From Branchiostoma floridae (lineage: Eukaryota; Chordata; Leptocardii; Amphioxiformes; Branchiostomatidae): 64,000 nt of DNA. The DNA is taken from the NCBI RefSeq assembly GCF_000003815.2, contig NC_049989.1, positions 9,278,880 to 9,342,879 on the forward strand, written 5' to 3'. A program made the translations under genes and the position numbers. Shown in pieces: positions 1 to 64,000 of this stretch. Below the pieces are notes generated by a model. It was not told the DNA's origin. It saw only the letters and a list, made by a program, of their open reading frames with translations, and made no database searches. Positions within the stretch are counted from its first letter, which is position 1. Each line of letters begins with the position of its first letter.

Positions 1-2436
1 TTTGTCTCCCAAGTTGTCAGTTGTTTTTTTTCAATCATGAGTGTTAGAAATGTCTTAACATATCACGGTTTGAAATGTTAAACAACCGGTTGAGTTGACG
101 TACTGTGATGGCACTTGTGTCGAACATAGCATAATACGCTTATTTTTGTTTCCGCCCGCCCGATCCGATAGGTAGTTAAAAATCTACAATGATTGAAAGA
201 ACAAAAAATAAAACTGGCTGGCAGCAAGGCATAATATAGTTGGCAAAAAAATTCTGTACCGCATGACCACATTTTACCAGTAACCACTGTATCTGTTTTC
301 ATCAGATCTAGTGATTTGTTTTAGTTTACCAAAAATGATGTGAGTTGATTGTTTTCATGTCTTCTTGTATTTCAAGAAGTAACGTAACGGTTATACATTT
401 AATTTATCATCTGAAAAACAGGTCAATGACCTGACTTTTACGTTTACTCTTGTAAGATAAATAATAATAACTCCGAATAGAAGGCCTTTCCATCCGCCAA
501 CTTTTACAAAAGGTCATATCTAATCATACCTTCAAGGAATTAAGTACCAACAGATAAAACTACGTTTCATAACAACCATCTAGGGTTTACAAGAGGTCAA
601 ACCTTTCACCGGATCGCTTTATGTTCTTACTTAGATAATCGCTTGCTTTGATGTCTTTCCCCTTGTTGCTTTTTACAGACTAAAACCCTTTTCAAGAGAA
701 GCGAGTCAACTATGAGAAAGATACAAATATGTGTCTTAAGTGGTGTCTTCTGTATGAGAGACTTTAATGTGTATAATTCTCTAGACTGAGAGCTTCTATC
801 CCACAGAACTAATTCTTAAAGCCCGCAAAAGAGGGATTAATAAGGGGGGGGGGGGTATGTTGGTTTCTCAGAAGTGGATCTAAGATGTTGCTACCGGTCG
901 ACTGGCGTCGGAGTTGTAAAGAATATTCCGAGCTCATAACTACTCGTTTACCGTATGTAAGGAGCGCTGAAATAATATCTAAGTTTAATTTTTGTTATGA
1001 TATCAGGAAAAATTCAATTACTATCGCAGTAAAAATAGAAAATCTTTACCACAAAACGGGTATCAGTTGGCGCTGGTGGTGTAATAGATACATGTAACGT
1101 TAAGCACATCCCATGCATTAGGAAAATGACAGGACACGATTACATGTTCTATCATACTCATAGGCAATCAACACAATTGAATTGAAACTTCATTCTCTGG
1201 AATCATGTAATAATGATATACCCTATACAGTTCGCCACTTACGACATCTCCAAGCAGATGTTGGTTAGTAGCCATCCTTCCATCTCGGTGGATGGCGGTA
1301 GCGTTCTAGTGTGCCTTGCCTAGCATGACTTGCCAATCCAAGGTGGTTAAAGATAGGACATATGAAAGTAGAAAAAGACGTATACGCATATTGAGACGGT
1401 ATACGTAAATGTTGGACCATCTATGGAAATAGTTACTCAAGCAATATTGATAGATTTTGGAATGGTCCATGAGTTCCAGCAATAACTACTTTACCGGTCT
1501 ATGATTGCCGAGATATTCGTACTTGTACAGAAAAAGATAAACAAGAAACCATGTACAATGGGAACTAATGTTCAATAAAAAAAAACACATAAAAGACCAA
1601 AGCAGTACGTGATCATAAGCCAACTTAGACAGCTCTATGCACCCCTGGACATAGTCAGGTTATACACTAGTACACTTTTATCCGTGGGGTAACCCATATC
1701 CGTTGTTTGATAAACAGGGCATATAGGGATATCAAGTCAACGGACTGTGGTTTCAAGATAAAATATTCGGAAAATATTGCAATTCAAAACCACTCTCCGA
1801 CGACAATGGACCCATGCCTGTTCTAGCTGTAAATTCATCACCACACAGTGCCCACAATCAGGTTTAAGACCTACGTAGCCATTTTACGTCTACATGTACG
1901 TCATGCCAGCGTTTATCATTCAGCAATTTATGTGTTCTAAAAATAGATTCATGCCATTTCTTTAGTATTCGTGACTATCTCAGGTATCTGCCCAATGGGC
2001 ATATTTACTTCAACTGTAAAACCCAACATAACGTTGTCATCAAACACGTGTGCAAAACCAGGTTCAAGACCTCTTTTACGTCACTGTACTTTTTACTACT
2101 TCGTAATCTATTTATTCAGCGCTGGGCGATCTGTCTACCACATCGGCACTAGCGCCAAAGGAAATGGCAAAATCTGAGTATAATAAAGAACGGCGTACTG
2201 AAAAATTATACCCTGCAGTGGGGGAGTATTCTGTGGTCATATTTCGATCTTCGGAGTAGCCGTATGATTGACTGCAGAGAGTATTTAGTTTGAAGAGGTA
2301 AAACCAAAGTCTGAGAAAGTGTTTTTTTTTATCGCTCTGAAACTTTTTATCCACATTTTGAGAGGTGGATGTCTTCAAGTCGAAGCTATAGAAATGCATC
2401 ATTTTATCGCACTATTTGAAGGTACTAATTTGATAC
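1..2436. other. Unassigned AT-rich intergenic sequence
   Basis: No reading frame here has both convincing splice signals and a recognisable protein. A run of G lies near 845-855. The motif ATCTCCAAGCAGA near 1245 matches one end of an inverted-repeat family seen elsewhere in the window, but no partner end is visible. I see nothing else I can support. Confidence 0.5.
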
Positions 2437-2590
2437 TCTCCAAGCAGAGGTTCGGCTCCGGTTGTTTTTTATGTGTTCGAATGCGTTTTTATCGGGCTTT
2501 CTATTTTTTGCTGTTCTGTTTATGTCTGTTTGACAGGAAAACATAAGGAAAACAGCACAAAATAGAAATACTGATAAGAACGCCTAAAAC
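2437..2590. mobile_element. Degenerate ATCTCCAAGCAGA-family element
   Basis: The left end reads TCTCCAAGCAGAGGTT and continues into GGCTCCG, as in the intact copy at 9707-9846. The right half contains a fragment resembling the GAAAACAGTACAAAATAG stretch of that copy. The far inverted end is missing or decayed, so this is a diverged or truncated relative. Confidence 0.45.
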
Positions 2591-2878
2591 ATGTCAAGAG
2601 TATTGATGTAAGGCTAGCATACAGCTGTCGCTATCTACCGCAGAAAATGGACCTTCAAAGACACCAAAACACCCGTCTGAAGTCCTGCCCGGACGGAGGC
2701 GCTCATCTCCATGTCTACATGTCTACGGCCACGTTTGAAGAAAATGCGTCTCTCTGTTACAAGAGACAGACGTCACAATGCAGCATCTGTCCATCCACAA
2801 AAATGGATTGAAATACAAATGTATGAAGAAACTGAGTATAGGTGTACGGCGTGCTTGCGCATCAACATGCAGGCTTAT

Positions 2879-3360
2879 GCCACAGCATGTAAATTTTATG
2901 GATGGCATCAGCGCGCTCATTAGTTTTCTCCTGATTTCAGAAAAAAAATTCTTCTTTGAAGATGGTCAACATGACGACAAATAACCAAAATAAGCCAAAA
3001 TGTTGTTTTGAACCCTAATGATTGTGAGTGTGACAAAAAATAGGTAGCTATGGCTGTAGTTGTAGAAGTGAGACTAGTTGTATAGTTGTGGCACCAATGT
3101 GTGTAGTTCCCAACTTTGTTAGTTGTACCGCTATCACTTTTATTGCACCAGTTGACAGTGACAGTGTACGTCCTGAACACAGGAATGACTTCTTGGCTGT
3201 GATACCATGTTTTGGCCCCTTTAATTCTTGTTACAACGTTTAAGGTGTCTATTTTGAAAATGTAGCCATCTTGTTTTTTATCCATCTTGTTTTTCGCCCT
3301 ATCTCACTATTTTTGCAGTCTGTAGAGGGCGCCATCCACAAAATTTACTTGCAGTGACCT
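2879..3360. mobile_element. TIR element, GCCACRGCAAGTAAATT family, copy 1
   Basis: The left end (GCCACAGCATGTAAATTTT from 2879) and the right end (AAATTTACTTGCAGTGACC to 3360) are imperfect inverted repeats about 30 bp long. The inner part just left of the right end contains GCCATCTTGTTTTT and ATTTTTGCAGTCTG. The same blocks occur in opposite orientation in the copy at 28155-28724. Open frames of 68 and 121 codons lie on or near it, but they resemble no known protein, so I treat it as non-autonomous. Confidence 0.6.
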
Positions 3361-3835
3361 TAGGTCTCACAAGTGTATCATCCGACCTAGGAACGTACAT
3401 ACACGGCGCGCAACCAATGATGAGGGATGGATTAGATACCCTTATTCTTTTCGGCATGCATTCTGTTACCATTGGGAGCAACTTCTGCCCCAAGTAGAAA
3501 CTTCAGACTGACCACTACTGACATGACTTCCAAGGTAGCTCTGGCTTCAATATGATTACCTGACAATTTTCACTCTCAGGAAGTCTTAGTCTGCTTCATT
3601 TTCAATGAAATTTATTTAAAAAAACACCTACTCTGTCCCATCGCTTGGTACACCATATCATCTCCCATATTTGTGTAGAAATAAAAACTTGATAATGATA
3701 TCTTCTATTCTAAAAATAGACCCATTTCATTTCAACCAGTGGTGAACCTATCATATCCAACGCAGGTAATAGAAAGAGCTGCCAGTATCACTATCATCGC
3801 ACAGTATGACAAATTGTGTCAATACTTCCTTTACG

Positions 3836-4130
3836 TCACTAGCTGGCGTTGGGTTTGCGTATTATACCCCTGTCACATTTGGCAAAAATCGATCGAACGA
3901 CGCTTTTGCTGCAATCGCCCGAGCCTCACTTATAATTATAACTTTATTGCACAACAACTGTACAAGGTACAAAGTATGGCTTATATGTGACAAAGACAGT
4001 TTCCAGGTGAAAAATACGCGCAACCCTCTGTCGATATCAAATAAGGCCGATCTTCCATCGATTGTCCCGAAGATCGTGGATAATGTGACAGGGGTATTGC
4101 GACATTCCAGAGATCCTACTAGTGAAAGTC
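3836..4130. mobile_element. Inverted-repeat element with ATACCCCTGTCACATT arms
   Basis: Near the left end, CACTAG is followed about 25 bases later by ATACCCCTGTCACATT. Near the right end the same pieces appear inverted: AATGTGACAGGGGTAT, then CTAGTG. The spacing between blocks is similar in both arms, which suggests a short non-autonomous element. No target duplication is clear. Overlapping open frames on both strands are explained by the inverted structure. Confidence 0.45.
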
Positions 4131-4666
4131 GGCTGGTGCTGTTCATAACCTAGTACCTGTCTGTGTTCTATGATATGAAATAATCGGACAATGTCATCTG
4201 TCTTTCAATTCTTGACTCTCAAGTGTCACTAGAAATACATTGTATGGTTTTCATACACAACTTTTGACTACAATTTCCTTTCTCTACTGGAATTTTGTTT
4301 GGAGACAAATTCAGCTCGACAGATTACTTTCTTTAAAACAAAAAAGAAACTTTCTTGAAGCTGAGCAATGGCATAGTACCTGAAAAAGCCTCTATTAAGA
4401 CAGAAAATTGCAAGTATGACAGCGCAATTTATTATGTACTTATGGACCTATAGAAATGCATAAATCCTACCATCGTAACATTTCGGTTGTTACTTTCTTC
4501 TTTCTCAGACGGATTGTAGTATAGGACACAGTCATGTTATCTATGTGAAATGCTATTTCTCAAGACGCATGAGCAACTGTTCCAAAATATGAGAAGACGT
4601 CATAGAAAAGAGGACACACACGGCTCCATTGATCCACCTACTCAGCAACCCACGTCTTGGTTACGA

Positions 4667-4926
4667 TTGGCCAGAGGGCAGAGAAAAGTGCCCGGATAAG
4701 CCGGGACCACATATATAACCCGGGAGGTTCTGATGGATAGTTAGAGAGAAGCTGGGCGGATAGAGAGGGGAAGGACACCGCGGGAGACAGGACGAGACCA
4801 CGGACCGACAGGGACCTACTGGTACCGAGAGAGCTGAACAAAAGCACCGGAGACGGACAACAAGCCACATCACAAGTAAGATATTTCTGCTTCAAGTAAG
4901 GTACTTCTACATCTGTTTCAGGTAAG
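4667..4926 (+). promoter_or_regulatory. Candidate TATA promoter and first noncoding exon
   Basis: An inverted CCAAT (ATTGG near 4667), a GC-rich stretch and TATATAA at 4712-4718 stand in the normal order and spacing for a core promoter on the plus strand. Transcription would start near 4743. The purine-rich tract downstream ends in three GTAAG motifs (4876, 4896, 4922) that could act as alternative splice donors. No downstream exon can be joined with confidence; the secreted-protein gene beginning at 9985 is the nearest plus-strand candidate. This is sequence pattern only. Confidence 0.3.
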
Positions 4927-5029
4927 AAACTTCTATTTCAGCTTCACTTTGCTTCGTCTTTGTAAATATGGTTCTAGTTAGGAACATGCTTCGCTTCGCA
5001 GGTATGAAAGGTGGGTACGCAAGGACATT

Positions 5030-5530
5030 TAAACGTACCTGTCCTTAGTCTGAACATCATATGTGAACATTCAGACAGACTTTTCCTTGGTTCTGAACAT
5101 CACAGGTACGCATAGTTAACAGAACTGTCCTTGGTGCTGAATATCTTATACAATGATATTTAGATAGACCTGTCCCTGGCGCTTAATATAATATGTGAAC
5201 ATTCAGACGGACCTGTCCTTGGTGCTGAACGCCATATACAAGGATGTTTAACAGACCTGTCCTTGGCGCTGAATATCACAGAGACGTACATTTAACAGAA
5301 CTGTCCTTGGTACTGAACATCTTATACAGTGATGTTTATATAGACCTGTCCTTGGCGCTGAATACCATATGTGAACATTCAGACAGACCTGTCCTTAGTG
5401 CTGAACATCACAGAGACGAGTATTTAACAGACTTGTCCTTGGTGCTGAACGCCATATACAAGGATGTTTAACAGACCTGTTCTTAGCACTGAACATCACG
5501 ACTCAACATTCAAACAGACCTGGAGCTGAA
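5030..5530 (+). repeat. Minisatellite with a 43-47 bp unit
   Basis: About eleven diverged tandem units share the core AGACCTGTCCTTGGTGCTGA, followed by a variable stretch such as ACATCACAGAGACG or CGCCATATACAAGGATG. Unit starts fall near 5034, 5084, 5126, 5169, 5208, 5253, 5300, 5343, 5386 and 5430. Neighbouring units alternate between a few variants, so a higher-order pattern of two or three units is likely. A 75-codon open frame through the repeats is a by-product of the near-45-bp period. Confidence 0.75.
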
Positions 5531-5959
5531 TACCAGATACTACAACATTCAAACCCGTTATTGTAACCACACAGAAAGTAGTAAGCGGATCTTTTACCCC
5601 CCTTGAATATTTGATATAGAGTTAGAACCTATAGTCAACTTCACTAGATCTATTCATCGGTGAAAACCCACGTCTTTTTCCACAAAACAGACGCACTGTT
5701 GTGTAACGTCAACTCTGGTGATTCCCCTGGGCACACTGAAGCTCAGACTGCCACATTAGACAAGCAAAGTGAATCTAATCTCATGCAGTATTAGCAAACC
5801 CTGAGGCACTGAGGTACTAGCATGAATTGCACAAAATTAACACGCCCATTATTGTGATCATGCAATCAGTGACTGATATCACCTCCATCAAAGTGACGAC
5901 AGACCGCTGAAGTTCGTTTGAACTACTTAAAGGTATTTCAAACTAATAACAGCGATTAA

Positions 5960-6178
5960 GTATTTTGTAACATTTCCGAGCTCACGTTTCAACTTGATAT
6001 CGATGGCCGATTGCGAAGGAAAGAGAATGAGAAGCGAATAGAAAATGAATTGAAGCTTGTGAAAATGATGAGTGAGGAAATGGATTCGACTCTGGATGCA
6101 ACAAAACTACTGGCTGTAGTTCACCGTACGGCGCACGCTTGTGTGTACATACACACACTGGGGATCAGAAAGTGGTGA
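5960..6178 (+). other. Possible orphan exon or gene remnant, coiled-coil-like
   Basis: This frame is open for 72 codons from just after a TAA to a TGA at 6176-6178. Its middle is strongly charged and heptad-like, for example RRKENEKRIENELKL followed by KMMSEEMDSTLDATKL. That composition is unlike the surrounding AT-rich noncoding sequence and would suit a helical coiled coil. There is no ATG at the start of the open stretch, and no confident acceptor or donor. I do not recognise the protein. It could be one exon of an unseen gene, a decayed fragment, or chance. Confidence 0.3.
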
Positions 6179-7860
6179 GCCTCATAATAATAGATGGGTA
6201 TAACATGATGCTTTCTATTATTGTGGACCAAATTTCAAATCATTGTCGTCATTTTGAGCATCTTAAGCGGAGCCCAAGGCTTATCTCTACGTCACCTTAT
6301 ATCTTCATCAAGTATACACAAGAAATGACCAAAACAACTCTGGCTTATTATTTAAACTTGTTCTCTTCCTTTCACATTCGAAAAGACATCGCTTGAAGGA
6401 AAATGACGACAAATTCGTCGACATTTTTTTTAAATTTTGGTGATCATTGATAGACTGCTTCATATTTTATAAAGTCGTGTCCCGAAAGGTAAGTTATTCC
6501 TCTATAGTCTCACTTGCCATTCCTTCTTATTTCATATCATACGTAATGGCATTAAACCTGACGTCAGAAACATAATCCTTCCACCAAAACTGCCCCAAGT
6601 TTGGCTCATCTTACACTTATAGGCTGAGTACAGCTTTGAAACTTTGTACCTGGCTTGCAAGATACCAGGAAGAAACGAGTAACCGATGAAAGACGTGTAA
6701 GTCTGCATAGTACCAATTAGTAATTATCCGACATTCACTACTTATACGGCTTTATCTTTCAAAAACACTGCTGCTTCTTGCTCTTTGTAATACGTCAATT
6801 ATCAACGTTTTAAAAGGTGTTAAGTTACTGTAACAGAAACTACAGCTTTGTGATTATAGTATACTACACTAAATTGAGAGATAATTATGTGTTTTCCCTA
6901 TTTTTAAAGTGCTGGATTCCAAGAGGGATCAAGTATGCATTTGAGTTTTGATCTCTAAGCTTTTCAAATGGTGCTTGATAGACAGATGACGTTAGCTAGC
7001 GGTTTTCGAACTGCAGGTTTTAGCCCTGGTTTAGAAAGTGTATTCACAGTACTCTACATCGCTACTGTTGCTATGGCTCTACGTACAAATATTAACAGTG
7101 TCCAGACACACTTTTACATAAAAACACTGCATACTATATTCATTAGGCACTTTTCATATGCTTTAATGCAGCTAGTTTTTTTCATAATACATAAACTTTC
7201 GAAGAAGTTTTAGACCAAAAACATGATTCCTACAGTCTTGCTTAATTCCTCTAAATTGGATTGATAAGTCACGTTGATATAAGACCGTGAAACTTAAGCT
7301 TCAACGGCTATCATTGTACCTAGGGTCCCACTTACGTCTACAACGATTACCTGCTTATTTCATCATCCCACGTTTTTAAATGTAGCCTTTCCTGAAGTCA
7401 GAAAATCATTAGAACACAATGTAAACATTTGTACCACTTCCAAAAAGTAGTTGAAAGCGGAGATTGTTGTCTTCTTCTGTTTGGTACCCGTTTTCCGGCA
7501 GTCGTAAACTACCAGGCGGGGCATGGTTTGGAAATGTAACTGCAACTAAACTTTTCCAAATTCAACCTCTGCTTAAAGAACAACATTTCTGTAGGAAGCT
7601 GTACAAAGTTTTGCCTTGCTTTCCGCCCACGATGTCATATGAGGACCTGAACCGTCAAAATGAGCTGTGTTGCAGTTGTTTTCAGGGTCGACGCACCAAT
7701 TTGTTGACTTCTATGACATCTGATTTGATTAACGTTGAGAGCTCTGGTGGATTGTTATCCCGTGCGCGCCTACGAGTTATTAACACGCCCACGTGTAACC
7801 TAGAACTCAGGCTGCTTCCAGCCGGGCCTACACAGGCCAGCTCTACTGCGTAGGAGTCAG
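6179..7860. other. Unassigned intergenic sequence
   Basis: No supported gene. A 129-codon open frame at 7464-7853 has no recognisable motif and no flanking splice pattern that fits neighbouring exons. The rest is AT-rich and non-repetitive to the eye. Confidence 0.4.
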
Positions 7861-7869
7861 TATGCTCCC

Positions 7870-8055
7870 TATAAATTGTCAGTCCACATTTTACACCCCT
7901 CGAGGAAGAAGACCCATGAGCTATTGGTTGGATTTACTCAGGCAGGGAAAAAAATCACCAGGGTGTCAGAGTTGACCAGGCGGGAATAGAAGCCTACAGT
8001 ACCGAGAAAACCCAGCCTTCGGCCCCGGGGGAGTCTAGTGACCAGGTTAGCCCAG
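7870..8055 (+). promoter_or_regulatory. Candidate promoter and 5' UTR exon of the secreted-protein gene
   Basis: TATAAA at 7870-7875 is followed by a GC-richer stretch that ends in a good donor, CCCAG|GTAAGC, after 8055. The next strong acceptor on this strand, TTCCTACAG before 9985, opens the exon carrying the start codon at 9998. This gives a plausible noncoding first exon near 7900-8055 for the gene at 9998-12998. It is inference from splice-site strength and position. Confidence 0.35.
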
Positions 8056-9480
8056 GTAAGCGGATCACATCCGAACAACAGTGTGATGAAAGTTCACCTG
8101 TAGCTTTGAAAAACTAATAACGATATGTACAATTGCTCTCTTGAGTATTGTTACAAGCTATGTGATTGAGAATAATCTTATCGTGTAACGGTATGAAGAA
8201 ACCAGAAACTACTTGTAAAATCTAATTGGGAAGAGGGATTTTCAAAGGTTGACAATTCATGTTATCGTTACCGTTAGGCATATAAACGTTTGCGTTTATA
8301 ACCATTCTCCTACGCAGAGAGGACCAAAGTTGCAAAACTCCTGTTGTCCAACAAAGGCTAAGACGAGATGCGCCATCCTATGTACTCAACAAAGTAAATG
8401 TTTACACCTGGTCAGGTGACACGGATGACCCGGTCGTTCTCTTTGGCCACGGCCAGGGCTTGGATCTGTTAGAGTGGGACAAAAATAGCCACTTTGTTCT
8501 ATTTCTGTCAATTTGATGGTTTTATCTACACTTCGCCAGGAAAAAAACTTGTACAAGGCCAAGAGAAAAATTTAACAGCCTCTCGCTTCCCACGTTCCGA
8601 GAAGCAGTCGGGGATTGGGCATTGGCAGATGTCTTGTTTAGGACTTCAATATCTTGTCTCTCGTTTCCTTATGTTTTGCTGTGTACATCTATATATTTTA
8701 TATCTATATGGTGTCGCGCATATCGCTTGTGTGTACCATTTTTTTAATGTTTGATTTAAAGGTTGGCTATATGAAGCCCAGATGGTGCTCAACCCTTTAT
8801 CTAGAACTTGGACGTTGTCCAGGTGTACCACGGTAAAACTAGACAGTTCCGCCGACCACAAAGGTATCTAGGGTCCTGTAAGCTGGTGGTTGAATCAGCA
8901 AGTCACTTTCAAGAATCATCGCGTCCCCTTGCCTGGCTCGAAGGTGTGGAGGCTTCAACGCAGTTATTTTTGTGAGTTCAAAAATCATAACATCTTCCCA
9001 ATGCTTTCATTTTACGACGAAAACTTTTTTTCTTGTTGAAAGAAAGTTCGTTTGGTCTCAAATACCTGCCGTGTCGCTTAAAATTTAAAACCAGAGTCAC
9101 GCTGTCAAAGGCCTTCTGTCAAATTTGGTGCTCGCTAGAAGATCATAGCTGCAAGACAGACGACAGCATTATTTGGTTGAAAATATTTAAATCTAGCCTG
9201 TCAGATTGGACGAGGCACTGTGGCCTGTGAACATCGTGGCCTAGCTCGAGCCCCTTCGTAGAGTTCGGAGCGGCGGGCTGGTGTTAATTTTTGGAGAGAA
9301 CTAGATACGGGGTTTTCAATTAGCAACATGTCTATTAAGGTTCTTTATGTCGGGGAATGAAGTTGGCCTGGAGAAGGAGTTTTACCTCCCCCAAATCGGC
9401 AAAGAGATCCTTAGCCCATGTTGAAAACCCCAAATCAGCGCTCCCAAAATGATAAACACCGCCGCTTCGAAAGTCGTTAA
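8056..9480. other. Unassigned sequence, probably 5' intron of the secreted-protein gene
   Basis: If the candidate first exon ending at 8055 is right, this stretch is the first part of its intron. I see no coding exon, RNA gene or tandem repeat in it. Confidence 0.3.
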
Positions 9481-9690
9481 GCCGGCTTTACAAATCAAGA
9501 ATTTAGCTCGGCCGAGTTGTCAGCGAGCTCTAAATTACGCGGATCCTCGAGGTATGACCCTGATACCGACGAAGAAACTCTGCCATTTGTTCGTAGGCAT
9601 CAGGGTCATGCCTCCTCGTAATTTAGAGCTCGCTCGGCCGAGCTAAATTCGGCCGAGCTAAATTCTTGATTTGTAAAGGGGGCTTTAGAG
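9481..9690. mobile_element. Long palindromic element with AATTTAGCTCGGCCGAG arms
   Basis: Arms of roughly 90 bp (9481-9575 and 9596-9690) pair with each other. The outer blocks are CTTTACAAATCAAGAATTT and its complement. The inner blocks are GAGCTCTAAATTACG against CGTAATTTAGAGCTC, then ATGACCCTGAT against ATCAGGGTCAT. The spacer is about 20 bp. The arm motif CTCGGCCGAG is itself a palindrome and appears once in the left arm and twice in the right. It probably represents a foldback non-autonomous transposon. Confidence 0.7.
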
Positions 9691-9706
9691 GGGCTATGAA
9701 CATCGG

Positions 9707-9846
9707 TCTCCAAGCAGAGGTTAGGCTCCGTTTTTTTCTTTGACGTTTTTTGTCACGACACATCAAGAAAACAGTACAAAATAGAGTCCGATGAACACGA
9801 CTAAGAAACGTCAAAAAATAGCCGGAGCCTAACCTCTGCTTTGAGA
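9707..9846. mobile_element. Short TIR element, ATCTCCAAGCAGA family, AGGTTAGGCTCC subtype
   Basis: The termini TCTCCAAGCAGAGGTTAGGC and its near-perfect complement (GCCTAACCTCTGCTTTGAGA) enclose a 140-bp element. The inner part has no coding capacity. It lies only 16 bp from the palindrome at 9481-9690 and 138 bp upstream of the exon that carries the secreted protein's start codon. The copies at 11870 and 23214 share only the outer ATCTCCAAGCAGA. Confidence 0.7.
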
Positions 9847-9997
9847 TTAGTGATCGACAGGATACCGGTTGTATGGCTGTGCCAACTTTTCCTTTACGGC
9901 CTCTTTGGGACTCGTCAGATAGATGTAATTCGGCAAGCTTACACTAACATGATGTGCTACAAATTTTCCCCTATTTTCCTACAGGGAACAGTGCGCC

Positions 9998-10918
9998 ATG
10001 AGTTCTACACGAGTTACCGTTATCATTCTAATGGTGTCCCTTGTGGCTTCATCTGCGGCAGAAGCGAGTAACGAGGTAAATGTATTAACCTCGATATGTG
10101 CCCAAACTTCACAGGGGGCGAGAAAGTAGCTAAATCAACACAGGGGATTTGCCTTACAACTTTAAAATGATCATTAATCTACTACCTGGGTCTAAATCAA
10201 ATAAGGTTACAGGTGTAACAGGCTTGCGGTAACTTAACAAGTCAGATCTGACATTAAGAACGCTATATTTCGTTATACAGGTAATACAGTTGTGCAAAGC
10301 AACATATAGCGTTTCATGTATTCCGTAAACTTTCCGACCCTCTAAACTCAAGAGGCGTTCCTTGATTTGTCAGTTTAAGGTGCTGTCAGTTTGTAGGGCT
10401 CATTTGGCATAGAAAGATTCCAGCGAGAACACATGACAGAATCGGGCGTGCAGGCCGACAATGACATACAAAATAAGTACAAAGTAAATCAAGGATGGAA
10501 CGTTAACGTGGATGAATAAATGCTTGAGTTATTCGCTGTATGACTTGGACTCGTTTGGTTTTACAGGACCCCAGTGAAGGACGCGTCGGGCACAGAGTGC
10601 ATCGTATGGGTAAAATGGTCTTTTTGTTTCGAAATATTAGTACAAATATTATAATATTGCACCTAATGTATAAAATATCAAATGTGCATGATGCAGCAAA
10701 AGCAATTGTTCAATTCTTACAACAAAACTGTCAGGTGATTGAGAAAAAATATTTAGTTCGAAACATACCATATCATACGGAAATACCATATTATATTATT
10801 CTTTGGAAAACACGAATTGTAATCTTCCTCTTCCCCTCACACATACGCGCTCTCGCGTTTACACACTTACAGGCGCAAATGCATAGCTACGTCCGCGCAC
10901 ATACACACTCACATACAT

Positions 10919-10991
<73 letters not shown>

Positions 10992-12998
10992 GACATACGC
11001 GTACGGCCACATAAACGCACATGCGCACACAAACTTATCAGCATACACACGCACACACTTGGCATACAGCAATATAACGTCATTTGACTCAGTATCTTTA
11101 CCTGCTTCTAAGGAATATTCTAGGAATATTTGACGTTACCCCTATTGTCCCCTCCAGGTGGCTGTGCGGAGACTGTTTTCAGACGATGCTCGGCCCTGTT
11201 GGAGGCGATGTACCGTCTTCCCGCCTTCGAACTGCGGGGTCTGGCCGGCATGCACCGCTTCTGCGATACGGAGCAGGTTGGGAAAACACTCGGCAAACAT
11301 TTTGTCAATATAGAGTGGTGGTAGTTCGGTATACCCGCAAGCTATGGTACTTTGACTACATGTTTACAGTCGATCCAGTCATTACATGCAGTGTTGTGAA
11401 TTTTGAAATATTCTCGTTGGTTTTGCGTATGGTTTTTTTAATGATTTTAATGACACACCATAATGATATTGCAAGTCAAAGCACACACATGCACCGTGAC
11501 AAACATACGGCAAGGCCGACAAATGTGTACACCCTGTTAGTGTTTGCAAGGTTAACCTCCTTGGTGTTTGAAACCCGAAAACTGTGTGACTAGTAGAAGG
11601 GCTGTGAAAACGGAGATGTGCACCGTTCTATACACCGAAAGACGTGGGAAAGATGGTAATTTTTGATCAAATTAACTTTTCGGACCTATGTTCCTACCCA
11701 GGCATACGTGCGATGTGTGGCCAAAGCACACCATTGCCGTACGGATGAGATGGCGGCAGTGAAGCGTCTGGTGGTGGGGCTGTCCATGGTGGCTACACAC
11801 CCCTACTGTCCCAACATGGACTATTCCGCCGTTCTCCAATACACCGGAGGTCAGGAGAGCATCTAGCTAATCTCCAAGCAGATCCTACGGTAGCATAAGA
11901 TAGCATCAAAAGCTGGCAAACGAGTGTAACCGGCCTAAGAGTGTGCATGGCTACCTCCTGTAGCCAATGAACACTCGAGGCCGGCTTCACTCCTTTGCCA
12001 GCGTTTGATACTATCATATATGCTACCGTAGGATCTGCTTGGAGATCTACTGTCATGTCCTAAATAAGCCTCTCACCATGGAGGAAAATGTTTCTTTTTG
12101 GGTCTGTGTGAAACCATATATGCACTCATATAAGGGTATGGGCTCTCCTCAGGGCCCAAGGTCGGCGCTGTCAAAACCAATCTTAGGATCCTTTCATAGG
12201 AATGAGATTGTCAGCTGTTATACTCATTATACCACAGTGGGAAGAAATCCCTAAAGTCCCAACTACCTTCCCCAAGAAGTTTGTGGGCAGGTGAGTGGGA
12301 GTGACAATGCTTGTTTCTGAACATCATCAACCTAGAAGTCATGGATAGGTAGATCTATGTGCCAACAAATGCTCCCCAGCAGCATTCTATGGCACTGCAG
12401 CAATACTTCCAGTTTTTGTATCTCATGATTTACGCATGCTATAGTCATGGAAAGCAGATCATGGTCTCTAGGTTTTTATAGGTTTGTGCCCTTAGCAGTC
12501 CTCTTTTAAAACTGAAGGGGCATCTTTGTCAGGCACTTTGGAAGAAGGGCACTCCGGAAGGGATGAATCTTGCTCAACTGTTGACTTATTGAATAAAATG
12601 TGGTGACAGAAAACAGCTACCCAGCAAAATCTGGAAGTGTATCAACTACTAAATTCAATTTTTGCTTCCGTGGCTGTTTCAAACAAGCAAAATAGTATAG
12701 ATCTTGTTGTGCATCTTTGGTTTGTGCCTTTACAGAAATCTCCCTCCAGTGCACGAGTCTGGATGTTGAGATGTGCCTGATGCATGAGCTGAGCAGTGCG
12801 GGGGCCGGCTGGGACCACTGCACCACCCGCCCCATGTCCTTCAAGTGTTTCATGGAACACTGTCTGGTGGGCGACCCAACCCCCTCCCAACTCACCGCTG
12901 CAGCCATGATGGCCAAGGTCATGGCAGACACCTTCAGGGAAGACACTTGTCAGCAGGACTCTCCAGACTATGACTTGTCAGACTTGTACCAAGGCTAG
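9998..12998 (+). CDS. Secreted cysteine-rich protein with two six-cysteine units
   Basis: Five coding exons join in phase: 9998-10075, 10567-10609, 11158-11276, 11702-11849 and 12736-12998, giving 216 residues and a TAG stop. All junctions are GT-AG. Residues 1-23 form a signal peptide (MSSTRVTVIILMVSLVASS), so the product is probably secreted. The mature part holds 12 cysteines in two related units: C43-x7-C51-x24-C76-x8-C85-x6-C92-x23-C116, and C135-x7-C143-x14-C158-x8-C167-x4-C172-x28-C201. The matching spacing suggests an internal duplication of a six-cysteine, mostly helical domain. The pattern recalls T20D4.11-like (DUF19) secreted domains, but I cannot confirm this by eye. The start is the first ATG after the acceptor at 9984. 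The function is unknown. The second exon (14 codons) has the weakest support, but it supplies the phase needed by the third. Confidence 0.75.
10924..10986. repeat. (CA)n microsatellite
   Basis: An essentially pure CA dinucleotide run, followed to about 11065 by a decayed CA-rich tail. It lies in the intron between the second and third coding exons of the secreted-protein gene. Open frames of His-Thr repeats across it are not genes. Confidence 0.95.
11870..12046. mobile_element. TIR element, ATCTCCAAGCAGATCC family, copy in intron
   Basis: The ends ATCTCCAAGCAGATCCTACG and its perfect complement bound a 177-bp element with longer imperfect arms (GCTACCGTAGGATC near the right end). The trinucleotide CTA flanks both sides, which may be a target duplication. 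It is inserted 21 bp after the donor that ends the fourth coding exon of the secreted-protein gene. Confidence 0.8.
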
Positions 12999-14027
12999 AA
13001 AAGACAATTAAGTGCTTACAACACCTTTGGCACCAAAATGCAACATTTTCTGATTGTGTTAAGAAATAACAGTGCTCAACTGCTTTTGTTTTTATAGTAG
13101 TCAATCAACATACAAGTTTGCACAAAATACGCACTCTTCTGTTATTGAACATTGTGTTATCTAAATTTATTCTACGAGCTCTAGATTTTTGCTATTTCCC
13201 ATCTTATTTATAGTTGGCCACTAGTTGACATCATGGTAAACATGACAGCAAGTTTTGACACTGGAAATGTAATTTTGAAAATGTGCTTTTCAAAAATCTG
13301 AATATTTTGCTTTGTGGTGTCATTAGCACTTGAAGCAATATGTCTACTTGGGTGTTTACCCTTGATTTGACCATTCCTCAAATTTACTGTATTTCGATTA
13401 GGAAGAAAAAGTTTTAGCATTTGATCAGATAGCTGTAAGTAATACTATGTGAACATATCTCGTCTCTAGGAAAGAAAACGTACATGTCAGTGAACTTTAA
13501 AGATGCACCGCCCTTTGTGCGGGGAAATTACATGTATAGCTTTGGAGGAAATCTATAGTTTCCATATAGAAAAAAATGGCTCCACTCCTGGAGTGTTGCC
13601 AAAAAAGGGTAACCAATATCTTTCTGCATATCACTGTTAAGTAGGTACAACACATGGTTAGACAGATCTATACAGTAAGAATGCAACATTCTTTGCCCAC
13701 AAATAGGACACATAATGATTGTGTGAGTCACATTGGAGAAATAGTGGCCACTACATATGAAAAGTGGGTAGAAACCATAGTGAACTTTGAGGATTACTAT
13801 TTCAAAAGCTTCTTGACAACTTTCTAGACTTTTTGTAGAAATTCTGAGAGGAAAGTTACTGAAAAGACATTAAAGAATCTGACAAGTCAGCCTGACTTTC
13901 CATTTCATTTTTTCTTTACAATAAACAAAAAGAAGGTTGAGTGTTCAGAAAGTTTGGGGTTCAAACCTCAGCCTGGTCTTACCAAATGCATGAAAAATGG
14001 TACATAAAACTTTTTTTCTGCTTAGCA
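12999..14027 (+). other. Downstream sequence and probable 3' UTR of the secreted-protein gene
   Basis: Noncoding sequence after the TAG at 12996-12998. A canonical AATAAA lies at 13920-13925, but nearer weak signals may be used instead. No coding exon is visible. Confidence 0.35.
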
Positions 14028-14035
14028 CTCAGCAC

Positions 14036-14468
14036 TAGGGCTGGGTACCGGTACAGAAAATTCAGGTCCAGGTCCGGTTCAGGTCCGGAGGATCAGGTCC
14101 AGGTCCGGACCTGAACCTGGACCTGATTCAGCATGACTCATATCAATGGTCCATTTCACTACAAAGAAATCTGTTTGGTGGAGTATTAGACTCATACTGG
14201 CGCTTTAAAACCCTACAGCGCTAACTGCACCTGTACGATTGGCTGTAAAACTTGGTAGAAATTACAATAAACTCTACTCTACTTCACTCTTGTTATTTTC
14301 TTCAATCTACAAGTGCCAAAACGTGTGAATGCCTGATGAAATAATCTGTTAATTTTCTAATCGGTCCAACATCCGGTCCACCTAATTTTTTTAGGTCCGT
14401 TTTTTCTGGACCGGTCCAATAAGAAAAACCGGTTTTGTACCGGTACGCTGTACCGATACCCAGCCCTA
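14036..14468. mobile_element. hAT-type non-autonomous element with 8-bp target duplication
   Basis: The terminal inverted repeats TAGGGCTGGGTACCGGTAC and GTACCGATACCCAGCCCTA bound a 433-bp element. The flanks are identical 8-mers, CTCAGCAC at 14028-14035 and 14469-14476, as expected for hAT insertion. The subterminal region is rich in repeated CAGGTCCGG and CGGTCC words, typical of transposase-binding ends. No transposase frame is present. A related copy lies at 31674-32063. Confidence 0.85.
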
Positions 14469-14823
14469 CTCAGCACTTATAAGACAGAGTATGGGAGTTG
14501 AACACACAATACAAACATTTTACTATTCTCCTAGTCCTACTGTAGTGACCTGTGTGGCTTATCCTATAGAAACATAGAGGGGCACCACCCCTATACACCG
14601 AAAACTGTGGAGAGAATCTTAGCTTTGACTAATCCAGTAGGCTTGACAGAGTTACAGTTTCACTTCATATTTTTTAAATCTCTCAACTTTCACAGTAGTT
14701 CATTACACAATGTTAGGTTTGCACACTTCCTTGTTTTCAAGTCAAGCCTTCGAATTCCTGGTTAAATTAGTTATTTCTTTAGGTTAATAATTGTTTTAAA
14801 AAAGACAATAATTAGGTAACCAC

Positions 14824-14829
14824 TTTATT
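14824..14829 (-). terminator. Poly(A) signal of RMND1
   Basis: AATAAA on the minus strand (TTTATT on plus), about 95 bp beyond the RMND1 stop codon. It is the first canonical signal downstream. Confidence 0.55.
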
Positions 14830-14923
14830 AAATTTCATACTTCCTAGAAGTTAATTGTATTGAATTTAAACAGCTCCTTCTTTCAGGAACAATGATTTCA
14901 TCCTTGAGTCTGACTGTAGAGAA

Positions 14924-17900
14924 TCAGTTCTGTTCTCTCACGTTGTCCGGTTCTCTGAACGTCCTGGTGAGGATTCTCACAACCTCAAACAGCACCTACA
15001 GTTGAAACAAGAAACACAGGGTCAACTAAATCTGTCTAAATACTGTTAATTCATCAAGTTTTAGACACTCAAATTTAACAATAACTTGAATAAGGCCATG
15101 TTGATTTGATAACATGGATGCATCTATTAAAATAATGTTTTCTACCACATTGTAAATCGTACAAGGTAACTACAGAGTAACTGCAAATACATGCCATAAA
15201 TCTGCATACTAGGAATATCGAAAAACAGCTAATAATGTTGTAGAATGCCAAAGCCAAAAACTTTGGTATATCACTTAGATCTTACAATGAAATCAACACC
15301 TTTTTTTATTCGCATGTTCGCGTCAGTTTTTTGGTGCCCAGTGGATGTCATCCATATAATCAAATCAACATGGTCTAATGTGAAAACCAAGTCATTTCAT
15401 GGTATCTTTGAGTGCAGAGTTGACACAATAGAAGAATCAACGGAAGACAAGGCAAATGATTACAAAGCTAAAAGCAACACAAATATATCAAGAACGAATA
15501 ACTGTGACGAAAGTGAAACTATTTAAAATTGATGACAGATTGAAACAAAACCAGTATCGTGGTCAATCCCCTATAGCCCTTTCTACAGATATGATCTAGT
15601 ATTTGTTATCAAAACATGTACGAAAACTGTGGACAAAGAAGGGAAAAAAGCAGTCTATCATGACGTTGACCTCTTGCTCAAGTTTCTGTCTGAAATGTAT
15701 GAGAAACAATGAACTAATTTGGTATTGTCTGAGGAATATAAAGTTGACTTTTTTTACCAGCATTTGGTGTTTTCTTCCTCTTTTGAAACTTAAAGACTAC
15801 AGGAAGTCTGAATCTTTGGACAGGCCCGGAGAGACCAGACAAGATAATAACCAGTGATGACCTCAGTGCCCTCATGTGGGCAACCCATCTTCCTTCAAGG
15901 GCATTCATCAATAACTAGCTTCACAAATCAGCCAAGTTCATAAACAGTCCTCCTACACAATTCTTCCATCAATTATTGTAATTCATCGCTCCATTTTTCA
16001 CCATGTCAATGTGCTAAATTGGTTACTGTTACTTGGTTCTCCAGGGTCCGAAGATTTTGCCTAACAGAAACTTTGTACGGTTTATTGAGCCTGCATAAAG
16101 GGAAAGGTTTTACAAAACTTCAGTACATATATTTTTTCAAACATTTCACAAATTAGAAGGAAAGTTGTTTATCTTTCATGTGCAGATTTGTATTCCAATT
16201 TTCCTTAAAGATTCCTTGAATTTCCTTCTGATTCAATTAAGATTCTACTGACAAGAAGAAGCAACTATTAAGACTGTTGTTCTAATATATCGTCAAAAGA
16301 TTAAGATGGTCACTCAGATATATTGTAGCCAGTTTGTGGCCCTTACTTTCCCATTGATCATATATACTGTGACCATCTGTCAACTGTGGCTTGCTTTTTG
16401 TCACGTACAGATTTGAGTGCATACACAAAATCCACACCTCTATTGCAATGAGTGCGATGATCATCCATTCCAGACGAAGGCTGTGCCGCTCACTGAGGTG
16501 TGTCCTCATCAGCTCTGCCAACTCCTGACAGTGTCGCAGTTTTTCATTCACCACCTGGAGAATGGCACACACAAAAAAACTTCAATGACTTGGTTGCTAC
16601 AGTCACTGAGATACTTTGGACTGTAAAATTATACCATTCAGGATTCGAAATACTACCTGCATATGCAGGTTAGTGCAGGTAAAATTAGAGCTAGGCAGGT
16701 ATTTCTGACGTCTACCTGCACCTAACCTGCACTGGTCCATGTACCAGGTTTTATACATAAATATTCTATGATGTAGGTGCACGTGGATAGTTATTAGCTG
16801 CATTGGCTGTTACCACTTATCAAGTATGAAATAATGGTTTCTGAACAACTTCAGTATGATCCATACTTCCTAACTTCAGAGTGGTGCAGGTAAAATTTGT
16901 CTGGTGCAGGTAATTTTCAATGTTACCTGCACCAGTGCAGGTATGCAGAAAAAAGTATTTTGGGCCCTGCCATTAATTCTGGTCTTCAGTATACTTTCTT
17001 GCCTTTGATTGCAAATTTTTCTAACTGCAACTCTCTTTTAATTTTACAGAAACAAAACCATGAAAACTCACTTCCTTTTGGAATTCTTTATTCTGATTAC
17101 ACATATTCCTTTAAAGGTTGTTTCCTATTGGACGACCAAATTGTCTTCAGCTCTGTATCATTCAGAGTTAGAGTATAACAAAACAGTTTCTCCAGATCTC
17201 TTCAAGGTCAATGACGAAAGATAGTGGATACTATCTGAAACATCTGACCGTTTCCAAAATCACATCAAGTCGCTTGTCTATTAGTAACTGCTTTTAGGTA
17301 TATCTTTTTACCTGGAAGTCTAACCTTCATAGATGTGTCCTTAAAGGCCAATTTCTCCCTGCACCTACCGTGGTCCTTCCCGGGATGTTAAGGAACCTGC
17401 ATGTCTTGAGGTACAGGCTCTCCAGGTGGTCCCTGTCCCAGTAGAAGTCAGGTGTCATGAGGAGGTCTGAACCCAGGTTGATCCTGTACCTGAGATAATT
17501 CAAAGGCACATCAGACTAAGGTAAAGCAGGTCCAACTTACAGCTAGATAGAGTGTAACGCTTAGTAGCTGATAGCACAATGTGGTAACATTTTTAGCCAA
17601 GAACACTCCTAAAGCTAGGCCACCTTGATCTGCGAGTTTAACTTTTATCAATGACAATGATCTTTATTACATATTCCTGCCCAACATGGGCTAAATGCAT
17701 TGGGTTGGATAACTTATTATAAGTATACATGAAACAGGTTACATCTTATATCATCTAAAATCTACAGACTCTCTTCTCTCTTTTTGAAACTTGTGTAAAC
17801 AAATTTACAAATCTTTTTAAGTGCATTATATTTAGGGGACAGGGGCAGAATGACAGACACTGGAGAGAGCCTTGCACAAATGTCTACTTTAACAACTGAT

Positions 17901-20900
17901 ATCCTACATAAACTCACAACGAGCTGGACAAGCTAAGGATGTAACACTGTACACGTGAAATCATATCACTCAAGAGCAATATTCCCGTAATAGACCCAAC
18001 TGTATTGATATTTTGCATACATTGTGAAGTGAGAAAAATGAATCAGGCTGTGCCGACAAATCAATGACGTTCTGAGGCATGCTCTCCTCAAATTTCTAAC
18101 TCTCTAAAACGCTACTTTCAGCACTTCTAAATTAAATTTCAACTGAAAACTAGGGAAACGATGTATGAGGTTATGGCCGAGGCAGCAATAAGAAATAACT
18201 GAAAGTACTATCCCCCCCAACCAAAAGCTCTGCTTTAAGAATATCATTTTCATACAACTTGGGCACAGTTTTGGGTTGATGTTGACATCCTAACAAAAAT
18301 TACACTAGACACCCTCAGAAAAAGTTGAAAGCATCAACAAAATGCAAAGAAATGACCCTAGAACACCAGTCTGGCAGGAAAACATCCCAAGAGATCTAAG
18401 AATCGATTTCGTTCCACCTACTTGAGAGCAAAGAGCTCGCCAATTTTCTGCATGACCTTCGGGCGTGACATCTTGAGTCGTTTCCCCTCCCGCAGCAACT
18501 ACAGGGGGGAGGAACATGGTTCTGCACTTAGGCCACTCCAATGTGGTAGATAGGTTCTTACAACTTTGACAACTTTGAACAAAACGCAATTCTAAAATCT
18601 GATAAGTAAACTCTTGGTTAAAAGGATGACCAGTATTGTTCAGGTATAACACTAGTTCACCTTTATCTGCAGGGTAATCAATTGCTTTTAAAAGATGGGT
18701 ATTTAAGGAGTTCAAGTCAACCAACAGTGATTTAAAATTGAAATATTTTGAGGGCTTGTAAAAATTATCAAAAGCCATGTGTAAATTGTAAACCATTAAA
18801 TTTTTGCTGACAGTTGCTGTGCTTCTATTTTCACAGTTTTTGCTGCACTGCTTCTTTTGTGCACAATCTTAAACACTTCAGAAACTTAGGGCTTGAAATA
18901 CCACCTGCATATGCAGGTTAGTGCAGGTGAAATTGGAGCTGTGCAGGTATTTTTGATGTCTATACCTGCACCTAACCTGCACTGGTCCATGTACTGGGTT
19001 TTATACATTAATGTCCTATGATGTAGGTGTATGTGGACTGTTATTAGCTGCATTGAATGTTACAACCTATAAAATATTTAAAAAATAGCCGTGGTTCCTG
19101 AACAATTTTTAGTATGATCCATACTTCCTAAATTGAGAAGGTGCAGGTAAAATTTGTCTGGTGCAGGTAATTTTCAGTGTTACCTGTACCAGTGCAGGTA
19201 TGCAGAAAAAAGGATTCCGAGCCCTGTGTGTGTTTTGTAATTCTACATTCTACACAATTGCATCAACTGCAAACACTACAAAAACTTTCTTTTGTTTTCC
19301 CTCCAAATGAGCAATAAAATCACAATGGAATTAAAAGTATCACTGTGACAGTATCAAACACAAATACATGTACCACCTGTTAAGTAAAATACCTACCTCA
19401 GGAATGTACATTATAGAGTCAACATAGTCGTCCAGCCAGGCTTCCCAGATAGCAAGTTTCACTGGTACAGAATGGGAGAACAGGATTTTATTACAATTCT
19501 ACAAAGCTACCATAATGTATTCATCAATGATTGTAAATTCGTCTGGGCTAACTCAACAAAAATCTCACCATTTTTTGTGTAATAATTATGTATTACAGGT
19601 TTTGAACTGCTGTTGTTACCATTTTTGTTCAAGAACGCTAAATTTTCTCAACTTCTGTTCATTTTGCATCGAAACCTGTAAAGTCTTGGGTGACTATGGA
19701 ATAACCGAAATACAACAAAGTATATTCCACATCACCCTGGGTCCCAGCCTGACCATGGGTCGGATCGGCTTTGGAGCAATCCTACCTGTGGTCAGGCCGG
19801 TACCAAGGGACAATATTGTGTTGTAAATCTCTATGTACATACCAGACAAAGCCATGGCATTGGAGAATGTGTACTTCTCTAGTATCATATCCAACTCTGC
19901 TGCACTGCTGGACAGCTGAATGTCTCCATTAGACAGCAGCGTGCTGTTCCTGCAGACAGCACAAAATACGGAGTTACTTTAGCTTCAATAAACAAGTCTA
20001 GTGTACTTTTCAACTGCAATACATATCATGCAAGAGGAGGAAATGGTCACTGTATAGACAGGTGGCAACTATTGACAAGATTTTTAATTATTGGGTCAAT
20101 GTGAAACAAACAAAAGTTGGCCACAAGAGCTAGATGGGCCTTATGTAGAGGTGATAACGTAACTACATGTTTAATTGTATGTCCAAGTGTCATAGAAAAC
20201 AGTTGTTCAACAAAAGTAATGAATATTCTTTCCCACTACTTTAGACACATACTGATGCTATAGTTACAGCATGTTCTAACACATCAGAAATAGCAGAACC
20301 TACTCTGTGTAGGAATAGTTCATCTGCTCGTTCTCCCACTCCACCAGAGCAATGTTGTAGGGGTTCCGCTCGTACTGCTCCAACATCTGACGCACTTCTC
20401 GCATCTGGGGTACACACGGAATATACATTCAACATATTTGTTTCAAAATGGTAAGTCTAATGGTTAAAATTGAACAATGCAGTATCACAGTGGGTATACA
20501 AAGAAGAAAAAGGACCAGGGCTGTAGCCAGCATCCGTCCTCTCGTCCTTTGGCAGAATTTTGTAACTGGGGACGGAAAAAAATTTTGCCCATTCCGTCCT
20601 CTGTGAGCAAAATTTAACCCTCAAAATGCAGGAAATAGCGTTTCAAAGGGTCTAGATTTCAAAATTTTTCCTGGGAGCATGCCCCTGGGCCTTCCTAGTA
20701 ACACTGCGTCAAAGCCATTAAAAATCGAGGAGACGGAAAATGATTTCTGACTGGCTACAACCCTGAAAAGGACCCAGATAAAGTTGTGTGGCACTTACAG
20801 TTTGATCTTCCACGTTCCAGAATACGACCATGCCATCTCTGAAACATGAAAGTTGAATTGAAAGTTAAGGAACTGAATGTTCTGTTTGACAAAGGAAGAA

Positions 20901-23008
20901 TGGAAAGTTAAAAAGAATCAAGAATGTTAATATTACCTCCACAAATCATTTGTCTGTACATGTGTGTGTGTGTGTGTGTGCATATGTGTGTGTATATGTG
21001 TGTATGTTTGTGTGTGTATGTGTGTATACATGTGAGTGTGTGTGTGCGCGTGTGTGTACACATGTGTGTGTGCGCGTGTGTGTACACGTGTGTGTGCGTG
21101 TGTGTGTGTGTGTGTGTGTGCGTGCGTGCGTGTGTGTGTACACATGTGTGTGTGCGTGTATCTGCATCATTGTGTACAAATGTCTGCATGTGTCCTTTGA
21201 GAAACATTACCCCAAACATAGCAGCTGAACCAGACAACATACTGCCACCTGAAGAAGAAGATGTCCCCCTGTGTGGATTGTCTGTCCACCTGTCCTCCAT
21301 CTGACCTTGGTTCAGGGTCATGGCATACGTGAACAACGTCAAATGCATCTGTAAGAAGCAAGTTAACAGCTTTTATAAAAGAATACAGTTCAACCCAAAG
21401 GCAACATTGAGACAATTGTGATATCACAATTACAGTTCTTAAAAATGTTTTGAACAAAACATGCCTGGAGGTCTAAAATGGTCACTAGGGGGCCAAATAC
21501 CGCATATTTCTGAACCTAAACTAGCAACTAGCCTGGAGTCCAGCCTTGTTGTTAGCTTTGGTCCGCTCACCAATGGTGAGGTAGTGACTGTCTGGAGTGG
21601 TCGCCAAAGGCTGGACTCCAGGCTAAACTGAAATGTTCAATGTAACTCAGAAATCATGACCATAGCATGTTCAGAAGATGAGATACTAAAACCAGACATT
21701 TTGCTGTAGTACGATGAAAAGTTGCTGGGAGGCCTATCTTTGCAATGATTAAACTTGAATAGTGTCTCTAGTAACATTTACCATACTCCTCAGCTGTAAT
21801 GTACGCTATACACACCAGCATCTGATAGGGAAGTCAACAATACAACATTACTGTCTCTAGTAACATTTACCATACTCCTCAGCTGTAATGTACGCTATAC
21901 ACACCAGCATTCTGATAGGGAAGTCAACAATACAACATTACTGTCTCTAGTAACATTTACCATACTCCTCGGCTGTAGTATACGCTATACACACCAGCAT
22001 CTGATAGGGAAGTCAACAATACAACATTACTGTCTCTAGTAACATTTACCATACTCCTCAGCTGTAATGTACGCTATACACACCAGCATCTGATAGGAAA
22101 GTCAACAATACAACATTACGATAAAGTTAGACATGGCCAATTATTGATAATATTTTTCATAATTAAATCTCATATTGGTTTTTTTAGCCTGGGTCCCATC
22201 CTCCATATAGTAACCAAGTTACAGTGGATACTAAGGAGGATGGTAAGTTAAAGAAATTTTCAAAAAGTTCCCAGTATTTCAATGTCACTACAATGTTAAA
22301 ATGAAGAGTTCGTAGTCTCTGTGAGATTGCAAGTGAAACGTTAGCGGGAACAATGGAAAATGGATCAAATGGTCACAGGTATGTTGAGTTCTGAGAAATC
22401 ATCACAAAAACTTAAAATTTTGAATATTTCAAGAATTACAATACCTTCTCCTTTGGCGCCTTTGCAGCTGCCAGTGCAGGTTGTTTGGTCCTAGTTCTGA
22501 CTGCAGGTCTTATTTTGGTTTCCACATCGCTTCCTCTTGTTGTAAGTATCCTACAAGCTTGACTTAAATCTTTCTCCTTCATGTTCAAAACATTTCTGTT
22601 GAAAATCGAGCTGTTGTTTCTTGCATAACAGCTAAGAGTGAACAAGGAATGCTTTTTGACAAAAGGGAATGACGAAAGGACATCTTTCTTAAGAGAGTCT
22701 TCGTGAAATATATTTTTCTGAGTTTTGTTGAAATACCACTGCATTAGTGAACTGCTTGTCCTTGGAAGATGGGAGTCACCTGGATGGATGTTGGCCCTCT
22801 GCCGACTTCTACCCAAACTGCAGCTAGTCAGCTGGCTGACATTTCGATTGGAAATTCCAAGCAAATGACAGGAATTCCCCGTGGAAGTTCTTTTGGTAAA
22901 AGTTCCTGGAATCACAACACTGGAACTTGGCGGTTGTTGGAAAACCCTTACTAGTAACCGTGAGATCAAATTCCCTTCACTAAGAAACCTGGAAACGTTG
23001 GAAGTCAT
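14924..23008 (-). CDS. RMND1, DUF155 mitochondrial inner-membrane protein
   Basis: Twelve coding exons join in phase on the minus strand: 23008-22445, one 40-bp copy from the array at 21763-22119 (e.g. 21821-21782), 21472-21395, 21348-21249, 20838-20799, 20404-20304, 19949-19843, 19461-19397, 18498-18422, 17489-17369, 16554-16438 and 14995-14924. The product is about 493 residues. The first exon is a long, basic, poorly conserved presequence-type region. The conserved DUF155 part includes [73 protein letters not shown] and [16 protein letters not shown] single transmembrane helix ([18 protein letters not shown]) lies near the C-terminus. In vertebrates RMND1 is an inner-membrane protein that supports mitochondrial translation, and its loss causes combined OXPHOS deficiency. 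The 21472-21395 exon has a weak GTTGAA donor and a 46-nt following intron. I accept it because phase fits and its end reads [15 protein letters not shown], like the vertebrate segment before the GEIFFF motif. Confidence 0.93.
16640..16968. mobile_element. CCTGCATATGCAGG element, copy 1, in an RMND1 intron
   Basis: The left end is AGGATTCGAAATACTACCTG and the right end is GTATTTTGGGCCCT. The body has many CCTGCA/TGCAGG words, including the palindrome CCTGCATATGCAGG. A second copy in the same orientation lies at 18888-19225. There is no coding capacity. Confidence 0.65.
17137..17300 (+). repeat. Dispersed repeat fragment, related to 29380-29515
   Basis: The two stretches share TTGTCTTCAGCTCT, then ATGAAAGATAGTGGATAC (here ACGAAAGATAGTGGATAC), CTGAAAC, TCTGACCGTTTC and TAACTGCTTTT in the same order and spacing. 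This looks like the 3' tail of a retroelement, but no reverse transcriptase remains. Confidence 0.5.
18888..19225. mobile_element. CCTGCATATGCAGG element, copy 2, in an RMND1 intron
   Basis: The termini AGGGCTTGAAATACC and GGATTCCGAGCCCT are imperfect inverted repeats. The 338-bp body aligns along its whole length with 16640-16968, with scattered substitutions. No clear target duplication. Confidence 0.7.
20516..20765. mobile_element. hAT-type non-autonomous element with 8-bp target duplication
   Basis: The 15-bp ends CAGGGCTGTAGCCAG and CTGGCTACAACCCTG bound a 250-bp element, flanked on both sides by AAAAGGAC, a perfect 8-bp duplication typical of hAT insertion. The body contains CCGTCCTC repeats and no coding frame. 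It sits in the RMND1 intron between exons 20838-20799 and 20404-20304. Confidence 0.88.
20959..21166. repeat. Interrupted (TG)n microsatellite
   Basis: About 200 bp of TG dinucleotides interrupted by TACACA and CGCGTG words, in the RMND1 intron between exons 21348-21249 and 20838-20799. Long open frames of Cys-Val or His-Thr repeats on both strands are artefacts of the repeat. Confidence 0.95.
21529..21625. mobile_element. Short foldback element, TAGCCTGGAGTCCAGCC
   Basis: TAGCCTGGAGTCCAGCCTT and its complement AAGGCTGGACTCCAGGCTA form the ends of a 97-bp hairpin-like element in an RMND1 intron. The start TAGCCTG is shared with similar short elements at 22195, 30041 and 37718. Confidence 0.7.
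21763..22119 (-). repeat. Four-fold tandem array carrying RMND1 coding exon 2
   Basis: Four copies of an 89-bp unit each contain a complete 40-bp exon with its own CAG acceptor and GTAAATG donor on the minus strand. The exon copies are A 21782-21821, B 21871-21911, C 21961-22000 and D 22050-22089. A and D are identical and encode [13 protein letters not shown] plus one base, which carries the exon-1 phase 0 to phase 1. C encodes T in place of I in AYITAEEY and has two silent changes. B has one extra base at the acceptor boundary, giving 41 bp and a shifted frame. The introns between copies are about 49 nt (GTAAATG...CTATCAG). Joining two copies puts TGA in frame inside the second, so only one copy can be used per functional mRNA. 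Confidence 0.85.
22195..22243. mobile_element. Short foldback element remnant, TAGCCTGGGTCCCATCCTCC
   Basis: The left end reads TAGCCTGGGTCCCATCCTCC. Only the inner part of the complementary right end, GGAGGATGG, is present. Same family as 30041-30120 and 37718-37778. Confidence 0.5.
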
Positions 23009-23600
23009 GTTTTTCTGTCTTCACTGCACTGCGACCATACTGTTTTTCTGTCTTCACTGTGACCGTGCCCGCTTGCTGGGACACGGGTTATGGTCTTGGT
23101 TTCTAAAAAAAAAAAAAAAAACACATCAAACATCTCAAATAGATAGGCAACATTATGAAACTTATGAGACTTGCACGTAATTCGAAATGACAATCCAAGG
23201 TGGGCAAGCACTAATCTCCAAGCAGATCCACGGTGGCGTAATATAGTATCAAACCCACCGTGCACATTTGACTCCCTTTGGCCGGCTATACTCCTTGGCC
23301 AGCTTTGATACTATCTTATGGCATCGTAGGATCTGCTTGGAGATTAGGCAAACACATAATCTTGCTTCCAGTCGCCCTAGCCCCTCCTTCGGGTCCCCTA
23401 GAATTTTAGGAAAAGCTGAGGTATATCAATATCTTCAAGTACAAGCTTTGGCATGCCAATGTGTGAGAACAGCTACAAAGGATAATCTCTTGTTGTTACT
23501 CACCCGTGATCACCGCTGAAGGTCAGAGTATTGCCAAACGCGGTGCTGAAATCACGCAACACCCGATTCACACGTCAATTTTGCCGCCATCTTGAAAGCA
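23009..23600 (-). promoter_or_regulatory. RMND1 5' UTR, intron and upstream region
   Basis: On the minus strand a long pyrimidine tract ending in TTTTAG (exon begins about 23102) precedes the start codon at 23008. Upstream, CACGG|GTGAGT gives a donor at 23503. A noncoding first exon from roughly 23580 to 23503 spliced to 23102 is therefore likely. CAAGATGGCGGC at 23583-23594 on the minus strand matches the YY1 consensus often found at starts of housekeeping and mitochondrial genes. No TATA box is seen. Confidence 0.4.
23214..23344. mobile_element. TIR element, ATCTCCAAGCAGATCC family, copy in RMND1 5' intron
   Basis: The ends ATCTCCAAGCAGATCC and GGATCTGCTTGGAGAT bound a 131-bp element with longer imperfect arms containing TAGTATCAAA and TTTGATACTA. 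It falls inside the inferred 5' UTR intron of RMND1. Its arms resemble the copy at 11870-12046. Confidence 0.8.
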
Positions 23601-25261
23601 ATGGCAACACGGTACAAAAACGCCGACTAGCGGTTACAATTTGCATAGCAGCCGCTACAATACTGTAAATGCATCTAAGTTTGCGGGGATTTGATTTAGC
23701 TGTGGCGGGAATATGGAGCGTTCACGGTAGCGCCGTACACTGTAACTTGTCACATACTGTAAACAAAAAAGTGCACGTTGATTCTGAGTTCATAGTAAGG
23801 CGGCCTCGCGAAAACCGTAAACATCAAACCACTAATAAACCTTACGAATATCTGCATTTACAGAATGTCATTGACACTCACAGTGTAAAAGCGCCGCCTA
23901 TCGGATAAAATCATCATAACGTTAACCCCTAATGAACTTGTGTAATACTTAGTACTCAGTACGATGTGATATTAACTGACGAGATGACTCATTATTGCAC
24001 ATAAACTCAGTAAAACAAGCAAGAGCCTAACCTCTGCTTGGATGTCATCTAACCTGATATCTAGCATAGAATCAATGGCATAGTCTCTTCCGTCCCCTGC
24101 GCTGCGGCTGACGTTTGCTCTTGGCTAATATTTACATTATCAGTAAATTGCACACTTTTGTAAGGTTAGACCAAGGTCCAACATTCTTCAAATCATATAC
24201 CTGTTCCTTATAAACGGTAGCGTGGGCCTTGGTACCACGTCACCTGCCAGAAGATAAACACTGGGAGCCGAAGTCAACGGCACAAAGGACAACTGGGATA
24301 TGCTAGAAAAGATTAACCATAGAGGTGATGGCCTGGTTCAAGTTGCAATGTGTTGCTATATTGACAAAACACGTAAGTGACATGTTCGTATATGTATGTA
24401 TTCTTGTATGTACACATTCAATACATCGGAAATATGCGTAACAAAATGTAAACTCTAAATACCCTATGTGGGTGGTTCCATGTCCTGACTTGAAATTCTT
24501 TTTGTGATCTTTCTGATTACTTTTGACTGGTCGATACAAATATGTTTCCGTCCTTGTGTTTGCCCAGGGAGTGAAGCTTTTACATGCACGGTTTGCTCGC
24601 GATCATAATTTGATTAACTGCGATAAAAGTGAACAAATAGGGCGTTAACGTCTCTTTGATAGGCCGACTGTGGATTTATTGACTGTGCGTAGGCTTTGTC
24701 GCCAGATTATCAAATATAGCCCACTGTTTGGGACACAGAAGGCGTGTGGCACTTCTGGTTGTTATATTTGTTTGAGGAGCAAAGGTACTTTGCAGCTTTT
24801 ATTTTTCCTCTCCGTGAGTATCCTCTACACAATTTGTAATAAAAGTAAATGGAACAACTTAAATGAATCTGACAGCTGATTCAGTGACATCAAACTGAAG
24901 TATTCAGCGCTTGGACTGTAGACTTGTTAACTCCTAACGTTATATAACGTTATTTGCTTTATTCAACAGAATGGCACGGAACAAAGCTTCTCGTAAATCC
25001 GAACGTCTTGGTGAACAACTGGTGACTGTTACTACAGGTGTGCCAGGTTTTGCAGACATAATACCAACCGCTAGGAGGCGTTGCTAGACTGTTCGTATAA
25101 CAATGATGATGATCATGATGGCCGCCGCCATGTGCACTGAAAGTCGTCTATGAAATGTTTCCATTTTATCCCTGAAAAATATCGTTTGTTGGGAATTTTA
25201 AGCACCACTGAGGTATAAGAACATTTTGCACAGGTTCCTAGACCCATCTTACAGCGGAAAC
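23600..25261. other. RMND1-MRPS25 divergent intergenic region
   Basis: This separates two genes transcribed away from each other. A single terminus AGCCTAACCTCTGCTTGGA near 24023-24042 is one end of the ATCTCCAAGCAGA family. GGCCGCCGCCAT near 25119-25131 is a second YY1-like site, close to MRPS25. A small open frame at 24971-25087 cannot be joined to MRPS25 without meeting a stop. Confidence 0.45.
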
Positions 25262-26546
25262 ATGCGGCAAACGTTAGCAAAACTTGGTGAGGTTATGTTC
25301 AAGGGCCGCATGTTGGGCAAATACCCCATCCGAAGGACTCGTACTTTCTTAGAAAGCGGGGAGATCGTCTTTAAGGACAGAGTGAAGATTATGTCCGTGA
25401 ACTACAACGTCTTTGAGAAGAACAGCGAAGGTGCGCGGGACTTCGTCTTCTTCCACCTGCCTCAGGTCCAGTACAAGAACCCGGAAGTTCAAGTCGTGAC
25501 TTTCAAGAACTTGACCCCATCACCTTTCCTCAAGTTTTACCTGGACGACGGAGAACAGGTAAACTTTTATATTCATCTGAATTTGTGATTGTGTTTCTTA
25601 GATTGTGGGTTTAAATCACAAAATAGTGTACTCAGTACATGCTTCTATCTGCTGTTATAATATAGAACTTCACACCTACAAAAAGGGACATCCAATGAAA
25701 TTTTAGGGCCTTGAAACTCGTTTTTCCAAATTCAATTTTCAAGGCATTTTTACACACAATAAGTTTGATAATCGGAACGCACGTGTACATGACCAATGAC
25801 TCCCAATTATGCTTCCGGAGATATCGTCAGGTTTCAGTACCCGAATTCGCGTGTCAATTTGCTTGGTGACCTCATGCGTTCGGAAATCACCAAAAATTAC
25901 AGAAACAGGAAACCGTTAGTTACTCAATCCTGTGCCCATTTATTGTGGGGCACGATAAAAAAAGGGGTCTGTTTGCGACATGTTTGTGTGTTCTTTCTGA
26001 ATGCTCAAAGTACGAAATAATGATACAAACTTGCTTGTAGTATGGTGAAGTGAATGTCAATATCGTACCGATTGTCTTATTCAGAATATTTCAAATATGA
26101 ATGCTCTATAATTGCTTTGGGTGCCTTTAATTAACATTAACCTTCATTCAGTCATGGAGGATACACAACATCTAACTTTTAATGTTATATGTTATATATA
26201 TGAATAGCATTACATATAGATGGATATGTATGTGTTTTGAAGATCTAATCTAAACTGAAATCTTCTGTCTTTCCTCTCTATGCAGGTTCTAGTAGATGTG
26301 GAGTACAAAAGTCGACAGGAAATCGTCAAACATGTGAAGAAAATCCTGGGAAAGTCAGACAGAGAGTTGGAAGAGATAGCGAAGAGTCAGCAGCAGAGTA
26401 TCCACATCGCCAACTTTGGAATCAAGTGGCCACGAAAGTGTATCTGCGAAATCGAGGGCCAGCTACCGTGTTCATCAACAGAGGACTTTCCCAAGGAACT
26501 TCGCGGAAAATATCAGATGAAAAAGAGAATGGAAGAGCGATATTGA
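25262..26546 (+). CDS. MRPS25 (mS25), mitochondrial small ribosomal subunit protein
   Basis: Two coding exons, 25262-25558 and 26286-26546, join in phase 0 through GGAGAACAG|GTAAAC and CTATGCAG|GTTCTA. The product is a structural protein of the 28S mitoribosomal subunit with the thioredoxin-like L51/S25/CI-B8 fold. Conserved blocks are [67 protein letters not shown] and [12 protein letters not shown]. The cysteines at residues 151, 153 and 161 (C-x-C-x7-C) match those reported in the human protein to help hold a 2Fe-2S cluster at the bS16m interface. Starting at 25262 gives 185 residues; the in-frame ATG at 25295 ([14 protein letters not shown]) gives 174, closer to the vertebrate length of about 173, and may be the true start. 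Confidence 0.95.
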
Positions 26547-26575
26547 GAAACTTTGCAGTACTGTGACAAAGACAG

Positions 26576-26625
26576 TTGATTCAAACAAGGAGGTTATATC
26601 ACATAACCTCCTTGATTCAAACAAG
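26576..26625 (+). repeat. Hairpin with nested direct repeats in the MRPS25 3' UTR
   Basis: CAAGGAGGTTAT (26586-26597) and ATAACCTCCTTG (26603-26614) are a perfect 12-bp inverted repeat with a 5-nt loop. They are framed by two copies of TTGATTCAAACAAG (26576-26589 and 26612-26625) that overlap the stem. The structure starts 30 bp after the stop codon, so it would be in the 3' UTR and could fold in RNA. Confidence 0.8.
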
Positions 26626-28154
26626 TATTGAAGCGTATATTAGTAAATGTTATAAGTAGTAAATGGTTCCAGCATTCTCAACTTGAAGTATGAAATGCAA
26701 ATACTGTAAATCATGACATACTTGCAATAGTTTTATGTTCATTTTTTGAGGTCATTGACCTTTCATGCCAAGTCATCAAGCTGTTTGCTCAGAAATTACA
26801 GTATTTCTCCCATCATGAAGTTGGTACAAGGTGAACACCTCCTTTCTCTGCCTACTGTGGAATTAAAACCCTGTAAAGTTAAAATGATTTACAGTATTAA
26901 GTTCCCAGTGATCTTGAATTTTACAGCTGACAATATTTAATGCTAACTGCCTTATCTTCTATCATAGATGATAAGCATCTATCATAGATGATAAGCATAG
27001 GCAGTTATCATTAAAATAACAACATAAGACAGGTTGCCACTATTTTGCTTGTTCATTGTACCAAGGACTTTATATTACATTATATAACGTCTTTGGTTGT
27101 AAAGATTGAAGAAAACATGGTTCATGGAGATACAATTGTATGTAAAATACAACATTGCACAATTATTCATTATTACTATCTTACTGTATCACCACCTTGT
27201 TTGGGCTATGGCAAAATGAAACAGCAGTCACAAAGATAAAGATGACACTTATATGATTACATGCATGTGTAAAGCCTTCAGCAGTGTTTTCTTAGCTCCA
27301 TATACTGAAGTTTGTAGATAAAACCTATTGAGCTATATGGTAACATAAAGGAGTTTTAATGAAAACTACTGTTTTATAGTATGAACTCATCACACAGAAT
27401 GCAGCACTGCATATAGACAGGTACATTATCTTACCATTATAAGACTTAGAGATGCATCTCTGATAAAATGAAGGATCACAATAACTGAAATTTACAACAA
27501 CAGACAACTTGTACATGTATCAGTTACAGCTAGCATAAAATACAATGACTTGCAGTAACATACTTGGCTGTGTTAGTGTTAACATTTATATCAGTGGTTG
27601 CTGACAGCCAAGCGAGGTTTATTCCTCAATAGTTCAATGTCACCATGATGGCTAATCTTGGATGTACCAGGACTGGTAATGTCCACGCAGATCAATCAGT
27701 TACGGGACGTCATTTTCTTGGTCTTTTACGACCTTTTCTCCATTTCTATGTCTCTAATGGTGCATGCTTTCTTGGGCCTTAGTAAGTCCCCAGGCAGATG
27801 GATCGGTCGAGGGTTGCTGTGTCGGTCTTTTACAACCTTTTCTGAATTTTTTGCTGCAGGAGTGTAGCCCAGACTTTCTTGAGGAAATAATCTTTTTTTT
27901 AACCTTTTGGAACACAAGGCTTGGAACAGATTCCCACCAACTCCCTCCAGACAGATTTCATCCGACCATATGCGATGCTTTCTCAAAGTTTCTGCCTTCC
28001 CGACAAGAAATCCCACAACATGAAGAACACCTATCATGTTAGATATGATCAGATGGTGTCATACTGTCATATTGATGTTTTTTCCCCACCATTAGGGCTT
28101 ACTTCCATGGCTAGAATGAATAGGATCAAGGTTTTCATCGTATTTTAAGTTCAT
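26626..28154. other. Intergenic sequence after MRPS25
   Basis: ATTAAA at 26862-26867 could serve as the MRPS25 poly(A) signal. A short direct duplication of CTATCATAGATGATAAGCAT lies near 26960-26999. I see no coding exon. Confidence 0.4.
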
Positions 28155-28724
28155 AAGGCCACGGCAAGTAAATTCTATTAATGACATCCTCTGCAGACTG
28201 CAAAAATTGTGAGATGGGCCCAAAAAAACAAGATTGGTACAGAAAAACAAGATGGCTACAGTGTCAAAATAGACACCACAAGAATTGAAGCGACTAAAGA
28301 TGGTAGCACAGCTAACAGGTCATTCATTCCTGTATTCAAGACGTGCACTGGTGTAGCAAAAGTGGCACTACTGTAGTGTAGTAGACGTATCATAATCACC
28401 AAGTTGGCAACCACACTCATGGCTTCCATATTGGTGCCACCTTTACTACTATCCAACTTCTTTAACTGCAGTCATGGTTTCCTCGCCAGTGTCACTTCAA
28501 CAAGTACCATCATTAGGCTACAACACAACCTATTAGCTCATTTTGGTAACCTCCGAGTCCAAAGAATAGAAAACCTTGAACGTGGACATCAGAGATGCCT
28601 TCACGGGTCGCAATGGATCCTTCTTCTCCACTCCATAGAAAAATTCTGATTTTTTTTCTGAAAATAGGGTAAAGATTAATGAGTGCACTAATGTCATTCA
28701 TAAAATTTACTTGCTGTGGCCTAA
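28155..28724. mobile_element. TIR element, GCCACRGCAAGTAAATT family, copy 2
   Basis: The ends TAAGGCCACGGCAAGTAAAT and AATTTACTTGCTGTGGCCTA are close inverted repeats about 35 bp long around a 570-bp body. The left part (minus strand: GCCATCTTGTTTTT, ATTTTTGCAGTCTGC) and the right part match the copy at 2879-3360 in opposite orientation. There is no recognisable transposase; a 76-codon minus-strand frame shares a short peptide pattern with a frame in the other copy. Confidence 0.7.
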
Positions 28725-30032
28725 CAAACATTTCAAAATTCACAGTACTTGAAGAACACCTGTTAACGTACGTTATATGATCTCAAGCTGGCGCATGGTT
28801 TTCGAATCGAAACCCTGCCTATATATATCATAAAATCAAAGAATGGAATCAAACCTGGCTTTCAATGATAAGCAACACACATTGCTCTGCTGTCACCTCA
28901 ATCTCACCTGCGGGGAACAATTGCAATTTGACAACCATCAGCAGCACCAAGCTCTGCCTCTTTGATTTATTTGCTGGAAACATGAAACTGGCAAAAGCTT
29001 TATGATGTATGTTGCTCCATAACATGCTCATGTCAACTGATATGGAGAGCTCCCAAAGTGTAATAGATTATTTCTATTCTTGGAAAGCTATCAGAGTACA
29101 TACTTCAACCAACTTCAAGGTAGAAACGTTCAAAATGGCCGCAAAAGATGAGGAATCCATTAAAACACGCTTTCAGAACTACAGTAGAAGCCAGTTTATT
29201 GCACAACGGATAACGGCGTACCCTTCTGTTAATTGCACAGAATCGGCACTTGGGACATAGCGTTCTAACGCACAGGAGAAAACATTTAGCTCCTATAAAT
29301 AAAACAACAGGAGCTAATTGACCCATTTGCATCATTGCCTTGCCTTACCTTGTGTCTTATTGGCCAATTTAAAATTGTCTTCAGCTCTTTTGCATTAATA
29401 GTTATAAAAACCAATTTCTTCCATATCTCTTTAGTGTCACTGATGAAAGATAGTGGATACAATCTGAAACGTCTGACCGTTTCAAAAAAACATATCCAGT
29501 TGCTTGAGTAACTGCTTTTTTAACATTAAACCTCTTGACAAGTTTTGCTTCTTAGACTGGGTACCCTGTAGCTTACTTGATATTGCACTTTTCTTTCAAA
29601 TGGTAGAAAAATGGCAAGCTCACTGGCATTTACAGGCTCCCAGTGGAATATCCTTCATGCCCATGACATTTCAGTGTGCTATTAAGAGGGCAAAATGGCA
29701 AAGCCATTGGGAACTGCATTAAGAAACATTGATGTCCGCAAACGTTTTGAAAATTTATAACTACGTTTTACACAGTTTGAACTGTATATGGGTGTAAGAT
29801 GTGGTTTCAGATGTGGAATCAAGATAGTAATTTTTATGAATTTATGTTTGAAGTTTGGTAAGTGTAATGAAAACGTACCCATCTGTTTTGAACTTCTAGC
29901 ATATATTGTGAGTGACTGCAAATTGTGAAATACCTGTTGTGTGCAATTTTCGCGAGGCTTGTGCTCATTACATGTGTGCATCTCTCACTCGATACACTGC
30001 TGTATCTTATATACTGTATTGTTTCACTCGCA
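28725..30032. other. Intergenic sequence with a retroelement-like tail
   Basis: The stretch 29380-29515 is related to 17137-17300 (shared ATGAAAGATAGTGGATAC and TCTGACCGTTTC). Otherwise there is no supported gene or RNA. Confidence 0.4.
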
Positions 30033-30040
30033 AACTTTTA

Positions 30041-30120
30041 GCTAGCCTGAGTATCATCGGACATGGTTAGCAAGCGAAAGTCGTGAGCCAGCGGTCACTA
30101 TGGAGGATGATACTCAGGCT
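30041..30120. mobile_element. Short foldback element with 8-bp target duplication
   Basis: The ends AGCCTGAGTATCATC and GATGATACTCAGGCT are complementary. The 8-mer AACTTTTA flanks both sides (30033-30040 and 30121-30128). About 80 bp, no coding capacity. The duplication size points to a hAT-type mechanism. Confidence 0.75.
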
Positions 30121-30128
30121 AACTTTTA

Positions 30129-31673
30129 ACACCATAAATGACATATTTCCCACCCTGCTGCGAAACTTAAATTTACAATGTACAGTAGAATCTAATTCAG
30201 AAATGGGTGGTGTGAGGCATCTTTGGGTTGCATTTCATTTTCCTATCATCTGAAGGCCTAAAAAAAGAACCATAAATGCATTTGCCTGGAGGACATCTTG
30301 TTTGAAACCAGACTTTAAACCAATTACAGCTGCTTCTTGTGATTGGTTGTTGAAAACCATTGATAAGGTGGATAAGGATTCTTTTTTTCAACACTTTGAA
30401 CTGAAGCCCAAACTCGCAAATGTTAACCGCCAGCAGTTTTAAAAAAGATCATGTAGGAACAGTTCGGAGATTGTGGGGGATTTGTGACAGCAGTGCTTTT
30501 GAACCCTCAAAAGAGTCCAAGGTCATTCTGGCTCACTTTTAATGAGCGTAACCAATGCATCGCCATGACAAAGTAAAGACCATCCACTTCAGGGAATCAG
30601 ACAGTGTTGAAATCTTTTAACCTTTCAAATGCAATATTCAGTTATGTACACTCAGTGTACCACCACACAACACTATGTTTCAAACAATAGATTTTGAACT
30701 TGTAATGCATCAATAACTGTGGACACTCTAACAACCAACAAGACAAGGGCTCTCCCCCAACTGTTTGGTGTCAAAGTGTTGAACGTTAACGGGTTGATTC
30801 ATATTCTTTTTTTAAATCAGAAAAACCTCATTCGCAATCTGAGAGCCACTAAATTGAATTGTTATGACTTTACACAAGTTGGCATGAGCCATGACCTATT
30901 ATCCTATAGGGGGGGGGGGGGTCCTTTCTATTTGCCAGTGTGACTCAGCTGGCCGTAGGTCCTGTCCATTAACTGAGCACTCCCAGAGATAATGACTTCT
31001 CCAAGGCTACATGTCTCTCAACTAAGCAAGGAAGATATCTGTGGAGTTTTCTAGTTTGGGCTAGACAAGGGTAATACTGCAAATCATCCCTCTTACTTTG
31101 TGGAGGTTTCAGTTTGCAGCATTGTAAAACAAAACTTGTGGTATCTTTGAGTTCACTGTTGAAAGAATATAAGATACAGCAGAAGAAACAACTTTTTTCG
31201 AAATTGAACCAGTGAATAGTACAGAATACCATGAATAGTCTGGTATGTTGACATTTTGGCTCCTGTGGTAACTTTTGGGACTATACATTGTTTTCATTCA
31301 TATTTTTCCCACTTGGTATATGATTCTCCTGTGAAAATCAGAGATACAAGCAGTGTGGCTCAAACGTAGCCTCTACCAGGCTCCACAGGTCGCTGGAAAA
31401 CTTTGTCACAAACTATTCTCCTCGGCCAGATACTACTCCTCTGTTATGCTAGATCTATCTGGCCAATTTCTACTATTTCTCCCACAACCTGTGGAGCCTG
31501 GCAGATGCAAGCTCAAATGTACCAGCTAAGAAACTGGATTGTGAATCTCTTACATGTACTACTGCACATCTACATGTGTACATTGCTCTCTGTGGTACAC
31601 ACAGAGGAAGGCCATGCCTACTGACTGTATACTACATACGAGGGACACTACAGACTGACAGAAGGGTTCTCGC
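30129..31673. other. Intergenic sequence
   Basis: No gene supported. A 13-bp run of G lies near 30909-30921. Inverted pieces around TAGCCTCTACCAGGCTCCAC (near 31368) and CCTGTGGAGCCTGGCAGAT (near 31489) may be another decayed foldback element. Confidence 0.35.
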
Positions 31674-32063
31674 TAAGGGTGGGTACTGGTACAGAAAATT
31701 CAGGTCCGGTTCAGGTCCCGGTCCGGACCTAATTCACTATGTGAATAATACTCAGAACAATGGTCCATTCCGATACAAAGAAATCTGTTTGGTGGAGTAT
31801 TTGAGTCCCACTGGCGTTTTAACATCTTACACGGCTAACTGCTCTATATGATTGACTGTAAAACTGGGTTGACATTACAATAAACTGTATTCTACTTCGC
31901 TCTTGCTATTTTCTTCAACCTGTAATCACCAAATATGTGAATTTTTGTCCATATAACCTCTTCATTTTCTAATAGGTCTAACATCCGGTCCACCAAATTT
32001 TTACAGGTCTGTTTTTTCTGGACCGGTCCAATAAGAAAAACCGGTTTTGTAACGGTACACCTA
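31674..32063. mobile_element. hAT-type element, second copy of the TAGGGCTGGGTACCGG family
   Basis: The left end TAAGGGTGGGTACTGGTAC and the body (CAGGTCCGGTTCAGGTCC, then ACCGGTCCAATAAGAAAAACC) match 14036-14468. The right end has lost part of the terminal repeat. The flanks GTTCTCGC and GTTCTCCC agree at seven of eight positions, fitting an old 8-bp target duplication. Confidence 0.75.
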
Positions 32064-33935
32064 GTTCTCCCAAGCCTTTTCACTTCAGCAAAGGGGCCCC
32101 CTACGCTGTGATTTGGATCCCCAGTATGCTTAGCCATGGCAATTGTTGACGGGGTTTCTTTTGCTTGCAGTCTCACATATTCGCTATAGGGACTACTATT
32201 TAAGTTGTGATGTTAGATAACACATATTGCCCTTCTTTACTTAACAATGGAAAGTGAGTGACAATGTTGGTGATGTATGTATCCTTCCATGTACAAGGTC
32301 AGGTACCAAGCAACAGACAGCTGACAAAGATATTTTCCACCATGGAAAAATAAACATTTATTCAGTGGCAAATGACCTCTCACCCCACCTGCAGGTGACC
32401 AATCACATGTAAGCATACATGATTCAATTATCCTTTTTTTTCTCTGGTTGGTTGCTTGGCTCACATAGTACAATTCGATTGGTAGATGGCCACTTCCATC
32501 AGTACACATACTGATCTGATGCACTTTTTCTTCAAATACCTGGACAAGATCTCTGGTCCACATGTTTAAGACAAGACTATTCTACTGCAATGCAACATTA
32601 CCATCCTGTACAGTTAATTACAATTAAGCATGCCAGGCTTAAATAATTACAAAAAGGCAGTACTTCATGTGATGAACCGATCCTATTACTCGATAGAATT
32701 GTGAACTCTTCTTATTTTCATGCCACTGCGTTACAATTCTGTTTCCATAATCTTGGTAAGAAACAAGTCGTAAAATGGCTATACAGTTTTCACATCATGT
32801 TAACTGCATTACATTTAGGACATTTTCATTTCCCTATTTTGCTCGTCCTTTTAACTCGAAGAAAGCTACATAGTAGTCAATCACAGTCTTGCTGCAAACC
32901 ACATTTTTTCACTACTGTACAATATTATAATGGATACGAATATCCATTCATATATTCTTTAAAAACATTTCACCAGCTATACGGTAAGCGTTGCTATAAA
33001 ATATGCATCTAACCAACTTTCATTGGTGCGTGAAGGAGTGGGAATTTCCTTGGGGAAATCATTGCAGTGAGTCGAGAAATTTGATGGTTGAAAGATCAAC
33101 AGATAATGACAAAAACAAAGGGCTCGTAAAAATATCAAGGGTAAGTCAAGGCAGCGACAAGATAACAATCTGTCCTTTCACGATTTCAAGATTTACACAT
33201 TTGAGAATGCTTGCTGATTTGGGACAAGATTATATCGGTTGCTTTATGTGAACAGCATATGTGTCTATTTTGTGCAAAAAAATCATTTAAATGTGTCCCA
33301 TGCTTATCTTGTTTTTTCCGTATACTTTGCTCATGATCCAAAGGGTAGACACATTTTTGGTTCTCATTGCTGTATTCAAATATAGCTGTGTGAGGGGGCA
33401 TCCTATGGTTGGCCAATAGCAGGACTAGGAGCTTACATTACAAATGGGTACTTTTGTGCATCACCATCCACAAAAAACTACACCATCTTTACTGCTTTTC
33501 TGGGCACATACAGTTACTGCTGTTTAGTGATGGTCTCATATATACTTATAATATACATATATATATTTACACAGAAGCAAATTACCCACTCTCTGCAAAA
33601 AGGTTAGTTCTTTGCTAACACACCCTAATACGTTTACTGGTAACCATGTTTTACGTCAACATCCCTACTCATTTCACCAACATGACGTCGAGCCACTTCT
33701 TTTACAAGTGAAATGCTGCTTCACAGAATATTTACACATTTTTAAATAGCACAATATAAATACACTTTTAATCTTTTTTTCTCACTAGGACACAAGCACA
33801 TAACTATTAGACTTTGTTTAGTGGAACAAACATGCAAATGGCTACGACTAACCACATGGGTTATGTACAAACACATGTCAAAGCCTTAGGCTTTAATAAT
33901 TGGTTTAGCTTTACAGATTTGAAGCAGGCGCTACT
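32064..33935. other. Sequence downstream of the TMEM132 gene
   Basis: Probably the 3' UTR and downstream flank of TMEM132. ATTAAA-type signals on the minus strand lie at 33892-33897 and 33767-33772, and no canonical AATAAA stands out. No other gene is supported. Confidence 0.35.
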
Positions 33936-36900
33936 CTATGCTGAGGATTCTTTTAAGTTTTCCAGGTATTCTGTCATATCGTCATCTGGTTTCAACCCCA
34001 TTTGTCGATAGTCCCAGTCAAACTCGTCCTCCGTAGGAGGGCAGGGATTACTCGTTATTCTGATTGGGTCTTTAGGTGCCGCAAACGTGGTAAAGTTCAC
34101 GGCGGGCATAGTGTCCTCTTCAGGTGTTTCAGTTTCCTTGTTTTCGTTCTCATCAGCAGTCATGATTGGTGGTGGTGGAGGAAGAACGTCTTCGTTCTCC
34201 TCTTCGTTGACGTTCTCCACCGATCCAGTTTGGGACGGCTCTTCCGACCCCTGGGTGCTGACGGTGTTGCTGGCAGGTGCCGGGCCCTCACCAGCCTTGC
34301 CCAACCACACCCAGTCATGGGCATGGGTCAGACTCTCATCACTTCCATTGGGTATTCTCTTCTGCTTGTATCTCGCAGCAAAGAGGATACAGTTCACCAG
34401 GAACACCATGATGGCCAGGCAGAACACTCCAAGGAGAGCGTACATACCAATCTCGAGATCCGACAGCTTCCGCGGCTGTTCCACATAGTCTTGGTATGAC
34501 TCTTCGCTCTCCACTGAGACCCGTTCCACTTCCTTCTTGCTGCTGCCTGGCAGATTACCAAAGTCTAAGTTGTCCAGAGGTATGATGATGTTCTCTTCCT
34601 TTCGTCTGTCCTCCACGGTGTCAACAATCATATCGTTTTGAACTTCCTCCTCTGTTGAGGTTGGGAGCATCTCCTCTGTCTCTTCATAGACATACTCTTC
34701 ATCATTAGTGTCCTCCTTCTCTTCACCAAACTCGACACGAAGGATGTTGGAATCTACTGTCAACTCGGGTTTTGTCTTCTTGATGTCATTGGGACGATTT
34801 TCTGCGTTGAGTTCGTCCTCTTCAGCTGGGGGGTCGCTGCTTTCTAGTTTGGGAATGCTGCTGGTGAGGTTCACGTTGATCTCTGTGCGAGTGAAAGCTA
34901 ACTCGCTGCCTCGTTTGCGCCGCATGCACCCTTCAGGGATCCTTAGTTCCACCTCCAGGAGGTCACCTTTCCCGTGGCCTGTGGCGATGACACGTGGGAT
35001 GGTGTGGGTTTTGCTGGGGCTGAGGGCCACCACACGTGGGTTCAGGGATGACACTTTGATGCTGTACTCATTGTCTTCGATTTCTCGCAGCCAGAATGCT
35101 GATCCATCACTGAAAGACACTGAGACATCCAGAACTCCCCGCTGTAAGAGAGATAACAAAACATTTTTACTCTCAAAGGTCATGACATTCTGAAAAAAGA
35201 TCCAGGATATCTATCTCACACAAACTACATGACAAACTCTACATAATCCATCATCTTCATACCTCAAATACTGATACGCATGCCATTTCTGAAACTCTCC
35301 AGAGGGCGTTTACTCTTATCGGGCTGTGCCAAAAGGAGTGGCCTGTATCCTACTTCAACATTGATTGGCCATTTTTCAAACCAAGATACCCATCTGCACC
35401 GACCCCATCATGAAACTACCTCAATAAGATCATAAAAAGAAGTCATGAAGTCCTTTTAGTTTGTTCTGTTGGGCAGAGGTTAGATTTGCCAAATGCTAAA
35501 TGTGTTTTGTGAGATATCCCAAGGGATGTTAGTGGGATTCTCCAGTTGTTTCAGGAACGTGACCAGCATCAAAGTCACAGTCCTTCGGTTTTGTCTTCGA
35601 TGCAATCAGCGTTCTTTACAGCCACAGGAGTTAGAAATATTGCCATGCTGAAATTAGCTACAATCCTCCTACTGCCCTCTATGCAACACGATGATGCAAT
35701 TTCACCGATGAGGTCGGGGATGTAATTATCAGATCGACTTCTTGGAGTTCAACACGTGGCTTAGGGGCATGTCTTGCAGCAAGGACTCTGGGCAGTCTTT
35801 ATCTTTGATTGGGTTGTAACGGTTGGCAGTCTGCCCAACACTGTGTGATACACCCAAAAGATATATCTAGTCATTCTTTGGTGGTGAAATGACTTGGGTC
35901 TATTGGGGGGAAAATCCATTTTAACCCTCTTGGCACTTTATTAGCTTGTGGTAGGCCAGACGAATTCCCTTCCCTAATCAAATTCTGCGATGAAACATGC
36001 CACAATCTAAGACAGCGTAGAGGGAAATCAAGATAAAGTGCTGAACTCTCTATCCTTTGGGACATCCAATATCTGAAGTGAATCGTCTGACCGCCGTGAA
36101 CCTAAAACAACGAATCATATCTGCCGTGACTTCACCTCTTGTTGTCATTTGATTTTCTGTGTGATTCACATGATACCTAACTGCAGCATTTTTGCCAGAT
36201 TTTCTGAATACGTCTCTTATTTCTCAGAAAACTTGTCCAGCGATATGGATTGACTGAAGAAAAATGTGTCATGTTTGCCATGATTTTCGTTCTGTAAAAT
36301 TATGTTTTTCGTCAGCAATAAAAAGAATGGTTAAAAAAAAGGCTAAGAACAACAGAACAAACTAGTGTCTTACCTGATATTGTCCTGTCATTGTCTGTTG
36401 TGCCGTTGTTGTGGCTGAGAAGATCTTGCCCCCGGAGGATGGTTCAGGTGTCAGTGACATGGTAATCCCAGCAACGACAATGGCCTTGATGCCCTTGATT
36501 GTGACCTTGTCATCAGCGACCATCAGTTCCTGAGCTCCCATCAGTCTGCCATTCAGTGGAGAGATGACCTAACACAAAAGGGTCAAGAGATTTTTTTAAA
36601 CAATGCTAAAAAAAAGCTTGTATCCTCTAAATCTTGGGAGAAGATTCTGACAAAAGTCAGACTGACCATTACTGACTATAACAGGCCAAAGTGGGCCATA
36701 GCCTTTGATTGTAATTTGTTTACCAGCGAACATAATTGTACCATCAGGATACCATGTTTCTACCAAACTTCATAAAACGACACCCTACCCCCACTTACTC
36801 CCTTGCAATGCCCAGAATAGCCAGAAATTAACATTTCTGTGCATCTTAGAAAAAAGAAATGCATCAGATCTTTAAAAATTAAGTTGCAAGTATTCTCCCT

Positions 36901-39900
36901 ACGATTGTTGATATAATCCTGCAGAAGTGTACAGACAATGGTGTTGCACACTATGATAGAGCTACAACACATACCTGTATTTCTGTAGTCCCTGGCACTT
37001 TGGCGTTGACTGTCCTCCCCTTCAGGGATGCGATGGATTCGTCCGCAACACGGATAAAACTGGACACAAGTTCCGTAATCTGGAGGTACCTGTCACCCAG
37101 CAGGAACCGGTTTTCCCCGGCTGAAGAAAATCACCAGAAAAATATAAGTATTAGATATGGTGGAGAAAGTCCTCTGAAACTTGGAATCAGAATTATCAAT
37201 TTTTTTGTTTAATAAGTGTAATGCTGCGAAAATACAAAACAGAGTTGAAAACAACGCTTAAATCATGTGTCAAAACCACAATAACTTGTCCAAATTCCAA
37301 CACGAAATGTTCTGATGTAGTTAACTTGTTCTTTGTTTTGCCGACAAGTATCCACACGCCAAATATCAAATGAACCCACCTTGATCATGAGTTATGCTGT
37401 ATGCAAACAAACAAACCTAACCACAAATGGAACCAACAACACAACCTCATGGTTTAAAATATGTAATACATGTATCTGAAAACTCACCCAGGTCATCCTC
37501 TGGAGTGTAGAAACGAGTGAACACCTGCACCGTTGCATGCTGGTACCGTAGTCGACAGGCTGCCCGTGCCTTCCCCTCAGTGGCACTGTCTGGCGAGACC
37601 TCCTCGCGGAGCAGCTGACGTGGGTCAAAGTTGAGCTTTGCTGCTGCACTACGTGACTGTCTACTGAGTGGGACAAGATGACAATATAAGTTTTGGTAAC
37701 ATTTCTTTGTTAACACCTTGCCTGAGTACCATCCTCCGTAGTGACTATGGACACTACGGAGGATGGTACTCGGGCTAGTCAACACCACTGATTGCTATTG
37801 GACCCTACAACCTAAATTTGCCAACTATCAGACTAGTTTAGACATGAAAAAACTTTATGATGGATTCAATCCAATTTCCTGACTGTCTCTGGCCTTATTC
37901 ATACAGATAAAATAAATCACTGCATATTCTGAATGTAAACTGTTTAATTTCCTGCATTTCTACAGTACTCTAGAGATCTTTAGTCCCATTTGAAAAGCTG
38001 CAATCAAACTTCCGTTTCAAAATTCTTATTAAAACTTTAGATTGCCACAGGTAACTTCTGAAAGAAGAGTGACACTCCGGTCCATTGTGTGCTTTTCAAA
38101 TTTCTATTCTTTTAGCACAAACAGTGTATAGTGTACACATGCAAGTAAAGACGAGTATTTCTGCCTGGGGATACTGAAAATCTATGGTATGTTTGAGTTC
38201 AAACAATCAGCAGCGACAAAATGGGAGCATATGTTTGCAGTGAGATAACTTTCCAGTCAGAGGTCACCTTGTAAACGTTTTAAAAATCACAGAATAAGAA
38301 AATAAATAATTCATGACAGTAAAATGTGATAGTGAGAGAAGCACACCTGTTATAATTGTTGTCTGACACTAGCGCCACCTTCCATCCCTTGATCTGACTC
38401 AGTCGGGTGTCGCTGAGCTCTACGGTGAGGGGCAGCTCCGGCATCCATACCGTGAAGTTCAGTTCCGTAAACACGTCTGCGTACGAGACAATGATGGTGG
38501 CGTGCTGTGATCCTCTCATTTCTGTGCCGTCAAGATACACCATGGAACAGTCGTGCATTACCTTAGATGAGGGGAGAGAAGCAAACTTTTATTGCATGAT
38601 CATTTATATCTTGATTTCCTGAAACAAATTACATGTTCACACATATATACTTACCGGTATTCAATTGACAAAAAATCATCATGATGAGTACTTAAAATAA
38701 GTTTCCTACAAATTGCTAAAATACTTCAAGATAATCATTTTTATAAAAACTATTTGGGACGAACGAACCCACTCAAATGCTATCACAGAAATATCAGTAA
38801 ACGTGATGTCTTAACAGACTCAGCAGATAATTTGAATCTGCCAAAGGTTAATTACCTGCGCGCGGAGGCGTGAATTATTGACAAACAGACAGACTTCCCC
38901 GCTAAAATTGCTTTTCCGTAATTTGCCACACGGATGATTCTAAATCTTATTTCCGAGCGGAATGGAGGCGAGAAATGTATGGAAGAACACGGGTCAGTCT
39001 GTAGGGCAATAACACCTACATGGTATGTTCACAATGGAGCCATTAACACAGTGAAATATGGCAGACTTCAGCACTCTGGTGCTGTAAAACATATAATAGC
39101 TTTCATATCAAAGTATACTACAGAGAGTGTATCATCCAAATGGCATATAAAATGCGGGGGCGAAAGGGTATAGAAAAGTAACCCACGTTTCTTATGAATA
39201 ATCAATGAGATGAACACGGATGCCTCAAGGGTTCAACAATAACACATCTGGCAGTTTTAGAAAAGCTGATGCTGGTGTTTCTCAAAAACGCTTAGTGTTT
39301 TGATTGCATGCATGTCTTTTTCAAGCTCATAAGTGAAAAAAGATTCCTTCATAGTCATACATTTCAAACAGTTATAGTTTAAAAAACTAATTTTCTATCT
39401 TGTATAACATGGGGAGGAGTATTGTGCGTGCATTGAAAACAAGTGTTTTATGACAATTTAGCCCATTACAGGAATTTTGTTTTGCAACAAGCAAAATATC
39501 TTTGCAGATGTTATTTTTCTACGTTATCTTTCATGAGCAGTTTCAGGTATCCTTATCTCAGCATTGAGTATTCCGCACCATAGTCAAGCTGAAATTTTTA
39601 CCTTGATAACATCAGTGCCTGGCGACGTGCACGTCGCCTTATCGCTGATATCAATCACCTTCCCAGACCGCATCACGGCAAGCACACGCAGCGGTGTCGA
39701 CACATGCAGCCCATTCAAGACTGCTGTATTCAAGAGCTGAGTATGCTGTTAAGTAGAAAACAACAAGAAAAACGATTAACACAACATGAACATGTCATAA
39801 AAACAATCAATAATGTTTTCTTCTAATTTCTGTCAGGTCATACATAATGGGATATTCTCGTAATCCTCTTTACTTCCATTAGGCCATTTCTTTGTACAGG

Positions 39901-42900
39901 TAAGTTTGTAATGCTTATCCAAACAATCTAACAAGGTGGTCTTCAGCACAGCAAAGCTCATGTCAGTTATTTTAGCAACTGTGCTATAAGTCTTTACCTA
40001 AAATGGCAAACGAGAATAGCTCTTAAAATACACAACTCAATCTTTTGATTCTACTTCTGTCCTATGAGTAAGTCTGTAATTATTGTTTTTGTTGGTTTTC
40101 TGAGTATTACAGTTGGTCTTCAATTGAAAGATCTACCATTAATAATAATAAACAAGATGTCGGATGGCTATAGAATTGTGTGTGGCCAAGTCTCCATGCT
40201 CTAGTAATCAATCAAGTTCACATGTATTGACAGCAGCTGTCACCTTAGCAATGGGGACAAGGATGGGTCTCTCTTCCTCCGAACTTTCCTCGCTGTCCTC
40301 CCGAATTTCTAGATGGGTGATGATCTTCTGGTTCGGGGTGAAGACCTCCCGCTGCATGTCCTTGACCTCGTATTCGATGCGCCAGTTGATGCGAGGACCA
40401 CCATGTTCAAGGCTCGACACGTTACCCGCCAGGAGGTCCCACTCGAAAATTGGTCTGGGGGGAATTTCTCTGCAAAAACAAAAGATTTTGTCAGACCGAC
40501 TTATTTTAAAAAATGAGAATATATTGATATAACCAAAGACATAAAATATTTCCATAAAAGCCTACAAAATCTAATTTCTCTTCTACATTAAGTTTGTCAA
40601 GTGCAAAAGGTCACTCCTATCCAAGGAAATAATTTTTCTTCTAATCCTATCACAAGTAAGCAAAGACTGCTTTATTTCAAATGTCAAATCCATATAAAAA
40701 TATTAAAGTGCCACATAAAATCAACCAAGTGTTATAGACAAAATAAAGTATACTGGTATATAAGAAGAAGTATATTGATAGATATATTGTTACTATGAAG
40801 AAGTATATTGAAATTTTTGATACAACACGACGTGTAGACCAGATTTTAAGGGCTAAGTAAGGCACTGATTTTATTGTTTGAAACTAATAACATTGCATTG
40901 ACTTTGACGGAGTAACCAAAATGAATTGTATACATTAGAGAAAATTACATAGGGCCCCTATTAACAGCACGTATTGCATCCTCCCAATTTAGTGATGGGT
41001 TGTACAAACCCAGACTTATTATCTTCCAGAATATCTATGTGAGATCATTACCCAGTCTGTCACTGGGAGGGCTAAATGTACCTACTGGGAAATTGATGGG
41101 CTACATGAGACTGAGGCTGAACATGTGCAGGCATTCCGCAGGGGTTCTCAATTTTTCATGAGCCTGTTTACACAGTAACTCCATCTAACAATGAATCACA
41201 CATTTAGACATGAAAATTACTCCACTATCCTGACCTCCCTGAGATGTCTGGTCGTTTAACAACCACCAAAATGGCTTTGGAGATATCCTCTGTCAAATAT
41301 GCTTTGATGTCCCCCACATACAAGTGCCTCAATCGTTGGCAACAATTTGTCCCAAACATAGCAGTCATAGCCTGGTAAGGACCAGGGATTTTGGACTCCA
41401 TGTTGGGTTTCAACCAAATAGTCTCTTTGACCCCATGGAAGGACAAGCCGATCACTATTTCAGCACTGTACCCACTTAGCATTGGGATAACATCCATTTT
41501 TGGAGACTAAATCCGAGGGACAAATTAGGAAGGGGCCATTATTTGGGAGGAAAATTGGAAAAAATTCTCCAGGGCGCAGTTCATCATTTAATCCATGCAC
41601 ACAGACAGAAATGAGCTCATGTTTCATAGTAATGTTGGTAATGAGAATCTATAGACCTAATTCCACAACCTGTCACTTAGTCCAAAACTTGGCTTGCTGA
41701 TATCTTATTCTCATATTACAGGTAATATTACACCCTGCTACCCGTTATGTCTGTATTTGAGTGGCGTGCATGTGAGCATGGATATAGATTTTTTACTAAT
41801 ATGGTAATATTTATTCTGCAATGCAATGGAATCCTGTCATATCAAATATTCAATTTCTGGTCCAAGAAAATTATGGTACAATTCTGCACATTCAACTAAT
41901 GTGAAGCCTTACCTCTAGTCACCAAATGCATATTTTTGACACTACATTATTTGAAAGTTTTCCTTATCTACACAATTATCTCATTTCCCTTTCAAAAATC
42001 AATGACATGTTTCATACACAAATTTTAGGCAGCTCATTTCAGATAAGCCACAGGACAGCAGCATTTTCTTTGGCTCCATGGGGCAAAATTTAATTACAAA
42101 GTGTGTTACTCTATAAAAAAAGACAGATGTGTATACAAAACACAATTTTTGCTGTCCCCATTATCATATATAAACACTAATGAATGATAAGAAGACCATG
42201 AAAGATAGCTGTTTTAGTGTGAAAAAGTCATTCTTTATGAGGGAGGTGCAACATGCATATACTTTTTTCTATGAACTATGTATAAATGTCATCTGCTTTA
42301 TGACTTAAAATGGACTTCAAGTGCATATAAAGATCAAAGAGATCCCAATAATGATGTCCATTACACAATGAATGACCAACCCTAAGCCATATAAGCACTC
42401 TGGTCCCACCATTTCAATTGCATAGAAAAGGGGGCCAAGAATTAATCTAGGCTAGGATTAGGGTTTGCCATTCAATATGGCTAAGTACACAGTGGGACTG
42501 ATTCTGATACTGTAAACAATTTAAGCTGAAAGTTGTGAAACCTCTGACACTTGGTGAAATCTGTACCAAAGCCACCTGTACTTTTGCCCCATTGTACCAA
42601 AGAAGTTTGACTGCCATGGAGGGACAAGTGTGAGCATGATTCTTCACATTCTGTTGTACAGGAAATTCCAACTCAAAACTTTCCAAACACTGTTCACATT
42701 CAAGAGGGCTTTGAAATGCTATTAGCGTCCTGAGTCTGTGGCCCGAACTTCAGGAGGGACAAAAGGAGGGAGAGGTACGGCGAGCACGGCAAGACTCTGG
42801 AGTGTGGTTTCTAAACACAGCTGCCTGCGTGGTCTTCTCTCCGATAACCCAAAGTTTGTTGACGTTTCTGCTTGGAGGGTATCGCGCCTCCTCTGGCTGA

Positions 42901-45900
42901 ATACGCTGGCGGAACGTGACACCACACCAGCTGTCTTGATTACACTAATTAAAGAATCTACTGGAGCATTCAAGACTGGCTGCCAGTGTTCAAATATTGA
43001 TACTCGAAAGGTGGACGGACGTAGCGTCCATTTTGGTGAGCGCACTTCACCCCCCTCCCCGTGTCTGAGGATCAAGCTGGTCACACATGCCCGGCACCCC
43101 TTCGGGCCCTTGTGTGTTTAGACTGAGCGTGTGTCGAAGGTGTGCATGGAAGTTTGCTGCACCACGTTTGCAATGATGACTCACTCTCCAAATAATGCTC
43201 TTACACCACGTGTTTCATTTATGTCCAAGAGCATTGAAATATTTCTTATAAAATTTTTGTTAATTCACAGTTTAGCCCAAAGTTACTTTCAAAATTTTAT
43301 GGAGAAGACTTGTAAAAATGCAAACAATTGTCGCTTTGCTTCTTCTCCAAAGGAACATCATGTATCTGTAACACCTTTATCCATTCTCTCCAGAACACTG
43401 TAGAACGCAAAATCTCATTAGCAAGTACTGCCCTTACTGTTCAATGTTTACAAGCTAGGATTAGCTAAAGCACCCCCAATCCACACCGGGCAGCCTGTTT
43501 GACTTTGAACTTTTCGCCTAATCGGTCTGAAGACTTTGCCCCCTCTCGAGAAATGTTGTAATTATACCCAAAAGAAATTACAGCGTGCTTCGCTCTGTTC
43601 AGTTGCCTCCCAGGTTGGATTTTCTCCCCTCTTACAATCTTTCCTTTCAAGCACTTCCTCCCGAAATTGCATTCCATGTAAAGCTTGATTCCACCGCAGT
43701 CTACCAGTGCACTAATTAGGCACCTATCAATGGAGTTTTGACGGTTGTGGCCATGGCCATTTCAGAAGAAAGAAAGCAATTTCTGCCTTTAAATCTAATT
43801 ATTTCTCTAACCAACACATGATAGCTCTGGGCAAACACTATATGGGCACCAAGGACTAGTTTCAGATATAGATACTTCACTGTAACACAACAGCTTCAAA
43901 AGCAAACAATAGTAACATGTATACAAGCATTTAACACACAGTACTTCCATACTGTTGTTGGACCAGACTGCTTTGTTTTAACATATAACATTAACTTACA
44001 CCCTTTTTGAAGATTACATTGAAAGGTGTGTGCTAAAAAGAACCCCCTTTCCGGTGCAAATTGTTACAAAATTCCACGGAACCCCATTGGATTAATATCT
44101 ATGGGGCAGTAATCGTGGATGCAAGGTTTCTTCTAAGCCTTCCTGGCTAGAGTTTGCAATGCAAATTGCTATCGACCATCAACAAGATTAGTGCGTTCTA
44201 CACTCTGCAGTTTAACAAATGAACCAGTTATTAAAGAGAACCTTTCCTAGGGAATGGCAAGCTGGCGGGATGTTTTGAAATCAAGCAATCAATGGAAAAC
44301 ATGCTGGCCAGTCCTAATTGAAAGGCATTTGCCGTGCAGAGTCCTTCATGATTGGATAGGTCTACCGGAAAGAAGTATTTTCTAAAACCTACTGCTCAGG
44401 AATATCGTATCTATACCAGTGCTCTATGTTTGGGGAACCTAAATCATTCAAATTCCTTTTATCTATTCAAGTAATACTTGCTCCCAACACACAAAATCTG
44501 ATTTGCATATCTCCTCTTTTGATAGGGATCATCTGGAAGGTAAAATGCATTTTAGCTATGGGCAAAGATAAACGATATAAAGGTAAACCGAGTAATTTTT
44601 ATATCTTTGAGAGAAATCTTTACCTTCCTCATATACAATACATAATTCCGGGTTTCATGTATTGCTTCCTTCCAACCTTAGAATTCCAGAAGCTTTGTTA
44701 ACAGAATTTCAGCAAAATGGCTCCCGTTTTTTCCTACTGTGCAGGCATGTTATAATTGGGCAACTTGTCAACCCCCAGGAGTATTGGCAGGCCCTGGAAT
44801 CCTGACAGGAATGCCCAGTATTTTGCCTGACCCCTGGGGCTTGTTATGTCTGACAGGTGCGGAGTCCCATGCTGAGATCCCCACCACCCCTGGGTATGTA
44901 GTGGGGAAAGCTGCAAGTCAACTCCAGACACCCACATTTCATCACCTCTAACTACACAAAATTGCCGCTAGCTTGTAGCCCAGAATTTTTTTAAGCAAAA
45001 TTCTAGCACAAAGCACCTCTGTATAAATACATTCTAAATGAACACTGACGTCATTGTGCACAGGGAAAGCTATTTTTCTTGACTAATGCACCAGAAAAGA
45101 AATGAAAACATGGAAAGGAACACATTTTCCATGGCTAGTACTAAAAATGTAATACTGAGAGCAGTAAGACATCTAATAAGGGAAACATTTGGGTTGCCGA
45201 GAGTTCTTAAAATCCAACAAAATCCCTCAGAATCCTGCCACCACGCAGGATCCTTTGTTCTCCTCTCCGTACTGGGGCAGTTTTGCTATGTGATAAACGT
45301 AAACCAATCCTGACTTGAAAAGGGAATATCACTTTCACAGGAAAACATGTCCAAGTAATCTCTCTATCTCCCTGGATGGTTGGAGACTCTACACATGGAA
45401 GGGCTTCCTTCACAACCGAGACAAAATAAGAGTGAGTGGCTACACCATTTTCTCCCAGTTCAAGCAGGTCACCTCGTGGTCTCGACAGATTGCAGTTTCC
45501 GACATATAAACATGTAATTGATCCGTGAGGAAACAGAACACACAGTGCAACCGCCTGCGTTATTTGGGGAACTACGTTTCGAAGAGCACTGCTTAACCCG
45601 CTCGTAAAAATCCACCTCTCTAGTAGGTACCAAGTTGTCCTTGCACATCATTTCAAAACCACATATCAACAATGACAGAAATGTAATGATTAAGGAAATC
45701 TTTCTTTCACATTCAGATGGTCAAACCAATAAAGTACTGACCCATAACCTTGATATCTGCTGAAAATGCACTAGGAGTCAATAATCATCCATTGTGTAAC
45801 ATCAGGTCATCAGTTATATCTGCTGCACATGCATAAAATCCATGACCCAAAGGAAACACTGTGTACTTAAATTTTGTCAGATCTGCAAATTGCAGTGAAA

Positions 45901-48900
45901 TGCAATAAGGTAGAGAAGTCCTTAACAAACTCTTAACCTGAAAATCTCAAAAAGAGTAGAGCATATATAAAAATAATTTTACAGTTTCTTATTAACATAA
46001 ATAATATATCAATGATCTGCTTTAAAACAGTATTTTTTGTGTAATGTTACTGAATGATGTTTGCTATAACAAGTCATAAATAAAAACCAAATTTCATGTC
46101 ACTTTGAAGACTCTACAAGCACAATTGCAAATTCAGAATTCTCTGATTCAAATCAATATTCTGGTGACAACACCTCTCACAATGGAATATCTCGAAGCTG
46201 TTATGACCAAATCTTTCTACCCTATGATGCAGATTCTGTACCCTTCCCATGCATTGCCTATTCTCTGTGGAGTAATAAACCAGTGCATCAGGATACCTAT
46301 TAGGCTTTAGGTGGCTCTTACCAGGAAAAGCGAGACTCAATCTTTTCACCCGCATTCCATATCAACTGCAAAAATCTAGCTTTAGAACAGAACATTTCTC
46401 TGCAATCCTCACCGTCATGATAAATATCTATGGTTTAAATATCAATTCCAAAGGCATGCTGATATTAAAGCAAGAAAGCTATTCTGGTACTGGTAGCTTC
46501 TCTTTTTTTATTAAAAAAATGGTTATGAGACCAGTAACATCCAAGAGGAAAATCCTCCCCCCCAGGCCACAGGAAATAACAGTCTATAATAATTGTACAT
46601 TCATACACAAATGTCAGTCACAAAGGACCAGGCAGCAATACATCATTTACATTATGCCATCAAGATAGAAGTACATGCCAATGATTAAATAAAGTCAATG
46701 AAGCAAAGCTGTTTTAACCTTCCCACATAGCTTGCTTTTAAACATTTGAACATGTGTGATAACACCATTTTGCAGTCTTCTTTATTTTCTGACTTTTCAA
46801 TCAGCATGGGGTGTTATGTTTCTGTCTGTTTCAGACAAAACACAGCCACTGGTTTGAGCTTCCCCTCTTTAATCCTTCCAACATACACCTAAGCTTCCAG
46901 GCCAGATGTGTGGTAGGGATGGCCCTTTCTTGCTAAAAGTCTAGTGCCTGAAAAAAATCAACTATTGATGAACTGCAATATCCCAGGCAATAAATTATAG
47001 CGGGCAAGGGGTTACGTACCTCTGCATTGCGATTTGTTGCTGCCATTGTCTTTCAGCTTCTGCTCGCTGTGGGTCCATGCTTGCGGTAACGGTCATGCTT
47101 CCATGTTTCTGGTTGCTCGAAGTAGTGATCTGCCATCTTGTGGGGTCCAAGGGCCTTGCTCCAAGTACCTGAATGCCATTTTTGGGTTTAGCCCTGAAAC
47201 AACAACAAAATATACAAAATCTTTCTCACAAAAAGGTGAAGAAATATTTACAAATGTTCCTAAAATTTCCACCTTTGAAGCATTCATATGAAAAATTTCT
47301 AATCCCATTAAAATCATGTTTAACCAAGGATTCTCTATTGCTCTTAATTAATTTTTTGATTCTACCTGCTATGGTGTATTTATGGTACCACACTTGCATT
47401 ATAAATAACACATCCAAGCTTTGCAATAGCATGTTTATAAGATAACCACATATCATATAGCTTTTAATAAATTATGTTCTTTAAAAAAATTTCTATTTTT
47501 ACCCGTTACAGGGTTAGCTTTTAACAGAATTTTTCTTTGACACAAGTGAATAAAAGCAACAAAATTTGTACACATGAAAAGGACTGGAGATCTTGTGAGC
47601 TCAAACAGCAAGTCTTTGATCTCTGACCTTGTTTCCATATCAAACAAGGTATCGGTAACCTACACCCTTTGATGTATTTTTCTTTCTCAAAGCAGAGACA
47701 AATGTATTAATTTACACTGGCACACTGCTGGAGCTTTACAAAGGCTTGTTTGCACAAGATTGTTCACATGGATAGAAAGACTCTTTTTAGTATTCTGTAC
47801 TTGCAACTTGTGGTCCCCATGTGTATCTGCTTTTCTTTTTGTCAATGGTCTTGATCAATGCTACATAAGATTATTCATGGCCTAAATCTAAATGTAAGCT
47901 TGTACAGTGGAACAGTGGCATTTCATGTGACAGTAAAAACAAACTCTCGCTTGTGAAAGCACATGTATACAATGACAGGATAAGCATTTTTCAAAGAGTA
48001 AAATCCTGTATTCACATGCAACAACACTACAACCATTACTATTGGTTGATAAATAGCATTTTTTTTCTTATTTTGTAATTTTTCAAAGAGGATTTACAAT
48101 GCAGCATTATTTGCTGTATTATCCCTGTGCAATGCACATGTGACTTCAAATATCCAAATGACATTCTTGATACGGCCTCAAGTATACCCTTTTTTAATGA
48201 GGATCTTAAAGTACCTGCCAGGATGATCAGATATGAACTTACATTACTGCAATCAGTTATAAAATTGCTTTGTTCTGACTACATCATGCCTGTGGCATAC
48301 ACCGCGTAAAACAAGATTTATCTACATTTGCAGCTGGAAATTTTACAAAAATTCACAAAGGAAATCATGTGTTGGAAACATCAGTGTTGCCGGTTCACAA
48401 CCCCAACTTCTCTGATTGCCCTCCCAGCTTCAATTATTGATCTATGCGAACGCCAGACAGCCATTTTGCCCTTGAGACGACATTGTCAGCCATCATCACT
48501 TGGTGGGGCGACACCTCAATGTCAAATAGATTTGACCCTCCTTCCTTGCCTGTATTTCAGTAGTATCCTCTTGCCCTTTTATCAGCTTTACACACACTTT
48601 AGGATGCAGAATCAGGGTATTAAATGTCAGAACCAGAGGTGATTACATTTAATACAATTGCAGGCTACTAGCAAGGACCTTTTTGAACCTTCTGAAGATA
48701 GGAAATGGGTGATAAGGAATTGCTCAGTCAGTGGCCTAAATTTCTTATTTCAATGACATGTTATAAATTGTATGGTGAGATCTGTTTATTCATCACTTAT
48801 ATTATAAATTTTGGCAAGGAGATTATGCAGAAAGCAAACTCCATGACATTTTAAAACCATGCCTTTGTAAATCCAACGGAAATGGGTGATAAGGAATTGC

Positions 48901-51900
48901 TCAGTCAGTGGCCTAAATTTCTTATTTCAATGACATGTTATAAATTGTATGGTGAGATCTGTTTATTCATCACTTATATTATAAATTTTGGCAAGGAGAT
49001 TATGCAGAAAGCAAACTCCATGACATTTTAAAACCATGCCTTTGTAAATCCAACGTTAGATTACACAGTGTCTGCAATCACATCTCAATTTATCTTCCAG
49101 ATATCATTATCTGTGTTTATCTTATACTCTCAAGGGAATGTTTCTGACAGTCTTATAACATAATGGATTGGGACCAGAATTTGTCCTTTAGAAATGCTGA
49201 TTAATGAGCCCCTAATGCTGCAGAGTTTATAACTCCTTTCACTTTTCATAAACATTCACATATAAAGCAATATGAGGGTAATATATAAGCAACTTCTATT
49301 ATTTTCAAGTTGAAAAAGGCCTATTAACCATTGTGAATCACAATATTACGTATACAGCAGTTACCAAAACACCTGTTTTTTTGGCATGATGGGTTTAATT
49401 TTTGTAAATTGCAAGTGCCCGAGTTGCATAAAAATGATGCTGCTTTTTAGAATATGGGAAACAGCCTTTTCAGAGTTAGAAACCCCCTAGATTTTTCCTG
49501 GTTTGGAAACTTTGGTTTCTCCTTTCCACAGTAAAAGCCTTCTACAGCAGTGCTGGACTTGCAGTTCGAGTCCAATACACCTATTGAACTGCATACAGCC
49601 TATTACAGGGAGGTAGAATTCAGGGGCCAAGCAATGGCAGCCTCCTTTTAATAATACAGGAGATCAATATCTACATCACAGATCAAAAGGCTGCTACAGC
49701 AGACATCCATTCTGATACTGAACAAATCTGATGACTAAGTTTGATCCCAGGATGTAACATACCAGCGTTTCAATAAATGTAGTAATGTATATACTGCTCT
49801 GTGATCGGACTTGTTACATGTAATTATTAATTTGTAACCTATCCCAATGGAAAAGTTATTTTAGTCCCCACACATGCCATAATGAAACATTGGGAAGATA
49901 GGAATTCAGGCATACTAAGTGGTATCAAATTTTCTCAGGTACTGGAGATGAAAAATTTCGTGAACAACAAAGATGGCTACACAATCACTGGCAAAGCATC
50001 ATGGGTATTGAATGGAAATGCAGGCCATCTCTGTTCCCAGGGAGAGTGTAGCCTCGCATAAATTCCGCCTCATAAATTTGAACCGACTTGCTGGCAAAAC
50101 CTTTCTGCCAGGAAGGGCTCCAGGACAAAGGCCGATGCTTGAGAACCCATTAGAATATCAAAACGATATTCCGTGGCCTAAAAAACACACCACTTGGAAA
50201 TCGCAACCATTTATGCACAATTCTGGCTGCAGGTCATCCCTTTGAAAATGCAGAAATGTTGCTCTTTGGGGCCATCAATGCACTTTCCCGGAGGTAAAAG
50301 GATGCATTGTAAGACCTTTTAGACCTCATTTATGTATTCTAGTCAGGGCAACTAGGCTATTGGTATGCAAGTGCGTGGTGCAAAGCATGCGAAATGGGCA
50401 CAGGCCATGTTGGCAAGGGCAGGTTCTGCCCGGAGATGCAGCCGACCATGCTAAATGATTACAGTTGGGCAGAATGAACGTAATAAATTATTGAAGGTGA
50501 AAACAGACCACATGGAGTCCGACATGACTTGCCTTCATACACTCGCTTTACACTAGGTTTTTCTGAGACGTCTTGGCCAATACCGTCTCAGCCAAGACCT
50601 TTAACGAGAGCTTTACACACGCTGTGACAAGCTGTCTTGGACTCCCTGCAGAGCAGGCTTGCAGACATTATTCTGTGTCTCTGCATTTAACCACACACTT
50701 TCCTCTGTAATAAGTAGGCAGTTTTTCCACAAATGCAGGGGAAATATAGATGGTTGGATTGTAGTGGACTCCAACAACTATCAGAAAAAAACAGTCCCTG
50801 TTTAAAGAGGTAAAAAAAGGTGTCGAAAATAAGAAAAAAAAAATTACAATGAAAAACAACCTCCTAGTAAACACAGATCCAAAATGCTGTAGAGATTGCA
50901 CTTGGTAGGCTCAATGATACATACCCTTTGACCTACAAATACCGCTCAAAGTTGGCCCTAAGCAGGCTCTGAGACGAATTTTCTAAGACCGTTCTCTTTA
51001 CACAGTAAAAAATGGGTCTTGGCACTCCTGCTGTGCGTCTTCACACCCCTGCTGAGCGTCTTGAGACCACATCTGATGTGGTCTCAAGACGCACAGCAGG
51101 AAATCTGGTCTTGAGACCCCAAATCGCTCTTTACACTGTGGCTGAGACGTCTTGGCTGAGACGGTCTTGAGACGGTCTTGGCCAAGACGTCTCAGAAAAA
51201 CCTAGTGTAAAGCGTGTGAAAATAACCATTGACAAGTTTTCATGCCACATCTGGATTACTTGATGATTTTACCATGCCAGAAAAATGCTGAATATCATGT
51301 CAATTATGCATATGTTTGGCAATTAATATGCCGTGTTTTCTGCCAGTTCTATAACCTTCATATCTGGGATCTCATCACAGATTGGGAGCAAAAACTATAT
51401 TTTCTTACCAGAACACACCACAAGGACTAAAATATTCTATGGATGACAGCTTTAGGCATGTGGCTCCCAGACAGCATTGTTGAACAGGGCAGATGGTTTA
51501 TTGTTTGACAGAGAACCAGTTGAAAGGATATTGTCCTGCTTTTGGCCATCTGCACCCTGAAAATACTGCAGCTTCTGACCCTGGCTTGCAACATTTTTTT
51601 ACTGCATTCATCCACATTTTTCCATGACTATTTCATGCCACTGTACTGGGAATTTCTTTCACTGCTTTTAAATACTACTAAATAATTGATTAATCCACCA
51701 TGGTTACTGTCAGATACCTATGCACTCAGCAACAATTTCCCAGACACTGACTGTACTTCCATTCTGATTTCTTTGACAACTCGTCTGTGGTGACTTTTCG
51801 TGCATGCTTGCATGCAAGACACTTTCCAGGTACTGGATTCGGTATTCATATTTAATGGCAAATGGTCTACATTAACAATATTCTCACCTGTCAAACAAAA

Positions 51901-54900
51901 AAGAAAAATCCCAATGTCCTTACCTGATATCAAATGTCTGCAGGGTAGAATTTCCACTCAGAAGCACTGGGACGGAGAACTGCTGCCCGGGCGTCAGGAC
52001 TTTCTTCGGAACTTTCAACACTAGATTCGAGCCGTCCCCAACTTCTTTATATTGCACTGCTGGTATGGTCAGGAATACTGCACCCACATGTCTCAGTTCA
52101 GGAATCTCTCCCCGCAATCTTTCTTGTCTAATTGAGTTCAAATTCTCTTCTGGACACTGCAAGCTTTCGTCGAGGGGCACCAAACTGTAAAAAACTTGTA
52201 CTTCCTTGTCCTGCCACTTGCCCTGTTGCATGGGGCTCTTTTCCGTCGCCGAATCTTTCCACCAGTGTAGCGGGAGCTCTGTCTCCGCGATACAAAGGCG
52301 TTCAGGTCCGTCTGGTTGACATGTGGCCTTTGCTTCTTTCCCGTCCATCGTTACATGAAGAACGATACACGGTAAGGGTCCAGAGCCCTCATTTCTTGAC
52401 AAGTCGCTTTCCACAATATGAAATAACACCCCCAGTCTGGATTTCTCGGGAGTTAGACTTTTATCTAAGAGGTGCGCCCGAATGTCCAGTTTATAAAACT
52501 GGCCGGGGCTTGTCCGATTTAGGCCAGGAAACAAAAACTCATGTGGCACACTCTGTTGCACTTTGAAGGGGCCGTAGCTGGCTCGGACAACTGCCGGCTC
52601 CCTGGGTCGGAGAAGTGCAAACTGGTCGATTTGCACTGTCTCACTCCCATTGGAGAAAAGGCTACTAAAGTCATCTTGTAGGAAGTAGGCAGAGTCTGCA
52701 TGCTCGTAGGTTAAATGGGCAGGGAAGCTCACAGGGACAGGAAACACCTCCTCTTGTAATGCCTCCTCTGCTATACTGCGGGCTGCTCCTGCATAAACCA
52801 ACACACAAAAAAGCAGTACATTACTATAAAGTATAATGCTTTTTCTTTGACTTACTCTCAGTCTTGCTTTACACACATCAAACACATAACATTAATTTCA
52901 AGGCTATATAATTTGAAGGCTGTAGGTCAAGCCTTTATTCCAAACTTCTTTGCTAAAGAAAGCATGAACGAAAGCCAATAACACATTATCAATATCAATA
53001 TCAAACTTTCAAAGCCATCAACACAATACATAATGAATAAACATTGCACAGGAGAGTAATCATACTATATGTTGGGAATTCGGTGCACAAACCAGATTTT
53101 TTGTTAGAGCTATGAGACCTCAATATGTTAGATACAATGAGGCAACTATCATGTTTAATGTGTGTCAACTGTATTTGGCATAAGATTTATTTTAAACCTG
53201 AAACTTGGGACATTCAAGAGCTAGGTCAATATCAAGTGGTCATCGAGCGGCAGCCTGACTCAGGTGAGAGGATAGCTTCACCTGCGTTGGTGGTCTCGGA
53301 TCACTACCAACACTGAATAGGACACCTATGTCTGCCATTGTTGGAAGCAGGCCCCCTAACGTACCACACAGCTTGTATCCGTCCTTGAGGTAACTTTTGT
53401 GACCCCCAGACACCAAACTACAAGCAAAGCACGGTTTTGATTGGCCGAACCATGCGCTGCACCCAAAATACACTTTGGCAACTTGACTCCTGTAAGGGGA
53501 TAATGTAAACAATCAGCTACCCCTGCGCCAGAATAGCCGAGTTGACACTGTAACTCTAACTGGCCAGTAGTGTAAACTCAACACAAGCTCGCTCTGTTTG
53601 GAGTTACCCGAAAGGAAAAAATTTACACTTTGTGATATGTAACCGCTTTGCTTGGGATGAAGTGCATGCTAACACCACGCAGTGTCTGCGTCGCGTCCCT
53701 TCGAAAGGATCCAGTTGTTTATACTGTCCGCGATTGGCTCAGTGAGCATGTAGATGCAAACTGTCATCTGCTCTGCACATTTTGAATGGCTAGACTTTCA
53801 CTGAGAGTGCCTACCGGGCCACTTGTGTATTGAAGACACTCAAGAACTATATAGTCCATTACAGATAGCAATGGTACATCAGTTACAAGTAGGACTCTTT
53901 CTCAAAACACTACCTGTGATGATAGGAGGGTGGGGGAGATGTTAGCCCTAAAGGTTTTATGGCTTCCCAATCTGCAATTAACACTTAACAACAGTATATT
54001 CTCACATTCAGTCTATATAAATATGCCAGACCACATTACAACACAGTTAGCTACAAAGCAGCATCTTCATTTTGGTAAGCTTGACTCCAGATTGGATGTT
54101 CACAAAGTATCAAGGGAGAGTGTACTTGTGCAACCATGTATAGATGTCATGTGATATTCTGAATATTGAATGTCCTAATCTTATAACAGAATATTGAAAT
54201 CCATATTGCATTACAGCATGGACTATACAATTTGAAATTTGAACAGACAACGACAATGCTTTATTCTTCTTTTCACCTTTTCAATAGTCTCTGGAGAAAA
54301 TAAATCCTACTATGATGTGATAAAATAATCTCGATCTTGCATTGCGAGATCACATGGGAAATCAACTCTTTATAACCTTGGCCCATCATGATGATAGCAA
54401 GTCTTCTAATGTTTCCCATTTGCGAACAAGTTACATTGTTCTCACCAAAGTAATTACAATGATGTTGGATATCTCCCTCCCAAAGCTCATAATACATTTC
54501 AAAAAAGCAGACAAATAACAAGATCTGATGTCTAACAGGTGATAAAGTTTGCAAATGGAATCAAGTGGTAGGTTTCAATTCAGACATGCCCAGCCCTTTG
54601 GGAAAGGAAGTGAGTGCTCTTTATAACATGAGAGCGAACCACTCAAAAAGCCCCCAGAAGTAGTAGTGAAAGCTGTGTCTACAGTGTAACGGTGAGGTCT
54701 GTTTTCTTCGCTCCCCTGCTTTGCCTTCAAGAGGTGTGTAAACACCAGTTGAAGGAACTTGCTTCCAACACAAAGACTTGGAACACATATGTAGTTTGCT
54801 GCGGTCCCTTTGGCAGCCATTTTTTTTGTTCACCCCGTGTTCAAAGAGTTTGCTTGAATTAATCATTAACTAACCCACCTTTTTTACAACCTTTGAAGAT

Positions 54901-57900
54901 TAAAGTTTACAGCCTAATGGCTAGATCTAATAGACCTTGCCGCAGTAGATAAATAACCGATTTTCACACATGGAGTTGTGTAAACTTCTTGTAATCATTC
55001 CAAGTTTGGGGAGAAAACAGAGGCTACACATGTGGATGTGTGCACACAGTCTACGATTGCAAGCCACTCCAGGCTACCTGTTTGCTTTTATTCCTTCAAA
55101 CGTATACTTCCAAACACAGGCGATTATATAGGACTGGGAGATAGGCAATATTTAGGGTTGAGCTCCATTGTATGTGTATGTTGTTGCCTGATGGTGGCAT
55201 TTCAAAGCATGTTTGTTGACATTATGATCGACCAATGGACCGTCTACCTCCCACGCTTGGCTGCCTTTTCGCAACCTGCCAGCCAACCCTCCACCAAACC
55301 AGCCAGGAACTCCTATCTAAACATCACAAACATTTCCCCCTGCCAACTGTCTTTCCTAAGAGTAGGATCAGCGGGGGAAGCCTCTTGACAATGCTGTCGA
55401 TAAGCCTTGTTTTGTCGCTCTCTTCTAACAGGGTATTTAGCCGCCGGCCACCAGGCAAAAGTCTCTGGTTACTTGTGCCAGATTACATGGCCATTTTTCG
55501 GTGCAAGTGATCCGAGGCATCTTACATGCAGCCTATTGTTCCAACCCACCAACCCTTTTCAAACAATATTAAAATCAAGCCGGGTTTGTTAGTTTATATT
55601 TCAGCGCCGACTCAGCCTGAATGAATCGTCAACGTTTACGCCCAGGATACTAAACAGCAACTTTGGTGCTGATTTCAGTATTTTGCAAATTTCCTCCATT
55701 GTTTATGCCTATAAAGGAAAAGCGGTTAGTGGGCGAATCCCCACGCCAACCAGGACGAGTTAGCCACACAGAATGGAATGTCTTTCCAGTTTAGGCATAT
55801 CTTTGACCTCAAAGGACTCTGAAGGATAAACACAAGCAATCATGGCAGAAACACAATCACACTGGTCCTTTCAACATCCGCCTGATTAGATTAAGGTTCC
55901 ATTAGCCTCGCGATGATGAGGCCCGAGAATGTAGACTGCAGGAAACACACGCTGCCGAATGAGTCAGAAACCAATCAGTGGACTGTTCTCTCCATAACCT
56001 AGCGGGACAGAACTTGCGGCCCATTTGCGCCTATAGGCCTAGGAAAACATTTAGCACCCATTACATCCATCAGCATGAATCATGACCAAAAAGATGTTCT
56101 CCCCATCTATGTTGTTAGACACCTCCCTTTCAGCAGATAGGAGAGGATAGTTCATGATAACAGTCCAAGGCATGGCTAGATAGTAAGGATACTTGTAGAG
56201 GTATTTTGTTAATTCAAATGCTAGGCAGTGCCTACTGTTTTGAGCGGCTTATCAGACAATGGTGAGAAGTATATAAATCACATGGAAGGCCATAACTCAG
56301 CTGCAATGTAACTATTTTCCTCTCTCCTTTGTCAAATAAAAAACAGTTAAGATGAACTGAACAGAAAAACAGTATTTTTTCTTTGTATTGCACATTTGTT
56401 TTTCCCTTTTTTCTACCTTTTTACTGCTTCAAAAATTCATATCTTTTCAGTCCCTCAACCAGAGATAAAAACTGATAAGATATTATAATAGAAGTAAAGC
56501 ATAAAATGTGGCAAATTAATAAACATGACTTCCTCATACATGTGCTAAACCTATTTCTCTATGCAGCAGAGGACACCTTCATTTGCTAGTTTTCCCGGAA
56601 GGTTGCTGAAACATGTTTATGGAAATAGATTGAGATCACAGATGCACCTCCAGATTTATCCTCGCATTCTGATTGAAATCTATCATCAGGACAAAAACTG
56701 CTCTCTCGGGATATAATATTTGTACCAGTCAGGAGGGGGAAACTGCAGTCATGCTACCACCTGATAAACCTTGAACTGTGGTGGATTATCAGTGTGTGAT
56801 CTTGCTTTTATTGGGTGGAGTCAGCGTAGGCAAACATTCTATTAGTACAATACATTGTTGTCTGAAAATCGACCAAGCCATGGTCTTCATGAAATAAGGT
56901 CGTTATAATGTACTGCAATTTAACAGTCAGCAACTTGAAATTCTGAGATCACCACTCAAGCTTTTTATCACCTTAAGTTTCTAACTTCTTGGCTCCTTTC
57001 TTTATATAATTATTGATTATAGCATTTGGATTTATTCCTCTGAAAAGAAAATGATGTCACAATCATACCATTGCAATGATCTACTGTATTCTACTATTTC
57101 TACATTCACAGAGAATATGATGATGTAGGAATTTTAGTAAAATTTATAACTGCCATAATGAGGAAATATCTATGCTGCAGAGGCAGGACCAGCAGCCATA
57201 TTGATTTTCTGGGGGCGCAGCTAACCCTCCTTTTCAGTAGGTCATTTACTTTCACCCCGATCAATAATGCATTCCAAAAGGGGCTGTCAAGAACATGGAG
57301 TTTTGCTATTTGGTACGTCGCCAACGTTACCCATGAATCGGATGCCTTTTTCGTTCCAGACAACATTTCAAATTATCTGTTACTGTATCATGACTGGCCG
57401 CCAGAGTATTATCAATAAGAAAAAATTTCTCTGCAGACATCTATTTTGTGTCAAATGATGACAATAGCAATACAATGGATCTTATCTATTGATTTGACCA
57501 GTTGTATAATTCATTATTCAATTATGTACCTACTCAGCAAATCCTTTTCCCACTTGCGCGACCAAACATGCTCCTTAGCAGAATCTCCGTTCAAATGCAG
57601 TTTTATTTTTACAGTCGTCACCACGAGCAATTCCGAATCAAGTCTGGTATTATGTGACGATTTCTCCTACATCTCTGGCATTTGTATTGATTTTTCAGTC
57701 CTACAAACACACCGACCATCTCGAACAAACCGGTGCCAACAAATTATTGACAGAAATAGTTTTGTACCTGTGGATATACATCCACCAGATAATGATCAAA
57801 TAACTGGCCAGCTGACTGTGTTCTCAAAAGTATTGATTGAACTGAACCATTCTTGCCTGCCATTGTTTTTTTTACAGTATTGGATCCTTTTTTACGGCAC

Positions 57901-60900
57901 TGATATGAGATTTTACACGCTAACCAAATGGTAATCACACGCTCCAGGTGACAATGCAATTTTAGCTTTCTGCAAGAGGTGACAAAGGTCTAAAGTGAAC
58001 TGCTACTGTTTCTAGTAGTCACATATATTAATCAATGTTGTTGGCATCTTTGTATTTTGATTATTTGTTAATGTATTTTGATTGTTTTTGTTTTGAAATC
58101 TGTGAGGAATGCATTTGAAACAATGAAATGATGGAGGACATCTGTGATAAAAGTGAATTTTGGATAATTTTTATGTATTTTGCATGGTAAATCTGGATCT
58201 AAAATCCCTATGAATGACTGTTCATGCAAAATCTGCTATATGCTATATAAAGCATTCTTCCCATATATAAGTGCATATACATGAATATTAAATCATTTGG
58301 TATATATTCAAGGATCAAGGGTATAATATTGTAACTTTTTAATTCTCCAAAAAGAAATCCAATTTTCATATCTACACATCCATAAGCTAATTTTCTCTCA
58401 TAGAATATTACATTATCAACATGAATATAACATTATAGGATGGCTGGAAACTACAAGCCCCTCAACAGAAGGGCCACTTCAGCGAGATTATAGGGCCAGA
58501 ATCAGCAGTTTATCATTCATGGCAGCATAATCTTAATTAGCTTTAAGTATGGATCAATATGGACCATAAGGCATTAACAGTGAGATGCGTCTGACCACCT
58601 TTCAAAATTCATTTCAAGCAGGGTGGACATTTCAAATTTGCATTTCTCTTTGACTTATAACGTTATTGATTACAATATTTTATAAATGGACATGAATACC
58701 TTTTCGGTTTCAATGTACATGTATAAGCTGTGTACTGTCCAACTCATATGGCTGTTTGTAAGCCAAATTTTGAAGCCACTTGGCAAATGTGGCACCGCTT
58801 TCAGATCTCAGACCCAGAGTCAAACTTGGATGGGAGTCAGAAAAGGCCTTGCCTCCTCTGCCCTTTTTGGCACAGTATCGCCCCTCCTGGGAGGAACAAC
58901 CTGGGGGTTGTGATCAGCACCTCCCTACCAACAGAAATGTGTTTCTCATCTTCTGCAGTGCATATTTGTGTTCCAGCACATTACAGACCAGCCATTTGGA
59001 CTGGCAGGGGGAATTGCCAATGACCCTGCAAAATGGAATCAGCCGTCCATGTCACCAGATCCCCCTGCTCCGCTTTCCAGGTGCCTAATTGATTGCAAAT
59101 GTGGGAAGGAAGGGAAAGAGTCCTCCAGTCAGTCTCCCCACACATGCCCCAGAGTACCAAATCTGGACTCTCTTTGCAAAGTGAGTGTATTCACCTAACC
59201 TGAATTCATCAAGTGTTTGAGCATAAACTTTGATTGACTGAACTTGGACTTCCCTGGCCTTGAATGTTTAACCCCAAGAAGATAAATAGCTTGGTGCAGT
59301 TTCAGACAACATCTTGGTGCTTGTAGTACTGCAATTGTTGTACAAGGCTAGACACCCTTATCATGTGGGTGTTATTGGCTTCAATACATACTGATTAATT
59401 CAGATAAGCCCCCCTCCCACCTACCAACCACACAGCATGCAGCTAAACTTTTCAATAGATGATCCCTTTAGACCAGTAGCCAATCACAACATGATGTTGT
59501 CACTCCCTGTGCAGTGCCTGATGTATCAATTCAGCTCAGGTCTGCTCCTGCAACCAGTCTCAAAATCCTGTCATTTATATGCGCATAATCATGAAGCCAG
59601 AGCCATTGAATCTACACCTGTCCATCCACACCCCGGGGTGAGGCTGAAAGGAGCCATTTCATTTGCAGTAAAAATTTTGCGTGATGCATATTTATGTGTC
59701 ATCTGTTGGTGGAGTTGTAGTCTTGAAATGTAGCCTAGTCATTATCGCTACAGGATCAAACACCACAACACATCATGTCGTATATTGTAACAGCAAACTT
59801 ACTCCAATGGCCATAAAACCATACAGCATTTTACCGCTGGCGTGACAGGCTTTCCCTTTTCTGTATGCTCAGATACATATCAACTGTCATAAACAAAAAG
59901 TATGATAGACCTGATATACAAAAGACCTGATAAATCAAACTTTCCACAGTACAGTGGCAACATATTTCTTACAACTTTATCTGCCATTCACGCAAACACA
60001 CTATGAGCAACAGCAGGCCTCCTAAATAGTGTTATGTAGCCTATAATATGTGTTCATTGGACATCTGTCTGTATTTGGGTAGGGCTTATCAAATATAGCC
60101 ACACTGCCAAATGGTAGAATACAGCAGAAGGACCGTGAAATGAAATATACCACAGCAAAGGATATTTCCAGAATGGTCACAACTTGATTGTTGACATAGC
60201 TACCAAGGTTTTACTTGTTAGTTATATTTTTCAGTTGGTGGCAAAGCAACCAACATCAATTTTTTCCTCAAAAAACAATCTGTAAAGTGTAATAGGGGCA
60301 GTAGAATCTCTATGTTTTCCATTAGATTCTAACATCCATGTAATTTGTAAAACTGTGCAATGAACAGAATCATACAAACATCCAGAAAAAAATGGCAATT
60401 TTAATTCAATGCCATACAACAGTAGTCCCAGTTGGCTGGTATGCACAAGAATGTTGCGACGATTTCGTAATGCGGGTGCGAAACAGAGATGTACCCTGAC
60501 ATGCAGACAAAGGGATAGTAGAATAATCACACTCATTTGATATTCACGGCGATGCCTACATGACACTTTGTATCCTGGATACTGGTCCATTGGGGAAAGG
60601 AAATGCACACCATCAAAATGCATGAGTGCCTTCTGGAATTTTACGACCCATCTTTCGCTCCTCCCACATTTTATTGGCATTTATCTCATCTCTGCAAAAA
60701 TTTCTGCAGAAACTTGCATGGACATCAAATTCATCATACACGACAAAAAACTATTAAATCGTCCAACAATAAAATGTAGATACCTGATAAAAATACTAGT
60801 GCTGACCGTTCAACTATTCCATGCCTTTTTTAACACCTTGTTCGAAACATCTCAAGTCGCATTTTAGACAAAGTTCACTTTTCAATATGTTCTGTTGTTC

Positions 60901-62055
60901 AGTTACATTCCTGTTTTGAAAGTCAACTCATTTTGTTGTTGTTATCCATTTAGAACTGCAATCAGGTGGCTATAAAAGCACTGAATATTCAATGATTCCT
61001 TTAATATTCATACACTTTATAAATTATCAAATTGTTTGATATGTGCGAAGGTAGTAAACTACCCTTGTTTAACAAGTCAACAAAGCGTTACAAATATATA
61101 GGCTTGTTTGGCGAAAACTTGTTTGGAGAAAGCTTTATAGTCTGCTACAACCTGATTTGAATAAGAAGCCTTTTCAATAGACATACATACAAATAGCGAT
61201 GAAGGAAAACGTCGTTTGTTATGAAAATTTCTAATTTGAAGTGGATTTAAGTTTCAATGGATACACGCTAATTGGGGTTGTTGCGTCTTTTGGCACTCTT
61301 TTGTTTTGAGGAAAACGTGTTAAAACTGGCGGGTTGGTGGAAATTGAGACGGGCTCCTGTCAAATAGACAAAATCATTTACACACAAAGTAGTTTGGACA
61401 AGCCGCTAGATCCTCTACAACAATAGGTACAGATAAAACATCAAAACGCCTCGAGCCGCTTCCTCTGGTTTCCTCGAAAAACAAAAGCCCCCTCCAGTGT
61501 AGCAAAACTAGCGGCGACTTTAGAAGTATACAAGCCGATTTGGTCCATGTAACATGTGGAAATCTAAACCCTTGCAGTATTTGCTCTAAGAGGGCCAAAT
61601 CGTGTCGTTTTCTCGATTAGTTACTCTGATTTCATGTACAGGAATTTGTAGATACATCCTACTGTTTTTAGACTCATAAAATTTGAATCGAGACAGAAAC
61701 GATCAAATTTTGACCATGTATTCCTGTTAATAATCCAAATTAGAAAGCAGGGCAAAGAGGGATTATATAAGGAAGCTGCACAACCATGCTGTCTGTAGTT
61801 TTAAGTACTCGTATCAAGCTACCGTCGTCCAATATTTGAAGTCAAGAAGCCATGTCAAGTTTGCTTTGACCGTGCCACTCTTGCAATACAATACCACTGA
61901 ACCATTTTGTAACACCTCTGCTACTTTCCGCTACATGATCACGACACAAAAAAAGGTGGATGACTCGTGTTGAAATCACAAGGATCCGTGGTCGTACCTG
62001 TGGTTATGAGACCCAGGAAGGCAGCTAGGAGGGCCGACCGGTAGACGGCCCCCAT
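33936..62055 (-). CDS. TMEM132-family single-pass adhesion-type protein
   Basis: Ten coding exons join in phase on the minus strand: 62055-61998, 52788-51924, 47193-47020, 40469-40244, 39745-39602, 38561-38347, 37663-37488, 37120-36975, 36568-36374 and 35141-33936. They give 1134 residues, close to vertebrate members (about 1030-1110). Residues 1-21 are a signal peptide (MGAVYRSALLAAFLGLITTG). A large ectodomain follows, with family motifs NGIQVLGARPLDPTRW, LNFTVWMPELPLTVELSD, SQIKGWKVALVS, CRLRYQHATVQVFTRF and ITELVSSFIRV. The transmembrane helix is at about 965-989 (LEIGMYALLGVFCLAIMVFL), followed by a 145-residue acidic tail with HAHDWVWLG and a conserved end (EYLENLKES). Members are described as neuronal cell-surface proteins with cohesin-like and Ig-like domains that connect to actin regulators. 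N-glycosylation sequons (NGS, NRT, NST, NFT, NLT) occur in the ectodomain. The paralogue cannot be assigned; one gene may represent the vertebrate A-E set. Confidence 0.95.
35142..36373 (-). other. TMEM132 intron before the last exon
   Basis: Noncoding, 1.2 kb. Plus-strand open frames overlapping the neighbouring exons are antisense shadows. I see no element in it. Confidence 0.5.
37718..37778. mobile_element. Short foldback element in a TMEM132 intron
   Basis: GCCTGAGTACCATCCTCCGT and ACGGAGGATGGTACTCGGGC pair almost perfectly around a short spacer. The flanks TTAACACC and TCAACACC agree at seven of eight positions. It ends 55 bp from the acceptor side of the exon at 37663-37488, so it lies inside a short intron near the splice site. 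Confidence 0.75.
40470..47019 (-). other. TMEM132 intron of 6.5 kb
   Basis: No exon is needed here, because the phases of the flanking exons match. Two stretches stand out as richer in GC and complex sequence than their surroundings: 42720-43125 and about 44000-44400. They could be regulatory. The open frames of about 120 codons on both strands at 42722-43121 have no family resemblance I can recognise. Confidence 0.45.
48701..49054. repeat. Perfect tandem duplication of a 177-bp unit
   Basis: Two adjacent copies, 48701-48877 and 48878-49054, are identical as far as I can read them, from GGAAATGGGTGATAAGG to GTAAATCCAAC. Identity in noncoding intron sequence points to a very recent duplication or an assembly artefact. 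Confidence 0.92.
50540..51218. mobile_element. TIR element with CTAGGTTTTTCTGAGACGTC termini
   Basis: The left end (CGCTTTACACTAGGTTTTTC then TGAGACGTCTTGGCC) and the right end are inverted repeats about 40 bp long with one mismatch near the outer edge. Subterminal words AGACGTCTTGG and GAGACGGTCTTG recur. A second inner palindrome around GACCACATCTGATGTGGTC (51063-51083), flanked by CTGCTGTGCGTCTT and AAGACGCACAGCAG, suggests a compound or nested structure. No transposase frame, and no clear target duplication. Confidence 0.8.
52789..61997 (-). other. TMEM132 first intron, 9.2 kb
   Basis: The intron separates the signal-peptide exon from the rest. Most of it lacks the inverted-repeat elements common elsewhere in the window. 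Several blocks (about 54570-55620, 55700-56080, 57160-57940 and 58740-59200) are non-repetitive and of mixed composition. Unsupported open frames lie in some of them, such as 162 codons at 57446-57934. These are candidates for regulatory sequence; I see no splice-compatible coding exon. Confidence 0.45.
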
Positions 62056-62600
62056 GTCTTGGCCTGGGGTTGTCGCTGTACCGCTAGATGTGTGTGGCAA
62101 GCCGTCTGGATACACAGAAGCCGGCGGATGATCGGCGGTGTCCGGCGCGAGAGAGAGAGGTGTGTGTACGTGCTCTGGGTATGTATACACACGGTCTGTG
62201 TCTGCAACACCTCGGCTCAAGCAGTGCCCCGCTACGGACTCACACCAGGGTGCCAGGGATCGGTGAACAGGCGTTCATCTCTCTCTCCCTCCATCTGTAA
62301 GCCCCCGCGCACATTGCATACATTTACTCCCCAATCACATCGATTTCCAAAACAGGCCGAACCCAGGGCCAAACATGCGAATCGACCGGCCGAGCGGCGC
62401 GCTGATTGGCGGGCGGCGGGCAACAAAGGGCCAGCCTGATATTTGATATGGGTCCTGGCACTGAAGGAAGAGGGGGTAACAGGGTCGGGCATGAAACGGC
62501 ATAAATCAAGGAGCTTTTATCATAAATTAGCCACTGTCGCAGACAATACATGGTATTGCAGACAGTACCTTTTTTCAACTACGCCCTTTTTGGTTTAGCT
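62056..62600 (-). promoter_or_regulatory. TMEM132 5' UTR and candidate promoter region
   Basis: The sequence upstream of the start codon (62053-62055) is GC-rich from about 62040 to 62480, in contrast to its surroundings. A CCAAT box in a CG-rich setting (minus strand CCCGCCAATCAGCGCG) lies at about 62399-62414. No convincing TATA box or initiator could be fixed. Confidence 0.35.
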
Positions 62601-64000
62601 AACTGTTTCTGAAGGCGGGCTGAAATACGTTCGCTTATTCTTCTCAGTAAGCAAAGTAGGAAAGAATCATGCCTGTCGGAGTCTGCAACGGGGATTACAT
62701 TGGTATCGTCCATGCAATTGAGGTACTAGTAAGCTTGCAGCAGCGGCCTCAAGCGCTAAAAGTAGATACTGCATAAAGGCAATGATGGCTGATTTTTTGT
62801 ATGAACCAAAGAACTACTGATGACAACGTGCAGGTAGTACCCGTAACACGTTATTTAATTTCCTCAAATTTAAAAAATGAGACTAAATGTTACTTCCTAT
62901 CTTGTCGCACATATCTACTTTTCTTGCAGGTAAAACCGAACAATTTGAAATCAATCAATATACTTTGAAAGGCCAACTGGGAAATGGGCAACTTTAGTTA
63001 ATAGCAACTGGAAATTGAATGTTTCCTGTATCTCCACACATTGAACAAGGTTAATAGAGTAATCAAATGCCAAATTTGCCTCTCATATATGATTATGAAG
63101 GTCTGCATAGGGGGGTTCCAACAGTGCATAACACTAAGTTCACAAAGTTATGCCAATTTGGGCACATCTCTTCAAATCACTGGGATCAGATAGTTCTCCC
63201 ATGATCTGGATTACAGGAAACTGAAGAATTTTCTCCACACTATCTTAGTAATGCAAATCCCCATACAACATATGCAAAATAGCATTGGTTCTGATTTGTA
63301 TCTCATTAGCATGCCTTCCTCCTGTGCTTTGTGGTGGGTTATGTCAGTGCTAATTACCACTCCTGGAGTCCATAATGTCAAGACAGCAACATTTATTCTG
63401 CAGTTTATATTGTATTTTAACAAAATACACAATAGAAAGAACAACGCATTTCCAGAAGTACACTTAAAGTATAGTATTCACCCAAAAACAAAATACCCAG
63501 GAAACATGATATGCTTTAATGGCAGTAGACAGCCATAACTTTGAAGCCTGCACACTTTCACACTTATCACCAATAGTGAACTGAGCGTTTTACTTCTACA
63601 ACCAAGGAAGTTATATAATGTTACATTATATAATGTTCTTTGTACAACTGTGTGGCCCAAGGGTTACAAAAACTGAGATGGGCACCACCCTTTTTACAAA
63701 AAGGTGTGGGAGGGGTTTTAACCACACATTCCCTAAAAGCAAGGACATTACTACATAAGACACCACAGCTAATGTATGCCTTGTTACTACCTAGCCTTGG
63801 TTTAATATGTTGAATTCTTAGTCTTTCCCTTTCCATGGGTACAAGAAATACTTTGTGCGCTTAACAGTACAAATATGCACTTTCTACTATCACAGCAGCA
63901 TTTTTAATACACACATTATTGTCCCAACACAGCCAGAATGTCATTGCAATTCCCAACCTAGAAGAGCATACTGCGGCTGCTTAGGCCACATCAATTTGAT
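62601..64000. other. Unassigned flank
   Basis: AT-rich sequence with no supported gene. A short fold around CACCACCCTTTTTACAAAAAGGTGTGGGA (63682-63710, interrupted palindrome) resembles the CACCGAAAACTGTGG-type fragments near 14580-14610 but is too short to classify. Confidence 0.4.

Follow-up and report, generated by a model that had tools for sequence, protein, structure and literature searches.

Duplicated Exons and Boundary Repeats Comparable to the RMND1 Array

Amphioxus genes are known to contain minisatellites that lie over exon-intron boundaries, termed "mirages", described at Adh3, BflGb6, and BflGb9, with units of 10-72 bp at Adh3 and of 150-160 bp at the globin genes. The same source refers to further amphioxus loci of comparable structure and mentions one mirage that had been aberrantly assembled (PMC3087553). 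The array analyzed here is found in an RMND1-like gene of Branchiostoma floridae, within a window (the whole stretch of DNA that was studied) of 64,000 nucleotides. It resembles the mirages in consisting of minisatellite-like units that carry splice signals and extend across the border between exon and intron in a coding gene. However, its unit comprises an entire exon together with its acceptor and donor, whereas the mirages, as presented in the available text of PMC3087553, duplicate a single boundary. Most likely, the array is an ordinary unstable repeat, rather than a designed one-of-four switch.

Three other types of exon duplication are relevant for comparison. The duplicated exons 4a and 4b of OGDH are separated, like the copies in RMND1, by a short spacer that falls below the threshold of about 50 nt reported in vertebrates for the distance between the 5' splice site and the branch point, and alpha-tropomyosin is cited in the accessible portion of that paper as a two-exon pair of the same short-distance type (PMC7969005). 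Unlike the OGDH pair as outlined there, the RMND1 array has four copies, the non-neighbors of which are free to join, and these copies are nearly identical, with one of them broken. Clusters of the Dscam type, governed by competing RNA structures, share with the RMND1 array the presence of more than two tandem exon copies, but differ from it, as far as the available excerpts describe them, in that no unusual pairing was detected in RMND1 by a simple test and that its copies hardly diversify the protein (PMC6071210, PMC8042237). In COE/EBF, one small exon of a conserved gene is also tandemly duplicated; according to the accessible text, transcripts of vertebrates invariably retain the duplicated exon, whereas two copies in RMND1 break the reading frame (PMC2394523).

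The Host Gene

All exons of the gene are located on the minus strand. Exon 1 (22445-23008, 564 nt from the ATG) is open, ends in phase 0, and is followed by the donor GTATTG. The next constant exon, exon 3 (21395-21472, 78 nt), runs from phase 1 to phase 1, confirming the statement of the first-pass annotation that whatever is spliced between the two must shift the phase from 0 to 1. The Pfam DUF155 match begins within exon 4 (21249-21348, 100 nt), and exon 5 (20799-20838) is also 40-nt long, but present in a single copy. They are followed by exons 6 (20304-20404, 101 nt), 7 (19843-19949, 107 nt), and 8 (19397-19461, 65 nt). A later DUF155 exon is placed at 17369-17489, the exon or exons linking it to exon 8 not having been found, and another exon at 16438-16554 was attributed to this gene solely from inspection of the sequence.

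When exon 1, one 40-nt copy of the repeated exon, and the six exons 3-8 are joined, the frame remains open, and the resulting protein matches PF02582 (DUF155, RMND1/Sif2-Sif3/Mrx10) over residues 257-365 (E 4.2e-20, 73 bits against a curated cut-off of 27). The repeated exon encodes residues 189-201 and thus precedes the Pfam match, contrary to the earlier view that it forms the start of the DUF155 region. Since a piece of the protein lacking both exon 1 and the repeated exon scores 75.3 bits compared to 73 for the whole, the Pfam score is blind to these 13 residues. They include AYITAEEY, which we take to be a conserved RMND1 motif.

The search of the genome for DUF155 returned one exon-level match, 17369-17500 in this window, although a paralogue with smaller exons could escape such a search. 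No relative of the RMND1 piece was found at E≤1 among solved structures, nor was any NCBIfam model matched at that level. Within the region of the gene, an open stretch of 187 residues on the minus strand (18308-18868) matches TSGA13 weakly, at 20.2 bits against a curated cut-off of 27.

Anatomy of the Array and the Integrity of Its Assembly

Tandem Repeats Finder delineates an array at 21763-22119 with a period of 89 bp, 4.0 copies, and 96% matches (score 677), in agreement with the fourfold 89-bp repeat reported in the first-pass annotation. In the order of transcription on the minus strand, the units occupy 22119-22031, 22030-21942, 21941-21852, and 21851-21763, three of them having 89 bp and one 90 bp. 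Each unit consists of 30 nt of intron end (terminating in CTATCAG), the exon, and 19 nt of intron start (beginning with GTAAAT). An acceptor and a donor are therefore present in all four units, as had been claimed, but the exon is not the same 40-bp one throughout: it has 40 nt in copies 1, 2, and 4, and 41 nt in copy 3. The introns flanking the array are 355 nt (exon 1 to copy 1) and 309 nt (copy 4 to exon 3) long, and the three spacers between the exon copies measure 49 nt each, as had been estimated.

Copies 1 (22050-22089) and 4 (21782-21821) encode the same 13 residues in the correct frame, the unit of the former carrying T for C in the pyrimidine stretch upstream of the exon. Copy 2 (21961-22000) also encodes 13 residues in the correct frame, with three substitutions, one of which replaces Ile by Thr. 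Copy 3 (21871-21911) has an extra A directly after the acceptor AG, a run-length difference of one letter that breaks the frame if this copy is used alone; the extra A could be real or could result from a sequencing or assembly error. Of the four equal exons proposed earlier, three are thus usable. With the extra base of copy 3 set aside, 4 of the 89 columns vary, three of them exonic and confined to copy 2, the fourth intronic and confined to copy 1. The excess of exonic variable columns has P=0.24, with four sites being few, and on these four columns no bias toward protecting the exon copies over the spacers is seen. It is not plausible that four units so alike arose by chance.

The array might be an artefact, with fewer genomic copies expanded by mis-assembly or with two haplotypes placed one after the other. 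Amphioxus assemblies are indeed confounded by tandem repeats and by variation between haplotypes, as indicated in the available part of PMC2632668, and the aberrantly assembled mirage (PMC3087553, accessible text) provides a precedent. Moreover, the extra base in copy 3 resembles an indel error, and not a single substitution separates copies 3 and 4. On the other hand, copies 1 and 2 have private substitutions, the units are in register except for one base, and stacking of haplotypes would account more readily for two copies than for four. In addition, the 513-Mb assembly contains a single match to the array and its near flanks, with no further copies or allelic contig found elsewhere in it by a search that skips very common words. 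We consider such an artefact unlikely.

The intron downstream of the array contains a fully complementary inverted repeat (21529-21625) with 19-nt arms placed 59 nt apart, resembling a small foldback element. An arm related to it (80%) is located upstream of the array, at 22183-22202.

Reading Frame and Joining of the Copies

To follow the frame, exon 1 was linked to exons 3-8 through every possible combination of the copies. Of the 15 non-empty sets, 3 keep it open, each made up of one copy only (1, 2, or 4). A stop is reached inside the array, or shortly downstream of it, when copy 3 serves by itself and in each of the 11 sets with several copies. The rule that only single copies can work, including the failure of three copies, is therefore upheld. 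The more specific prediction that two copies create a TGA within the second one holds for sets 1+4 and 2+4, but not for the others: in 1+2 the stop is created where copy 2 meets exon 3, in 1+3 and 2+3 it is another codon, located in copy 3, and in 3+4 it also lies in copy 3. The two-copy sets fail largely because the length of the exon is not a multiple of three. The product with no copy is shifted in frame and reaches a stop in exon 6.

Could the spacers themselves prevent the joining of copies, as the first-pass annotation had suggested? Branch-point adenines were predicted by a loose rule and by the stricter YTNAY, with the loose-rule matches at +4 and +48, which lie inside the splice sites, excluded. 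Candidate adenines are present in the 49-nt spacer at +10, +23, and +37 from the donor by the loose rule, and at +37 by YTNAY. All of them are below about 50 nt, a vertebrate threshold that is assumed here for the lancelet, and neighboring copies can plausibly be expected to join inefficiently, provided that the vertebrate rule applies to lancelets. Non-neighboring copies behave differently, since their joining would remove 138 nt (copies 1 and 3), 228 nt (copies 1 and 4), or 139 nt (copies 2 and 4). On the predicted branch points and the vertebrate threshold, the distance is thus short enough for every neighboring pair, but not for 1-3, 1-4, or 2-4. Because the introns of these three pairs are 138-228-nt long, steric blocking cannot by itself leave single copies, and as the sole enforcer it is ruled out; the part of the suggestion that concerns neighbors is plausible.

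Docking of RNA elements was considered as another means of selection, but found no support in a simple test of duplex formation. No unusual pairing was found between the unit of copy 2 and the two introns that flank the array, with 26 of 200 shuffles being as strong or stronger for one of them and 93 of 200 for the other, in a test limited to simple duplex energies for one unit in one species.

These results bear on the possibility that the four copies constitute a functional array of mutually exclusive exons, enforced jointly by the short spacers and the logic of the frame. Spacers of 49 nt with all predicted branch points under the threshold of about 50 nt (PMC7969005, as given in the available text) are what such an array would be expected to have, and so is the single-copy frame rule. 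Yet the joins between non-neighbors are not blocked, no unusual pairing of the tested unit with the flanking introns was found, and a choice among the copies would give almost no protein diversity, because the residues encoded by copies 1 and 4 are identical, a single residue is changed in copy 2, and copy 3 is out of frame. A functional array of this kind appears quite improbable. Most doubtful of all is a splicing switch that lowers the output of RMND1, with multi-copy and skipped products destroyed and the copy number tuning expression, since the stops reached by the 11 multi-copy sets, by copy 3 alone, and, in exon 6, by the zero-copy product agree with it, but this property follows largely from the length of the exon alone.

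Mirage-like Arrays in the Assembly and the Background Rate of Tandem Arrays

With 89-bp units repeated 4.0 times at 96% matches, the RMND1 array is minisatellite-like, as are the mirages, and it spans both exon-intron boundaries in a gene matching PF02582. A search of the assembly for globins yielded 9 matches from 14 candidates. Only one of these nine loci (L030) has an array with a period of 30-300, consisting of 4.2 copies of 158 bp at positions 954-1601 of that locus, with three upstream copies of the acceptor and exon start followed by the exon itself. It agrees with the three-unit haplotype published for BflGb6, with which it may be identical. The published BflGb9 array was not seen among the nine globin loci, each of about 3 kb.

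The background frequency of arrays was estimated from 190 kb of sequence, one 10-kb stretch (2.00-2.01 Mb) having been taken from each of the 19 large contigs, and hence not at random. They contain 24 arrays with a period of 30-300 and at least 80% match, 4 of which are strict (period 60-300, at least 2.9 copies, at least 90%), corresponding to about 21 per Mb. This rate is rough, as four of the 24 arrays, including two of the four strict ones, are 60-bp arrays from one stretch (L017). In that stretch, the four 60-bp arrays lie apart from one another within 5 kb, at 594-5400.

Assuming 100,000-200,000 exons, 5% of them 40-nt long, about 3-6 strict arrays (at least 2.9 copies) containing a whole 40-nt exon with the near intron would be expected in the genome by chance placement, an estimate that rests on two arrays, the 60-bp units being too short to count. 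For exons of 60 or 80 nt, the corresponding number under the assumed exon counts is about 10-25, and a looser calculation for 40-nt exons, using 18 of 19 arrays and the same assumption, gives 19-38. On such a rough background rate, the presence of one whole-exon array in the genome is not surprising.

Other tandem repeats are also present in the window. Two 177-bp tandem copies with 100% matches at 48701-49055 reflect either a duplication of very recent date or a stutter in the assembly, and a degenerate 44-bp array at 5037-5522 has higher-order periods of 132 and 176.

Origin and Implications of the Whole-Exon Repeat

We regard it as probable that the array is a minisatellite of the mirage type, the unit of which took in a whole exon and which is tolerated rather than selected. 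The presence of one frame-broken and one missense copy, the density of tandem arrays in the genome, and the globin array at L030 speak for this reading. Against it, the described mirages repeat one boundary, and only one of nine globin loci has such an array. The array is probably neutral.

The ancestral single exon, together with about 30 nt of the upstream and 19 nt of the downstream intron, would have been duplicated in tandem, and growth to four units may have proceeded through unequal exchange or slippage. Because a unit carries the acceptor, the exon, and the donor, every copy would be a potential exon. One copy would most likely be spliced between exon 1 and the 78-nt exon, with the 49-nt spacers probably disfavoring joins between neighbors. 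Other multi-copy products, or those with no copy, would be out of frame, contain premature stops, and presumably be lost by nonsense-mediated decay. The number of copies probably varies between animals.

What is new in the RMND1 array is a minisatellite unit that encloses a complete exon and the splice sites on either side of it, repeats over boundaries being already known. The earlier claim that an array of this kind had not been described is accordingly weakened by the published amphioxus minisatellites (PMC3087553, available text). No report of a whole-exon minisatellite in RMND1 was found among the titles and abstract openings that were searched, and a whole-exon case may be in print among the further amphioxus loci cited.

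More tentatively, the copy number of an exon may be a natural, heritable, and perhaps somatically changing variable of splicing, with RMND1 alleles carrying from one to several interchangeable cassettes. If this is true, the series of such alleles would provide a natural measure of how the spliceosome counts identical exons. Four near-identical cassettes that share their splice signals, and only one of which can be kept, would test both the choice of splicing among equals and the clean-up by decay. The concept of amphioxus mirages would be widened from a repeat of a boundary to a repeat of a whole exon, a raw state for the evolution of alternative exons.

Elsewhere in the window, two open stretches on the minus strand match parts of TMEM132: its C-terminal and sixth Ig-like domains at 33939-35210, and its N-terminal and second Ig-like domains at 51923-52891.
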